Source: a virus
Strand: one strand, 5' to 3'
DNA: 40,785 nt
IMG/VR virus record: IMGVR_UViG_3300030105_000968
Location: 1-40,785 of that record
Part shown: positions 1 through 40,785 of the stretch, piece after piece
How the letters are laid out: each line of letters starts with the position of its first letter
Position numbering within the stretch: position 1 is the stretch's first letter
Notes under the pieces: model-generated
Seen by the model: the letters and a program-made list of their open reading frames with translations, nothing else
Told to the model about the DNA's origin: nothing
Database searches by the model: none
Program-made: the position numbers and the translations under genes

Positions 1-7
1 ATGTTGG

Positions 8-127
8 TTATGCTCCTAATAGAATGCGTTTAAGTTGCTTGATTGTTTTACCTGTAATTGCCGATAGTTCAGCAAGTGTTAGGTTTAGATTTGAATCGTA
101 ATACTCTGCTACTTGTTGGTCTGTCAT
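8..127 (-). CDS. Small HTH-like early protein, 39 aa
   Basis: A short ORF starting at ATG 127 with a good ribosome binding site (GAGGTATTACC before the ATG) and ending in TAA. The protein has an acidic N-terminus followed by LTLAELSAITGKTIKQLKRI, which reads like a helix-turn-helix: a helix, a glycine turn, then a basic recognition-like helix. From memory, very small proteins with an LTLxELSxxTGKS pattern occur in the early regions of marine T7-like phages; I do not know a function for them. It is the last of four small genes that follow the sigma70 promoter near 1034-1061. A DNA-binding role is inferred only from the pattern. The coding call is fairly secure because of the RBS and the protein-like composition. 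Confidence 0.7.
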   Translation of the reverse strand: MTDQQVAEYYDSNLNLTLAELSAITGKTIKQLKRILLGA

Positions 128-198
128 TGGTAATACCTCATTGGTTTGTTGTTGTTGTTGGTTATCGGTTTAATAACTCAATCAAGGACCCTTAAAAT

Positions 199-213
199 AC
201 AAAGGCCCTTTGT
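199..213 (-). terminator. Short hairpin, possible weak terminator
   Basis: A perfect inverted repeat, ACAAAG/CTTTGT around a GGC loop, lies just downstream of the 77-aa gene and is followed on the minus strand by ATTTT. The stem is only 6 bp, so termination would be weak. The rest of the 128-220 gap holds nothing else I can identify. Confidence 0.35.
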
Positions 214-220
214 TGAATGA

Positions 221-454
221 TTAGTGAATGCGATTATCAAAGTCCGCGATAGCTTCCCGCCTGTTAGCCCATGTAATGCCCTCAAAATAATGCCCATGAT
301 GGAATCCACCATTTGCCCACGTCCAAGTAACAAACTCTTTTTTGTTGTTAATGGCTAGCACCACAAAAAAGCCTTCTGATTCAAATTGAGTTGGTTTGTA
401 GTCTAGGATTGTGAAGCCCATTTGTTCAGCCTTTAAAATCATTGATTTACTCAT
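221..454 (-). CDS. Hypothetical early protein, 77 aa
   Basis: Starts at ATG with a strong RBS (AGGAGATAGACCA before the ATG). The product is small, soluble and aromatic-rich, with FVTWTWANGGFHHGHYFEGI in the middle and a C-terminus ending DFDNRIH. I do not recognise a named family, although similar short phage proteins with a W-rich 'GGF..GHYFE' centre seem familiar from other marine podoviruses. It sits 12 bp downstream of the 68-aa gene and is probably co-transcribed with it from the sigma70 promoter at 1034-1061. As an early gene it may act on the host, but nothing in the sequence shows how. Confidence 0.75.
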   Translation of the reverse strand: MSKSMILKAEQMGFTILDYKPTQFESEGFFVVLAINNKKEFVTWTWANGGFHHGHYFEGITWANRREAIADFDNRIH

Positions 455-465
455 TGGTCTATCTC

Positions 466-672
466 CTAATATTCAAAGTTTATAAAAACAATAGTGTTTG
501 GGTTTAGCTCGATACCATCACCTATTGAGTCAGCATCGCTGCACCATATTGAAGCTGGCCCTAGATAATTTTTACGATTGAAGTGCTCACGTATAAAAAC
601 CTTTTGCGATGTCTCTTTACGCTTAAATTCTTCGCCTTGCTTCAATGCTTTTAATTTGATTGTGTTTTGCAT
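466..672 (-). CDS. Hypothetical early protein, 68 aa
   Basis: Starts at ATG with RBS GAGGCAATAACC. The N-terminus is basic (KLKALKQGEEFKRKETSQKV). It continues with short beta-like segments (VFIREHFNRKNY, SIWCSDADSIGDGIEL, TIVFINFEY), suggesting a small all-beta fold. From memory, a similar pattern (KPGDxFxRK..KKVYIR..) is found in small proteins of other phages and bacteria, without an established function. It is the second gene after the early promoter, with tight spacing on both sides. No catalytic motif or membrane segment is visible. The coding call is firm and the function unknown. Confidence 0.75.
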   Translation of the reverse strand: MQNTIKLKALKQGEEFKRKETSQKVFIREHFNRKNYLGPASIWCSDADSIGDGIELNPNTIVFINFEY

Positions 673-686
673 GGTTATTGCCTCGC

Positions 687-974
687 TTATAGAGTAGGTA
701 GATAGAGTGGCGACAAAATAACTGCAGCCAATAAGGTTGGAAAAACTAGGATTCCCATTGCTACGATATAAGTAGGCGTTTCAATAGGTGTTGGTATGGT
801 CCGGATAATCTTGGTCCGCGCTTTAAGGTTGCGTTTGGTCCTAGATACAATCTTGCCGTGCAATTCATCTCGTTGTTGAATCATACGGCTATCATATGGT
901 GTTGTTACGGTTCCACTAGATAGTGGCATTTGAAGGTTATAGTTCTGTTTGATTCCAAAAGTGTTAATAATCAT
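687..974 (-). CDS. Hypothetical early membrane protein, 95 aa
   Basis: Starts at ATG with RBS AGGTAACACC and is the first gene downstream of the sigma70 promoter at 1034-1061, so probably among the first phage proteins made. Residues 1-45 are polar, 45-60 are strongly basic (KIVSRTKRNLKARTKIIR), and residues about 68-92 form a hydrophobic segment (YIVAMGILVFPTLLAAVILS) that looks like one transmembrane helix. By the positive-inside rule the basic part would lie in the cytoplasm. The function is unknown; a role at the host inner membrane early in infection is inference from position and topology. The coding call rests on the RBS, the promoter and sensible composition. Confidence 0.7.
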   Translation of the reverse strand: MIINTFGIKQNYNLQMPLSSGTVTTPYDSRMIQQRDELHGKIVSRTKRNLKARTKIIRTIPTPIETPTYIVAMGILVFPTLLAAVILSPLYLPTL

Positions 975-1033
975 GGTGTTACCTATATAAAGTTAGTTAA
1001 ATGCCGTACAGCTACCGCCTCGGCACTGAAATC

Positions 1034-1061
1034 ATTATGGGCCCTGTACAGATAATGTCAA
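1034..1061 (-). promoter_or_regulatory. Sigma70-like early promoter
   Basis: On the minus strand a perfect -35 box TTGACA (1061-1056) is followed after 16 bp by CATAAT (1039-1034), which matches 5 of 6 bases of TATAAT. It points into the run of small early genes beginning at 974. It is the counterpart by position of the T7 A1-A3 promoters used by host RNA polymerase. Transcription would start about 7 bases below 1034. Confidence 0.75.
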
Positions 1062-1147
1062 TGGAATTCATTTCAATACGGAAAGAAAAACAAAAAAACA
1101 ATAGGTAGCTTATTGAGGCTGGAAACAAACGCCACTATCTATAGGAC

Positions 1148-1180
1148 CATCAAAAGGACATCAAAAGGACATCAAAAGGA
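1148..1180. repeat. Tandem repeat, 3 x 11 bp
   Basis: Three perfect, uninterrupted copies of CATCAAAAGGA (1148-1158, 1159-1169, 1170-1180). The unit length is about one helical turn. T7 carries short tandem repeats beside its terminal repeats, so this may mark a genome end; that link is inference. Confidence 0.85.
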
Positions 1181-1185
1181 ATCAT

Positions 1186-1207
1186 AAGAGGCGGCTATCC
1201 TCTTTTT
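1186..1207 (+). terminator. Plus-strand terminator-like hairpin
   Basis: A 6-bp stem AAGAGG/CCTCTT with a 7-base loop is followed by a run of T on the plus strand, the classic rho-independent form. No plus-strand gene precedes it, so it may block antisense transcription or be coincidental. Confidence 0.5.
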
Positions 1208-1266
1208 ATTGTTGCTGTGGCTAGCCTGCAGAATGATTAGGAATATCTCTAGGACAATCCAACGAG

Positions 1267-1332
1267 GCTTGGCCAAGCTTTTGAAGGGTAAGAGGGGGAT
1301 TTCTGCCTGCCCCTATACGTAATCACCCCCTC
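1267..1332. repeat. 12-bp palindrome and G/C hairpin
   Basis: GCTTGGCCAAGC at 1267-1278 is a perfect palindrome. About 14 bases further on, GAGGGGGATT (1292-1301) pairs with AATCACCCCCTC (1321-1332) with a small bulge, making a long hairpin with a 19-base loop. The function is unknown; both lie inside the candidate terminus. Confidence 0.55.
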
Positions 1333-1353
1333 GGATTTTCTTGCCGAAACAAA

Positions 1354-1377
1354 AGTAGACACTCCAGTAGACACTCC
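1354..1377. repeat. Tandem repeat, 2 x 12 bp
   Basis: Two perfect adjacent copies of AGTAGACACTCC (1354-1365 and 1366-1377), followed by a partial third (AGTA). It is a second, unrelated short tandem repeat within the same gene-free stretch. Confidence 0.8.
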
Positions 1378-1410
1378 AGTATCTACCACATAAAGGAAAT
1401 CAAAAAGAGA

Positions 1411-1477
1411 ATCTCAGAGATATGATGGTGTAGAATTATTTTTAATTTTATTCAATAAACACCATATCTCAGAGATT
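1411..1477. repeat. Long imperfect inverted repeat with AT-rich loop
   Basis: The left arm 1411-1431 (ATCTCAGAGATATGATGGTG...) and the right arm 1458-1477 (AACACCATATCTCAGAGATT) are imperfect reverse complements, with TCTCAGAGA in both arms. The roughly 26-base centre is almost pure A/T. The structure could extrude as a cruciform or serve as a protein binding site at a concatemer junction. A role in packaging is inference. Confidence 0.65.
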
Positions 1478-1493
1478 AGTCCATGCTCTGCAC

Positions 1494-1544
1494 TAGGGGC
1501 TTACCCCTAAGTGCAACCTTTGATATTAAGCATTAGCTAATGTA
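1494..1544 (-). promoter_or_regulatory. Recurring phage element, copy 1 (candidate promoter/origin)
   Basis: On the minus strand the extended motif (ATTAGC, a few bases, CTTAATATCAAAGGTTGCAC) starts right after the TAG stop of the large terminase gene. It is followed by a perfect 6-bp hairpin, TAGGGG-TAAG-CCCCTA (1509-1494). The motif is nearly the same as the copy upstream of the RNA polymerase gene: 29 of 34 positions agree by eye. By position it matches T7 phiOR, the promoter/origin at the right end of the genome. A phage RNA polymerase promoter is the leading guess. Confidence 0.5.
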
Positions 1545-1545
1545 G

Positions 1546-3195
1546 CTACATCCATGTTGGCTGTCTTCGTCTTGCTCCAACAGCATGGTCCATGAACCGT
1601 TCAATCTCTTTATTGAAGGCTTCAGTTTTCTGCATTGTAGCTAGAGATTCACTGTCAGCATCCATCTGTTCTGTCCAGTAGGCGACAGCCATACTCAGAG
1701 CATCCAAGCGGTCATCATGGATGATTGCGCCTCTATGTCTGGTAAGTCTAGTCATCTGGTAGAACAAACTGTAAGAAGGCTCAGAGGCTGTCTCGTAGTC
1801 TTCCTTAATGAGCTTCTCATCGACTATCAATCGGTGCTGCATCATTACAGGTTCAAGGGTATCTATCATCCTCAACTCTTTCTGAGTGGAGTGACGGACT
1901 TCTTCTATAGCTACCTTGTGGATTCTATTAAGGATGGGTGTAAGTAACTTCACATACATACCATCACCAAAGTTACTCTCCACAATCACCATGTTCACGG
2001 ACTCTTGCTTTGCAACAGTAGCTAAACTTGTGAGCGTCTTGTCTGAGTATCCTCCGGTGAAACCACCTATACGAGTTAGGTAGAGATAACCGTTAAGCAT
2101 CTTCACGACAGCATAGGCTGTCTCGTCTTTACCTCGACCTGAAGGGTCAATGGCAAGCACAGAGCCTGTGAAGTCCAGCATGTCATCAGCCATCCACATG
2201 GGTCTGTAGAACTTATCTCCAGTGAACCCAACGATAGGCACATTCTCTACTATCTGAGTAGGTCCAGAAGCCCATGCGAGGTCTGCCCATCCCTTCTTAG
2301 GGTTGAGAGCAGTCACCATCAAATCTGCAAGCTTAAGTGGGTACTTGTCAGCGTCTGCTAGTGTTGTGTCCAGCATAAATTGTAGAGCAAAACCTGCTTT
2401 ACCATAGGATGCTTCACGCTCCATCAGGTCTTCTTTAGTAAACCTGTCAGGCTCTGTAGGTAACCCCTCATTAGAGGCCCTATGAAGCTCTATAAAGGGT
2501 GCTAATCTACCCTGATACATTGCTGATTGTTTGCCTGTAGGGTAGCGAGAGGGCCATACTCGTATCTCATAGCCACGTTCTGGTAGCAGGTTGTATATGG
2601 ACATCTCAGTCTGGGGTGTACCGAGGTAAATCACGCGACCATTAGGCTTTAATACAGCGTCAAACTCCTTGATTGCTTCGGAGAGTTTGTCTCTCATAGT
2701 CTGAGTAGCGGAGTTGTTTGTAACTTCCACGTCATCAGCAATTATAGTGTTAGCACGGGACCCTGTAAGCTGACCTGAGATACCAACGGACTTAACCGAG
2801 GGAGAGTGGTCGGGCATGGAAGGGCCAACATCAAATGCAATGACAGAATCACGTTGCCCATTCTTTGTGCGGAGGTGTGAGAGTAGTTCAATCTCATTAA
2901 TAAGCCTCTTAGTAAAGGTTGAGAAAGCATCAGCACGTTCTTTGGAGGCTGATACCACCAGAATCTTATGTTGAGGCTCACAGTACAGTAACCACACCAC
3001 GTAAGCGGAGGTTATCCATGACTTACCAATGCCACGGAAAGCTTCTATCACACAACGCCTTGGGCCTACTTGGAGATAGCTCCCCATGTCGTACTGGATA
3101 GGTGTGGGGTCTGGTAAATTGAGGGTCTTCCATACAATGAATAGGAACTTGCGGAAGTCTTTCTTGATAGGGTCATCTACTACAGGTGTAGCCAT
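1546..3195 (-). CDS. terL: Terminase large subunit (T7 gp19-like)
   Basis: This is the ATP-driven DNA packaging motor with a nuclease that cuts concatemers. The N-terminal ATPase shows a Walker A-like AFRGIGKS (about residues 52-59) and Walker B IIADDVE (151-157), followed by the YLGTPQ motif (190-195) typical of this family. The C-terminal RNase H-like nuclease shows VLAIDPSGRGKDET (acidic D350), VIVESNFGDG (E406) and HDDRLDA (D494/D495 and D498). At 549 aa it is close to T7 gp19 (586 aa). The start ATG has RBS AGGTAACAC. It lies 7 bp below the small terminase gene and is the last late gene before the candidate genome terminus, exactly as in T7. Confidence 0.97.
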   Translation of the reverse strand: MATPVVDDPIKKDFRKFLFIVWKTLNLPDPTPIQYDMGSYLQVGPRRCVIEAFRGIGKSWITSAYVVWLLYCEPQHKILVVSASKERADAFSTFTKRLINEIELLSHLRTKNGQRDSVIAFDVGPSMPDHSPSVKSVGISGQLTGSRANTIIADDVEVTNNSATQTMRDKLSEAIKEFDAVLKPNGRVIYLGTPQTEMSIYNLLPERGYEIRVWPSRYPTGKQSAMYQGRLAPFIELHRASNEGLPTEPDRFTKEDLMEREASYGKAGFALQFMLDTTLADADKYPLKLADLMVTALNPKKGWADLAWASGPTQIVENVPIVGFTGDKFYRPMWMADDMLDFTGSVLAIDPSGRGKDETAYAVVKMLNGYLYLTRIGGFTGGYSDKTLTSLATVAKQESVNMVIVESNFGDGMYVKLLTPILNRIHKVAIEEVRHSTQKELRMIDTLEPVMMQHRLIVDEKLIKEDYETASEPSYSLFYQMTRLTRHRGAIIHDDRLDALSMAVAYWTEQMDADSESLATMQKTEAFNKEIERFMDHAVGARRRQPTWM

Positions 3196-3202
3196 GTGTT
3201 AC

Positions 3203-3433
3203 CTAGTGGTTAAGTGGGAGTTCGTCTTCGTTGAAGTCTGGAAGAGCGTGTATTAGGTTATCGAGGGGGTTCCCTTGGGTGGGTACACCATCAATACCAT
3301 TGTCTTTAAGAAACTGACGGGCCACGTTCAGGAGACTAGGGCTAGCCTCACCAGCTTGTACTGTACCTAGCAATTGTTTGGCTAACTCTTCGTGTAAGTC
3401 AGCCATTACTGCTTCAAAATTCTTGGTGTTCAT
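3203..3433 (-). CDS. terS: Terminase small subunit-like protein, 76 aa
   Basis: Placed immediately before the large terminase gene and after the holin, the position of gene 18 in T7. The N-terminal half is helical (AVMADLHEELAKQLLGTVQ), followed by EASPSLLNVARQFLKDNGI, a segment I recognise from small terminases and DNA-binding subunits of marine T7-like phages, and a proline/acidic tail. At 76 aa it is shorter than T7 gp18 (89 aa). Its ATG overlaps the TGA stop of the holin gene (ATGA), and the RBS (AAAGGAC) lies inside the holin C-terminus, so the two are translationally coupled. In the packaging complex it would recognise the DNA end and load the large subunit. Confidence 0.8.
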   Translation of the reverse strand: MNTKNFEAVMADLHEELAKQLLGTVQAGEASPSLLNVARQFLKDNGIDGVPTQGNPLDNLIHALPDFNEDELPLNH

Positions 3434-3825
3434 TTAGTTAGTCCTTTTGTTTTCTCATAGGAGCGTAAACCGCCTAGACCTAAGAGAGACATTACAAGGG
3501 TTGTTAGTTCTGCAGATGCAATTGTTGGGAGTTCTGCGGGGAGTGCATAGTAAGCATTGATGAGTCCAGCAAATGGAAGGATAAGGAATTGGTAACCAAG
3601 ACCAATTGCACATACCCACCCTATTGCGGGCCTCCAGCCAGCCACGAACACGGAGCTATGTTTAGCCCCTTCAATGTTTGCCATTGCTTGCAGTGTGTGT
3701 GGTTTCTGGAGAAGTTGTTCAACCTTTAGAGCAGCATTTGCTCTCTCTTCGTCTGAGGTGAACAGGTCATCAAGACCTTCCATGACACTTCCGGCAATCC
3801 CAGCGAGTGGGTTGAGAGATGACAT
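3430..3825 (-). CDS. Holin of the 3-TM (GTA holin-like) family
   Basis: The product of 131 aa has a polar N-terminal half (residues 1-55) and then the block VAGWRPAIGWVCAIGLGYQF, a second hydrophobic stretch (FLILPFAGLINAYYALP) and a third (ELTTLVMSLLGLGGLRSYEK). The GWRPxIGWVCAxGxxYQF and LLGLGGLRSYEK signatures match what I know of the 3-TM holin family found in gene transfer agents and many phages. It would permeabilise the inner membrane at the end of infection and let the amidase (32571-32993) reach the cell wall. It sits in a small membrane/lysis cluster directly before the terminase genes, as holins do in T7 (gp17.5). Confidence 0.85.
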   Translation of the reverse strand: MSSLNPLAGIAGSVMEGLDDLFTSDEERANAALKVEQLLQKPHTLQAMANIEGAKHSSVFVAGWRPAIGWVCAIGLGYQFLILPFAGLINAYYALPAELPTIASAELTTLVMSLLGLGGLRSYEKTKGLTK

Positions 3826-3843
3826 AAATAAAATCCTGGCTTG

Positions 3844-4071
3844 TTAAGTTCCCATCCATTTAGATAGGACTGATGTACCAACACCACCAAGACCAATGGA
3901 AAGAATCATAGCTCCAGCAAGGAAACCTTTTCCTTTAACTAGCTGCTTTTCTAAGTCATTGACTCGATTGGAGAGTTGGATGGTTGTTGCGTTAAGTGAC
4001 TCGACTTGGTTGCCTAAGTTCTCTACTAGAGTAACAAAGCGACCAGCGTCATAATCAGACATGGCAGACAT
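3844..4071 (-). CDS. Small membrane protein with coiled coil, possible second lysis protein
   Basis: I place the start at ATG 4071 (MSAMSDYDAG..), with AAGGAT as RBS, because a longer reading would run back through the end of the neighbouring gene. The product is 75 aa: an amphipathic helical stretch with heptad-like spacing (LVENLGNQVESLNATTIQLS, then NRVNDLEKQL), a basic KGKG linker, and a C-terminal hydrophobic segment (FLAGAMILSIGLGGVGTSVL) that would span the membrane. This coiled coil plus C-terminal anchor is common in phage lysis-region proteins (holin-like, spanin-like or antiholin). It overlaps or abuts the genes on both sides. The membrane call is good; the exact role is inference. 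Confidence 0.75.
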   Translation of the reverse strand: MSAMSDYDAGRFVTLVENLGNQVESLNATTIQLSNRVNDLEKQLVKGKGFLAGAMILSIGLGGVGTSVLSKWMGT

Positions 4072-4075
4072 GTTC

Positions 4076-4522
4076 TTAATATCCTTTAAAGTAGAAGTAG
4101 GCCACCCCAAAAAGCAGGGCCATAGCAAACGCTATTATTGCAAGAACCTTGATACCTAAGTTCAGGTTTTCTTCCAGTTCTTGTTGTCGTTTAGCTGCTT
4201 TAACTCGTACAGCTTGTTCTTCAGCTTTACGCTCACGATGCCATTCGGCTTCAAAGGCAAGGTAGTCACTCCAGCCCATTAGGGCCGATTTATTCATGTG
4301 CCACTTGAGTTCTTCGCGTTGCTTCTTTAGTTCTTGTTGTGCTTGGTAACATTCAAGGGCTGACCCTGTACTGGTTGAGGAACCTGCCTTTTTGTTTATC
4401 TCACTGCTTGCACTGAAGTAGTCCGTAAGTGCGCTTCCGCAGTCGAACAGAGTCTTGCCATTATTTAGGAAACCCTGCACCGTTTTGAAAGCTAAGTTAG
4501 CTGCTGCCATTTCTAGGAGCAT
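4076..4522 (-). CDS. Conserved phage membrane-anchored coiled-coil protein, 148 aa
   Basis: The start at ATG 4522 (MLLEMAAANLAF..) is preferred because AGGAGG lies 8 bases upstream. An upstream in-frame GTG at 4528 is too close to that RBS. The N-terminus is helical (AAANLAFKTVQGFLNNGKTL), the middle is a charged helix-rich region (QAQQELKKQREELKWHMNKS, WHRERKAEEQAVRVKAAKRQ), and residues about 125-145 are a strong transmembrane helix (VLAIIAFAMALLFGVAYFYF). I recall similar proteins of unknown function in the same place of marine podovirus genomes. It overlaps the 61-aa gene upstream and abuts the 75-aa membrane gene downstream. A part in lysis or virion-membrane contact is inference. Confidence 0.75.
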   Translation of the reverse strand: MLLEMAAANLAFKTVQGFLNNGKTLFDCGSALTDYFSASSEINKKAGSSTSTGSALECYQAQQELKKQREELKWHMNKSALMGWSDYLAFEAEWHRERKAEEQAVRVKAAKRQQELEENLNLGIKVLAIIAFAMALLFGVAYFYFKGY

Positions 4523-4698
4523 ACCCACACCCTCCTTGAGTAGTAGTGGTGAATGATTTCATAAGGAGCTTCGCAGGGCTTTACTGGCCTGTAATCTTCC
4601 TTACGGATTGCTTGAGGCTCCACGATAGCCACCTGACCCGTAGGGGCTTGGGTAGGGGCTATGTGAATTGGATAGAGTTCTGCGGCACTTGACCACAT
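4513..4698 (-). CDS. Hypothetical protein, 61 aa
   Basis: A small ORF that abuts the oxygenase gene and overlaps the following membrane-protein gene by 10 bases. It starts MWSSAAELYPIHIAPTQAP and is rich in proline, with a C-terminal HHYYSRRVWVCS. No signal peptide, transmembrane helix or named domain is apparent. The tight overlaps on both sides support it as a real cistron of the lysis cluster. I considered an outer-membrane spanin subunit, but there is no lipobox (no L-x-x-C after a hydrophobic stretch), so I assign no function. Confidence 0.6.
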   Translation of the reverse strand: MWSSAAELYPIHIAPTQAPTGQVAIVEPQAIRKEDYRPVKPCEAPYEIIHHYYSRRVWVCS

Positions 4699-5390
4699 TA
4701 GGATTCTAGCTTCCCTAAACTCTTGGCCTGTGCTTCAACCGAAGCAGCCCTACCTTTATTAATGAAAGCATTTGCATCATCTGGAGTAGGCCAAAGCTGC
4801 CAGCCAGTGAGGATGTACTTGTCTGTCGTGTACACAGGATTACCACGATGGGTGTGAGTGAATCCTGCGGGCCAGATAACTAAGTCGCCCCTCTTTGGCT
4901 GTAACCTAAGCCCTTGATATAAGAACTCAGTCTCGCCCTCACCAACAGGAATATCATTTAGATATATCATCCAGACAAGCATACGCCTAGTAATCTTGTC
5001 GCTTTGAGAACCTTCATTTTCAAAATGCCAAACATGGAAGCCACCGCCTTTTGCTGCGGTAGACTTCTGCATCTTACAATCCTCAAGTTCAAGAGGAAAC
5101 GGGAATGACTGTCCATAATCTTCAAGGTAATAAAAGGTTTCCTCAGAGACTATAGGCATTATCAATTCACAGTATTTCTTCTTGGTCGCAATAGACTCTT
5201 CTGTGTCATAATTATGTCCACAGGTCAGACCGATTGAATAATCATTACGGCCTTGTATACTATTTTTATATTCTCTTGAGGCGGCAATCTCACCATCTAC
5301 GTCAGGAAACGAAGCAAAATCCTTAATTAAAGAATCACAATCCTTATCTGAAATTGCATTTGGAATAACCTTTATGAAGTTATCCACCAC
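4698..5390 (-). CDS. 2OG-Fe(II) oxygenase (prolyl hydroxylase-like)
   Basis: The 230-aa product has the double-stranded beta-helix hallmarks of iron- and 2-oxoglutarate-dependent oxygenases. HVWHFEN gives the HxE iron pair (H122, E124), FTHTHRGNPV the distal histidine (H181), and KYILTGW the basic residue ten positions on (K191) that would bind 2-oxoglutarate, the same spacing as in prolyl-4-hydroxylase-like enzymes. MIYLND and GDLVIWPAG are also typical. The substrate cannot be read from sequence. Such genes are common accessory genes in marine phages. Here it sits between fibre accessory and lysis genes, so hydroxylation of a virion or host surface protein is one possibility. The start overlaps the end of the 122-aa gene by 11 bases. 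Confidence 0.88.
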   Translation of the reverse strand: MVDNFIKVIPNAISDKDCDSLIKDFASFPDVDGEIAASREYKNSIQGRNDYSIGLTCGHNYDTEESIATKKKYCELIMPIVSEETFYYLEDYGQSFPFPLELEDCKMQKSTAAKGGGFHVWHFENEGSQSDKITRRMLVWMIYLNDIPVGEGETEFLYQGLRLQPKRGDLVIWPAGFTHTHRGNPVYTTDKYILTGWQLWPTPDDANAFINKGRAASVEAQAKSLGKLES

Positions 5391-5748
5391 CAGCTACTAC
5401 GTTTGCCCTAGCTGCTGCTCTGGCTGTGGTTATATCGGACGGTACTGCTACGCCTGTTTCTGCGAATCGTGTGACATACCAGTCAGTTTCAGCTAGATAC
5501 TGTGTTGATACAAAATTAACCTGTGCTACTGGGTCGGCTGTTACTGAAGTAATGTAAGCTTCAATCTCTGTTGCCTGTGCTGCAGTTAAATCAGACTCCG
5601 TATCCCCAACACGATATTTCCGTAACCCTGCACTATTGTAGTTAATGGCATCGTAAGTAAAACTAAAATCTGGCTTAATATCTGCAGATAATGTTTCACT
5701 CCCTTTGCGTATTTGAATTTGTGTAAAATCATAAGTTAAAGAGTTCAT
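5380..5748 (-). CDS. Tail fibre assembly chaperone-like protein, 122 aa
   Basis: Starts at ATG with RBS AGGAAAAACAA. The C-terminal third (LAETDWYVTRFAETGVAVPS followed by DITTARAAARANV) closely resembles the conserved C-terminus of phage tail fibre assembly proteins (ADTDWYVIR..E.G.xVP..xxxxRAxxR). The N-terminal part is beta-rich and variable. These proteins help the fibre tip fold and are encoded just after the fibre genes, which fits the position here. It may match the specific fibre tip encoded at 5763-6221. Confidence is good for the family resemblance, moderate for the precise role. Confidence 0.7.
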   Translation of the reverse strand: MNSLTYDFTQIQIRKGSETLSADIKPDFSFTYDAINYNSAGLRKYRVGDTESDLTAAQATEIEAYITSVTADPVAQVNFVSTQYLAETDWYVTRFAETGVAVPSDITTARAAARANVVAGGG

Positions 5749-5762
5749 TTGTTTTTCCTAAA

Positions 5763-6221
5763 TTATCCTGAGATTGAAGCGACAGTCCATACATTTCCAG
5801 AAGTGTCATTCCATGTAGTTGTGTAAGAGTCCCTGTACAGAGGCTTATTAGCACCAACAGCACCTGTTGACCTATACCTTGTGTTTCCAGAGGTGTATGA
5901 GTTTGTATTCCACATGTGAGTACCCCCAACTACCATTTTGTTAATCCAATTATTATTACCTTGGTAGTTATGATGGTAGTAAGAACCATGTATAGTTCCT
6001 ATGTTTACCCAAGCAGACGAGTTGTAACCACTTGCAGTCCATGTGGCAACATCTTTGTCTTTGCCGTGAAAGTGGCTGAAGTTAAAAGTACCGCTTGATG
6101 GAAGTCCTGTAACCCCCTGTGCTAACAGCGGGTAATATTCGGACAAGCTGTGTGGAGCAGTACCGCCAAATTCAGCGGCTATCTGTGCGAAGCTTATAGC
6201 TCCTGATGATGCTAAAGCCAT
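5763..6221 (-). CDS. Tail fibre tip/adhesin-like structural protein, 152 aa
   Basis: The N-terminus (MALASSGAISFAQIAAEFGG, then TAPHSLSEYY) is a motif I know from many phage and prophage tail-tip or adhesin proteins (SGxISFSxIxxEFGGxxPxSLSEYY), followed by a second related stretch (SSGTFNFSHFHGKDKD). The C-terminal half is rich in Gly, Asn, Ser, Tyr and Trp (YHHNYQGNNNWINK, TRYRSTGAVG), typical of a surface-exposed beta-structured receptor-binding region. It lies in the fibre block between the S74 fibre gene and the assembly chaperone. A role in host recognition is inferred from composition and location. Confidence 0.7.
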   Translation of the reverse strand: MALASSGAISFAQIAAEFGGTAPHSLSEYYPLLAQGVTGLPSSGTFNFSHFHGKDKDVATWTASGYNSSAWVNIGTIHGSYYHHNYQGNNNWINKMVVGGTHMWNTNSYTSGNTRYRSTGAVGANKPLYRDSYTTTWNDTSGNVWTVASISG

Positions 6222-6223
6222 TA

Positions 6224-7390
6224 CTAACCCCCTACAAGTTCCATTAGATTATCAATCTGAGCTTGCTGCTCTTTGATTGCCTCAATCAACATACCTACTA
6301 CGTTGCCGTAGGCTACTGACTTCATACCATCTTTATTATCAAACACAGCTTCAGGTAGAACCTTCTCTAACTCTTGTGCAATGACACCTGTGCCACGCTC
6401 GTCATTCATATCGTAGGTCACACCACGAACACTAAGAACTTTATCTAGTGCATTGGGGATTGTTTGTATGTGACTCTTTAGGCGTTCATCTGAGTAAGCT
6501 GTTACGTTACCTGATGCAAGTATGTTGCCTGTTACATGGAGCTTTTCAGATGGGCTTGCATTACCAACACCGAGATTTCCAGAGGCAGTGACTCGTAGAC
6601 GCTCAGCAAAAGTTCCAGCCGCGCTTGTGTACATGGACATAGCCGTAGAATTGTCGGCCCCATCTCTAAACGCTCGGATACCAGCCTGTCCTACAGCACT
6701 ACTTCCAGCGTCTTTATTTATAAACCGCAATTCTCCAATTCTATTAGAGCCTGTCGCGTTAGGATTAATAAATTCTAAAACACCAAAATCATCAGCAGCG
6801 TCACCTTCTATTGACATTACACGCGAACCACTTTGAAACCCTCCTAAATTTGGAGAGGAAGTTCCTAGCCCCACGTTGCCAGTGAAACTGGGACTAGCAA
6901 TGGGTGCTAGTGTTGATATGTCCACAGTTCCCCAAGTCAAACCACCAGCATTGCCAGACTGCTTCTGGAGATACTGACCATTAGAGCCAGCATTAGAGAT
7001 ATGTAAGTTGTCTTCATCAACAGACTCAGAACTCATGTGAGCAAGGTCAATGGAGCCGTTAGGCATCCCAATGTTGCCAGTGAATGTAGGAGAGGCAATG
7101 GGTGCTTTCAAACCAATGGCAGCAGTTGTCGTAGTAGCATAGTTGGCATCATCACCAAGAGCAGCAGCTAGTTCATTCAACGTGTTCAATGTTGCTGGTG
7201 CTGAGTCCACTAAAGTAGCAAGAGAAGCCGCTACATCAGACGCAGTGGATAATGGGAAACCACCAGCAGTTGAACCATCATGTACTACGAGCGTATCTTT
7301 GGTTGTATCAACTGTGACTTCACGAACTGCACCTGTAAACGAAGCGTGTTCAGTAGTAGTCCCGCCACGAAGTTGTAATAATTTACTCAT
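6224..7390 (-). CDS. Tail fibre/spike protein with C-terminal S74 self-cleaving chaperone
   Basis: The 388-aa product begins with MSKLLQLRGGTTTEHASFTG, a common start for phage fibre proteins, continues with repeated beta-type segments (PIASPTFTGNIG, PIASPSFTGNVG), and ends in an intramolecular chaperone domain. That domain shows YSDERLKSHI with Ser300 and Lys305, the catalytic dyad of peptidase S74, followed by GVIAQELEKVLPEAV. By family knowledge the chaperone trimerises, helps the fibre fold and then cuts itself off just before the serine, releasing about 89 residues. The start has RBS GGAGGTCTATAAAC overlapping the end of the upstream fibre gene, indicating coupled translation with it. 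Confidence 0.9.
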   Translation of the reverse strand: MSKLLQLRGGTTTEHASFTGAVREVTVDTTKDTLVVHDGSTAGGFPLSTASDVAASLATLVDSAPATLNTLNELAAALGDDANYATTTTAAIGLKAPIASPTFTGNIGMPNGSIDLAHMSSESVDEDNLHISNAGSNGQYLQKQSGNAGGLTWGTVDISTLAPIASPSFTGNVGLGTSSPNLGGFQSGSRVMSIEGDAADDFGVLEFINPNATGSNRIGELRFINKDAGSSAVGQAGIRAFRDGADNSTAMSMYTSAAGTFAERLRVTASGNLGVGNASPSEKLHVTGNILASGNVTAYSDERLKSHIQTIPNALDKVLSVRGVTYDMNDERGTGVIAQELEKVLPEAVFDNKDGMKSVAYGNVVGMLIEAIKEQQAQIDNLMELVGG

Positions 7391-7392
7391 GT

Positions 7393-9282
7393 TTATAGAC
7401 CTCCAAAGTCTAACTGTAGGTTAGAACCAGAGATGGTTCCTACGTTTGTCATGTTGTTGTTCTGAGCATCCAAAGCACCACCTAATTGTGGAGTTGTGTC
7501 AGCAGCTACAGAAGCAATACCAGCAGCAATAGATGCCCATATAGAGCCTGTGTAGTATTTCAAAGTGTTAGCAGTTGAGTCGTACCACAAGTCACCAGAG
7601 GATGGTGAAGCAGGGGCAGATGAAGCTATCGTGTATTCATCAGCGTATCTGTTCACATCAGCTATAGCACCAGCAACTGTATTCACATTAGCTACAGAAC
7701 CACCAACTAAATTGACGTTGGCTATTGAACCAGCAGCTAAGTTGATATTGGTAGCATTCGCTACTGCGCTGTTGATGTTAGCTGCGTTACTTACCGCACT
7801 GTTGATGTTGGTATTGTTACCAGCTACTGAGTTGACGTTAGCTATTGAACCGCCTACTGAATTTACATTGGCGATTGCACCAGCCACTGTATTTACAGAG
7901 GTGATTGAGTTGCCTACAGTCGTGATTGAATTACCAGAACCTGTGGTAACCGCAGCCGTTATCGCACCCAAATCTTCAGAGTAAACAATGTCACCAGCTA
8001 CAATATCAATAGCAGCTTGGTTGGCTGAAGTAGGAGCAGTCGCTGCCCACGATGATGTGGCTGTGCTGTATGCTCTTAACTCGTTGTTTGATGTGTTCCA
8101 CCATAAGTCACCAGAGTCTAGTGATGAGGTAGGAGCAGTTGAATTAATACGATACTTTTGAGCAAAGCTACTAACGTCTGCTATGGACGCAGCTAACGTA
8201 TTCATATCGGATACAACATCAGAAGTTCCAAGGATTACCATGTCAGCAACAGCAGAAGCTGTGCCTAACAATCCAATCTGAGTCGCCTTGCCTGCTACAA
8301 CTCCAATGTCGGTGGCATCATTTGATACCGCAGTAACACTTGCTTGAATACCAGACACAGTATTGATGTGTCCTTGCTCAACTGAAGTGGGCTTTAGTGT
8401 TTCCCAAGCAGAACCAGTGTAACCATACATACGTGATGATGGAGTGTTCCAATACATCGAACCTGCTAAAAGTGCATCACCATCATTGTTAACGGTGGGG
8501 ACTGAACTCTTTGCACCAAGGAATCTGTCATCGAAGGAATCTAAACTTGCTGCTGCATTAGTCTCACTTGTCGATGCATTAGTCTCACTTGTACTGGCTG
8601 CGCTTTGAGAAGCCAATGCTTCAGCAGCTTTAGTTGTGGCAATGACTGCTTTAGCTGTGGAAATTACAGCCTGTGCAGTTGAGATTACTTGTGACGCACT
8701 AGACTCACTCGCCTTAGTCGTGGAGATAACAGCCTGTGCTGTGGAGGTAACCTTAGAAGCTTCTGAAGCTGTTGCACTCGCACTCGCAGCGTTCTGGGAG
8801 ACTAGCGCAGCAGCCTTTGATGCGTCTGCTAGAGCAAGTTCAGAAGTCATCCCAGACTCGGCCCAGGATTTAGTAACAGCGTCTTGTGCATCTACAGGAT
8901 TAGCTACACTCTTAATGAGTTTGCTACCCGCATTAAAGGTGTTGTTGTAGTCCAGTTGGATTGTAGTATCTGACGAATCAAATGCTTCTTGTGCTAGATT
9001 GAATAGCTGATTACTGTCAGCATCTAGCGCAGCTTCAGTAAGTAATGCACCATCTTGGAAATCAACGACACGCGCTGTTCTAGATGAGGTTCTTCGCACT
9101 TCTACGAATGCACCGGATGCAGGGGCGACTGTTGTCTCAATACTGCTGGAGGTCAGCCACGCAAATGTAACAGCAACATTGTTCACTTTAACACCGACTT
9201 CTGATTGTTGCAGATAAGTGAATGTTAAGTTGAATGCTTTGTTGCTGCCATCACCTGTGTATGTCACAAAGGATAAGGCCAT
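7393..9282 (-). CDS. Tail fibre protein (T7 gp17-like N-terminus)
   Basis: Residues 1-100 (MALSFVTYTGDGSNKAFNLT; DFQDGALLTEAALDADSNQL; FNLAQEAFD) match the phage T7 tail-fibre N-terminal domain that attaches fibres to the tail. The rest differs from T7 gp17. Next comes a helical Ala/Ser/Thr segment with repeated TSETNA words, then three copies of a GDLWWNT..N.L..Y....W-type module, and a run of eight ten-residue repeats of the INSAVxNATN/VNSVGGSIAN type (about DNA 7650-7905). The end, GGALDAQNNNMTNVGTISGS, is a common fibre C-terminus. It likely forms a long trimeric shaft, with receptor binding supplied by the neighbouring fibre genes. The start has RBS AGAGAATTAAC after a terminator. Confidence 0.92.
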   Translation of the reverse strand: MALSFVTYTGDGSNKAFNLTFTYLQQSEVGVKVNNVAVTFAWLTSSSIETTVAPASGAFVEVRRTSSRTARVVDFQDGALLTEAALDADSNQLFNLAQEAFDSSDTTIQLDYNNTFNAGSKLIKSVANPVDAQDAVTKSWAESGMTSELALADASKAAALVSQNAASASATASEASKVTSTAQAVISTTKASESSASQVISTAQAVISTAKAVIATTKAAEALASQSAASTSETNASTSETNAAASLDSFDDRFLGAKSSVPTVNNDGDALLAGSMYWNTPSSRMYGYTGSAWETLKPTSVEQGHINTVSGIQASVTAVSNDATDIGVVAGKATQIGLLGTASAVADMVILGTSDVVSDMNTLAASIADVSSFAQKYRINSTAPTSSLDSGDLWWNTSNNELRAYSTATSSWAATAPTSANQAAIDIVAGDIVYSEDLGAITAAVTTGSGNSITTVGNSITSVNTVAGAIANVNSVGGSIANVNSVAGNNTNINSAVSNAANINSAVANATNINLAAGSIANVNLVGGSVANVNTVAGAIADVNRYADEYTIASSAPASPSSGDLWYDSTANTLKYYTGSIWASIAAGIASVAADTTPQLGGALDAQNNNMTNVGTISGSNLQLDFGGL

Positions 9283-9310
9283 GTTAATTCTCTATGTTTT
9301 AAATATGGGG

Positions 9311-9340
9311 AAATAAAAGAAACCCCTCGACTGAGGGGCT
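9311..9340 (-). terminator. Terminator between core protein and tail fibre genes
   Basis: On the minus strand CCCCTC-AGTC-GAGGGG (9338-9323) is followed by TTTCTTTTATTT. It is a good rho-independent form placed between the 1412-aa virion gene and the tail fibre gene. It would reduce fibre expression relative to the upstream structural genes. Confidence 0.8.
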
Positions 9341-9352
9341 TGTTGGGGTTAG

Positions 9353-12300
9353 TTAACGTGCAAGTTTAACTTCACGCTTCTTATCTTCAAGAACATCATA
9401 AAGTTCTCTGAACGCATCGGATTCATCAAGGAGCCTTTTCTTGGCTTTCTTTCTGTATTTTTTAATAATCTCCGACAACATATTGATATGAGGTGAGTCA
9501 ACATCAAGGTAAGGTGATTTAGGTTTAGTCTGGTACTGATTAGAATTTATTTTATCGTAGAGAGCTTCCTCAAGAGTCTTTCCTCTTATGACCTCTTCAC
9601 CGATAAACCTGTTGTACTTTGCGTAAACAGATTCAGTTTCATTCCTATCATAAACCTCACGATAATCCTTTCTACCTGCATTTAGGTTTCTAGGGGGTTC
9701 TCCCAACAGACCATCTTTATCTTGCACAACTCGCAAGTCATAGATTTCTGTCATAACAGTTTTAGCCATGTTTGAAGTATCAGCACGGACGTTCGGTTGC
9801 TTAAATAAGTTCCACCCGTCATTGGGTTTTAACTTAGGCTGGCCGGTAATGTCATATTGCATACCTAACTCTTGGGACCAGCCATCAATCTTACGCTGCA
9901 CCTTCTCTAGTAACTCAGTTGCCTCACGCACATTAGGGTCAGAGTTCATCTGGCTTAATGCGTTAGGAACAAACGATGTGACTACAGAGTGTCCAGTGGT
10001 GATGAGCTTATTATTTTCACCTGCCAATAATTTCATCCAATCATTGATAGATGAGAAGTAGGCTTTGTTAAGTATGCTTTGAACTAAAGCAACCTGAACA
10101 GCCTCTACAACATGAGCAGTTCCATCTTGAAATCTCTCTGGGTCCATCTTCCAGATGTAATGAGCATTTGCCATAACACCCATGACAGTTGAGAAAGGTT
10201 CAATCTTTGCATAAGGAACCCACTCACCAGCAATTTTAACTGAGTATGGTTTGTTACCTGCGGCTATCCAAGCTGCCTGTGCTTTGTAGTCACTAGGTCC
10301 ACCACCTGTTAATTCACCTGTGTCAGATTTAAACCACAAATAAGCACCAGCCATTGCTCCAACTTTCTTACGCATACGGAGTTTAGCTATCTGTACCTTG
10401 TCTCCTGATTTAAGAATGGCATCTTGTTTAGCAGATATAAACCGCATTACAGGAATACCAAATATTGATTCAGGTATAGGAGCGTACTGAAGTGCATAGG
10501 AAATAGAGTTAACTGGTGCGCGTCTGAATGGCAGGACTAAAGCTCCTAATCCACCACCAGAACCAGCGATTCCATTTACCAGCCGACCTACGTCACCAAC
10601 AAGTTCTTCAGTGAATGTCTCCATGCGTATCTCACGCATAATCGCTTCACCTTGAGCTGCTGCTTTTCTCCCTGCTGGTGTGTTGGTTTCATCAATCTGC
10701 TTTACTGCACCATGCTCATCAAACATAGAGGCGATGTGCTTTTGTATGAACACTTCAGCTTCAGCACTTCCCTCTTTAAAGGCAACCTTTCCTTCTTTAG
10801 CTGCATTAAGTTCTAATCTCTTAACCTCAACAACCGCGTCAGCAAATGCAAGAGAATGAGCGCGTGTGAACTTGTGCTGCTCGTCCAATGCCATGAGTAT
10901 TGTGTGAGCATAACCTGTGATGTTCTCATAGATAATACGTTTCTTAGACTTAAACTTATTGCCTAAAGCATTAGCATTAGATTCCATGTGAGTTACGTTA
11001 GGGTCAGTAAGATGAACGCCAAGCTTTACAGCCCGCATTGCTTCTTTCCATCCTTGCAAGTAATACTGCATGTTGCCAGAGTATTGTGCTAATGCTCTAG
11101 CACGGGCTAACTTATCTTCAACCTGTGATGCCCTTGATGCCTTGGTCAATCCAAAGTTATGACGGCTTGCATATTCAAGTGCAGGCTCCCAAATCATGTG
11201 GAAATGGTTAGACACAGCGGCCATTGTCATGGTGGTTAATCCACCCAACATAGAACCAGCACGGATACGATTTATTTCCGCAATAATTCTTGCCAATCTT
11301 GAAGGAGCTAATTCTTTTGCAGCACTTCTAGGGTCCTTAATCTTGCCACTCTCAATGCCTGCTATAATAGAATCAACAAGGGCATCAATAACAAACGGCC
11401 CATTGCCATTCTCTATAGCCTCTACTGCATTCTGGTCGAGCAGTGGCAGAAGGACTTCAGCTTCAGATTCAGCAATTGCTTCTGTAGCATCTTTTCCTTT
11501 TACAACATCTGCGTCTACGTCCATGTGACCACGAATCAAACTATCATCTGATATAGCCATAGCTCTTCTTGAACCAAGAACTCTTGAAGCTCCAACAGAT
11601 TGGTCAATGGTTACAGGAACAAGTTGGTTAATCATTTGAACTACTTTGACTAACTCAGCCTTTTCAAGCGCACTAAGACCACCATCATCCTTATGCTTGT
11701 AAGCAAGTTCTTTAAGCTTATCATAAGTCCAAACGTGCAAATCACGGGTGGCTTTGATGCGGTTAACGATTGCTGCCATTTCTACGACATCACCTTTAAC
11801 AAGCTTCATAACTTCATCAAAGTTAGCACCTGTCTTTTCAGCCATATCTTTAGCAGCAGCACGTCCTTCTTCAATGACTTCAGCCATAGTCTTAGCTTCA
11901 AGAGGATTCAGCTTACGATGCTGTTCAGCACGTTCTAGAACTAAGTTCTTAGTATCCTGTGCCGTTCTCATGCGGTTGATGTTGTATGGCATCTTCGCAG
12001 GTTTAGCTTCATCGTATATCTTAGGCTTCTCGTCTAATGCTTTGCTTTCACCTTTAGGCCGCCGAGGTTTCTTTGTTGGTTCATAAGTAGCATTTACTGA
12101 TAGGTCACCATCTAAATCAACGTCTTTGTTTTTAGCAGAGTCTTTGATTTTAGCCTTTACTGTTGTCCCCATCTCTTTGATTTCTTCAACAGATTTATCA
12201 GGGAACACACCACGCAAGAAACGCATGTACTCTTCATGTGATTTAGACTTACCTTTACCAGCTACAATATAGAGTGCTTTATCAACGTCACTTTCAAACT

Positions 12301-13591
12301 TAACATTGTAAGAATCTTGTCCATAATTATAGCGAGGCTTTGCACCTGCTAATCCTTTGGGCATAACTGTAGTTGGCTTTAACTCTTCAACAACATATTC
12401 ACTTGAATCATCTGCGCCTTTGGCAGAAGCAGATGCTAGTTCTTGAGCATAGTCGTCTTCAATGTTACGAGATAGAAATGCCAAGTCATCTTCAGGGATG
12501 TCATCACCAAGTTCATTAAGCATCTCAGCCATGTAGTCATCATCAGACACAGTTTCTAAGTCATCAACTAAGTCAATGGTTTCATCAACCTGTTTTGGCG
12601 CAGCCTCAACAACCTCATCAATAGATTCATCACTGAGTTCAACAACCTCATCAGTTACAGGGGTTGCCTCTTCAACAACTTCATCGACAGCTTCATTAGC
12701 ATTCTTGGATAAACCTTTAGATGCTCCGCGAAGAGTGAGTGCTGTTAATCCTCCAATAATTAGATAACCACCTGCTGCGCCTGCTGCTGTATAGGCTGCT
12801 GTTTCAAGATAGTTATAATCATCTCTTTGGCCTGTCTCAACATCAATCTTTTGGTTAAGAAGGTTATCAACACCCATGTAACCACCAACTTCAACAGCAC
12901 CAACTGTGCCTGCGCCTGCTGTGGTTTTCATCAGAGAACGGACTAATGCGCCTGCTATTGGCTTTAAAACAATCTTAGATAGTGCGTTAAGAACAAAGCT
13001 CAATCCTATATAAGTTGTAGGGTCACTAGCTAAACCTGCAGCAGCACGACCAGTAGTCTTCCATGAAGTAGGTAGTTCCTCATAGTTAGCCATAAGGCGT
13101 ACAAGGGCCTGCTGTTCTTCATCAGACCAACCACCAACACTAAACGCTAGCTCACCTGTCTTAACCATGTTCCAGCGTGTAGTACCTAACCAATCTAAAC
13201 TTTCGCGTGTGAAATCGCCATCGCTTAATGATTGGATATGCTGTGCTTGGTAAGCGGCTTCAGAATCTTTCTCAGCACTCAGCGTTGACCTGATGCTCTC
13301 TAGACTACGAGCAGGCATTCCTTGTGCCATCTCTGCAGCAATGTGCTGACCTTGAGTTTCAGACTGACGCTGTGGTGCTTTAATAAACTTACTAGCTAAC
13401 ATCCTAGAATCAGCTATCGACTGAGAATCAGCGTGAAAGGTTTCCTCGTTGTATACAGGACCTTTCTCCCTGCCACCAAAGTAAGGTGAAACATAGGTGC
13501 TTGGTGATTTAGGAACATCTCCTACTTCTTCTTCTTCGATACCTGAATATGGCGATACATAGTCAGGGTCGTACTTAGTTGCTGTAACCAT
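9353..13591 (-). CDS. Large internal virion protein (T7 gp16 counterpart), 1412 aa
   Basis: By order (tail tube B, gp13-, gp14-, gp15-like, then this) and size it is the counterpart of T7 gp16 (1318 aa), an inner-core protein ejected into the cell to form the DNA channel. I see no transglycosylase (SLT) domain at its N-terminus, unlike T7. Instead residues 1-45 carry two YVSPYxGG-type words. Residues about 270-290 are hydrophobic (AAYTAAGAAGGYLIIGGLTA), and about 300-385 are a very acidic low-complexity stretch (repeats of DEVVE). A long, mostly helical C-terminal part follows. The start overlaps the stop of the gp15-like gene (TAATG). Function is inferred from synteny rather than sequence similarity. 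Confidence 0.8.
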   Translation of the reverse strand: MVTATKYDPDYVSPYSGIEEEEVGDVPKSPSTYVSPYFGGREKGPVYNEETFHADSQSIADSRMLASKFIKAPQRQSETQGQHIAAEMAQGMPARSLESIRSTLSAEKDSEAAYQAQHIQSLSDGDFTRESLDWLGTTRWNMVKTGELAFSVGGWSDEEQQALVRLMANYEELPTSWKTTGRAAAGLASDPTTYIGLSFVLNALSKIVLKPIAGALVRSLMKTTAGAGTVGAVEVGGYMGVDNLLNQKIDVETGQRDDYNYLETAAYTAAGAAGGYLIIGGLTALTLRGASKGLSKNANEAVDEVVEEATPVTDEVVELSDESIDEVVEAAPKQVDETIDLVDDLETVSDDDYMAEMLNELGDDIPEDDLAFLSRNIEDDYAQELASASAKGADDSSEYVVEELKPTTVMPKGLAGAKPRYNYGQDSYNVKFESDVDKALYIVAGKGKSKSHEEYMRFLRGVFPDKSVEEIKEMGTTVKAKIKDSAKNKDVDLDGDLSVNATYEPTKKPRRPKGESKALDEKPKIYDEAKPAKMPYNINRMRTAQDTKNLVLERAEQHRKLNPLEAKTMAEVIEEGRAAAKDMAEKTGANFDEVMKLVKGDVVEMAAIVNRIKATRDLHVWTYDKLKELAYKHKDDGGLSALEKAELVKVVQMINQLVPVTIDQSVGASRVLGSRRAMAISDDSLIRGHMDVDADVVKGKDATEAIAESEAEVLLPLLDQNAVEAIENGNGPFVIDALVDSIIAGIESGKIKDPRSAAKELAPSRLARIIAEINRIRAGSMLGGLTTMTMAAVSNHFHMIWEPALEYASRHNFGLTKASRASQVEDKLARARALAQYSGNMQYYLQGWKEAMRAVKLGVHLTDPNVTHMESNANALGNKFKSKKRIIYENITGYAHTILMALDEQHKFTRAHSLAFADAVVEVKRLELNAAKEGKVAFKEGSAEAEVFIQKHIASMFDEHGAVKQIDETNTPAGRKAAAQGEAIMREIRMETFTEELVGDVGRLVNGIAGSGGGLGALVLPFRRAPVNSISYALQYAPIPESIFGIPVMRFISAKQDAILKSGDKVQIAKLRMRKKVGAMAGAYLWFKSDTGELTGGGPSDYKAQAAWIAAGNKPYSVKIAGEWVPYAKIEPFSTVMGVMANAHYIWKMDPERFQDGTAHVVEAVQVALVQSILNKAYFSSINDWMKLLAGENNKLITTGHSVVTSFVPNALSQMNSDPNVREATELLEKVQRKIDGWSQELGMQYDITGQPKLKPNDGWNLFKQPNVRADTSNMAKTVMTEIYDLRVVQDKDGLLGEPPRNLNAGRKDYREVYDRNETESVYAKYNRFIGEEVIRGKTLEEALYDKINSNQYQTKPKSPYLDVDSPHINMLSEIIKKYRKKAKKRLLDESDAFRELYDVLEDKKREVKLAR

Positions 13592-15519
13592 TAGTTACTC
13601 CTGATGCTATCCCTATAATGGGCCATAGTTATTTTGGGTTTATTGGCTTGGTAGTAAACAGCAAATGAACCTTCGCCATAAATCTTTTCAAATATCTGCC
13701 ACTCAGCAAGTCCTACTAGAGATTCTTCTTGTAATGATTTAGCGTCTTCAATAGTAAATTCACGGGCTGGATTGAAAAGAACTCTCATTCTTAACTCAGG
13801 TTTAATATGCTCCGAAATTGCTTCAGCAGATAGATTTCCAGATAGGCTAGATAAACCAGATGTTCCTATGCTGTTTATTCCCAACAAATTAATTTTCCCA
13901 TCTCCCTCTGATGCTGCCTTAGAAGCTTTAACTGCATCGTCTATGCCAACCCTGTAGTCTCTATAGCCCTGCTCGTCTTCATCTCTTTTAGAAATTTCAT
14001 CAGCATAATTATTAGACATTACACCTTTCACATGTTCTGCCATTGATTGAAGTTGAGATGTGGTGGGAGCCATATTACTTTCAGTATCGTAATGCTGTGC
14101 AATAAGATTATTCATCTCAGAATTCCACTCATTGACAAGCTGTTCTTTTTTAGCAAGACCAACCATGTCATAGTCATCTTCCATCTTAACAATGCCAGCA
14201 ACCCATAAATCACGAGGCTTAGTGTTAAGTGTGTTGCTAATTAGTGGAGAAGCTTGCTCTATTGCTTTGAGCATTGCCTGTGCTTCTTTTAGACGTGATG
14301 GATGTATTGCTTGGTTGGAAACCATTTGAACTAATTCAGCATACGAAGCACCCATGTTTGGGTTCTGTCTATTTGCCATAAGCAATGTAGAATAGTTAAT
14401 GAAGTTCTTTTCTTGTGTTGAACTTTCTTGACCGCCTGCTCTCATTTTGTTCACAGCGTCCATCGTTGCGGTCTGTTTTTCAGGAGATATTCCAGCTTGA
14501 GTTAAGTAGTTAATTATATCTGCAGGTAGTTCAGTTACCGGAACATCAGAGTTAGAAATAGTTTCAACAAAGCTAGCGTGTGCTTCTATCTTTTCCTTTA
14601 GCACCCTCGCTTTTGAGGCAGCAGCCTCTGCAATATCCCTACTGTTAATCTTTCTTGCCGCAGCATCCTCTGCAATCATTATTGCTTCAAACGCTTCAGG
14701 CCTTAACTCACCATTCTTACCTTTTGCATACCTGACTAGCTTCGCCATGTGAAGATACCTTTCAGCATTCGCAGGGTCGTTACCTTTAGCCATTGACAGT
14801 AATGAATCAAACACAGCTTTATTAGCCTGACCTTTTGTAAGGTGGGTTGTTTGTGACATTTCAACAGCTAAGAAATCCATAGATTTAATGCGCTCTTTAA
14901 ACGCTTGTGGGGGCAACGTACCACCAAGCCCATCTTCACGGGAGTTGACTGCCTTCTGGTGAACAATGCCATCAACACGCATGGATAGATTATCCATAGT
15001 CTCGCCAATGGCTCTTTTATCAATGAACTCCATGTGCCTTTTTTGAAAATCAATTTTAGCTGCTTTAAGGATGTTACCTGCTCCAGCAATTAAGAACTGG
15101 CTACCACCGCCACCCTGCATTTTAGACAGCACTTCACCAAACTTCTCATTAAGGAAAGGTTCTATATCAGTGCCAAGGTCATTTGCCCCTAGAAGAAATT
15201 CCTGAAATTCAGATTCAAGTTGTGGTAGTGAGTCAGTGGCATAGCGCATTCCCCTATGCTCAAACCTGTAAGCGACTGCATCAGGACGTGTGCTTGCAAA
15301 CCCTACTCTGCTATGAAGGTCTTCGGGGCCCTGTCCTAATGCTTCAGTTACTGCATTAATCTCCGCATTCTTTATAGCGCGGTCATTGTCAGTTTTATCT
15401 ATAGACTGCATCAGCTTGCCTATAGCTGCTGCGTTGCTTTCAAACTCAGGACGAACATAAGTGTCCATTGCCCTAGCTGCTGGCTTAAGAGCAGTTACTT
15501 GTAGTTGACGTTGTGCCAT
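13591..15519 (-). CDS. Internal virion protein (T7 gp15 counterpart), 642 aa
   Basis: Position between the gp14-like and the large gp16-like gene, and a mainly helical, Ala/Gln/Glu-rich composition without transmembrane segments, fit T7 gp15 (747 aa), which forms the periplasmic tunnel during DNA ejection. N-terminal MAQRQLQVTALKPAARAMDT leads into long helices with DxxRAIKNAEINAVTEALGQ. The region about residues 130-280 also looks like helical hairpins. No enzyme motif is visible. It joins the next gene by a TAATG overlap and the previous by another, so the three core genes are translationally coupled. The assignment rests on synteny and length. Confidence 0.8.
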   Translation of the reverse strand: MAQRQLQVTALKPAARAMDTYVRPEFESNAAAIGKLMQSIDKTDNDRAIKNAEINAVTEALGQGPEDLHSRVGFASTRPDAVAYRFEHRGMRYATDSLPQLESEFQEFLLGANDLGTDIEPFLNEKFGEVLSKMQGGGGSQFLIAGAGNILKAAKIDFQKRHMEFIDKRAIGETMDNLSMRVDGIVHQKAVNSREDGLGGTLPPQAFKERIKSMDFLAVEMSQTTHLTKGQANKAVFDSLLSMAKGNDPANAERYLHMAKLVRYAKGKNGELRPEAFEAIMIAEDAAARKINSRDIAEAAASKARVLKEKIEAHASFVETISNSDVPVTELPADIINYLTQAGISPEKQTATMDAVNKMRAGGQESSTQEKNFINYSTLLMANRQNPNMGASYAELVQMVSNQAIHPSRLKEAQAMLKAIEQASPLISNTLNTKPRDLWVAGIVKMEDDYDMVGLAKKEQLVNEWNSEMNNLIAQHYDTESNMAPTTSQLQSMAEHVKGVMSNNYADEISKRDEDEQGYRDYRVGIDDAVKASKAASEGDGKINLLGINSIGTSGLSSLSGNLSAEAISEHIKPELRMRVLFNPAREFTIEDAKSLQEESLVGLAEWQIFEKIYGEGSFAVYYQANKPKITMAHYRDSIRSN

Positions 15520-15977
15520 TATGCTATGTCCCCATTGGCTAGCTGGTCTTTGTTGTAGATGTCATACATCTCTAAACCAACTGGTATCAGACTTGGGCCT
15601 TTCTTCATACGCCCTGTCGATTGAACTTGGTAACCTTGCATCTCGTATTGCTTCTGCTGAACATCCATTTCATAGTTCTTATTAATGTTGTCCTTGTTAC
15701 GAGCTTCAGTGGCTCTCTGGTTACGGACTAATCTACCAACTAACGAACCACCCATGCCTTCTGTGTTTGCATAAACAGCCGCTTGATTTTCTACAGCTAA
15801 TATACTGTCTTGGAATAGCTGGTCAGACATTTGAGCGTGTGTCTGTAGCGAGGCCTGTTGGGTTTGGTTTACTTTCTGAAAGTAGTCTTCTCTTGCTGCT
15901 TTGTTTTGTGCATCTGCCGCTGCTTGCTTTTCAGCAAACTTCATCAGAGACATACCGATTTGAACTGGGTCACACAT
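15519..15977 (-). CDS. Internal virion protein (T7 gp14 counterpart), 152 aa
   Basis: The product begins MCDPVQIGMSLMKFAEKQAA and is an almost entirely helical, Gln/Ala/Asn-rich protein, like T7 gp14 (196 aa), which inserts into the outer membrane at the start of DNA ejection. Many gp14-like proteins of marine podoviruses start with an MC[ED]P word, and so does this one. Residues 20-60 (AADAQNKAAREDYFQKVNQT) form a coiled-coil-like helix. There is little hydrophobic sequence, so membrane insertion would rely on amphipathic segments. The gene overlaps the gp13-like gene by 8 bases and is coupled to the gp15-like gene by TAATG. Confidence 0.82.
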   Translation of the reverse strand: MCDPVQIGMSLMKFAEKQAAADAQNKAAREDYFQKVNQTQQASLQTHAQMSDQLFQDSILAVENQAAVYANTEGMGGSLVGRLVRNQRATEARNKDNINKNYEMDVQQKQYEMQGYQVQSTGRMKKGPSLIPVGLEMYDIYNKDQLANGDIA

Positions 15978-16440
15978 TTTGATTCACCTTTGCGAATTCA
16001 TAGAATGGAGCTTTACCTACCCCATAGTTAGGGTTCAGATAAATCATTTGGAAGCCAAGCCATTGAAGCCATCTAATGGCTCTGTGGTTATCAGCGTGTA
16101 CATAATTCACTAGGACTTGGTAATCTGTTTCAATTGTTGTAAGCCACTTTTTGCATTCACGCCTGAACTGACCAGCGTACTGGTAGATGCCTGCGCTGCC
16201 TAACATCCAAGGGACTCCTAGAAAATCCTGGCTTGCCATTACTACACCGAACATTGCAAATGGAACATCATCCTCATCAACAGCAACATAGGCTGTATCA
16301 GAGGCGTTAAAGGATAATGTCAGGGCCGTTACTGGCCCATATCCACAGGAGAGTTTTAGCTCATTCTTATCTGCCTGACGCAAGCGCGGGCCTAGCGTAT
16401 TACAATCATTTAATTTTGCTGGCCTAACGCGAGCTACCAT
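15970..16440 (-). CDS. T7 gp13-like (GNAT-fold, DUF2833-type) virion-associated protein
   Basis: This 156-aa protein begins MVARVRPAKLNDCNTLGPRL, reads like an acetyltransferase-fold protein throughout (TAYVAVDEDDVPFAMFGVVM in the centre, VLVNYVHADNHRAIRWLQWL near the end followed by GF) and matches the family that includes T7 gp13, a small protein needed for normal virion core assembly. The typical acetyl-CoA loop (R/QxxGxG/A) is not evident, so catalysis is doubtful. It follows the tail tube B gene directly and overlaps the gp14-like gene, as in T7 (12-13-14). Confidence 0.82.
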   Translation of the reverse strand: MVARVRPAKLNDCNTLGPRLRQADKNELKLSCGYGPVTALTLSFNASDTAYVAVDEDDVPFAMFGVVMASQDFLGVPWMLGSAGIYQYAGQFRRECKKWLTTIETDYQVLVNYVHADNHRAIRWLQWLGFQMIYLNPNYGVGKAPFYEFAKVNQNV

Positions 16441-18651
16441 TTAGATTCTCCTAGATTTCGTAGTGTAGTAGCCTGTCCACTCTGCTGATTGGAAGGCTGA
16501 AGGGTAGTGAGTGTTGTTGGTAACCTTCACTGTCAGTCGGTCATTTTTACATTGAAGTGGGAACGTAAACCCACCGGACACTTCGTTCACTTGTCCAAGT
16601 GTTTGAAGTCCTATTGGAGGACCTGAAAAGGAATAGGTATGTGACACACCTTGTGAGATTGTTTCAACATTAAAGTGACCAGTGTCCTCATAAAGAACAG
16701 AGAACTTACGCATCTGCAATCGTCCTGAAGTATCAGTCAACTGACTTCCACCAAGACCTTGTGTGCGTTTGTATTGAGTTGAGAATGTGTACGCCATTGT
16801 GTAGGGGTAACCCACATAATTTGTACCGTCTACAGTCACAAGACTCTGACCAGTTGCTTTAGTAGAACTCGCTTGAAGTGAATCCAAGTACACCATCTTT
16901 CCTGTGGATGTCACTTTAGGAGATTCCTGTAGTTGCATCTTCTCAAGCATTATTGAAGTTCCACGTTGTATAAGCCAATAGGCTGTGGACTCAATAACTG
17001 ACAGGTTTAAGATACGGTCAGCACTGGGGAATTCCCATTTAGACCAAGACATCTGAAGTGCCTGACCATCACGTCTAAGATATTTATAGACATAACAAGT
17101 TGGTGAAGTGTGTGCACCATCAGTCAACACAAATATCATGTCTTCGTTAGTGTTTGAGACTAGGGCTGTAGCCTTCCCTTTTATATAACGAGAGACATTG
17201 AGGGTCGCATCAATAGCAACATTAGACGAAGTATCTGCTTGCACGAAGAACTCACGAACACCTGCGAAACCTTCACGATTAGTGGCGAAGTAAACATACT
17301 CACCAGCACCAACGGGACTTGCTTGTAAACTTGATTCATATTCAGTCGTCTGATTTATGGACACAGTCGCTGGAGTCAATGAGTCGCCAGCATTCAACAT
17401 GAACTGGGTCTGGTCAGAGAATAGCAGGAGTGTCTCGTTAAACGGAATCGCATGGCGAAGTATGGATACTTTGGTGTGACTAACAGATACATCAATTGGG
17501 TCAGTGTCTAATATAGTAGTCACTGTCTCAGCGTAGAACTTAAAGTAAGCACCAGAGCGACTGAGGATTACGTTCTCATCTGAAATCACACCTAAGCGAT
17601 TTCGGTGGAAGAACACATCATTGATTTTCTTACCGACAAAGGAAGGGTCTGGTGAAGATACATCATCACCTACAGCGCGCCCATCCCAAGCATTATTTGT
17701 GAAGGTGAACGTGCCATTAGCATTGCTCACTAACTTCCAAGGCAGCTTAGAATTGTCTAGGGTCGTGTCTTTACCTTCTGCTACAGTTTCCTTCCAATAA
17801 CCTTGAGCATCATCACCTGCTACATATTCAACGTAGTAGTTATCAGCCTCAGAATTCTGCTCTCCATTTATCTTCATCTTCATGCCATTGAAGGCACGTC
17901 TTGGTAAATCAGAGAAGGTCTGGATGGAACCCTTTGCGCCTATCAAGGCTTGGTTACCGAAGGAGTCTTCAGTCCGTAGAGTAAAGTCATTACCATCTGT
18001 GCGTTGGATTCGGATAGCAGAGCCATCCCATGTAATCGTGTAGACAGAACCTAAGTTAGCCACTAATTGAGTAGCCAGTTGGTTGGCAATGTTGTTGGTC
18101 TTTAACTGAGATTTAACATCGTCTGCAGTTGTGTATGAAGCTCTTTGAACATCGTCCAGATATATCTTGTAGTCAGTAGCGTAGTTGCCCTGCTTACAGT
18201 GGACTATAGCTTCAGGCCAAGCAGGTGTTGATGTGCTGGCAATGACCGCAGTGGCCACAGATTTGTTCAGTATAAAGGTGTAGTCAGCAACTGTTACAGC
18301 CTTGAAATCGCTCATCGCGTTTCCAGTGGCTAGATAACCATATCCTGCTGGTGTAGCAACTGTCTTCTCTGCACCAGCAAAATCAAACACTCTCAAACTT
18401 GTATTATTAGCAATTACAATATAACGCTCTGTAATATCTCGGTTGATAATGTGTATGAAGTAGTTACCATTTGCTACAGCATTGGTCAGTAAAGTTGCCA
18501 AGTATTCTGTTGGTGGTCTTTTGCGTAAACCACTTATAATTGAACTGAAAGCATTGACCTGTTCCTCTCCTTGAGAGTTAAGGCGGAGGCTTGCAGATTG
18601 TTGGGAAACTCCATTAGCGAGGTTCGGTATTGAACTGCTTACAAGTGCCAT
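16441..18651 (-). CDS. Tail tubular protein B (T7 gp12-like), 736 aa
   Basis: Size and place between tail tube A and the core proteins match T7 gp12 (794 aa), the nozzle of the short tail. The start MALVSSSIPNLANGVSQQSA with SLRLNSQGEEQVNAFSSIIS and GLRKRPPTEYLA is the highly conserved opening of this family. The body is beta-rich, with FVGKKINDVFFHRNRLGVIS and ENVILSRSGAYFKFYAETVT, also conserved. The start has RBS GAGGTAATCT inside the 3-bp gap after the tail tube A stop. It would assemble on gp11 rings below the portal. Confidence 0.95.
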   Translation of the reverse strand: MALVSSSIPNLANGVSQQSASLRLNSQGEEQVNAFSSIISGLRKRPPTEYLATLLTNAVANGNYFIHIINRDITERYIVIANNTSLRVFDFAGAEKTVATPAGYGYLATGNAMSDFKAVTVADYTFILNKSVATAVIASTSTPAWPEAIVHCKQGNYATDYKIYLDDVQRASYTTADDVKSQLKTNNIANQLATQLVANLGSVYTITWDGSAIRIQRTDGNDFTLRTEDSFGNQALIGAKGSIQTFSDLPRRAFNGMKMKINGEQNSEADNYYVEYVAGDDAQGYWKETVAEGKDTTLDNSKLPWKLVSNANGTFTFTNNAWDGRAVGDDVSSPDPSFVGKKINDVFFHRNRLGVISDENVILSRSGAYFKFYAETVTTILDTDPIDVSVSHTKVSILRHAIPFNETLLLFSDQTQFMLNAGDSLTPATVSINQTTEYESSLQASPVGAGEYVYFATNREGFAGVREFFVQADTSSNVAIDATLNVSRYIKGKATALVSNTNEDMIFVLTDGAHTSPTCYVYKYLRRDGQALQMSWSKWEFPSADRILNLSVIESTAYWLIQRGTSIMLEKMQLQESPKVTSTGKMVYLDSLQASSTKATGQSLVTVDGTNYVGYPYTMAYTFSTQYKRTQGLGGSQLTDTSGRLQMRKFSVLYEDTGHFNVETISQGVSHTYSFSGPPIGLQTLGQVNEVSGGFTFPLQCKNDRLTVKVTNNTHYPSAFQSAEWTGYYTTKSRRI

Positions 18652-18654
18652 AGA

Positions 18655-19233
18655 TTACCTCGTTAATATTCGGGAAACGTCAGTGTTGCCTGTCAGTATA
18701 TTGAAGTCAGAGTTCTCAGATTCCATAAGACGGAGTGTCGTGAGTGCTTGATATTCATCTTCACGATGCATTGAATGTAAAGTTTCAGAGCCTAATACTC
18801 TGTCTTGGAATACACGCGCTGCTCGTAGAGCAATGTAATGACGTGCTGCCTCTGTTGTTTCATTAAAGGCTAGCAATAGAATGAGGCTACATTTCAGTGT
18901 TTTTGTGAAAGTGTAGGTGTGAGCTTTACGGTCATATGCACGTAAGCCTCGTTGTACTAAGTCAATATCATGGTGTGTTGAAGACGTGTCCACTGACAAC
19001 GTGTTAACAGGTAATGATAAGTTATTGTTTAGGTCAGGGACCAATGGGTAATCATGTTCAGTATTGAAAAGCCACCCTTGTGTTTGTACTTCACGGCTTA
19101 CATCTCTCAAAATAGAGACAGCAGTGAGTGCATCCACAGAAGTCATATTGACCAATGTATTTACAGGTGCTTCACCAATCGTATTCAACATGGTGTTGAC
19201 TGCTTCTAGTTCAGTCGTGAGATTTAATGACAT
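18655..19233 (-). CDS. Tail tubular protein A (T7 gp11-like), 192 aa
   Basis: The 192-aa product has the T7 gp11 opening (LELEAVNTMLNTIGEAPVNT-like: TELEAVNTMLNTIGEAPVNT) and the LRDVSREVQTQGWLFNTEHD segment, then ALRAARVFQDRVLGSE near the end. These are the conserved words of the adaptor ring that sits between portal and nozzle. Length is the same as T7 gp11 (196 aa). It is the first gene after the strong terminator that follows the capsid gene, with its own RBS (AAAAGGACACGGT before the ATG). Confidence 0.95.
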   Translation of the reverse strand: MSLNLTTELEAVNTMLNTIGEAPVNTLVNMTSVDALTAVSILRDVSREVQTQGWLFNTEHDYPLVPDLNNNLSLPVNTLSVDTSSTHHDIDLVQRGLRAYDRKAHTYTFTKTLKCSLILLLAFNETTEAARHYIALRAARVFQDRVLGSETLHSMHREDEYQALTTLRLMESENSDFNILTGNTDVSRILTR

Positions 19234-19249
19234 ACCGTGTCCTTTAAAA

Positions 19250-19279
19250 AGTAAAAAAAAGGGAACCGAAGTTCCCTTT
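19250..19279 (-). terminator. Strong terminator after the capsid gene (T-phi counterpart)
   Basis: On the minus strand a 9-bp stem AAAGGGAAC/GTTCCCTTT with a TTCG loop is followed directly by eight T. It is the most convincing terminator in the window. T7 places its T-phi terminator at the same point, after gene 10, which boosts capsid over tail expression. Confidence 0.93.
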
Positions 19280-19300
19280 GTGACTACCTAAAGGCAGTTC

Positions 19301-20236
19301 CTAGTTAATCTTAATTTCAATTGCAGATTCTGGACGTAGAATACCGCTGCCCATTGCATACTTAGCAACGAACAAAGTGCCTTGACGGCGAATGTCATAC
19401 TCAGACTCAAGTGCAAGGTCCATCAACTTAACAGTACCAATAGCAGAAGAGTGGAATACCACAGCCTTAGTCTTAGAGAAGTCACCGTGGTAAGTGTTGT
19501 TCTCACCTGTAACAGCAGATTGGTTTCCAGTTGGAATGTGGTTAGACATTACAATCGCAATACCTGCTACACGGATTACCTTGGCATCAGCATAGACACC
19601 AGCACCACCCCAATCTTTGTTCATTATTGTAGTGTCTTGTGCTAGCTTGTAGTACATGGCTGGAGATACAACAGCAACACGGCCATCAGATGGAATGTCT
19701 TTAGCATCCATCGCTTCAGCAGCTTCAAACAAAGCGGTGATGATTAATGCTGCAGTGCTATAGTTAGCCTTAGAAATCTGTAGGCCAGCTTTGCCAGAAC
19801 TTGTGATAGTCTCAGCACCACGGGCAGCTTGTACTACCATGCGTAGAGCATTCTTATCAAAGGTGTTGGCCAATGCATTACCTAACTCAGAAGTATATGT
19901 GGCGCGAACATCGTAGTGATTTTTCGCCTCCTCAATATTGCTTATGAAGGCAGGTGCTACAAGGAGTTCATCGACAGTGATGATTTTCTCAGCGTGTTTA
20001 ACTTCACCACCAAGAATCTCAGCACCAACCACATGGTAAGCTGCAGATGCAGTGCCCATGACAGGGAAAGAAGCTGACTTGCCGTTAGTGATAGTACGGG
20101 TCTGGTGTAAACCCATCATAATGTTCTTTTCTTCGAACTGAGTGATGACTTCACCAGCGAATAATTTTAGGAACAGTGCGCTCGTTGAGCCTGAGCCATT
20201 GACTTGTCCTAAATTTGATACAGTTGCGTTACTCAT
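19301..20236 (-). CDS. Major capsid protein (T7 gp10-like), 311 aa
   Basis: The 311-aa protein sits between scaffold and tail tube A, as gene 10 does in T7. The sequence shows an N-terminal flexible part (MSNATVSNLGQVNGSGST), then ALFLKLFAGEVITQFEEKNI and the helix-strand pattern of HK97-fold capsids of T7-like marine phages (GKSASFPVMGTASAAYHVVG; GRVAVVSPAMYYKL; FVAKYAMGSGILRPESAIEI). It would form the icosahedral shell. There is no obvious frameshift signal for a longer minor form like T7 10B, because the terminator follows the stop closely. RBS: the AGGAAATATTTAA stretch before the ATG. Confidence 0.95.
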   Translation of the reverse strand: MSNATVSNLGQVNGSGSTSALFLKLFAGEVITQFEEKNIMMGLHQTRTITNGKSASFPVMGTASAAYHVVGAEILGGEVKHAEKIITVDELLVAPAFISNIEEAKNHYDVRATYTSELGNALANTFDKNALRMVVQAARGAETITSSGKAGLQISKANYSTAALIITALFEAAEAMDAKDIPSDGRVAVVSPAMYYKLAQDTTIMNKDWGGAGVYADAKVIRVAGIAIVMSNHIPTGNQSAVTGENNTYHGDFSKTKAVVFHSSAIGTVKLMDLALESEYDIRRQGTLFVAKYAMGSGILRPESAIEIKIN

Positions 20237-20380
20237 TTAAATATTTCCTAATAAAGAGGATTGAAGTTTCAAGTTGTTTTGTTCCTTGAGGCTTCAGCAC
20301 TCAATAACCTCCCACAGCGTTGTCCCCCTCAAGGGCGCAGTTTCTTTGTCATTAATAGCTTTGGGCTTTTGGAATAGGTT

Positions 20381-20403
20381 GCCCCCCTGTTAGTTGAGGG
20401 GGC
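20381..20403. terminator. C/G-rich hairpin between scaffold and capsid genes
   Basis: GCCCCC pairs with GGGGGC across an 11-base loop just below the scaffold stop codon. On the minus strand no T-run follows, so it is more likely an mRNA structure or processing site than a true terminator. The remainder of the 20237-20412 gap shows a second small hairpin (CCC-TTGA-GGG near 20325) and no gene. T7 has a promoter and an RNase III site in this interval; I see no copy of the recurring phage motif here. Confidence 0.4.
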
Positions 20404-20412
20404 TTTGTTGTG

Positions 20413-21201
20413 TTACAGAATTGATGAATTTGAAAGCCTGTTCTGTACGCTATTGCGGAATGCTGAGTCCTTCGCATAACGAGGGTCCCTCATTGCTTCC
20501 GTCAACTGAGCTACACTTTCAAATCGGCCACCTGCATTTGCAGCAGTAGTGTCGCCACTAATTAACTTAGGGTCACTACCGTTGGCCGCTTGATAACGTG
20601 CTTTCAAACCATGTACAGTCATCTGAATCTGGTCAGTGTCTCCACTGTTCATGGTCTTGTTGTATGAATCTACTTCACCAGCCGTTAGGTTCGTACTTGC
20701 CCATCCCATCATGGTTCCGTAAGCTTCTTCACCACCAACACTATCGAACATAGTTGCTCGTAATGATGTGGCTAGTTGCTCTTGGCCAGCGATGTATGAG
20801 TCCACGACTTCACGGGGAATTCCTGACTTAGCCAGTGAATCATAGGTGTCATCAGTTAGACCCTGATTTGCTTGGTACTCCGTCTGGAGTGAATCAAAGT
20901 CTAAACCTGCGTTCTCAACTGCTTCTTCTGCAGAATCGGTTGGAATCTCTGTCTCAGGGGTTGCAGGGGTATCTGCACTCTCTCCGCTGGACATCTTCTT
21001 TTCCAATGCTGCATAGGACTTAGCTAAGTCTTCAGGTGTTTTGAACTTTTCAGGTAACCACTCAGGCCTATCATCCGCTGGGGTTTCAAGGTTCTCCTGT
21101 ACAGGTTCAGTTGTTGCGCCTTCCGCCTTAGCCACCATTGCATCAATATGCTCTTGTGAATCAGGTTGTGGTTCTTGCTTAATTGTTACTGTTTCTACCA
21201 T
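20413..21201 (-). CDS. Capsid assembly scaffold protein (T7 gp9-like), 262 aa
   Basis: The product is very acidic and Glu/Thr/Pro-rich at the N-terminus (KQEPQPDSQEHIDAMVAKAE; PVQENLETPADDRPEWLPEK followed by FKTPEDLAKSYAALEKK). That EWLPEKF.TPEDLAKSYxxLE block is conserved among scaffolds of T7-like phages. The C-terminal half is helical and ends RYAKDSAFRNSVQNRLSNS, the part that would contact the shell. It lies between portal and capsid genes, the gene 9 position, and its ATG overlaps the portal stop (TAATG). The protein would be expelled as the head matures. Confidence 0.92.
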   Translation of the reverse strand: MVETVTIKQEPQPDSQEHIDAMVAKAEGATTEPVQENLETPADDRPEWLPEKFKTPEDLAKSYAALEKKMSSGESADTPATPETEIPTDSAEEAVENAGLDFDSLQTEYQANQGLTDDTYDSLAKSGIPREVVDSYIAGQEQLATSLRATMFDSVGGEEAYGTMMGWASTNLTAGEVDSYNKTMNSGDTDQIQMTVHGLKARYQAANGSDPKLISGDTTAANAGGRFESVAQLTEAMRDPRYAKDSAFRNSVQNRLSNSSIL

Positions 21202-22748
21202 TATTGTTCTTCATTTCCTTGGGGTTGTTGTTGAGCCATCATTTGTTCTTTAACAGCATCAAATGCTTGGGGAGCTAATTGCTGCCCTGTTTGTTGCATC
21301 TGAGCTTGCTGCATTTCTTGGTTCATCTCTTCTTCTGTCTTAATCAAACCCTTCATATCAATACCTAATGAAGTTCCCACACGGGAGATATAGTCTCCAA
21401 TATTCATGTGCTTCATAAGTGTCTCTGGGCCTAACTGACTGAGTTGCTCCAACATGGCTGCTAGTTTATTTAAGTCATGCCCACGGCCTAGTGCTTCAAG
21501 GCCAGTGGTTATTGTTGGTTGGACGATACCTTTGGGAAGAGCAGGCACTTTGCGTTGCTTCTGCATCTGTAAAAGTAATCGGTTCACTAAAGGAAGCTGG
21601 AATTCCTGAGACAGGATTGAGTAGATACCACCAAGGGCATCTTCTAATTCACCTGCCATGTAACGAATTTCTTCAGCGGTCACACGTTCAGCATTGCGCT
21701 GTACTGATGAGTTCATTAAGAAGGCGTAAGCTAAACGCTCTTTGATTTCCTGTGCAGTTTGGAATGCAATTTGGAAGTCGCCTTGCTTCTGAACTTGTAG
21801 CGTACTTACATCAGCAGCATCACCCTCACGGATTGCTCCATTAGGTGCTTCAGCTAATACACGCGCACGGGTTGTGCCATTTGGTCGGACTAGGAATAAG
21901 ACTTTAGCTGAGGCTGCAGAGCCTTCAACAATTGCTTGTGTCAAAGTCTCAAGTGACTTCAAGTCACCTAGATATTCTTCAACATAACCGCGTCCCCAAG
22001 ATTCCCCGTCAATGCGAGAGAGTCGTAAAGGAATCCAAGGGGTCTTTTCTAAGGGGTATGTGCCTTCAGAATTTGGCACTTCTTTCCCTTTAAGCTCTTG
22101 GCTCACTTTCCAATTCTTTCCATCACGGATGACACGGGTGTAAAGCTGTACTGATTCATGGCCATAACCATCATCTTTGTCAGGGTCCATGTCACACAGC
22201 ATCTGCAATTCAGGCGTGAGTGTTTCTGGTGAGATGTCTTCTTTAGTAATCATCTCTAACGCATTACCCATAGGGTCACGTTTGATGACATACCTGTCCA
22301 TGTGGAACACACGCATACCACCTTGCTCAGGTAGATATAGCAATACGTTACCAGCCACTAACAGATGTTTTAAAGCTTCAAAGGTTGCAATGCGTACAGA
22401 GCTTGATTCAATCTCCGACATCACTGCACGTTCAATTGATGACAGTGCTTCTTCCACCTCTGCCCTAGCACCCTCTTGTTGGGTGAGTTCCTGTAACTTA
22501 AAATCATCCACTGTGAGGCGGAAGAATGGTGAGTTAGGTGGGACCAATGCTAGTAGTAATTTAGATGCGAGGTTATTTACACCACGCGCACCAATGCCTT
22601 GAAAAGGCGTATCAAATGTACTGCTAGAACTGTGTCCCGCATCAGGAACTAGAGTCGGTAGAGTTAGCTTACTGCATTCTCTCGCTCTCGTAAGGAAGGG
22701 TGTACGCTCTGTCTCCAACTTTTCATATCGCTGGTGAATAGAGGTCAT
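21201..22748 (-). CDS. Portal (head-tail connector) protein (T7 gp8-like), 515 aa
   Basis: The 515-aa product has the size and conserved opening of T7 gp8 (536 aa): RYEKLETERTPFLTRARECS followed by LTLPTLVPD, then TPFQGIGARGVNNLASKLLL and ALVPPNSPFFRLTV. The central part (RIDGESWGRGYVEEYLGDLK SLE) is also typical, and the C-terminus is Gln-rich, as in many portals. Twelve copies would form the ring at one vertex, the docking site for terminase and tail. It opens the head gene block. RBS: AGGACACT directly before the ATG. Confidence 0.96.
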   Translation of the reverse strand: MTSIHQRYEKLETERTPFLTRARECSKLTLPTLVPDAGHSSSSTFDTPFQGIGARGVNNLASKLLLALVPPNSPFFRLTVDDFKLQELTQQEGARAEVEEALSSIERAVMSEIESSSVRIATFEALKHLLVAGNVLLYLPEQGGMRVFHMDRYVIKRDPMGNALEMITKEDISPETLTPELQMLCDMDPDKDDGYGHESVQLYTRVIRDGKNWKVSQELKGKEVPNSEGTYPLEKTPWIPLRLSRIDGESWGRGYVEEYLGDLKSLETLTQAIVEGSAASAKVLFLVRPNGTTRARVLAEAPNGAIREGDAADVSTLQVQKQGDFQIAFQTAQEIKERLAYAFLMNSSVQRNAERVTAEEIRYMAGELEDALGGIYSILSQEFQLPLVNRLLLQMQKQRKVPALPKGIVQPTITTGLEALGRGHDLNKLAAMLEQLSQLGPETLMKHMNIGDYISRVGTSLGIDMKGLIKTEEEMNQEMQQAQMQQTGQQLAPQAFDAVKEQMMAQQQPQGNEEQ

Positions 22749-22754
22749 AGTGTC

Positions 22755-22964
22755 CTACCCTTTTTTAGGGATGTTAGTACCAGCATTGTAAGTACCACCA
22801 ACATTACGGGCAATCCGTAGTGAGCTAGTGCCTTTCTTTGCGGCCTTGGTTTGTGTTCGCTTGTTGTCTACATTTCCAGCAGCACCAATGCGAGGTGCAG
22901 CAGGTGCTAGGTCAGCGGGTGGTGGGGGTGCTGGGGTTGGCTTAGGGCTAGAACCAAAACACAT
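22755..22964 (-). CDS. Small proline-rich virion-associated protein, 69 aa
   Basis: A basic, proline-rich protein starting MCFGSSPKPTPAPPPPADLA with a C-terminus SSLRIARNVGGTYNAGTNIP. From memory, small proteins with the same pattern (MCFG at the start, a proline run, SLxI and GxNIP near the end) are found just before the portal gene of many marine T7-like phages and are listed as structural. A cysteine at position 2 is unusual; acylation is conceivable but there is no signal peptide. RBS GGAGCATTAATAT precedes the ATG. The stop lies 6 bp from the portal start. Confidence 0.75.
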   Translation of the reverse strand: MCFGSSPKPTPAPPPPADLAPAAPRIGAAGNVDNKRTQTKAAKKGTSSLRIARNVGGTYNAGTNIPKKG

Positions 22965-22967
22965 ATA

Positions 22968-23159
22968 TTAATGCTCCATTTGTTCAGTTTCATTCTGGGC
23001 TTCATATTGCATCCTTAATAAACGGACAACATGGACAGCACCAACATGGTGGAATATTTCACGTTCACTATCTTCAAGACGTGGAACGCAATCGGTAATT
23101 ATTTTCTCTAGATGCTCAACGAGTTCTAAAGGAATAAAGGGGAAATCAGGGGTACTCAT
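22968..23159 (-). CDS. Hypothetical protein, 63 aa
   Basis: A short, mostly helical and acidic protein (FIPLELVEHLEKIITDCVPR; HHVGAVHVVRLLRMQYEAQN). I have seen similar small proteins before the portal genes of marine podoviruses but no function is known to me. It is the first gene below the end of phoH and below the diverged fifth copy of the recurring phage motif, so it may head the structural transcription unit. The RBS is weak (GGGTTATAAACT before the ATG). Its stop is 3 bases from the next start. Confidence 0.65.
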   Translation of the reverse strand: MSTPDFPFIPLELVEHLEKIITDCVPRLEDSEREIFHHVGAVHVVRLLRMQYEAQNETEQMEH

Positions 23160-23170
23160 AGTTTATAACC

Positions 23171-23191
23171 CTTATGGGGCAACCTTTGATT
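23171..23191 (-). promoter_or_regulatory. Recurring phage element, diverged copy 5
   Basis: On the minus strand ATCAAAGGTTGCCCCATAAG overlaps the last codons and stop of phoH. It matches the core of the other copies except for one base in the core (TTGCCC instead of TTGCAC) and lacks the downstream stem seen elsewhere. Its place before the structural block is where a phage promoter would be expected. The match could partly be coincidence, because it is constrained by coding sequence. Confidence 0.35.
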
Positions 23192-23894
23192 GATTTGATT
23201 GACTTTTATCGAATGCCTTAATCCACATCTTACATTCAGCACTACGAACAACATCCTCAATACCAAATTCAATAATAGGTACAGGAAGGTTAAAGCGTTG
23301 TGCGAGGTCAATGATTGTGGACAGGCCGCTAGTGCTACGGATGTCAGATTGTTTTATGTCACCATTGATTACGATGCGACAGTTCTCACCAATTCTGGTG
23401 GTGAACATCTTCATCTCTTCTGGTGTTGTGTTCTGGGCTTCATCCATGATTACAAATGCATCACTAAAGGATGACCCACGCATGGTTTCAAACGGAGCAA
23501 CAACAATTGCACCACGCCTGATAGCGTTCTCATACGCCCCACCCATGCAGTTCTTAAGCACTTCTACCACAGGCGTAGTCCAAGGAGCCATCTTCTCTTC
23601 TATAGTGCCAGGAAAACTTCCTAAACTTCTTGACGAAGGGACATTTGGTCGAGTGAGAATTATCTTATTGATGGTTCCCTGCATATAAAGATGCGCTGCC
23701 ATTGTGCTGGCTATGTAAGTCTTACCTGTTCCAGCACAGCCCAAGCTTATGGTCTGAGTGAAGTTGTTAATAGCTTCAATGTACCTTGCTTGCATTTTAT
23801 TCTTCGGCTGGAGTGCTTTGCGAGGAGAACGCTCTTCTTCAAACTTTCCTTTAATCACACGACTAGGTTTTTGCTTACGTATTTGTCGAGACAT
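23172..23894 (-). CDS. phoH: PhoH-like P-loop ATPase
   Basis: I place the start at ATG 23894 (MSRQIRKQKPS..), 2 bases below the nrdB stop, rather than at an in-frame codon inside nrdB. The 240-aa product shows KMQARYIEAI as the N-terminal Q-like motif, Walker A GCAGTGKTY, Walker B FVIMDEAQNTTPEEM, then TRIGENCRIVINGDIKQSD, all typical of the PhoH family. PhoH-like genes are very common in marine phages; the substrate is unsettled, with ATPase, helicase and RNA-linked roles suggested for relatives. It closes the nucleotide metabolism block and precedes head genes. Length matches the short phage version of the family. Confidence 0.95.
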   Translation of the reverse strand: MSRQIRKQKPSRVIKGKFEEERSPRKALQPKNKMQARYIEAINNFTQTISLGCAGTGKTYIASTMAAHLYMQGTINKIILTRPNVPSSRSLGSFPGTIEEKMAPWTTPVVEVLKNCMGGAYENAIRRGAIVVAPFETMRGSSFSDAFVIMDEAQNTTPEEMKMFTTRIGENCRIVINGDIKQSDIRSTSGLSTIIDLAQRFNLPVPIIEFGIEDVVRSAECKMWIKAFDKSQSNQSKVAP

Positions 23895-23896
23895 GT

Positions 23897-24850
23897 TTAC
23901 CATCCCCATGAGTCACCAGACATACCGTCTGCTGAGTAGTCCGTTACGCGACCTTCAAAGAAGTTCTTGAAGCTGTCACCATTTAATACCCAATCTAGCC
24001 AAGGTAGTGGGTTCTCTTTTATATCCCAGTTGGGTTTCAATCCGAGATTCACGAGTCTCCTATCCGCTATAAACCGGATGTAATCTTTGACTTCACTTGG
24101 CGTGATACCTTCCACACCTCCCAACTCAAACGCCAAATCAATAACCTTATCTTCAAGCGCAACAGCAGTGCGGTACATCTCGTATATAGAGAGCTTGAAT
24201 TCATCTGTTACGACCTCTGGGTTTTCATTAATATAGGTACGGAATAGTTCAGTCATTCCAGCAACGTGAATAGTTTCATCACGGATTGACCACTCAACTA
24301 TCTCGCACATGCCTTTGAGCTTTCCGGTTCGTTGGAAGTTTAAGAGCATCACGAATGCAGAGAACAAACTCATGCCCTCATTACAAACAGTTTGGGCTAG
24401 AGCTTTAGCCAGCCCTTGCTTAGTGTCAGGGTCAAAGGTTTGCATGAATTCAATTTTCTCAGCCATAGCATCGTACTCAAGGAACGCTGTGTACTCAGAC
24501 TCTGGGAATCCAAGGGTGTCATTGAGCAAAGCATAAGAGCGCATGTGGATTGTCTCTCGCTGGGCGAATGACAACATCATCATCCTTGCCTCATTATTCT
24601 TAATGCGAGGAAGGAACACATCCACATAGCTACCCCCGACTATCACATCTGACTGTGTGAATAGACGGAGGATTTGGGTGATGAAGTTTTTCTCAGGTGC
24701 AGAAATCTTTCCAGACTTCCACTGAGCAACATCTTCTTGTAAGTCACATTCCCATTCACCCCAGTGTAGCTTGTCATGCTCAATTGCTTGGTTAACAAAG
24801 CTGGAATAGGAGAAGGGTTTGTATGCGAGTGACGGGGTTAATAGACTCAT
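23897..24850 (-). CDS. nrdB: Ribonucleotide reductase, class I beta subunit
   Basis: The 317-aa protein carries the complete di-metal site of class I radical subunits: D68, E99 and H102 (ETIHMRSY), E158 (CNEGM), E192 and H195 (DETIH). Tyr106 lies four residues after H102, the position of the radical tyrosine (Y122 in E. coli), so a tyrosyl radical is possible. The C-terminus MSGDSWGW ends in aromatic residues, as is typical for the tail that docks on NrdA. It supplies the radical for dNTP synthesis from host ribonucleotides. Its ATG overlaps the stop of the 88-aa gene (ATGA), which separates it from nrdA. Confidence 0.95.
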   Translation of the reverse strand: MSLLTPSLAYKPFSYSSFVNQAIEHDKLHWGEWECDLQEDVAQWKSGKISAPEKNFITQILRLFTQSDVIVGGSYVDVFLPRIKNNEARMMMLSFAQRETIHMRSYALLNDTLGFPESEYTAFLEYDAMAEKIEFMQTFDPDTKQGLAKALAQTVCNEGMSLFSAFVMLLNFQRTGKLKGMCEIVEWSIRDETIHVAGMTELFRTYINENPEVVTDEFKLSIYEMYRTAVALEDKVIDLAFELGGVEGITPSEVKDYIRFIADRRLVNLGLKPNWDIKENPLPWLDWVLNGDSFKNFFEGRVTDYSADGMSGDSWGW

Positions 24851-25113
24851 GCAGCATTCCTAAGTTGAAAGAATCCTTCATGCTCTGGAGACTCATCCAT
24901 AAACTTTTTAGCGTAATGAGGACTCCACCCATTAGGAATTTTATAATCCCCTCCAGAGTCCAATAATGTTTCCCATCTTAAAGCGTGGAATATAGCCCTT
25001 GCACTCCATCTATTACGGACTGCTAATGCTTTCAATGCATACCTTCTAAACCCTTCATAAATCTCAGGATGCTCGGCATCAAACACCAAGAAGCTTTCGT
25101 GGTTAAATTTCAT
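24847..25113 (-). CDS. Conserved hypothetical protein between nrdA and nrdB, 88 aa
   Basis: The start at ATG 25113 (MKFNHESFLVFDAEHPEIYE) is chosen because AAGGA lies just upstream and overlaps the nrdA stop; an earlier start would run deep into nrdA. The protein reads FDAEHPEIYEGFRRYALKAL, SARAIFHALRWETLLDSGGD, YKIPNGWSPHYAKKFMDESP and ends near EGFFQLRN. I recognise this pattern (YxxFxxxA..A..SARAI.xRxRWxTxxxSGGxxKxxNxWxPxYAxxFMxxxP.xxGFF) from small proteins widespread in bacteria and phages, with no function known to me. Its insertion between the two reductase subunits, overlapping both, suggests co-expression with them. Confidence 0.78.
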   Translation of the reverse strand: MKFNHESFLVFDAEHPEIYEGFRRYALKALAVRNRWSARAIFHALRWETLLDSGGDYKIPNGWSPHYAKKFMDESPEHEGFFQLRNAA

Positions 25114-25117
25114 TCTG

Positions 25118-26878
25118 TTATCCTTGACAGGAAAGGCACTCGTCATCATCTGCATAGTCTTTGAGAGCTACGCGGGTGGGCTTGAAGCTAACAGTGTCAG
25201 CCTTAGCACTTGCAGAGGTTCGCAAGTAATAGAGTCCTTTAAGTTTCTTGTTGAAAGCCCGAAGGTGGACTTCATTAACGTAAGCTTTATCCGTCCCAGA
25301 AGGGAAGAATAGGTTCACGGATTGACCTTGGCAGATGTATGGTTGACGCTCTGCTGCATGGTCTACTACCCACCTTTGGTCCAGCTCGAAAGCGGTCTTG
25401 TAGATTTCCTTGTGCCATTCGTCCATCCATTCAAGGTGCTGTACGCTACCTTCATTGAGGATGATTGATGTCCACTGTTCCTCCATCCACGCATCAGGAT
25501 TGTGCTGCCATAGCTCGGCCTCTTCCCTGATAACTTTATCTAGATAAGGGTTACGAACAAGGTGGGCCCCTACTCTAGTACGGTGTGTGAACGCATTAGA
25601 TTTAAGTGGTTCAATGGACGCTGAACAACCAGCAATGATTGATGAGTTTGCATTAGGTGCTACAGCCAACAGGTGAGAGTTACGGACACCCTCAACATCT
25701 GGGCAAGCCCCACGTTCTTCTGCTAGGTAGACAGATGCTGCTCTAGCTTGAGCCTTGATGTGGGTGAACATCTCAGTGTTATATGAAGTAGCCATGACAG
25801 ATTCCCACGGGATTCCGGCACGTTGTAATGCACTATGAAAACCCATTGCACCTAGACCTAAGCTTCTCTCCTGTGTAGCACTGAAGACAGCCTTGCGGAG
25901 TTCTTTAGGTGCATGGAAACAGAAGAAGCTAATGACGTTATCCAACATCTCAATTAAGTCAGCCACCATCGTGGTGTCTTTCCAATGCTGATAGTGTTCT
26001 AAGTTAACACTGGACAAACAACACACCGCTGTCCGGTCTTCAGAGGTTGGAAGGTGAATCTCATTGCACAGGTTTGAACCATGAATTGTCAGTCCTTTCT
26101 CTTTCATCGCTGGTGGTAGGTGGCGGTTAGCTTCATCAATGAAGTTCAGGTATGGCTCACCAGTGCGGAAGCGAGTTTCGATTAGGCGTTCCCATAACTC
26201 ACGGGCAGGCATTGTGTCCCTAACTGTTTTGTCATTAGGGTCTAATAGTTGCCACTGTTCATTATCGTTTACAGCATCCATGAATGAATCAGGGATGTTG
26301 ACTGCGTTGTGAATGTTGAACGCCTTGCGGTTGGGGTCACCACCCGTAGGTACACGTATGTTAATGAACTCAATGATGTCAGGGTGACTAATGTCCATGT
26401 AGGCAGCATAAGAACCCTTGCGAGTTTTGCCCTGCCTGTATGCAGTCATGTCACTATCGACAGTCTTTAAGAAAGGAATCGGAGAAGGAGCAACATCACT
26501 AACGCTACGGATGTCAGACCAATGACCACCGACTCCGCCACCTTTAACGGAAAGCCATCTAAGCTCGGTCGTATGTCCGATAAGACCATCCAAGCTATCA
26601 GGCACGTAACTAAGGAAACAACTGATAGGAAGTCCACGGACTTTCTCTCCTTGCGCGGGGGCATTAGATAATAGAGGTGAGCTAAACATGAACCAGCCTT
26701 TGCTGGCGTAGTCATAGATGCGCTGTGCTAAGTCGTAGTCATTACGACAGTAGGCAGTAGCTGCTCTTGCATAGGCATCTTGTGGGTCTTCCCCATCACG
26801 ACAGTAGTAGTCTTTGAGAAGTGTGGATGCCTGCTCTGACAGTAAACTGTTACGGGAGTAATCAATCTTGATTGTCAT
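25118..26878 (-). CDS. nrdA: Ribonucleotide reductase, class I alpha subunit (short form)
   Basis: The 586-aa protein reduces ribonucleoside diphosphates. Visible active-site residues are C87 (LPISCFLSY), N269, C271 and E273 (NLCNE), C286 (CCLSSVNL), the radical-transfer pair Y550-Y551 (LKGLYYLR) and the C-terminal redox pair C581/C584 (ECLSCQG). It is much shorter than E. coli NrdA (761 aa). The N-terminus starts directly in the catalytic domain, so the ATP-cone that senses dATP is missing and feedback inhibition may be lost. It overlaps the thioredoxin-like gene by 17 bases. RBS GGAGTGGCTCA. Together with nrdB it would supply dNTPs for phage replication. Confidence 0.95.
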   Translation of the reverse strand: MTIKIDYSRNSLLSEQASTLLKDYYCRDGEDPQDAYARAATAYCRNDYDLAQRIYDYASKGWFMFSSPLLSNAPAQGEKVRGLPISCFLSYVPDSLDGLIGHTTELRWLSVKGGGVGGHWSDIRSVSDVAPSPIPFLKTVDSDMTAYRQGKTRKGSYAAYMDISHPDIIEFINIRVPTGGDPNRKAFNIHNAVNIPDSFMDAVNDNEQWQLLDPNDKTVRDTMPARELWERLIETRFRTGEPYLNFIDEANRHLPPAMKEKGLTIHGSNLCNEIHLPTSEDRTAVCCLSSVNLEHYQHWKDTTMVADLIEMLDNVISFFCFHAPKELRKAVFSATQERSLGLGAMGFHSALQRAGIPWESVMATSYNTEMFTHIKAQARAASVYLAEERGACPDVEGVRNSHLLAVAPNANSSIIAGCSASIEPLKSNAFTHRTRVGAHLVRNPYLDKVIREEAELWQHNPDAWMEEQWTSIILNEGSVQHLEWMDEWHKEIYKTAFELDQRWVVDHAAERQPYICQGQSVNLFFPSGTDKAYVNEVHLRAFNKKLKGLYYLRTSASAKADTVSFKPTRVALKDYADDDECLSCQG

Positions 26879-27095
26879 TGAGCCACTCCGTTGTGTGACT
26901 GATGCTTTTAAAACCTACCAGCCTTTCACCTGTCTTAGCATTCAATAAGGTGGGGACACTCATAACCTTGTACTTGATAGCCTCGCCAATGTTCTGACCA
27001 ATGTTAATTTCATGGTAGGGAATGTCCATGCTATTCATAACTTGGGTCACAGCTTTGCATGGCGCACACCCTTCAGTGTAAAATTTTATAATCAT
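26862..27095 (-). CDS. Small thioredoxin/glutaredoxin-like protein, 77 aa
   Basis: I choose ATG 27095 (MIIKFYTEGCAPCKAVTQVM) because RBS GGGAGAAATAAT precedes it. The protein has a CAPC redox motif near the N-terminus, the cis-proline segment MSVPTLLNAKTGERLVGF, and the short length of glutaredoxin-type phage redoxins. It overlaps the start of nrdA by 17 bases, so its likely job is to re-reduce the reductase. T7 borrows host thioredoxin as a polymerase processivity factor, but this small protein is placed with the reductase and not with the polymerase. Confidence 0.9.
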   Translation of the reverse strand: MIIKFYTEGCAPCKAVTQVMNSMDIPYHEINIGQNIGEAIKYKVMSVPTLLNAKTGERLVGFKSISHTTEWLNDNQD

Positions 27096-27265
27096 ATTAT
27101 TTCTCCCATAACAGTACACGTCCGTTGTGGAATAGGACTGCACCTCCAATGCCAATCTCCATCCCAATACTCCCAAACAGTCCCGTCATCACATAACGCT
27201 GTTAAAGTTCTGAAATGGTCTTCATCTTCTGGGGTCTCAATAATTTGAATTATTTTTCTAGTCAT
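27092..27265 (-). CDS. Hypothetical protein, 57 aa
   Basis: A short ORF that fills the gap between the DUF3310 gene and the redoxin gene. It starts at ATG 27265 with GAGAAATAAT upstream and ends in a TGA that overlaps the redoxin ATG (ATGA), a strong sign of a real coupled cistron. The protein is acidic, with many tryptophans: MTRKIIQIIETPEDEDHFRT, then a DDGTVWEYWDGDWHWRCSPI segment. This reads like a small beta-hairpin domain seen in phage proteins, but I cannot name a function. Confidence 0.72.
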   Translation of the reverse strand: MTRKIIQIIETPEDEDHFRTLTALCDDGTVWEYWDGDWHWRCSPIPQRTCTVMGEII

Positions 27266-27273
27266 ATTATTTC

Positions 27274-27504
27274 TCAGTCGTACTTTAGGTGTTGAAGTTC
27301 AAGCCATAGCTCTGCGTAGTGAATTATCTTTTTAACATCAGATTCAAACTGACCTTTATGTGGAGCGCGTGTCGCATACTTCACGATGTTGCCTGCACAA
27401 AAGTCTAGTTCATTCTTCATAATGTATTCGATAGGTTGGATGGGATGAACGTAGTGGTCACCCCCCTCTTGGCGGAGAGTGCCTTCGTTTATGGTGGGGT
27501 CCAT
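27274..27504 (-). CDS. DUF3310 family protein, 76 aa
   Basis: The sequence RQEGGDHYVHPIQPIEYIMK, LDFCAGNIVKYATRAPHKGQ and DVKKIIHYAELWLEL matches the DUF3310 pattern (GGDHY, IQPIEYI, N.L.F..GN.xKYxxR, DxxKxxxYxExL), a small helical family common in phages and described as nucleotide kinase-like in some annotations. The actual activity is not established. It overlaps the exonuclease gene by 16 bases and belongs to the nucleotide metabolism block. The family call is confident, the function open. Confidence 0.9.
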   Translation of the reverse strand: MDPTINEGTLRQEGGDHYVHPIQPIEYIMKNELDFCAGNIVKYATRAPHKGQFESDVKKIIHYAELWLELQHLKYD

Positions 27505-28223
27505 AAGGGTGGTTCCTCTTGGTAAGGGATTAGGTCTTCAACTCTTAGGATGCGCGCACACCGTGCTTGAACTAAGGCATCATCGACACCTAGCCCAGCC
27601 TTCTCAAAGGCAGCCACAACAGCAGGCCAGTAGTCAGCCGCAGCAGCATCAAGAATCTTGTCAGCTTTAACTGGTCCAACTTGGGGACATCCCTTGTAGT
27701 TGTCAGAAGCATCACCTGTCAGAACTTGTGAATAGAAATAGCGGTCTGCCATATCTAAGCTCACAGTCACCACGCCCCTGTCTGAATGACGTGGGTTGTA
27801 CAGGCGACATGGCACACACAAGAAGTCTTTATCTTCAGAGACAATGATTGTGTTTGTATCATCAGTGGCTGCGATACCAATCAGGTCATCTGCCTCATAA
27901 GGTTCTGTAAGCTCAGCATCATACTCATCGATGAGCCAGCCCTTCAGAACACCTAGAGTCATAGGCTTACGGGTGTCCTTGCGGTTGCCCTTGTATGTCC
28001 CTAAGATTTCAGTGCGGTAGTTCTTCTTGCCTGTCAGGAACACGCGCATCACTTTACACTTAGTGGCATTCTGAATGGAGACTAAGGCATCTCTGATGTG
28101 GCGTTGGCCATCAGCTTCAGAGGCATGGAGTGTCCACATATCATCATCCCACTTAGTAGCAATCTCGGTGGCCGCTGCTGCTTGGAATGCTAAGATGTCA
28201 CCATCAATTAATAGAGTCGTCAT
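27489..28223 (-). CDS. 5'-3' exonuclease (T7 gp6-like, FEN/PIN fold)
   Basis: The start ATG 28223 (MTTLLIDGDILAFQAAAATE) has the strong RBS AAGGAG; a longer form would overlap the membrane-protein gene more deeply. Signature acidic clusters of the FEN family are LLIDGDILA, YEADDLIG, SEDKDF and LTGDASDNYKGCPQVGPVKA. The last is the helix-hairpin-helix loop that contacts DNA. The 244-aa length is shorter than T7 gp6 (300 aa). Its roles would be primer removal, degradation of host DNA and recombination during concatemer formation. It follows DNA polymerase and three small genes, the T7 gene 5 to gene 6 order. Confidence 0.93.
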   Translation of the reverse strand: MTTLLIDGDILAFQAAAATEIATKWDDDMWTLHASEADGQRHIRDALVSIQNATKCKVMRVFLTGKKNYRTEILGTYKGNRKDTRKPMTLGVLKGWLIDEYDAELTEPYEADDLIGIAATDDTNTIIVSEDKDFLCVPCRLYNPRHSDRGVVTVSLDMADRYFYSQVLTGDASDNYKGCPQVGPVKADKILDAAAADYWPAVVAAFEKAGLGVDDALVQARCARILRVEDLIPYQEEPPLWTPP

Positions 28224-28395
28224 TGAGTTCTCCTTCTCTAGAGTTACGTTCAGTAATGACACGGATGCCATGCTCGATAGCTACGTGCTGCTCTTGCCAA
28301 TCGAGGTATGCATTCATGGCAAAGCTAAATGCTACAGCCACAGACACCACTGAAAAGCTGAGACACACCAGTACAAGCATTAGTGTTTCAATCAT
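28204..28395 (-). CDS. Small single-pass membrane protein, 63 aa
   Basis: The N-terminus is a clear transmembrane segment (MIETLMLVLVCLSFSVVSVA followed by VAFSFAMN), and the rest is a charged tail (QEQHVAIEHGIRVITERNSR). Its ATG overlaps the stop of the 83-aa gene (ATGA), and its end overlaps the exonuclease start by 20 bases, so it is embedded in the replication operon. The function is unknown. T7 also has small proteins of unclear role between genes 5 and 6 (5.3-5.9), but similarity cannot be claimed. Confidence 0.7.
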   Translation of the reverse strand: MIETLMLVLVCLSFSVVSVAVAFSFAMNAYLDWQEQHVAIEHGIRVITERNSREGELNDDSIN

Positions 28396-28643
28396 ATATC
28401 AGCACCAACCTTCTCATTCTCATACATAGCAATGGCCATCGGATACCTCTCCCAATCTTCAAGACCACAGGTCATCATGCATTCATACTTGTGACTGTCA
28501 GCGATAATGAAAGCTAGGTAAGCTGAGCTAACTACTTGGGTTTTTCTACAGTCCATTTCTTCTACAATAGTAGAGGGGGACACGCCTAATTTCACACGGT
28601 CCTTCGGACGTTGGTCTTCACCTATGGGTATTTCTTCAGCCAT
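28392..28643 (-). CDS. Hypothetical protein, 83 aa
   Basis: I prefer ATG 28643 (MAEEIPIGEDQRPKDRVKLG), with GGAG nine bases upstream, over an upstream GTG at 28664 that would leave no RBS. The protein has an acidic, proline-containing N-terminus and a helical C-terminal part (VVSSAYLAFIIADSHKYECM) ending GADI. No domain is recognised. It overlaps its upstream neighbour by 8 bases and its downstream neighbour by 4, in the replication operon between polymerase and exonuclease. Confidence 0.65.
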   Translation of the reverse strand: MAEEIPIGEDQRPKDRVKLGVSPSTIVEEMDCRKTQVVSSAYLAFIIADSHKYECMMTCGLEDWERYPMAIAMYENEKVGADI

Positions 28644-28869
28644 CTGGATGCTCTCCTGATTCACGTAGACGCATAAGACCCATGACAGTTATGTGCCAGC
28701 GTCTTCCAAATTGGTCAGTACCTACATGACGTGTTGATATTAAACCCTCACACGCACAGACAGCGACAAGCTCAGCGTGTTCTCTGGCAAAGTTACTGCG
28801 AGTGGTGAAGGGATTTTGGTAGGCATTGTTAAGTACCTTAGTGAGTGTCTGCCCAGTTATCTCCGACAT
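28636..28869 (-). CDS. Hypothetical winged-helix-like protein, 77 aa
   Basis: Start chosen at ATG 28869 (MSEITGQTLTKVLNNAYQNP) because of RBS GGAGAATTTA; it overlaps the end of the DNA polymerase gene by 32 bases. The sequence is helical followed by a GRRWHITVMGLMRLRE segment that looks like the wing and last helix of a winged-helix domain. From memory, similar small proteins lie next to polymerase genes in marine podoviruses, without known function. A DNA-binding or polymerase-associated role is inference. Confidence 0.65.
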   Translation of the reverse strand: MSEITGQTLTKVLNNAYQNPFTTRSNFAREHAELVAVCACEGLISTRHVGTDQFGRRWHITVMGLMRLRESGEHPDG

Positions 28870-30637
28870 TAAATTCTCCATCTAGTGGACATTTGAACTT
28901 GAAGATACTGGTGACTTCTTTGATTGAAGCGACAGCTATCTCACCTACCTGTTGGGCAACGTCTGCCCTACACGCAACTTGGATTTCATCGTGGACCCAT
29001 GCACACATTGCAAAGTCTTTATCCCACCCATGCTGCAAACCTGCTGACCTCATTGACTTAACAAATTGGACCAGCCACTGCTTACAAATAATGCCGCCTG
29101 CACTTTGAAGCAACGCATTCAATGCTGAGTGTGAACTCCTGATATGGACACGCCTGCGGTCCAAGCCATAAATATAACCACGACCAGAGCTAGACATCAC
29201 TTGGTCACGCAGCTTGGCAAGCGCAGGTGTCTTGGCTAAGAATCTTTCCTTGATAGCCTTGCCCTGCTTCCTACCACCGCCTACCAGTTCACCAATCAGT
29301 TGGTCACCTCCGCCATAATTAAAAGCGTAGATGAATCGTTTTGCTGATGGTCTGTCAGGCAGGCCTGCTGCTAGTTGGTTGGTTGTGTGGATGTCACCAT
29401 CAAGGACAACATTCACATACTTACCACCATCATAAGCAGCCATGAAATGCGCGAGGCATCTCAATTCTAGGCCAGAAGCATCTGCACCCATGAGCTTCCA
29501 TCCTTTAGGGACAGTGAATAACTCACGACACTCTTGACCATAGGGTGCAGAGAGTGAAGGCACTTGTGCAATGTTGGGGTATGCGTGTGTTGCCCGTCCT
29601 GTGACAGCACCATTGGGATTGATGGAGCCATGAATCTTTCCATCCTTCACAACCTTCAACCAGCCTTGCGCTCCGTCAGACAACTGAGCGATGCGCTTCT
29701 GTAGCATGAAGTATTCAGCCATGACCTTAGCTTCAGGGAAGGGGAGTCCCGTCAGCGTAGTCTCATCAACCTTAGCTTGCCCACTCTTGGTGAACTCTTT
29801 AGGTTTCCATCCACGCACTTTCACTAAGCGGTCTGCTATTTGATTGCGAGATGATGGGTTGAACTCCATGATTGTGATGGGTGTGTAAGCACAACCAGAC
29901 ACCACAGACGCACGGGTTATATCTTTATAGTTGACTGTCCTAGCAGGTGTCTTGAGAGGACCTGCAATAATCCAAGGCTTAAACAAACCATCTAGCTTTG
30001 CTCTGATGTCTGTCCTCTTGGCAGATAGCTCACGATATAATAGTGCAGCCTTCTTCTCATCAAACACAAATCCATTGCGCTCTTGCTTTGCCATAATCCA
30101 AGCCACTTGATGCTCAAGCTTTAATGCCTGTTCACTGTAGTCTTGTTTGATTATCTCTGCGTACAGGTCAGCCGTTACTTCAACGTCCTGTTGGCAGTAG
30201 GTTAGCATCTCTTCAGAGAACACATCCCATGCAGATTCTTGCTGAGCGTAGTCTCCTTTGAGGTTGCCTAAGCGATAGCCCCACGCCTTTAAAGAGTGGG
30301 ACCCAAACATCTTTCTTGGAAATCCTGGCTCGTGTTCTAAGCGGACAGCATCGTCCTCTTTAATGCTGGACCAAATCAATCTCACACACACCAATGTGTC
30401 TAACACTGATGGTGATTTGAATGATGGGTAAAGCATCTTGATAGCAGGTACATCAAACTTAATTCCGTTGTGAGCTATTAACTCATCAGCAGATTCTAGT
30501 AGCTTGATGCCCTTGGCTATCTCATTGGGACGGAAGGAATGAACCTCACCTGTGTCAACATCCTTAGCCACGATACAGTGGATACACGTTAGTTCATCCA
30601 GCAATCCGTTGGTTTCAATATCGACAATGAGCTTCAT
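28838..30637 (-). CDS. DNA polymerase, family A, with 3'-5' exonuclease
   Basis: The 599-aa replicative polymerase has an N-terminal proofreading exonuclease with ExoI DIETNG (D6, E8), ExoII HNGIKFD and ExoIII YCQQDVEVT (D151). The polymerase domain has motif A GADASGLELR (D386), motif B RPSAKRFIYAFNYGG (R429, K433, Y437) and motif C VHDE (H549, D550). It is about 100 residues shorter than T7 gp5 (704 aa), so the thumb insertion that binds thioredoxin in T7 may be reduced or absent. Tyr437 is at the site equivalent to E. coli F762 and T7 Y526. The start has RBS AGGGAAAAATT. It follows primase-helicase as in T7. Confidence 0.97.
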   Translation of the reverse strand: MKLIVDIETNGLLDELTCIHCIVAKDVDTGEVHSFRPNEIAKGIKLLESADELIAHNGIKFDVPAIKMLYPSFKSPSVLDTLVCVRLIWSSIKEDDAVRLEHEPGFPRKMFGSHSLKAWGYRLGNLKGDYAQQESAWDVFSEEMLTYCQQDVEVTADLYAEIIKQDYSEQALKLEHQVAWIMAKQERNGFVFDEKKAALLYRELSAKRTDIRAKLDGLFKPWIIAGPLKTPARTVNYKDITRASVVSGCAYTPITIMEFNPSSRNQIADRLVKVRGWKPKEFTKSGQAKVDETTLTGLPFPEAKVMAEYFMLQKRIAQLSDGAQGWLKVVKDGKIHGSINPNGAVTGRATHAYPNIAQVPSLSAPYGQECRELFTVPKGWKLMGADASGLELRCLAHFMAAYDGGKYVNVVLDGDIHTTNQLAAGLPDRPSAKRFIYAFNYGGGDQLIGELVGGGRKQGKAIKERFLAKTPALAKLRDQVMSSSGRGYIYGLDRRRVHIRSSHSALNALLQSAGGIICKQWLVQFVKSMRSAGLQHGWDKDFAMCAWVHDEIQVACRADVAQQVGEIAVASIKEVTSIFKFKCPLDGEFNVGDNWADTH

Positions 30638-30646
30638 AATTTTTCC

Positions 30647-32290
30647 CTAGAAAGCAGCCATCAAATCCTCACAAGGAACTATGTCAAACACAGTCTGCTC
30701 GTAGAGATGTCCAGTTGCTTGGTTGTAGTTGAGTGGAATAGTCATGCCAGTTGCTTGACCTGTGTAGCGGTCCTTGAGAACACGGAAGGTAGTAGTCTGC
30801 CTGTCCTTTATATTCTCAGCCTGTTGGTCACGCTCCATGCCAAACATATAGTGACACCAGAAGCCGATAGCTCGACTGCCTTTGAAGTGTCTGATTGATA
30901 CACGGCCACCCTCTTCGTGAGGTTTGCCATCAGGAGTAGCGAGGTGAGACACCATCGTGATGATGATACCTAGTCTCTTGGAAATCTTAGCGATGTCCGA
31001 AGTGATACGCTCCAACTCTATGCGCTCATCAACACCCTGCCCTGTGGCTAGTGCTGTTAAGTGGTCAATGTAGAAGATACGAATACCTTCAGCGTGGTGC
31101 ATATACTCGATGTTAGATTTGACAACATCCCACTCACAGACCCCGAAGGAATCATAGAGGCGAATCATGTCTGACTCTTCTAAAGCATCAATAGCTTCAC
31201 TGCGCTGCTCAACTGTCCAATCACCATCTGGTATATGGAACAATTTGCTAGCGTGTTTACCTGCTAAACGAATGGCTGTCTCAGTAGGCATCTGCTCTAG
31301 AAAGAACACACCTACCCTCTCCTTCAACACTTGCATATCGTAGATGATTTGTTGTGTTAGGAAATCAGTCTTGCCTACACCAGTTCCAGCACCCAGACAA
31401 TAAACTTCACCGTACCTACGGCCATAAGTCTTATCGTTGAGTGTCTTCAGGAACCAAGGCAGGCCCCATTCCACAGGCTTGTCTAGTTCTGCACGGATGT
31501 CTTTAAGACTTACGATACCATCAGGCCTGTAGGTCTTAGCGTTCCATATTGCATCCATAACTAGACGATGCTTACCAGCTAGCAAGGCTTCGTTGGCATC
31601 CTTAAAGCCATTGATGTTCCCTATCTTGCACTTGCCTGCCTCAAACAGTGGAGCGCAAGCTTTGGCTGCTGCCTCACCTGCTGCATCTCCATCCATAAGT
31701 AGGATAATTTCTTGGAAGTCATTAAAGTAACTCATGTTTGCAGCAATGGATTTAGCTGCACCAGCCGCACCATTTGGTACGGATATAACAGGCCACTTGT
31801 TGTCTTGTATCTGCGAGATACTCATTGCATCGATGCTGCCTTCACAGATTACTAGCTTCTTACCTGATGCAAATAGGTTAGTGCCGAACATAGGCATCTG
31901 ACTGAAGTCTCCCAAGATAGGGAAGCTCTTATCAGCCGTGCGTAATTGCTGCGCGACCAGCTTACCTTCCGTGTTGTGGAGTGGGCAGATGTGAACGGCT
32001 TGTCCATTGTGGCTACCAACCTTGTAACCGAAGTGGCGGGCTGTCTCTTCAGAGATACCTCGCTGTCTAAGTGAACGGACTTCACCATCTATCAATGAAC
32101 TTGCCATGCGTGTACTCCTACTAACAGTTTTAATATCTCCACCCTCATCAGGCCACTCCATGTGGTTACAGTTGAGAGAGAAGCAGTAAGCCCTGCCTGA
32201 TGCATAACGCACTAGGTTGTCGCGTGAGTTGCAGCTAGGGCAACTCTCACGTCCAACCATAGGGCTATCATCTTGGTCGCGCTTAGACAT
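30647..32290 (-). CDS. Primase-helicase (T7 gp4-like)
   Basis: The 547-aa bifunctional protein starts with a zinc finger (C17, C20, C36, C41) that reads the priming site. It continues with a TOPRIM primase (E150 in LVICEGSID; D200/D202 in LMDGDAAG) and ends with a RecA-like hexameric helicase (Walker A GAGTGVGKT at 300-308, Walker B IFYIDH at 405-410). The C-terminus is EDLMAAF; in T7 gp4 an acidic tail with a terminal Phe contacts the DNA polymerase, and the same arrangement is present here. The gene overlaps the small HTH gene upstream (TAATG), and its stop is 9 bp before the polymerase start. Confidence 0.97.
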   Translation of the reverse strand: MSKRDQDDSPMVGRESCPSCNSRDNLVRYASGRAYCFSLNCNHMEWPDEGGDIKTVSRSTRMASSLIDGEVRSLRQRGISEETARHFGYKVGSHNGQAVHICPLHNTEGKLVAQQLRTADKSFPILGDFSQMPMFGTNLFASGKKLVICEGSIDAMSISQIQDNKWPVISVPNGAAGAAKSIAANMSYFNDFQEIILLMDGDAAGEAAAKACAPLFEAGKCKIGNINGFKDANEALLAGKHRLVMDAIWNAKTYRPDGIVSLKDIRAELDKPVEWGLPWFLKTLNDKTYGRRYGEVYCLGAGTGVGKTDFLTQQIIYDMQVLKERVGVFFLEQMPTETAIRLAGKHASKLFHIPDGDWTVEQRSEAIDALEESDMIRLYDSFGVCEWDVVKSNIEYMHHAEGIRIFYIDHLTALATGQGVDERIELERITSDIAKISKRLGIIITMVSHLATPDGKPHEEGGRVSIRHFKGSRAIGFWCHYMFGMERDQQAENIKDRQTTTFRVLKDRYTGQATGMTIPLNYNQATGHLYEQTVFDIVPCEDLMAAF

Positions 32291-32481
32291 TAGAGTGAGT
32301 AGCTAGCGTAAGCGCAGCCACGTACACCAGTCTTCATGTTTACGTTAATGACAGTGCCTTGCTTAGCAAGCGTGTGTACTACAGCAGCTAGACGGGTGAT
32401 GCCATACAGGCCTATCGCTTCAATAGAAGTAAGTGAACGGCCAGTGTTAAGGTGCTTCATAACTTGTTTAGATTGCGTCAT
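32290..32481 (-). CDS. Small HTH protein (HTH_39-like), 63 aa
   Basis: The sequence QVMKHLNTGRSLTSIEAIGL YGITRLAAVVHTLAKQGTVI (split here only for display) matches small winged helix-turn-helix proteins common in phages (LxxGxSITxxEAxxxYGxTRLxAxIxxLRxxG). It is the first gene below one of the recurring phage elements and a UUCG hairpin, and it is coupled by TAATG to the primase-helicase. RBS GAGAGAAAAATTT. Possible roles are autoregulation of the operon or assistance in replication; nothing in the sequence decides this. Confidence 0.82.
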   Translation of the reverse strand: MTQSKQVMKHLNTGRSLTSIEAIGLYGITRLAAVVHTLAKQGTVINVNMKTGVRGCAYASYSL

Positions 32482-32519
32482 AAATTTTTCTCTCGAAAGT
32501 TGAGTTCATAAGAATGATG

Positions 32520-32535
32520 ACCCTCCGAAGAGGGC
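32520..32535 (-). terminator. UUCG-capped hairpin below the amidase gene
   Basis: On the minus strand CCCTC-TTCG-GAGGG forms a 5-bp stem with a C(UUCG)G cap, one of the most stable RNA tetraloops. No T-run follows directly, so it is either a weak terminator or an mRNA end-stabilising/processing structure. Confidence 0.55.
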
Positions 32536-32538
32536 CTA

Positions 32539-32572
32539 ACGGTTTGCTTACCGTGATGGTGCAACCTTTGCT
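32539..32572 (-). promoter_or_regulatory. Recurring phage element, copy 2 (candidate promoter)
   Basis: On the minus strand AGCAAAGGTTGCACCATC overlaps the amidase stop by two bases and runs on into the hairpin ACGGT-AAGCAA-ACCGT. By eye it matches the element below the RNA polymerase gene (34210-34243) at 32 of 34 positions. It stands just upstream of the HTH/primase/polymerase operon, where a middle-gene promoter for the phage RNA polymerase would be expected. Confidence 0.5.
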
Positions 32573-32993
32573 AACTGAGCCACTCTTTAACATCAAAGGA
32601 TGGGCACTGTTTCTGCACATCAGGGAGGTCCCTGTGTCCTAGAACTTCAGTGTTTGGGTAGGACAGTTGCAAGGTAGTGATTAAGTCCGACAGTGTGTCG
32701 AACTGTATTGGTGTAAAATTATTTTCAGAAATGTTGACATCATCTTCGGTGACACCACCGACCAATGAGATGCCAATAGAGTTGTGGTTGTAGCCACGGG
32801 CGTGTGCACCTACATCATCTATGTGCCGCCCATCCTCCATTGTTCCATCACGCCTGATTATAATTTGGTAACCACATCCCAGAAATCCACGATGACGATG
32901 CCATGCATCCACCTGTGTAAATCCTATATCCATGCTAGGGCGTGTAGCCGTACAGTGGATGATTATGTAGTCAGTTGTTTTTCGCTTAGCCAT
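32571..32993 (-). CDS. N-acetylmuramoyl-L-alanine amidase (T7 lysozyme-like)
   Basis: I choose ATG 32993 (MAKRKTTDYIIIHCTATRPS) with AAAGGGAG upstream; the longer frame runs into endonuclease sequence. The 140-aa product has the zinc ligands H13, H120 and C130 (T7 lysozyme H17, H122, C130), plus Tyr42 and Lys128 at the T7 catalytic positions. The usual segments are WHRHRGFLGCGYQIIIRRDG, GAHARGYNHNSIGISLVGG and GHRDLPDVQKQCPSFD. It cuts the amide bond between MurNAc and the peptide and causes lysis together with the holin at 3430-3825. In T7 the same protein also restrains the phage RNA polymerase; whether this happens here is unknown. It overlaps the endonuclease gene by 31 bases. Confidence 0.95.
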   Translation of the reverse strand: MAKRKTTDYIIIHCTATRPSMDIGFTQVDAWHRHRGFLGCGYQIIIRRDGTMEDGRHIDDVGAHARGYNHNSIGISLVGGVTEDDVNISENNFTPIQFDTLSDLITTLQLSYPNTEVLGHRDLPDVQKQCPSFDVKEWLS

Positions 32994-33376
32994 TCGATTG
33001 GTATACTCCCTTTGGCGAATTTGAAATCGTGTTTCAAACACCACATTGCGTATGTAGTCTTTGAAGTTTTAGAGATTCTTTGTTTGGGATTACTGAACAC
33101 AAACCTTATGTCCAGATGAGGGTGTTGGTCCTTGATGAGCAGATGCTTGGCTCTATCGTCAGTCTGAAATCTTCCCTTTGTTTCTATAATCATTGTTCCG
33201 ATTACAAAGTCAGGTGTGTACTTCGATTGACGGGCGGGTCTTGTGTATTCAATCTTCTGTTCTTCATATGAGAAAAGGATGCCTTGGCTGGTAAGCTCAT
33301 CGGCAACCCGCTTCTCAAGTCCAGAACGGAACCCATACTTCAGACCAACAAAATAGTCTTTAGAAGGGTACGTCAT
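32963..33376 (-). CDS. Endonuclease I (T7 gp3-like Holliday junction resolvase)
   Basis: The 137-aa protein shows the PD-(D/E)xK active site in T7 spacing: E21 (SGLEKRVADEL), D56 (YTPDFVI), E65 and K67 (IIETKG). T7 endonuclease I uses E20, D55, E65 and K67. It resolves branched DNA before packaging and breaks down host DNA. It overlaps the SSB gene by 17 bases and the amidase gene by 31, keeping the T7 order 2.5-3-3.5. Length is close to the T7 protein (149 aa). Confidence 0.95.
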   Translation of the reverse strand: MTYPSKDYFVGLKYGFRSGLEKRVADELTSQGILFSYEEQKIEYTRPARQSKYTPDFVIGTMIIETKGRFQTDDRAKHLLIKDQHPHLDIRFVFSNPKQRISKTSKTTYAMWCLKHDFKFAKGSIPIEWLSEKQLTT

Positions 33377-33983
33377 CGAACTCCGCTTCTAATGAGGGTG
33401 CTGAAGTTGGAGATACAATTGGCTGGCTAGCTGTGAACTCAAAGCCATCTTCAACATCGAAGCCTGACGCTGCATTCCCTGCTCCACCACCACCATCCAA
33501 TGCTTCAATAAGCTGGACAGTCTTCATGCGTAGTGATACACCAGCACCAACTAATCCTGTGTAGTAGGTGATAGGTTGGAAGCCAATGCGAACACGGCTA
33601 CCATTCCAAGTCGGAACCTCTTCAGTAATAACCTGCTTACGGGCATCGATGACCAACGGCTTCTGGGTGAAGTCACCATTGCGTCCATTGACAAGGGCCT
33701 TGAGCTTGAACTTGAAGGACACATCACCTGTCTCATCATCGATGGTGTAAGGTGGGTTGGTTTTGATTTTATCCTTGGACTTACCTGTCTCTTCCATAGC
33801 GTCAGCAATAGCTTTCTCCATGTACTCATCAAGCTGAGCCATTAGAGGTAGAGCAACTGCGTTCTCCATGTTGAGGGTGCATCCGAACTCCCCATTTTCG
33901 TTGAACTTATAATCGGGGGTGAACGCCTTAAGCCATTCGGTCCGGCCTTCAGGTGTGATGATTTGTGGTATTTTATTTGACAT
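33360..33983 (-). CDS. Single-stranded DNA-binding protein (T7 gp2.5-like)
   Basis: The 207-aa product starts MSNKIPQIITPEGRTEWLKA, has an OB-fold-like middle (GDVSFKFKLKALVNGRNGDF; RVRIGFQPITYYTGLVGAGV SLRM) and ends with a flexible acidic tail, EAEFDDVPF. In T7 gp2.5 the acidic tail with its final Phe binds the DNA polymerase and is essential; the same tail design is present here. The gene order (RNA polymerase, small gene, SSB, endonuclease) matches T7. RBS AGGATAACT precedes the ATG. Confidence 0.93.
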   Translation of the reverse strand: MSNKIPQIITPEGRTEWLKAFTPDYKFNENGEFGCTLNMENAVALPLMAQLDEYMEKAIADAMEETGKSKDKIKTNPPYTIDDETGDVSFKFKLKALVNGRNGDFTQKPLVIDARKQVITEEVPTWNGSRVRIGFQPITYYTGLVGAGVSLRMKTVQLIEALDGGGGAGNAASGFDVEDGFEFTASQPIVSPTSAPSLEAEFDDVPF

Positions 33984-34020
33984 AGTTATCCTAGTTGTCA
34001 GGTGCGCTTAGTGCGCTGGT

Positions 34021-34149
34021 TTAATTTCGGCAAGCTCTAAGGAACTCACTGATAATGATTCCTTGATTTATCAATGCAGCGATAAGGTCAAGTGGTAAGG
34101 GCTGGCCATTCATTGTTAGAAGGCAAGCTTGGGTCTGTTCAAATGTCAT
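34021..34149 (-). CDS. Hypothetical protein, 42 aa
   Basis: A short ORF between the RNA polymerase terminator and SSB. It starts at ATG 34149 with RBS GGAGAAAGACC and encodes MTFEQTQACLLTMNGQPLPL followed by DLIAALINQGIIISEFLRAC and RN. It is helical with an amphipathic centre. No family is recognised. The perfect RBS and the position directly after a promoter/terminator pair support expression. T7 also has very small genes in this interval (1.1-2), including inhibitors of host proteins; any such role here is speculation. Confidence 0.65.
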   Translation of the reverse strand: MTFEQTQACLLTMNGQPLPLDLIAALINQGIIISEFLRACRN

Positions 34150-34162
34150 GGTCTTTCTCCAT

Positions 34163-34190
34163 AAAAAAGCCCCCTGTTTTACGAGAGGGC
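34163..34190 (-). terminator. Terminator below the RNA polymerase gene
   Basis: On the minus strand GCCCTCTCG...CAGGGGGC (34190-34169, G-T pair included) is followed by six T. It probably ends transcription by host RNA polymerase of the early region, comparable in role to the T7 early terminator. A copy of the recurring phage element lies just upstream of it, so phage transcripts would have to read through. Confidence 0.8.
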
Positions 34191-34209
34191 ATTAGCTGTT
34201 TAGCTGGTT

Positions 34210-34243
34210 ACGGTTTTCTTACCGTGATAGTGCAACCTTTGCT
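34210..34243 (-). promoter_or_regulatory. Recurring phage element, copy 3 (candidate promoter)
   Basis: On the minus strand AGCAAAGGTTGCACTATC leads into the hairpin ACGGT-AAGAAA-ACCGT. It agrees with the element at 32539-32572 at 32 of 34 positions, although the flanks differ. It lies 37 bases below the RNA polymerase stop and heads the SSB/endonuclease/amidase operon. Confidence 0.5.
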
Positions 34244-34280
34244 CTACCCCAGTAAGGACACCACTTCAGTACGGAAACTA

Positions 34281-36866
34281 TTAGGCAAAAGAATAACGTG
34301 ATGATGCCGTAGCAGCTAGGTCCAGTGTGCCTTTACTAGGCGGCAATGGAATCTCTTCACGGTTCTCCGGTTTCATCTGGGCATTCAACTCTAAGTAGAG
34401 TCCATGCACAATGTCACCTGCCTGATACATCTCAACCATAGATTCTCTGATGATGTGCCAGAACTCATCAGTGTCCGCTGCATGTGTGGCGAATGAGTCA
34501 TGAATAAGACTGAAGCTGTTTATACCCTGCTCAGATTCTGCGGCCCTTGAGACTGTTAGCTGAAGGTGAGCAGCATCACAGCCATGAACCCAGTTAGGGG
34601 CCATTGCCTGTGCAGATTTGCGAGTGCATATCTGGTCAGTCGATTCCTTTAGCGTGAGGTAGACTAGGTTGCCATTGATGCTAGTCTTCACACGTCTGGG
34701 GTTGGTGTCGTAGTAACTTTGAACGACAGGGAATCCAAGCGGTGTTGTCCAACGTACAGGCATGGCATGGTGAGAACCATCAGGCATCTGGAACTTTTCC
34801 TTTGCCACCTTACTCGCAGCATCAGTGAGCCAATCCATAAGATGGGCTGGACGTTTGACTGAATCAACAACGGCATCCCAAAGCAACCTTGCAATGTAAC
34901 TAGATGCACGGTATCCGTTGTCATAACTGAACGGGAAATCCTTACCTGTCTTGTTACAGTCACGCATTAATGGATGCATCACATCGCTCTGTATTTGCTC
35001 CTTGAATCCGTACTGCTTGGAGCCATACGAATATGTCATGCAGCTACGTTTCGCATGGACCCTCCCGAAGCCATGCTTCAGCCACTCAAGTGCAAGCTCA
35101 GTATAATTTGGGACCCTCACACCCATGTTGTTGAGGATTGGAGCACCCCAATGTTCATGTGGTTGTTCGCTGTCCTTCCTTAGTTGCACCACCACTTTGT
35201 CAGCGACAATCTGGTAGAGGTCCATAGGCTTATCGACAGGTAGCAGGTTCACGTTCAGTGCTGTGCTGGCACATTGAGTAGCCATCGACAGGTGTTGAAG
35301 TCCACTCGCTGACCCATCAAGGGCGATAGGCAGGTGAGACACAAACGCATCACCCTGCTCAAGGAATCCTTTCCATTCCATAGCTGCTGCCATAAATTGC
35401 AAAGGCTTGTCAGCATCACACCACTGACGGTTCTCAAATGGATTCTCAACGCACTGCATAATCCAATGCTCGTTGTCCATCACCCACTGCACCCGTGCTT
35501 CAAGCGTGTCCTTATCTATCTTGTCAAACGCACCCGTGTTGGCTAGGTGAATGGCTAACCACCTCCAACCTGACTCACCTAAAGGCTTGCCATTTGCAAA
35601 CCGGAGGGTGGCTTTCATCTCGTCCGGTCCCATCCCATTGTAGGCACTGACCGCGTAGACACGACCACGGAAGTCGAGGTTGTATCCAAAGTAGAACTCA
35701 TCAAATTCGCTGAATTCCTGTGCAGTGGACATGGTACTACTGAAGGCTATTCTCTTGGCTGCACTCTCCCGATTGCTGGCCTCAATCCTGTTCTTCTCTT
35801 TGTAATACGCTGCCCATTGCTGTTTGGTTTCTAACTCAAAGTCCTCTTCTTTAGCTGACTCTTCATTGAAGCGAGGTGGGATTGAATTACACCACTCAAC
35901 ACCGTTGTCCCACATCTCATTGACGAGGTTCAGGATGTCCTTATTGACGGACCACGCTGTCCTCTGCATTGCGTTAACTGCATGGAGGACAACATCGATG
36001 TTGGTGTGTTTTAAATCTGCCATGTAGTTGTTGTTGTGAGTCTTCACAAAGCGAACAGGTCTACAGTAATGTGAATAATAAACACCGCCAGTTAGGTTCT
36101 CATAATTCCAATCTCTGGGCTGGATTACCAGAGGCTTATACTGGGGAGCAGTGAGGCCTATACGAGAGCATCTTTCGTCTATCCAATCCAATGTCTCAGG
36201 GGTAGCAACAAGCCTCTTCACGGTGTTGTGCTTGCCCTTAGATTCGGTTGTGATTTGGACTAAACCAACAGTCTCAATCAGGATTGTGAGAAGCTTTGAA
36301 CCAAGGTGCATTAGCTGTGCTTGTGACCAAGATTCCCAGTTGTTGATTGTCCCCTTTGAGGTTTCATCATTCATGGCGTTGATGATTATTGTCCTCTTCC
36401 AGTGACCCTCTTTACGACTTGAAGCATCGACCAGACGTTTCCATAACTTGGCATCTTGCTTTCGCAGGTCAGCCAATCTGAACTCGTCCTCAACCTGCTC
36501 TGCGGCCTTCTTAATTATGGATTGGAGCGTTCCATATTTGATTGATATTCCGTTGATTATAAACTTCATAAACACAAACCCAATCACGTTAGCATCACCA
36601 CCTGAGAGTAACAATCGAGCAGACCCACCACGTCCACCTCGGCCAACATCAGCATCCATGTATGATTGAATACCAGCACTGAATTTGGCTAGTCCATGTG
36701 TGAGCATAGCCTGTCCGTATTGTGTTCCAGATTCCCCCCTCTGAGTCTTCTGTTTGCTAATCTGTTTAGCCATCTTATTAACACCAACATCTCTCATTCT
36801 TTTCTCAATGAGTAGCTGTGAGTCCATCAACTTGTCACCTGTAATAATCGTTTCTAACTTAGACAT
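34281..36866 (-). CDS. Single-subunit phage RNA polymerase (T7 gp1-like)
   Basis: The 861-aa protein (T7: 883) shows every catalytic landmark: D517 (ALDGSASGLQHLS; T7 D537), R602, K606 and Y614 (RVHAKRSCMTYSYGSKQYGF; T7 R627, K631, Y639) and H789/D790 (SLIHDSF; T7 H811/D812). The C-terminus ends YSFA, like the FAFA foot of T7. The region about residues 710-760 is the counterpart of the promoter specificity loop and is diverged from T7, so it should read a different promoter. RBS GGAGAAGACTAA precedes the ATG. It is transcribed after the integrase/attP region, unlike T7, and its upstream region carries one copy of the recurring element plus a 17-bp inverted repeat. Confidence 0.98.
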   Translation of the reverse strand: MSKLETIITGDKLMDSQLLIEKRMRDVGVNKMAKQISKQKTQRGESGTQYGQAMLTHGLAKFSAGIQSYMDADVGRGGRGGSARLLLSGGDANVIGFVFMKFIINGISIKYGTLQSIIKKAAEQVEDEFRLADLRKQDAKLWKRLVDASSRKEGHWKRTIIINAMNDETSKGTINNWESWSQAQLMHLGSKLLTILIETVGLVQITTESKGKHNTVKRLVATPETLDWIDERCSRIGLTAPQYKPLVIQPRDWNYENLTGGVYYSHYCRPVRFVKTHNNNYMADLKHTNIDVVLHAVNAMQRTAWSVNKDILNLVNEMWDNGVEWCNSIPPRFNEESAKEEDFELETKQQWAAYYKEKNRIEASNRESAAKRIAFSSTMSTAQEFSEFDEFYFGYNLDFRGRVYAVSAYNGMGPDEMKATLRFANGKPLGESGWRWLAIHLANTGAFDKIDKDTLEARVQWVMDNEHWIMQCVENPFENRQWCDADKPLQFMAAAMEWKGFLEQGDAFVSHLPIALDGSASGLQHLSMATQCASTALNVNLLPVDKPMDLYQIVADKVVVQLRKDSEQPHEHWGAPILNNMGVRVPNYTELALEWLKHGFGRVHAKRSCMTYSYGSKQYGFKEQIQSDVMHPLMRDCNKTGKDFPFSYDNGYRASSYIARLLWDAVVDSVKRPAHLMDWLTDAASKVAKEKFQMPDGSHHAMPVRWTTPLGFPVVQSYYDTNPRRVKTSINGNLVYLTLKESTDQICTRKSAQAMAPNWVHGCDAAHLQLTVSRAAESEQGINSFSLIHDSFATHAADTDEFWHIIRESMVEMYQAGDIVHGLYLELNAQMKPENREEIPLPPSKGTLDLAATASSRYSFA

Positions 36867-36926
36867 TTAGTCTTCTCCAATTTAACTTCAATTCTGAAAC
36901 CATTAACCCACGGCAGAGCCACGGGC

Positions 36927-36976
36927 TGGGCGTAAGCCCATGGTGCAACCTTTGATATTAAGGTCTTGCTAATATA
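36927..36976 (-). promoter_or_regulatory. Recurring phage element, copy 4 (candidate promoter/origin)
   Basis: On the minus strand the extended motif (TATATTAGC, a few bases, CCTTAATATCAAAGGTTGCAC) is followed by the 5-bp hairpin TGGGC-TTAC-GCCCA. The motif is nearly the same as the copy below the terminase gene (29 of 34 positions by eye). It lies 61-110 bases upstream of the RNA polymerase start and could let the phage polymerase read its own gene or act as an origin. Confidence 0.5.
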
Positions 36977-37032
36977 ACTATGAGCCAGCATTTGGCCCTC
37001 ATTTGTCCTGCCTACTGTCCTCTTAAAGTTGA

Positions 37033-37049
37033 ACTGAAATACTTTCAGT
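37033..37049. promoter_or_regulatory. 17-bp perfect inverted repeat, candidate operator
   Basis: ACTGAAA-TAC-TTTCAGT is a perfect 7-3-7 inverted repeat about 170 bases upstream of the RNA polymerase start and between attP and that gene. Its size suits a dimeric regulator such as the MarR-type protein encoded at 38350-38721. No T-run follows, so a terminator is less likely. The link to that regulator is inference. Confidence 0.45.
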
Positions 37050-37126
37050 ACGGGTAAACATCGTGCAAAGTAAGGCCACACCTGTGGAAAAGAACAGATG
37101 CAGCCTTGGTACTATCTATCGAATAA

Positions 37127-37151
37127 TGGCGCGCCCGAGAGGATTCGAACC
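37127..37151 (-). other. attP: Candidate attP core: 3' end of a tRNA-Arg
   Basis: On the minus strand GGTTCGAATCCTCTCGGGCG plus CGCCA reads as the T-loop, 3' T-stem, acceptor strand and CCA end of a tRNA. The acceptor strand CGGGCGC-G-CCA matches proteobacterial tRNA-Arg genes such as E. coli tRNA-Arg(CCG). The 5' T-stem bases upstream (AAC) do not pair, so the similarity begins at GG and only the 3' end is present, as expected for an attachment site and not for a tRNA gene. It lies 40 bp below the integrase stop codon. Confidence 0.82.
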
Positions 37152-37190
37152 GTTAATCGACTCGACTGACGCATAGAATTCGTAGACATA

Positions 37191-38327
37191 TCAGGCACTT
37201 AGTGCTGGTAGTATATCATTTGGCAAGGCATTTGGGGACACTCTGTCCCTGCTATTGTCCTTGCCCTGCAGTGCTGCTATCGCTCCTTGTAATGCTTCGT
37301 CCGTGACCTTCGTATACTTTGCAGTCTGGGTAATCTTGGCATGTCCCATTAGGCTCTGGATGACTTTCATTTGGGCCTTAGCACTCACTAGCCTAGTGGC
37401 AAACGTGTGTCGCATGCCATACCAAACCTCTTCATCTGCCCATTGCATTGTGGGACGCACAGACTCATTCCAGAAGCGAGTACAGTGGTACTTATAGTCA
37501 AGCTTAATGAAGGGCTGGAAGTCCACTAGCTGTCCTGTGACGCGCTTGCTGAGTATGCGCTTAACCCTGTCTGTCATCGGAACATCCCTCGGCTTTTTAG
37601 TCTTGGAATATTCTTTGGGGATGCGGATAACAGGCAGCCCCTTAATGTCAGATTTAATCCAACTGCAATGTAGCTGGTGAGCCTCACGCCAAGGCCTCAT
37701 GCCTGTATCAAAAAGTAAGATTATGAAGTCAGCCAACAACTCATTTGTCTTCTGATAAGCAAAAGGAAAAGCCCGTGCTAGCTCTATGATTTCAACCTCT
37801 TCGGCTGGGCTGTAATAACGCATCCTAGAGTTGTCACCTACGGGCTCCCACTCAATAAATGGTGGGTTTTTCATCCGCCCCTGATGGACCATGTGCTTTA
37901 TCATCGATGACAAGCACGTCAGTTTGTTGTTGATGGTTTTGGGCTTATTGCCCTTGTCTCTCAATGTCCTGATGTATTCATCAACAAGCAACGTGTCAAT
38001 GTCAGTCAGTTTGGTTATACGCTTCTCATCAATGAAGAATCGAGTTAGCGCATTCCAGTATTGAATGACCTTGGTTTGGTAACCATCTGTCTCATATTTC
38101 CAGCGGTGCTCCCACGTTGCCTCATAAGCAAAGTGCAGGGTCAAGCCAGTGCCTTTAGCAAGCTGCTTAACGTCTGGTCTTAATCCCCTCGCCATATCTG
38201 CTATGGCTTGCAATTCAATTGCAACAGCCTCACTCCGTTGGTCTAGACCCAGTACAAAGTGAACGAAGCGATGACCGCCCCGTTGCACCTTGATTTGGTA
38301 GCCCGTTTTCCTTTCGTAAATAGCCAT
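37191..38327 (-). CDS. int: Tyrosine recombinase (phage integrase)
   Basis: The 378-aa integrase has an N-terminal arm-type part (residues 1-60), a SAM-like core-binding domain (about 65-165: YWNALTRFFIDEKRITKLTD; NNKLTCLSSMIKHMVHQGRM) and a catalytic domain with R211 (DTGMRPWREA), K243/K244, R306 (YGMRHTFATR), H329 (LMGHAKI) and nucleophile Y338 (AKYTKV). In the HxxR box the usual His is Tyr303, an uncommon but known kind of replacement. RBS AAGGAG precedes the ATG. The gene lies between a MarR-type regulator and a tRNA-derived attP, so this T7-like phage very probably can integrate. Confidence 0.95.
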   Translation of the reverse strand: MAIYERKTGYQIKVQRGGHRFVHFVLGLDQRSEAVAIELQAIADMARGLRPDVKQLAKGTGLTLHFAYEATWEHRWKYETDGYQTKVIQYWNALTRFFIDEKRITKLTDIDTLLVDEYIRTLRDKGNKPKTINNKLTCLSSMIKHMVHQGRMKNPPFIEWEPVGDNSRMRYYSPAEEVEIIELARAFPFAYQKTNELLADFIILLFDTGMRPWREAHQLHCSWIKSDIKGLPVIRIPKEYSKTKKPRDVPMTDRVKRILSKRVTGQLVDFQPFIKLDYKYHCTRFWNESVRPTMQWADEEVWYGMRHTFATRLVSAKAQMKVIQSLMGHAKITQTAKYTKVTDEALQGAIAALQGKDNSRDRVSPNALPNDILPALSA

Positions 38328-38349
38328 GATTTTGGCTCCTTATTCCAGT

Positions 38350-38721
38350 TTAAAAATGAGAGAGTAATTCCTTAGAAAAGGCCTTTCCTTTCTCGCTAAG
38401 TTCAACATATCGCACCCGCCTGTCCATTGGGTCGGAGCGTAGTTCAACAAGGTTTAGTGGTGCGACTTTACGCCTCGCCACTGTAATGTCAGAGAGTGCA
38501 GCTACACACCTGCTAACATTTGAACCTGATATGTCTAGGCCTACAGCTATCTGTTTGCCCGTGACTGACCCACGTCTAGCCACAATTAAAAATACACGCA
38601 TTTGCTGGGCGGTCATTTCCGCATACATGGCGTTAAACGATTCCAACGCTCCTGCCATTCCTGCCAATGTTTTTTGTTCACTTTTTGAAAAGCTCAATAC
38701 CTGATTTGTACTGTCACTCAT
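38350..38721 (-). CDS. MarR-family transcriptional regulator
   Basis: The 123-aa protein has the MarR winged-helix layout: dimerisation helix at the N-terminus, helices MTAQQMRVFLIVARRGSVTG and KQIAVGLDISGSNVSRCVAA (recognition helix), then the wing with VELRSDPMDRRVRYVELSEK; the DPxDRR word is diagnostic. It would bind a palindromic operator as a dimer. RBS GAGGTAATATT. It is 22 bp upstream of the integrase gene and probably co-transcribed with it. No CI- or Cro-like repressor is seen in the window, so this is the best candidate regulator of the lysis-lysogeny choice. Confidence 0.88.
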   Translation of the reverse strand: MSDSTNQVLSFSKSEQKTLAGMAGALESFNAMYAEMTAQQMRVFLIVARRGSVTGKQIAVGLDISGSNVSRCVAALSDITVARRKVAPLNLVELRSDPMDRRVRYVELSEKGKAFSKELLSHF

Positions 38722-38743
38722 AATATTACCTCGTTACTTCATT

Positions 38744-38950
38744 TTATCGCTGTGGCTCAAAAGGCCGGTTGGCTTGGTTCTTTGGAAACACGCCTTTATT
38801 TTTCGCATAAAATCTCAGGCAGCTATGTTTCGGTTTTCTGAAACAAACATCTAAGACCATCCATAGCCAATCAGGCCACTGGTCCGCGCGCATCCAAGCG
38901 TACTTCTTAACACGTCCCGTGTTAGCTCTTACCATTTTCATCATAATCAT
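38744..38950 (-). CDS. Hypothetical basic protein, 68 aa
   Basis: Strongly basic and tryptophan-containing (MVRANTGRVKKYAWMRADQW; FRKPKHSCLRFYAKNKGVFP), without a named domain. The first ATG (38950) abuts the stop codon of the upstream gene. An in-frame ATG at 38944 is better spaced from the GGAG in the upstream gene's end and may be the true start. It lies just above the MarR-type regulator. Its charge suggests nucleic-acid binding, for example an excisionase-like role next to the integrase, but it lacks a recognisable HTH pattern. Confidence 0.6.
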   Translation of the reverse strand: MIMMKMVRANTGRVKKYAWMRADQWPDWLWMVLDVCFRKPKHSCLRFYAKNKGVFPKNQANRPFEPQR

Positions 38951-39142
38951 TCACTCCATGTTTTTGTTGTTCTTAAGTAGTGATGCTAGTTCAACTTTAT
39001 CAGACTTAGACAAAAGTTGGTTTGGTCCCCATTCCAGCATTAGCTCTTTGCTCCATGCCCTCGCAAAAAAGTAATTCTTCGGCCTCAGCTCGATTTCGAA
39101 AAACTCTCCAATACGTGCACTCATTATTTGATTTGATAACAA
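38951..39142 (-). CDS. Hypothetical protein, 63 aa (TTG start)
   Basis: The start is TTG 39142, supported by GGAG six bases upstream; the in-frame ATG at 39124 has no RBS. The sequence is MLSNQIMSARIGEFFEIELR, PKNYFFARAWSKELMLEWGP and KSDKVELASLLKNNKNME. It is a small soluble protein of mixed character with no recognised family. It abuts the basic 68-aa gene and may be co-transcribed with the regulator and integrase. Confidence 0.55.
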   Translation of the reverse strand: MLSNQIMSARIGEFFEIELRPKNYFFARAWSKELMLEWGPNQLLSKSDKVELASLLKNNKNME

Positions 39143-39238
39143 TTATTACTCCAGTTGGGCGACAACCTCTGTATTAAGATTGCCGTTGTCCTGCATTCTA
39201 TTCTGTATTGAATACTTGAGCAAATAAAAAACTGCCCA

Positions 39239-39319
39239 TCATTCAGAGGTTAAATTTCTAACCGCCGACCTATCACTGTCCAAAATCAACTCAACTAAAT
39301 CTTCAATTGAATAATCCAT
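39239..39319 (-). CDS. Possible peptide, 26 aa
   Basis: A very short ORF with an acidic amphipathic sequence, MDYSIEDLVELILDSDRSAV followed by RNLTSE. An AGGTAGGGACAGCAT stretch before the ATG could be an RBS. It fills part of the gap 39143-39403. Because random short ORFs are frequent, I treat it as tentative. The rest of that gap carries only the hairpin at 39373-39396. Confidence 0.35.
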   Translation of the reverse strand: MDYSIEDLVELILDSDRSAVRNLTSE

Positions 39320-39372
39320 ATGCTGTCCCTACCTTTAAGTTATTATTTAAGTGGCTCCCAAATAGGACCCCA

Positions 39373-39396
39373 AAAAGACCGTGCTAAAGGTCTTTT
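39373..39396. terminator. Bidirectional terminator-like hairpin
   Basis: AAAAGACC/GGTCTTTT forms a perfect 8-bp stem with an 8-base loop (GTGCTAAA). T-runs are found on both strands. It lies 7 bp below the stop of the 65-aa gene and resembles the hairpin at 40149-40170 in stem and loop. Confidence 0.75.
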
Positions 39397-39403
39397 AAGT
39401 GTC

Positions 39404-39601
39404 TCACTTGGCAAGGCGGACCCTGCTAGATATGTCAGCAATGAGGACCCTGCTAGCCTCGCATGTGTACCTGCTAGCAGCACGGGACCCCATGGCGTAA
39501 TGGTGCGTTATTGTCAGGCCCTCGCCTGCAGTTATGGCTTTAGTTTTGATGGCATGCGCCACCATATTGCGTAGGCGTTTTTGCGTTTGGTAGTTGCTCA
39601 T
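39404..39601 (-). CDS. Hypothetical early protein, 65 aa
   Basis: Start at ATG 39601 (MSNYQTQKRLRNMVAHAIKT) with AAAAAAGGACC upstream; longer readings lack an RBS and overlap the neighbouring gene. The product is small and basic (KAITAGEGLTITHHYAMGSR; YTCEASRVLIADISSRVRLA). Nothing diagnostic is visible. It is followed by a strong hairpin terminator, so it ends an early transcription unit containing the three genes above it. Confidence 0.65.
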   Translation of the reverse strand: MSNYQTQKRLRNMVAHAIKTKAITAGEGLTITHHYAMGSRAASRYTCEASRVLIADISSRVRLAK

Positions 39602-39621
39602 TTTATTAGGTCCTTTTTTGG

Positions 39622-39846
39622 TTATCGTTTGGCATATGCCATTAAATCTTTGATGTATTGAGATGGATTGTTGTGGCTTGCCATGTTGCCGCACCATACC
39701 GCCACGCAAGACCCACTAGGGCTAATTCCGCACCATATACCGCGCGCACCATTTGGCCCTGCAGTTATCCATTGGCCAGCCTGCAGGCCTTCACGCTCGG
39801 TTGTTGTTGCAGCCCACACGTCTACTGTTTTTCTATAACGTGACAT
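39622..39846 (-). CDS. Hypothetical early protein, 74 aa
   Basis: Start at ATG 39846 (MSRYRKTVDVWAATTTEREG) with RBS AAAAGGAAATAACC. The sequence continues LQAGQWITAGPNGARGIWCG and SPSGSCVAVWCGNMASHNNP. The WITAGPNGARGIWCG and VAVWCGN words suggest a small beta-sheet domain with two cysteines. No family is recognised. It overlaps the 90-aa gene by 14 bases. Probably one of several host-directed early proteins. Confidence 0.68.
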   Translation of the reverse strand: MSRYRKTVDVWAATTTEREGLQAGQWITAGPNGARGIWCGISPSGSCVAVWCGNMASHNNPSQYIKDLMAYAKR

Positions 39847-40105
39847 GGTTATTTCCTTTTGATTTTTTTGTTGGTGGGTATGCGCCTGCAGCCAAATGTG
39901 CAAGCTTGATTAAAATGTCATTTTTAACAGCGACATTTTCTATTTGTTCTGCAGTAACCCAAACATCACCGCGCTTGTATATGGCAGTAATTGGCGCATC
40001 ATCTTGTGATGCTATTTGTTGCTCGCGTTTGCTATAGCTTGGAAAACTGCCAAGCTCACGGCCCCATATGGCGATGCATTTATAAGCGTGTGGTAAATAC
40101 GTCAT
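39833..40105 (-). CDS. Hypothetical early protein, 90 aa
   Basis: Starts at ATG 40105 with RBS AAGGAAAAATCAAA. The protein reads MTYLPHAYKCIAIWGRELGS, FPSYSKREQQIASQDDAPIT, AIYKRGDVWVTAEQIENVAV and ends AYPPTKKSKGNNHVTL. The pattern 'AIYKRGDVWVTAEQIEN' resembles short nucleic acid- or protein-binding folds but I cannot assign it. It follows a hairpin terminator and starts the three-gene unit 40105-39404. Confidence 0.66.
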   Translation of the reverse strand: MTYLPHAYKCIAIWGRELGSFPSYSKREQQIASQDDAPITAIYKRGDVWVTAEQIENVAVKNDILIKLAHLAAGAYPPTKKSKGNNHVTL

Positions 40106-40148
40106 TTTGATTTTTCCTTTTATTAATTAATTTACTTTAGGTCCTCAT

Positions 40149-40170
40149 AAAAGCCGCGCTACAGGCTTTT
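40149..40170. terminator. Bidirectional terminator-like hairpin
   Basis: AAAAGCC/GGCTTTT is a perfect 7-bp stem with an 8-base loop (GCGCTACA), 21 bases below the stop of the 42-aa membrane peptide gene. It resembles the hairpin at 39373-39396 in stem, loop length and loop sequence. Confidence 0.72.
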
Positions 40171-40190
40171 AAAATGAGCTAATGCATTCC

Positions 40191-40319
40191 CTAAGGTTTA
40201 GGACCTAGTAGCGTCACAACAAGGCCTGATAGGCCTAGAACCACCACTAGCAAACCAAGTGCTAGCAATGGCCAAGTGTGGACCTGAAAAACAGTGTCCA
40301 ATATTGTTATTGATTCCAT
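40191..40319 (-). CDS. Small membrane peptide, 42 aa
   Basis: A short ORF with ATG 40319 preceded by GGAGATTTTACAAT. It encodes MESITILDTVFQVHTWPLLA followed by LGLLVVVLGLSGLVVTLLGP and KP: one strong transmembrane helix with a short polar N-terminus. It sits between the window-edge gene and the 40149-40170 hairpin. Small hydrophobic early peptides of phages can act at the host membrane (superinfection exclusion, ion leakage, holin-like effects), but no function can be assigned from sequence. The clean RBS and composition make it a likely gene. Confidence 0.7.
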   Translation of the reverse strand: MESITILDTVFQVHTWPLLALGLLVVVLGLSGLVVTLLGPKP

Positions 40320-40346
40320 ATTGTAAAATCTCCTGAACTGAATGTA

Positions 40347-40785
40347 TTAGTGAATATTATAGGAAACGTGGGCAACATCATGGGACCAACAAGCGCGACA
40401 ATCTTGGCATCCATCCTGCAGTTTTTCACTAGCAGGGCAAGCTTGGCCACGTCCACCATTAGCAGGCGTATGGACCCCACTAGTGAGACCTTTAAACTTG
40501 TTCTTAACTTGGTTAACCATGTCATCACTAAGTCTTAGAGCGCAATTTACAAGGCCTGCTAGTGGACGCGACAAGATGGGTTCCTTTGTTGGAATCCAAT
40601 GGTGGACGTGCAGAGTGCGGTTGATACAATCTAGGACCATTGCAACATAGGCCGCGCTAAATAAATCGCCTGCAGAGTGCCAACGGAAAAACGATTCCTT
40701 TGTCATGCATAAGGTAAACGCCGCTACCCATAGGTCATAAATGATTGACGATTCTAGAGCCAATTGGATAACGTCCCATCGGCGT
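40347..40785 (-). CDS. Hypothetical early protein, cut by the window edge
   Basis: The reading frame stays open to the last base of the window. A TTG at 40763 could start a 138-aa protein, but the frame continues upstream with protein-like residues (RRWDVIQ), so the true start may lie beyond the edge or across the join with base 1. The protein has helical segments (SSIIYDLWVAAFTLCMTKES; AGDLFSAAYVAMVLDCINRT) and a cysteine-rich C-terminus (ACPASEKLQDGCQDCRACWS) with four cysteines in about 20 residues, which might bind a metal. No family is recognised. It probably belongs to the early gene set. Confidence 0.6.
   Translation of the reverse strand, partial: RRWDVIQLALESSIIYDLWVAAFTLCMTKESFFRWHSAGDLFSAAYVAMVLDCINRTLHVHHWIPTKEPILSRPLAGLVNCALRLSDDMVNQVKNKFKGLTSGVHTPANGGRGQACPASEKLQDGCQDCRACWSHDVAHVSYNIH

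Follow-up and report, generated by a model that had tools for sequence, protein, structure and literature searches.

T7-like phages serve as the textbook example of a strictly lytic family. For the Pseudomonas phage LUZ100, the available portions of the published report propose that a MarR protein represses the phage promoter before the polymerase gene, and describe co-transcription of the MarR and integrase genes, a terminator after integrase and a mapped order of P3, MarR, integrase, T4, phi1, polymerase and phi2 (PMC10134795). In the same portions, sites flanking the polymerase promoter are credited to Boeckman et al. 2022 (PMC10134795). For Helicobacter prophages, the accessible text of another paper outlines a comparable role of MarR, together with AT-rich palindromes close to promoters (PMC11321410). 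In HTVC022P, by contrast, MarR and polymerase are expressed together early in infection according to the sections consulted of a third paper (PMC12753301), and this early co-expression counts against reading the protein as a repressor. We found no tested MarR operators in the literature searched, which consisted partly of excerpts and mostly lay outside subscription papers.

The stretch analysed here, referred to as the window, is a viral IMG/VR record of 40,785 bases with a T7-like gene set (polymerase, SSB, endonuclease I, amidase, primase-helicase, DNA polymerase, holin and terminase), and no near DNA relative of its positions 30000-40785 was found among 50,697 phage records. It appears to represent a temperate T7-like phage that can seemingly lodge in the host chromosome. 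The gene for a MarR-type regulator of 123 aa (38350..38721, minus strand) is directly upstream of a tyrosine integrase gene (37191..38327, minus strand; Pfam Phage_integrase 1.3e-13, phrog_1), and both are upstream of the gene for a T7-like single-subunit RNA polymerase (34281..36866, minus strand; Pfam RNA_pol 1.1e-95, phrog_414). Judged by sequence, a predicted terminator follows the integrase gene and a phage promoter motif precedes the polymerase gene, as in the lysogeny modules of temperate T7-like phages. Because the L004 and L008 contigs run from terminase through the early genes to MarR, the two ends of the window adjoin. Connected as in these relatives, the map reads early promoter, early genes, MarR, integrase, attP core, hairpin, O1, phi1, O2, polymerase, O3 and phi2, where O1 to O3 are candidate operators and phi1 and phi2 are phage promoter motifs.

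Searching viral contigs for MarR, integrase and polymerase yielded about a dozen distinct groups of relatives; as far as their contigs extend, the order is MarR, integrase, attP core, hairpin, polymerase. MarR is accompanied by the integrase in 21 of 26 records, and the remaining five begin downstream of MarR. A scan of genome contigs gave five loci, one of them a close relative (L031), which is a phage contig binned in a Bermanella MAG at 296x coverage and has integrase, core and polymerase contiguous. Among other observations on these sequences, IMGVR_UViG_3300020376_000009 (L027:1-1173, from a 27,722-base viral contig) is 100% identical to residues 471-861 of the window polymerase, the polymerase match in L015:850-3292 is broken into two pieces in different frames, and L009:1-110 holds tandem repeats of CCTATTGACCAA upstream of the early genes. 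Elsewhere in the window, positions 23172-26878 encode a PhoH-like protein and both ribonucleotide reductase subunits, and a thioredoxin gene is at 26862-27176.

A sequence-only reading of this DNA had placed a MarR-family regulator with a DPMDRR motif beside the integrase, and this assignment is borne out. The motif is present in the ORF, which ends 22 nt from the integrase gene, and Pfam (MarR_2, 4.1e-8, 33.7 bits against a cut-off of 27), phrog_9665 (9.2e-22) and structure prediction agree. A profile built from 11 MarR relatives matches 2eth_A at 2.7e-11, and the AF2 model of the window protein (mean pLDDT 83.7) has the same best match in Foldseek (E 2.5e-5, TM 0.63/0.56), with MarR proteins among the best 50 matches. 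Members of the MarR family form dimers by means of their N- and C-terminal helices, recognise dyad operators and are often ligand-responsive. The model has an N-terminal helix at residues 13-33, its chain closes with a helix at 110-121, and the recognition helix reads SGSNVSRCVAALSD. With 123 aa the protein is short compared with the solved MarR matches, which mostly have 138-195 aa; the suggestion that it responds to a host metabolite gained nothing from our analysis, in which no ligand-related evidence was found. That reading had also seen no CI/Cro-like repressor, and indeed none of the 27 different ORFs of the window that were scanned with Pfam gives a CI/Cro-type match; as 108 ORFs were listed mechanically, this absence applies to the scanned ORFs and not to the window in general. 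The MarR-type protein is the sole good regulator found in the window, as had been stated.

Upstream of MarR, a tentative promoter, TTGCTC-17-TAGAAT (39195..39223, minus strand), contains the weak operator-like sequence TATTCAATACAGAATA, whose operator score is not significant (262 of 1458 segments score as high). The corresponding zones are weak across seven genomes (combined P 0.011). Two small ORFs, at 38744-38950 and 38951-39142, also lie upstream of MarR and have partial relatives in L002-L004 and L012, and at other loci inspection by eye showed a WMR..WP-like motif ahead of MarR. These small ORFs possibly belong to the switch proposed below. In L049, where the gap between integrase and polymerase is 1.8 kb, positions 616-1473 hold a reading frame of 285 aa that includes a MarR-like domain and has a long C-terminal extension.

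The attP core is a 25-nt sequence (37127..37151, minus strand) that is identical to the 3′ end of a tRNA-Arg gene. Of 28 records checked, 27 contain its last 24 nt, and the remaining one, L022, begins downstream. At all six host loci, ARAGORN predicts a tRNA-Arg where the core matches; the core is exact in five of them and has a single change in L068. Between the core and O1 is a terminator-like hairpin (37072..37107, minus strand; -20.2 kcal/mol, z -7.1), whose T-rich tail is interrupted in the window (TACTTTG). When 12 such regions were aligned and all but those of L007 and L009 were folded, the hairpin formed in 10 of 10.

Integration in the tRNA gene is seen in a relative, L020, rather than in the window, and at one junction (attL). 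From the core onward, L020 and L003 agree (99.86% identity across 6,596 nt), whereas of the 20 nt that precede the core only 5 are shared; these 20 nt of L020 match the host tRNA-Arg(acg) gene in L068 at 20 of 20 positions. Therefore, the polymerase gene of L020 stands behind a host tRNA gene, with the hairpin between them. The L010 contig, from the same metagenome, stops at the core after the integrase gene, and the two contigs (28,032 and 12,515 bases) sum to 40,547 bases. No prophage with both junctions was found, and in the MAG of L031 the core occurs on the phage contig only; a 36-nt tRNA-Arg pattern (at most two mismatches) is present in 10 of 274 genomes of that MAG's class. From the position of attP, we infer that integration separates MarR and integrase from the polymerase gene.

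The sequence-only reading had further proposed that a 7-3-7 palindrome before the polymerase gene, ACTGAAATACTTTCAGT, is a suitable dimer site for the regulator. The palindrome is at 37033..37049 as quoted and has a single copy in the record, even when two mismatches are allowed. However, the window holds six perfect 7-3-7 palindromes, compared with a mean of 2.84 and a maximum of 7 in 50 mononucleotide shuffles, so the palindrome by itself is unremarkable. Only one of its halves is shared with the dyad that recurs at other sites; that dyad is shifted by 8 bp to 37042..37057 (minus strand), where it reads TTACCCGTACTGAAAG and forms the candidate operator O1, which the palindrome overlaps. In L009, the shared half has switched type, whereas the other arm of the palindrome (TTCAGT) is unchanged. 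Since this arm ignores the switch and such palindromes occur at chance level, we rejected ACTGAAATACTTTCAGT as the operator itself. Comparison with relatives favours the shifted site as the better operator.

Three further candidate operators carry the same dyad, all on the minus strand: O2 (GTTTCAGAATTGAAGT, 36885..36900) is 18 nt before the polymerase ATG, O3 (GTTTCCGTACTGAAGT, 34263..34278) directly follows the polymerase stop codon, and a fourth (CTTTCCGTATTGAAAT, 1070..1085) is at the early promoter. When all 81,540 positions were ranked with a PWM made from 18 sites of relatives, the window being left out, the top four were, in order, O3, O2, the early-promoter site and O1, although these ranks mix conservation with recurrence because some of the sites in relatives are positional homologues of those in the window. 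The early-promoter site is in none of the PWM training sets. With the same motif symmetrised, O3 ranked 1st, the early site 2nd, O2 5th and O1 6th, and a symmetrised 21-site PWM differed only in placing O1 8th. Matrices from single sites were weaker (O2 only: O3 24th, O1 238th; O3 only: O2 6th, O1 17th). The pattern TTTCMGNAYTGAA, which was composed after the sites had been seen, occurs three times in the window (O2, O3 and the early site) compared with 0.03 expected. An operator-like sequence is also found at 38052-38067 within the integrase gene, with similar matches inside the integrase of L004, L008 and L012; these probably reflect coding conservation. The distance between O1 and O2 varies (133 to 207 bp across 11 groups) and does not correspond to whole turns, so a constant helical phasing was rejected.

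A phage polymerase promoter motif, ATCAAAGGTTGCACCAT, precedes O2 (phi1, 36940..36956, minus strand), and another, AGCAAAGGTTGCACTAT, follows O3 (phi2, 34227..34243, minus strand). This motif has five matches in the window (at most three mismatches), all on the minus strand, compared with 0.20 expected. Straight after phi1, at about 36929-36945, is an inverted repeat, ATGGGCTTACGCCCAG, that resembles ones in several relatives and is likely to form the 5′ hairpin of the phi1 transcript. The host promoter at the window O1 is degenerate. In the early region, a candidate host-type promoter, TTGACA-16-CATAAT (1034..1061, minus strand), has 11 of 12 consensus bases, and a scan for sites of this type found four in the window with 4.6 expected. 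The operator-like site is 8 nt upstream of it. Across five genomes, the early-promoter zones, whose sites are outside the training set, gave a combined P of 2e-6. Size-matched segments scored as high in 0 of 1555 cases for the window, 0 of 1569 for L012, 26 of 1569 for L004 and 79 of 1581 for L009, and the L008 zone has no site (768 of 1569).

In each genome O1, O2 and O3 align as one dyad, which is TTTCAGTACTGAAA-like in clade A. Outside clade A, the sequence of the dyad varies while its places hold, and the recognition helix of MarR varies too. In clade B, the dyad at all three operators is GTCTN8AGAC, with three exact matches each in L031, L044, L048 and L052, two each in L045 (whose contig ends in the polymerase gene), L050 and L051, and near but no exact matches in L047. 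The three matches in L048 and in L078 all correspond to O1, O2 and O3, with 0.14 and 0.21 expected, respectively. Clades A and B had already supplied the pattern when L071, L072 and L049 were examined, and the motifs of these three were first spotted by eye. L071 and L072 have TTGTCGA-type dyads at O2 and O3 (TTGTCGANNGACA in L072) and a half-site at O1, and two matches also arose in 3 of 200 shuffles. L049 has TTACAACTTAGTAG at O2 and TTACTACTTAGTAA at O3, with the shared pattern TTACNACTTAGTAR, and no O1 was identified there.

We compared the dyads flanking the polymerase gene in two ways. In a search restricted to the 65 nt preceding and the 40 nt following the gene, the O2-O3 pair was chosen in 10 of 12 group members, with 0-12 of 300 shuffles as good; L013 failed (77 of 300), and L072, whose O2 lies beyond the supplied zone, took another pair (7 of 300). 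In the other test, also of 12 genomes, a genome's own flanking dyads shared 11.2 identical bases compared with 9.8 when genomes were permuted (P 0.004) and 5.8 in sequence shuffles. Clade A alone gave P 0.31 (9 genomes), and all these P values are optimistic because the genomes are related; in the window and L050, the best pair was not an operator pair. The second test included L007 and L024 and excluded L047, L049 and L072, while the first included L049 and L072 and excluded L007, L024 and L047. Near-identical genomes were left out of both, namely L005, L008, L021 and L022 (like L006/L007), L015, L004, L020 and L028 (like L003), L031 (like L048), L043, L045, L052 and L078 (like L044), L051 (like L050) and L071 (like L072).

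The recognition helices vary between the operator types: most of clade A have SGSNVSRC or close to it, L009 has SGPNVSRC and L014 STPNVSRC, clade B has SKANASRT or SKANAART, L072 has SAPTVSRS and L049 has SAANASRT. L007 and L009 are 97% identical in integrase and 83% in polymerase, but 52% in MarR, and relative to L007 both O1 and O3 of L009 are changed, to TTAACAGTACTGTAAC and CTTACAGTACTGTATC. O2 of L009 retains the TTTCAG type although O1 and O3 have switched. This apparent co-change of operator and MarR is a correlation.

The recurrence of one motif around the polymerase gene is most readily explained if MarR is its repressor, but the same facts could have other causes. HTVC022P raises the question of whether MarR is instead a lytic regulator that aids the handover from host to phage polymerase, with promoter-near sites that activate or fine-tune; MarR is early there, together with polymerase, and the consulted part of that paper proposes a takeover role, citing P-SSP7 (PMC12753301). 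We consider this unlikely. MarR travels with the integrase in every record that does not begin downstream of it, O1 overlaps promoter-like elements in L012, L047 and L048 (by eye), and the positions of O2 downstream of phi1 and of O3 behind the stop codon fit repression. We give less credence still to the idea that the protein is the excisionase of the adjoining integrase, and that the dyads near attP are its arm sites or those of the integrase. A winged-helix protein encoded 22 nt upstream of an integrase would suit such a role, O1 and O2 are less than 270 nt from the attP core, and excisionases of the wHTH type exist, as the accessible text of one paper describes (PMC11963761). Yet the sites are not confined to the att region, the same dyad being found at O3, 2.9 kb from the core, and at the early promoter, about 4.7 kb away on the joined map; moreover, the fold search returned MarR proteins among its best 50 matches.

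Two readings would dispense with a DNA-binding protein. T7 messages are processed at hairpins, and the arms of O2 can pair in RNA (in the window with two G-U pairs included), so the dyads might act as hairpins in the polymerase mRNA, one in its leader and one in its trailer, for instance as processing sites. The motif also recurs at O1 and at the early promoter, however, and its arm sequences are common to the sites within one genome, which hairpins do not require; we rate this slightly below the excisionase. That the palindrome and dyads are chance, and their conservation mere common descent, would accord with the palindrome count (six found, 2.84 expected, within the shuffle range) and the P of 0.31 for clade A alone. 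Against it stand the dyads that differ in sequence but keep their places from clade A to clade B, L071/L072 and L049, and the low chance levels in the PWM ranking, pattern counts and O2-O3 pair tests, and we consider it highly improbable.

We therefore return to repression by MarR, which is probably the lysogeny repressor of both the polymerase gene and the early promoter in this temperate T7-like phage. The target named by the sequence-only reading, the polymerase gene, is supported by the recurrence of the motif and its co-change in relatives, but was drawn too narrowly: with additional sites present at O2, at O3 and next to the early promoter, the early genes are a probable target as well. 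A MarR dimer would bind the dyads at all four places. At O1 it would block transcription of the polymerase gene by the host enzyme, at O2 it would stop the self-amplifying phi1 transcript, at O3 it may hinder passage into phi2 or the start at phi2, and at the early promoter it would silence the early genes. Integration at tRNA-Arg would sever the polymerase gene from the early and MarR promoters that lie upstream of it; a host tRNA gene would then precede it, separated from it by the hairpin that the phage brings along, likely a terminator. Upon loss of the repressor, host polymerase would yield some phage polymerase, which would then drive its own synthesis from phi1.

In the sections available to us, these features resemble LUZ100 in the order of MarR and integrase, the terminator after integrase, and the phage promoters directly upstream of and after the polymerase gene (PMC10134795). 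LUZ100 differs in carrying tRNA genes, in its promoter sequences and in showing, in our dyad-pair tests, no dyad common to the two flanks of its polymerase gene; its operator sequences are not named in the consulted text (PMC10134795). In a test of seven isolates, the dyad pair was absent in six and weak in YIMV22061 (1 of 30 shuffles as good), with a downstream stretch of just 30 nt for S-SRP02. A six-isolate test found no flanking pair in LUZ100, BB8, YIMV22061, HTVC019P or HTVC121P, and a pair in CRP-361 (0 of 300 shuffles as good) was rejected as operators, being a repeated promoter-like TAGGTTGCACCTAA. HTVC019P-type pelagiphages and Roseobacter CRP phages share the order MarR, integrase, polymerase, with MarR so annotated, but their MarR proteins are 24-40% identical to that of the window (27 records). 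Phages of the Agrobacterium phage Pasto type, as described in the accessible parts of two papers (PMC10134795, PMC11321410), are alike in having a MarR protein proposed as lysogeny repressor and sites that flank the polymerase promoter.

The idea that MarR represses the polymerase is thus right in outline and already in print; the operator set, its apparent co-change with the regulator and the predicted attP-terminator layout are new. More speculatively, the system could provide an immunity comparable to that of lambda, in which at least four to five repressor-operator specificities are swapped as MarR alleles with matching operator changes, and in which repressor bound at the operators on either side of the polymerase gene, 2.6 kb from each other, might hold that gene in a loop. 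If so, integration itself would cut the polymerase gene off from its upstream promoters, and the attP-borne terminator would shield it from the host tRNA promoter. By offering exact candidate operators, a natural allele exchange and predicted immunity groups, this locus makes the published MarR hypothesis testable with short DNA probes and reporters.
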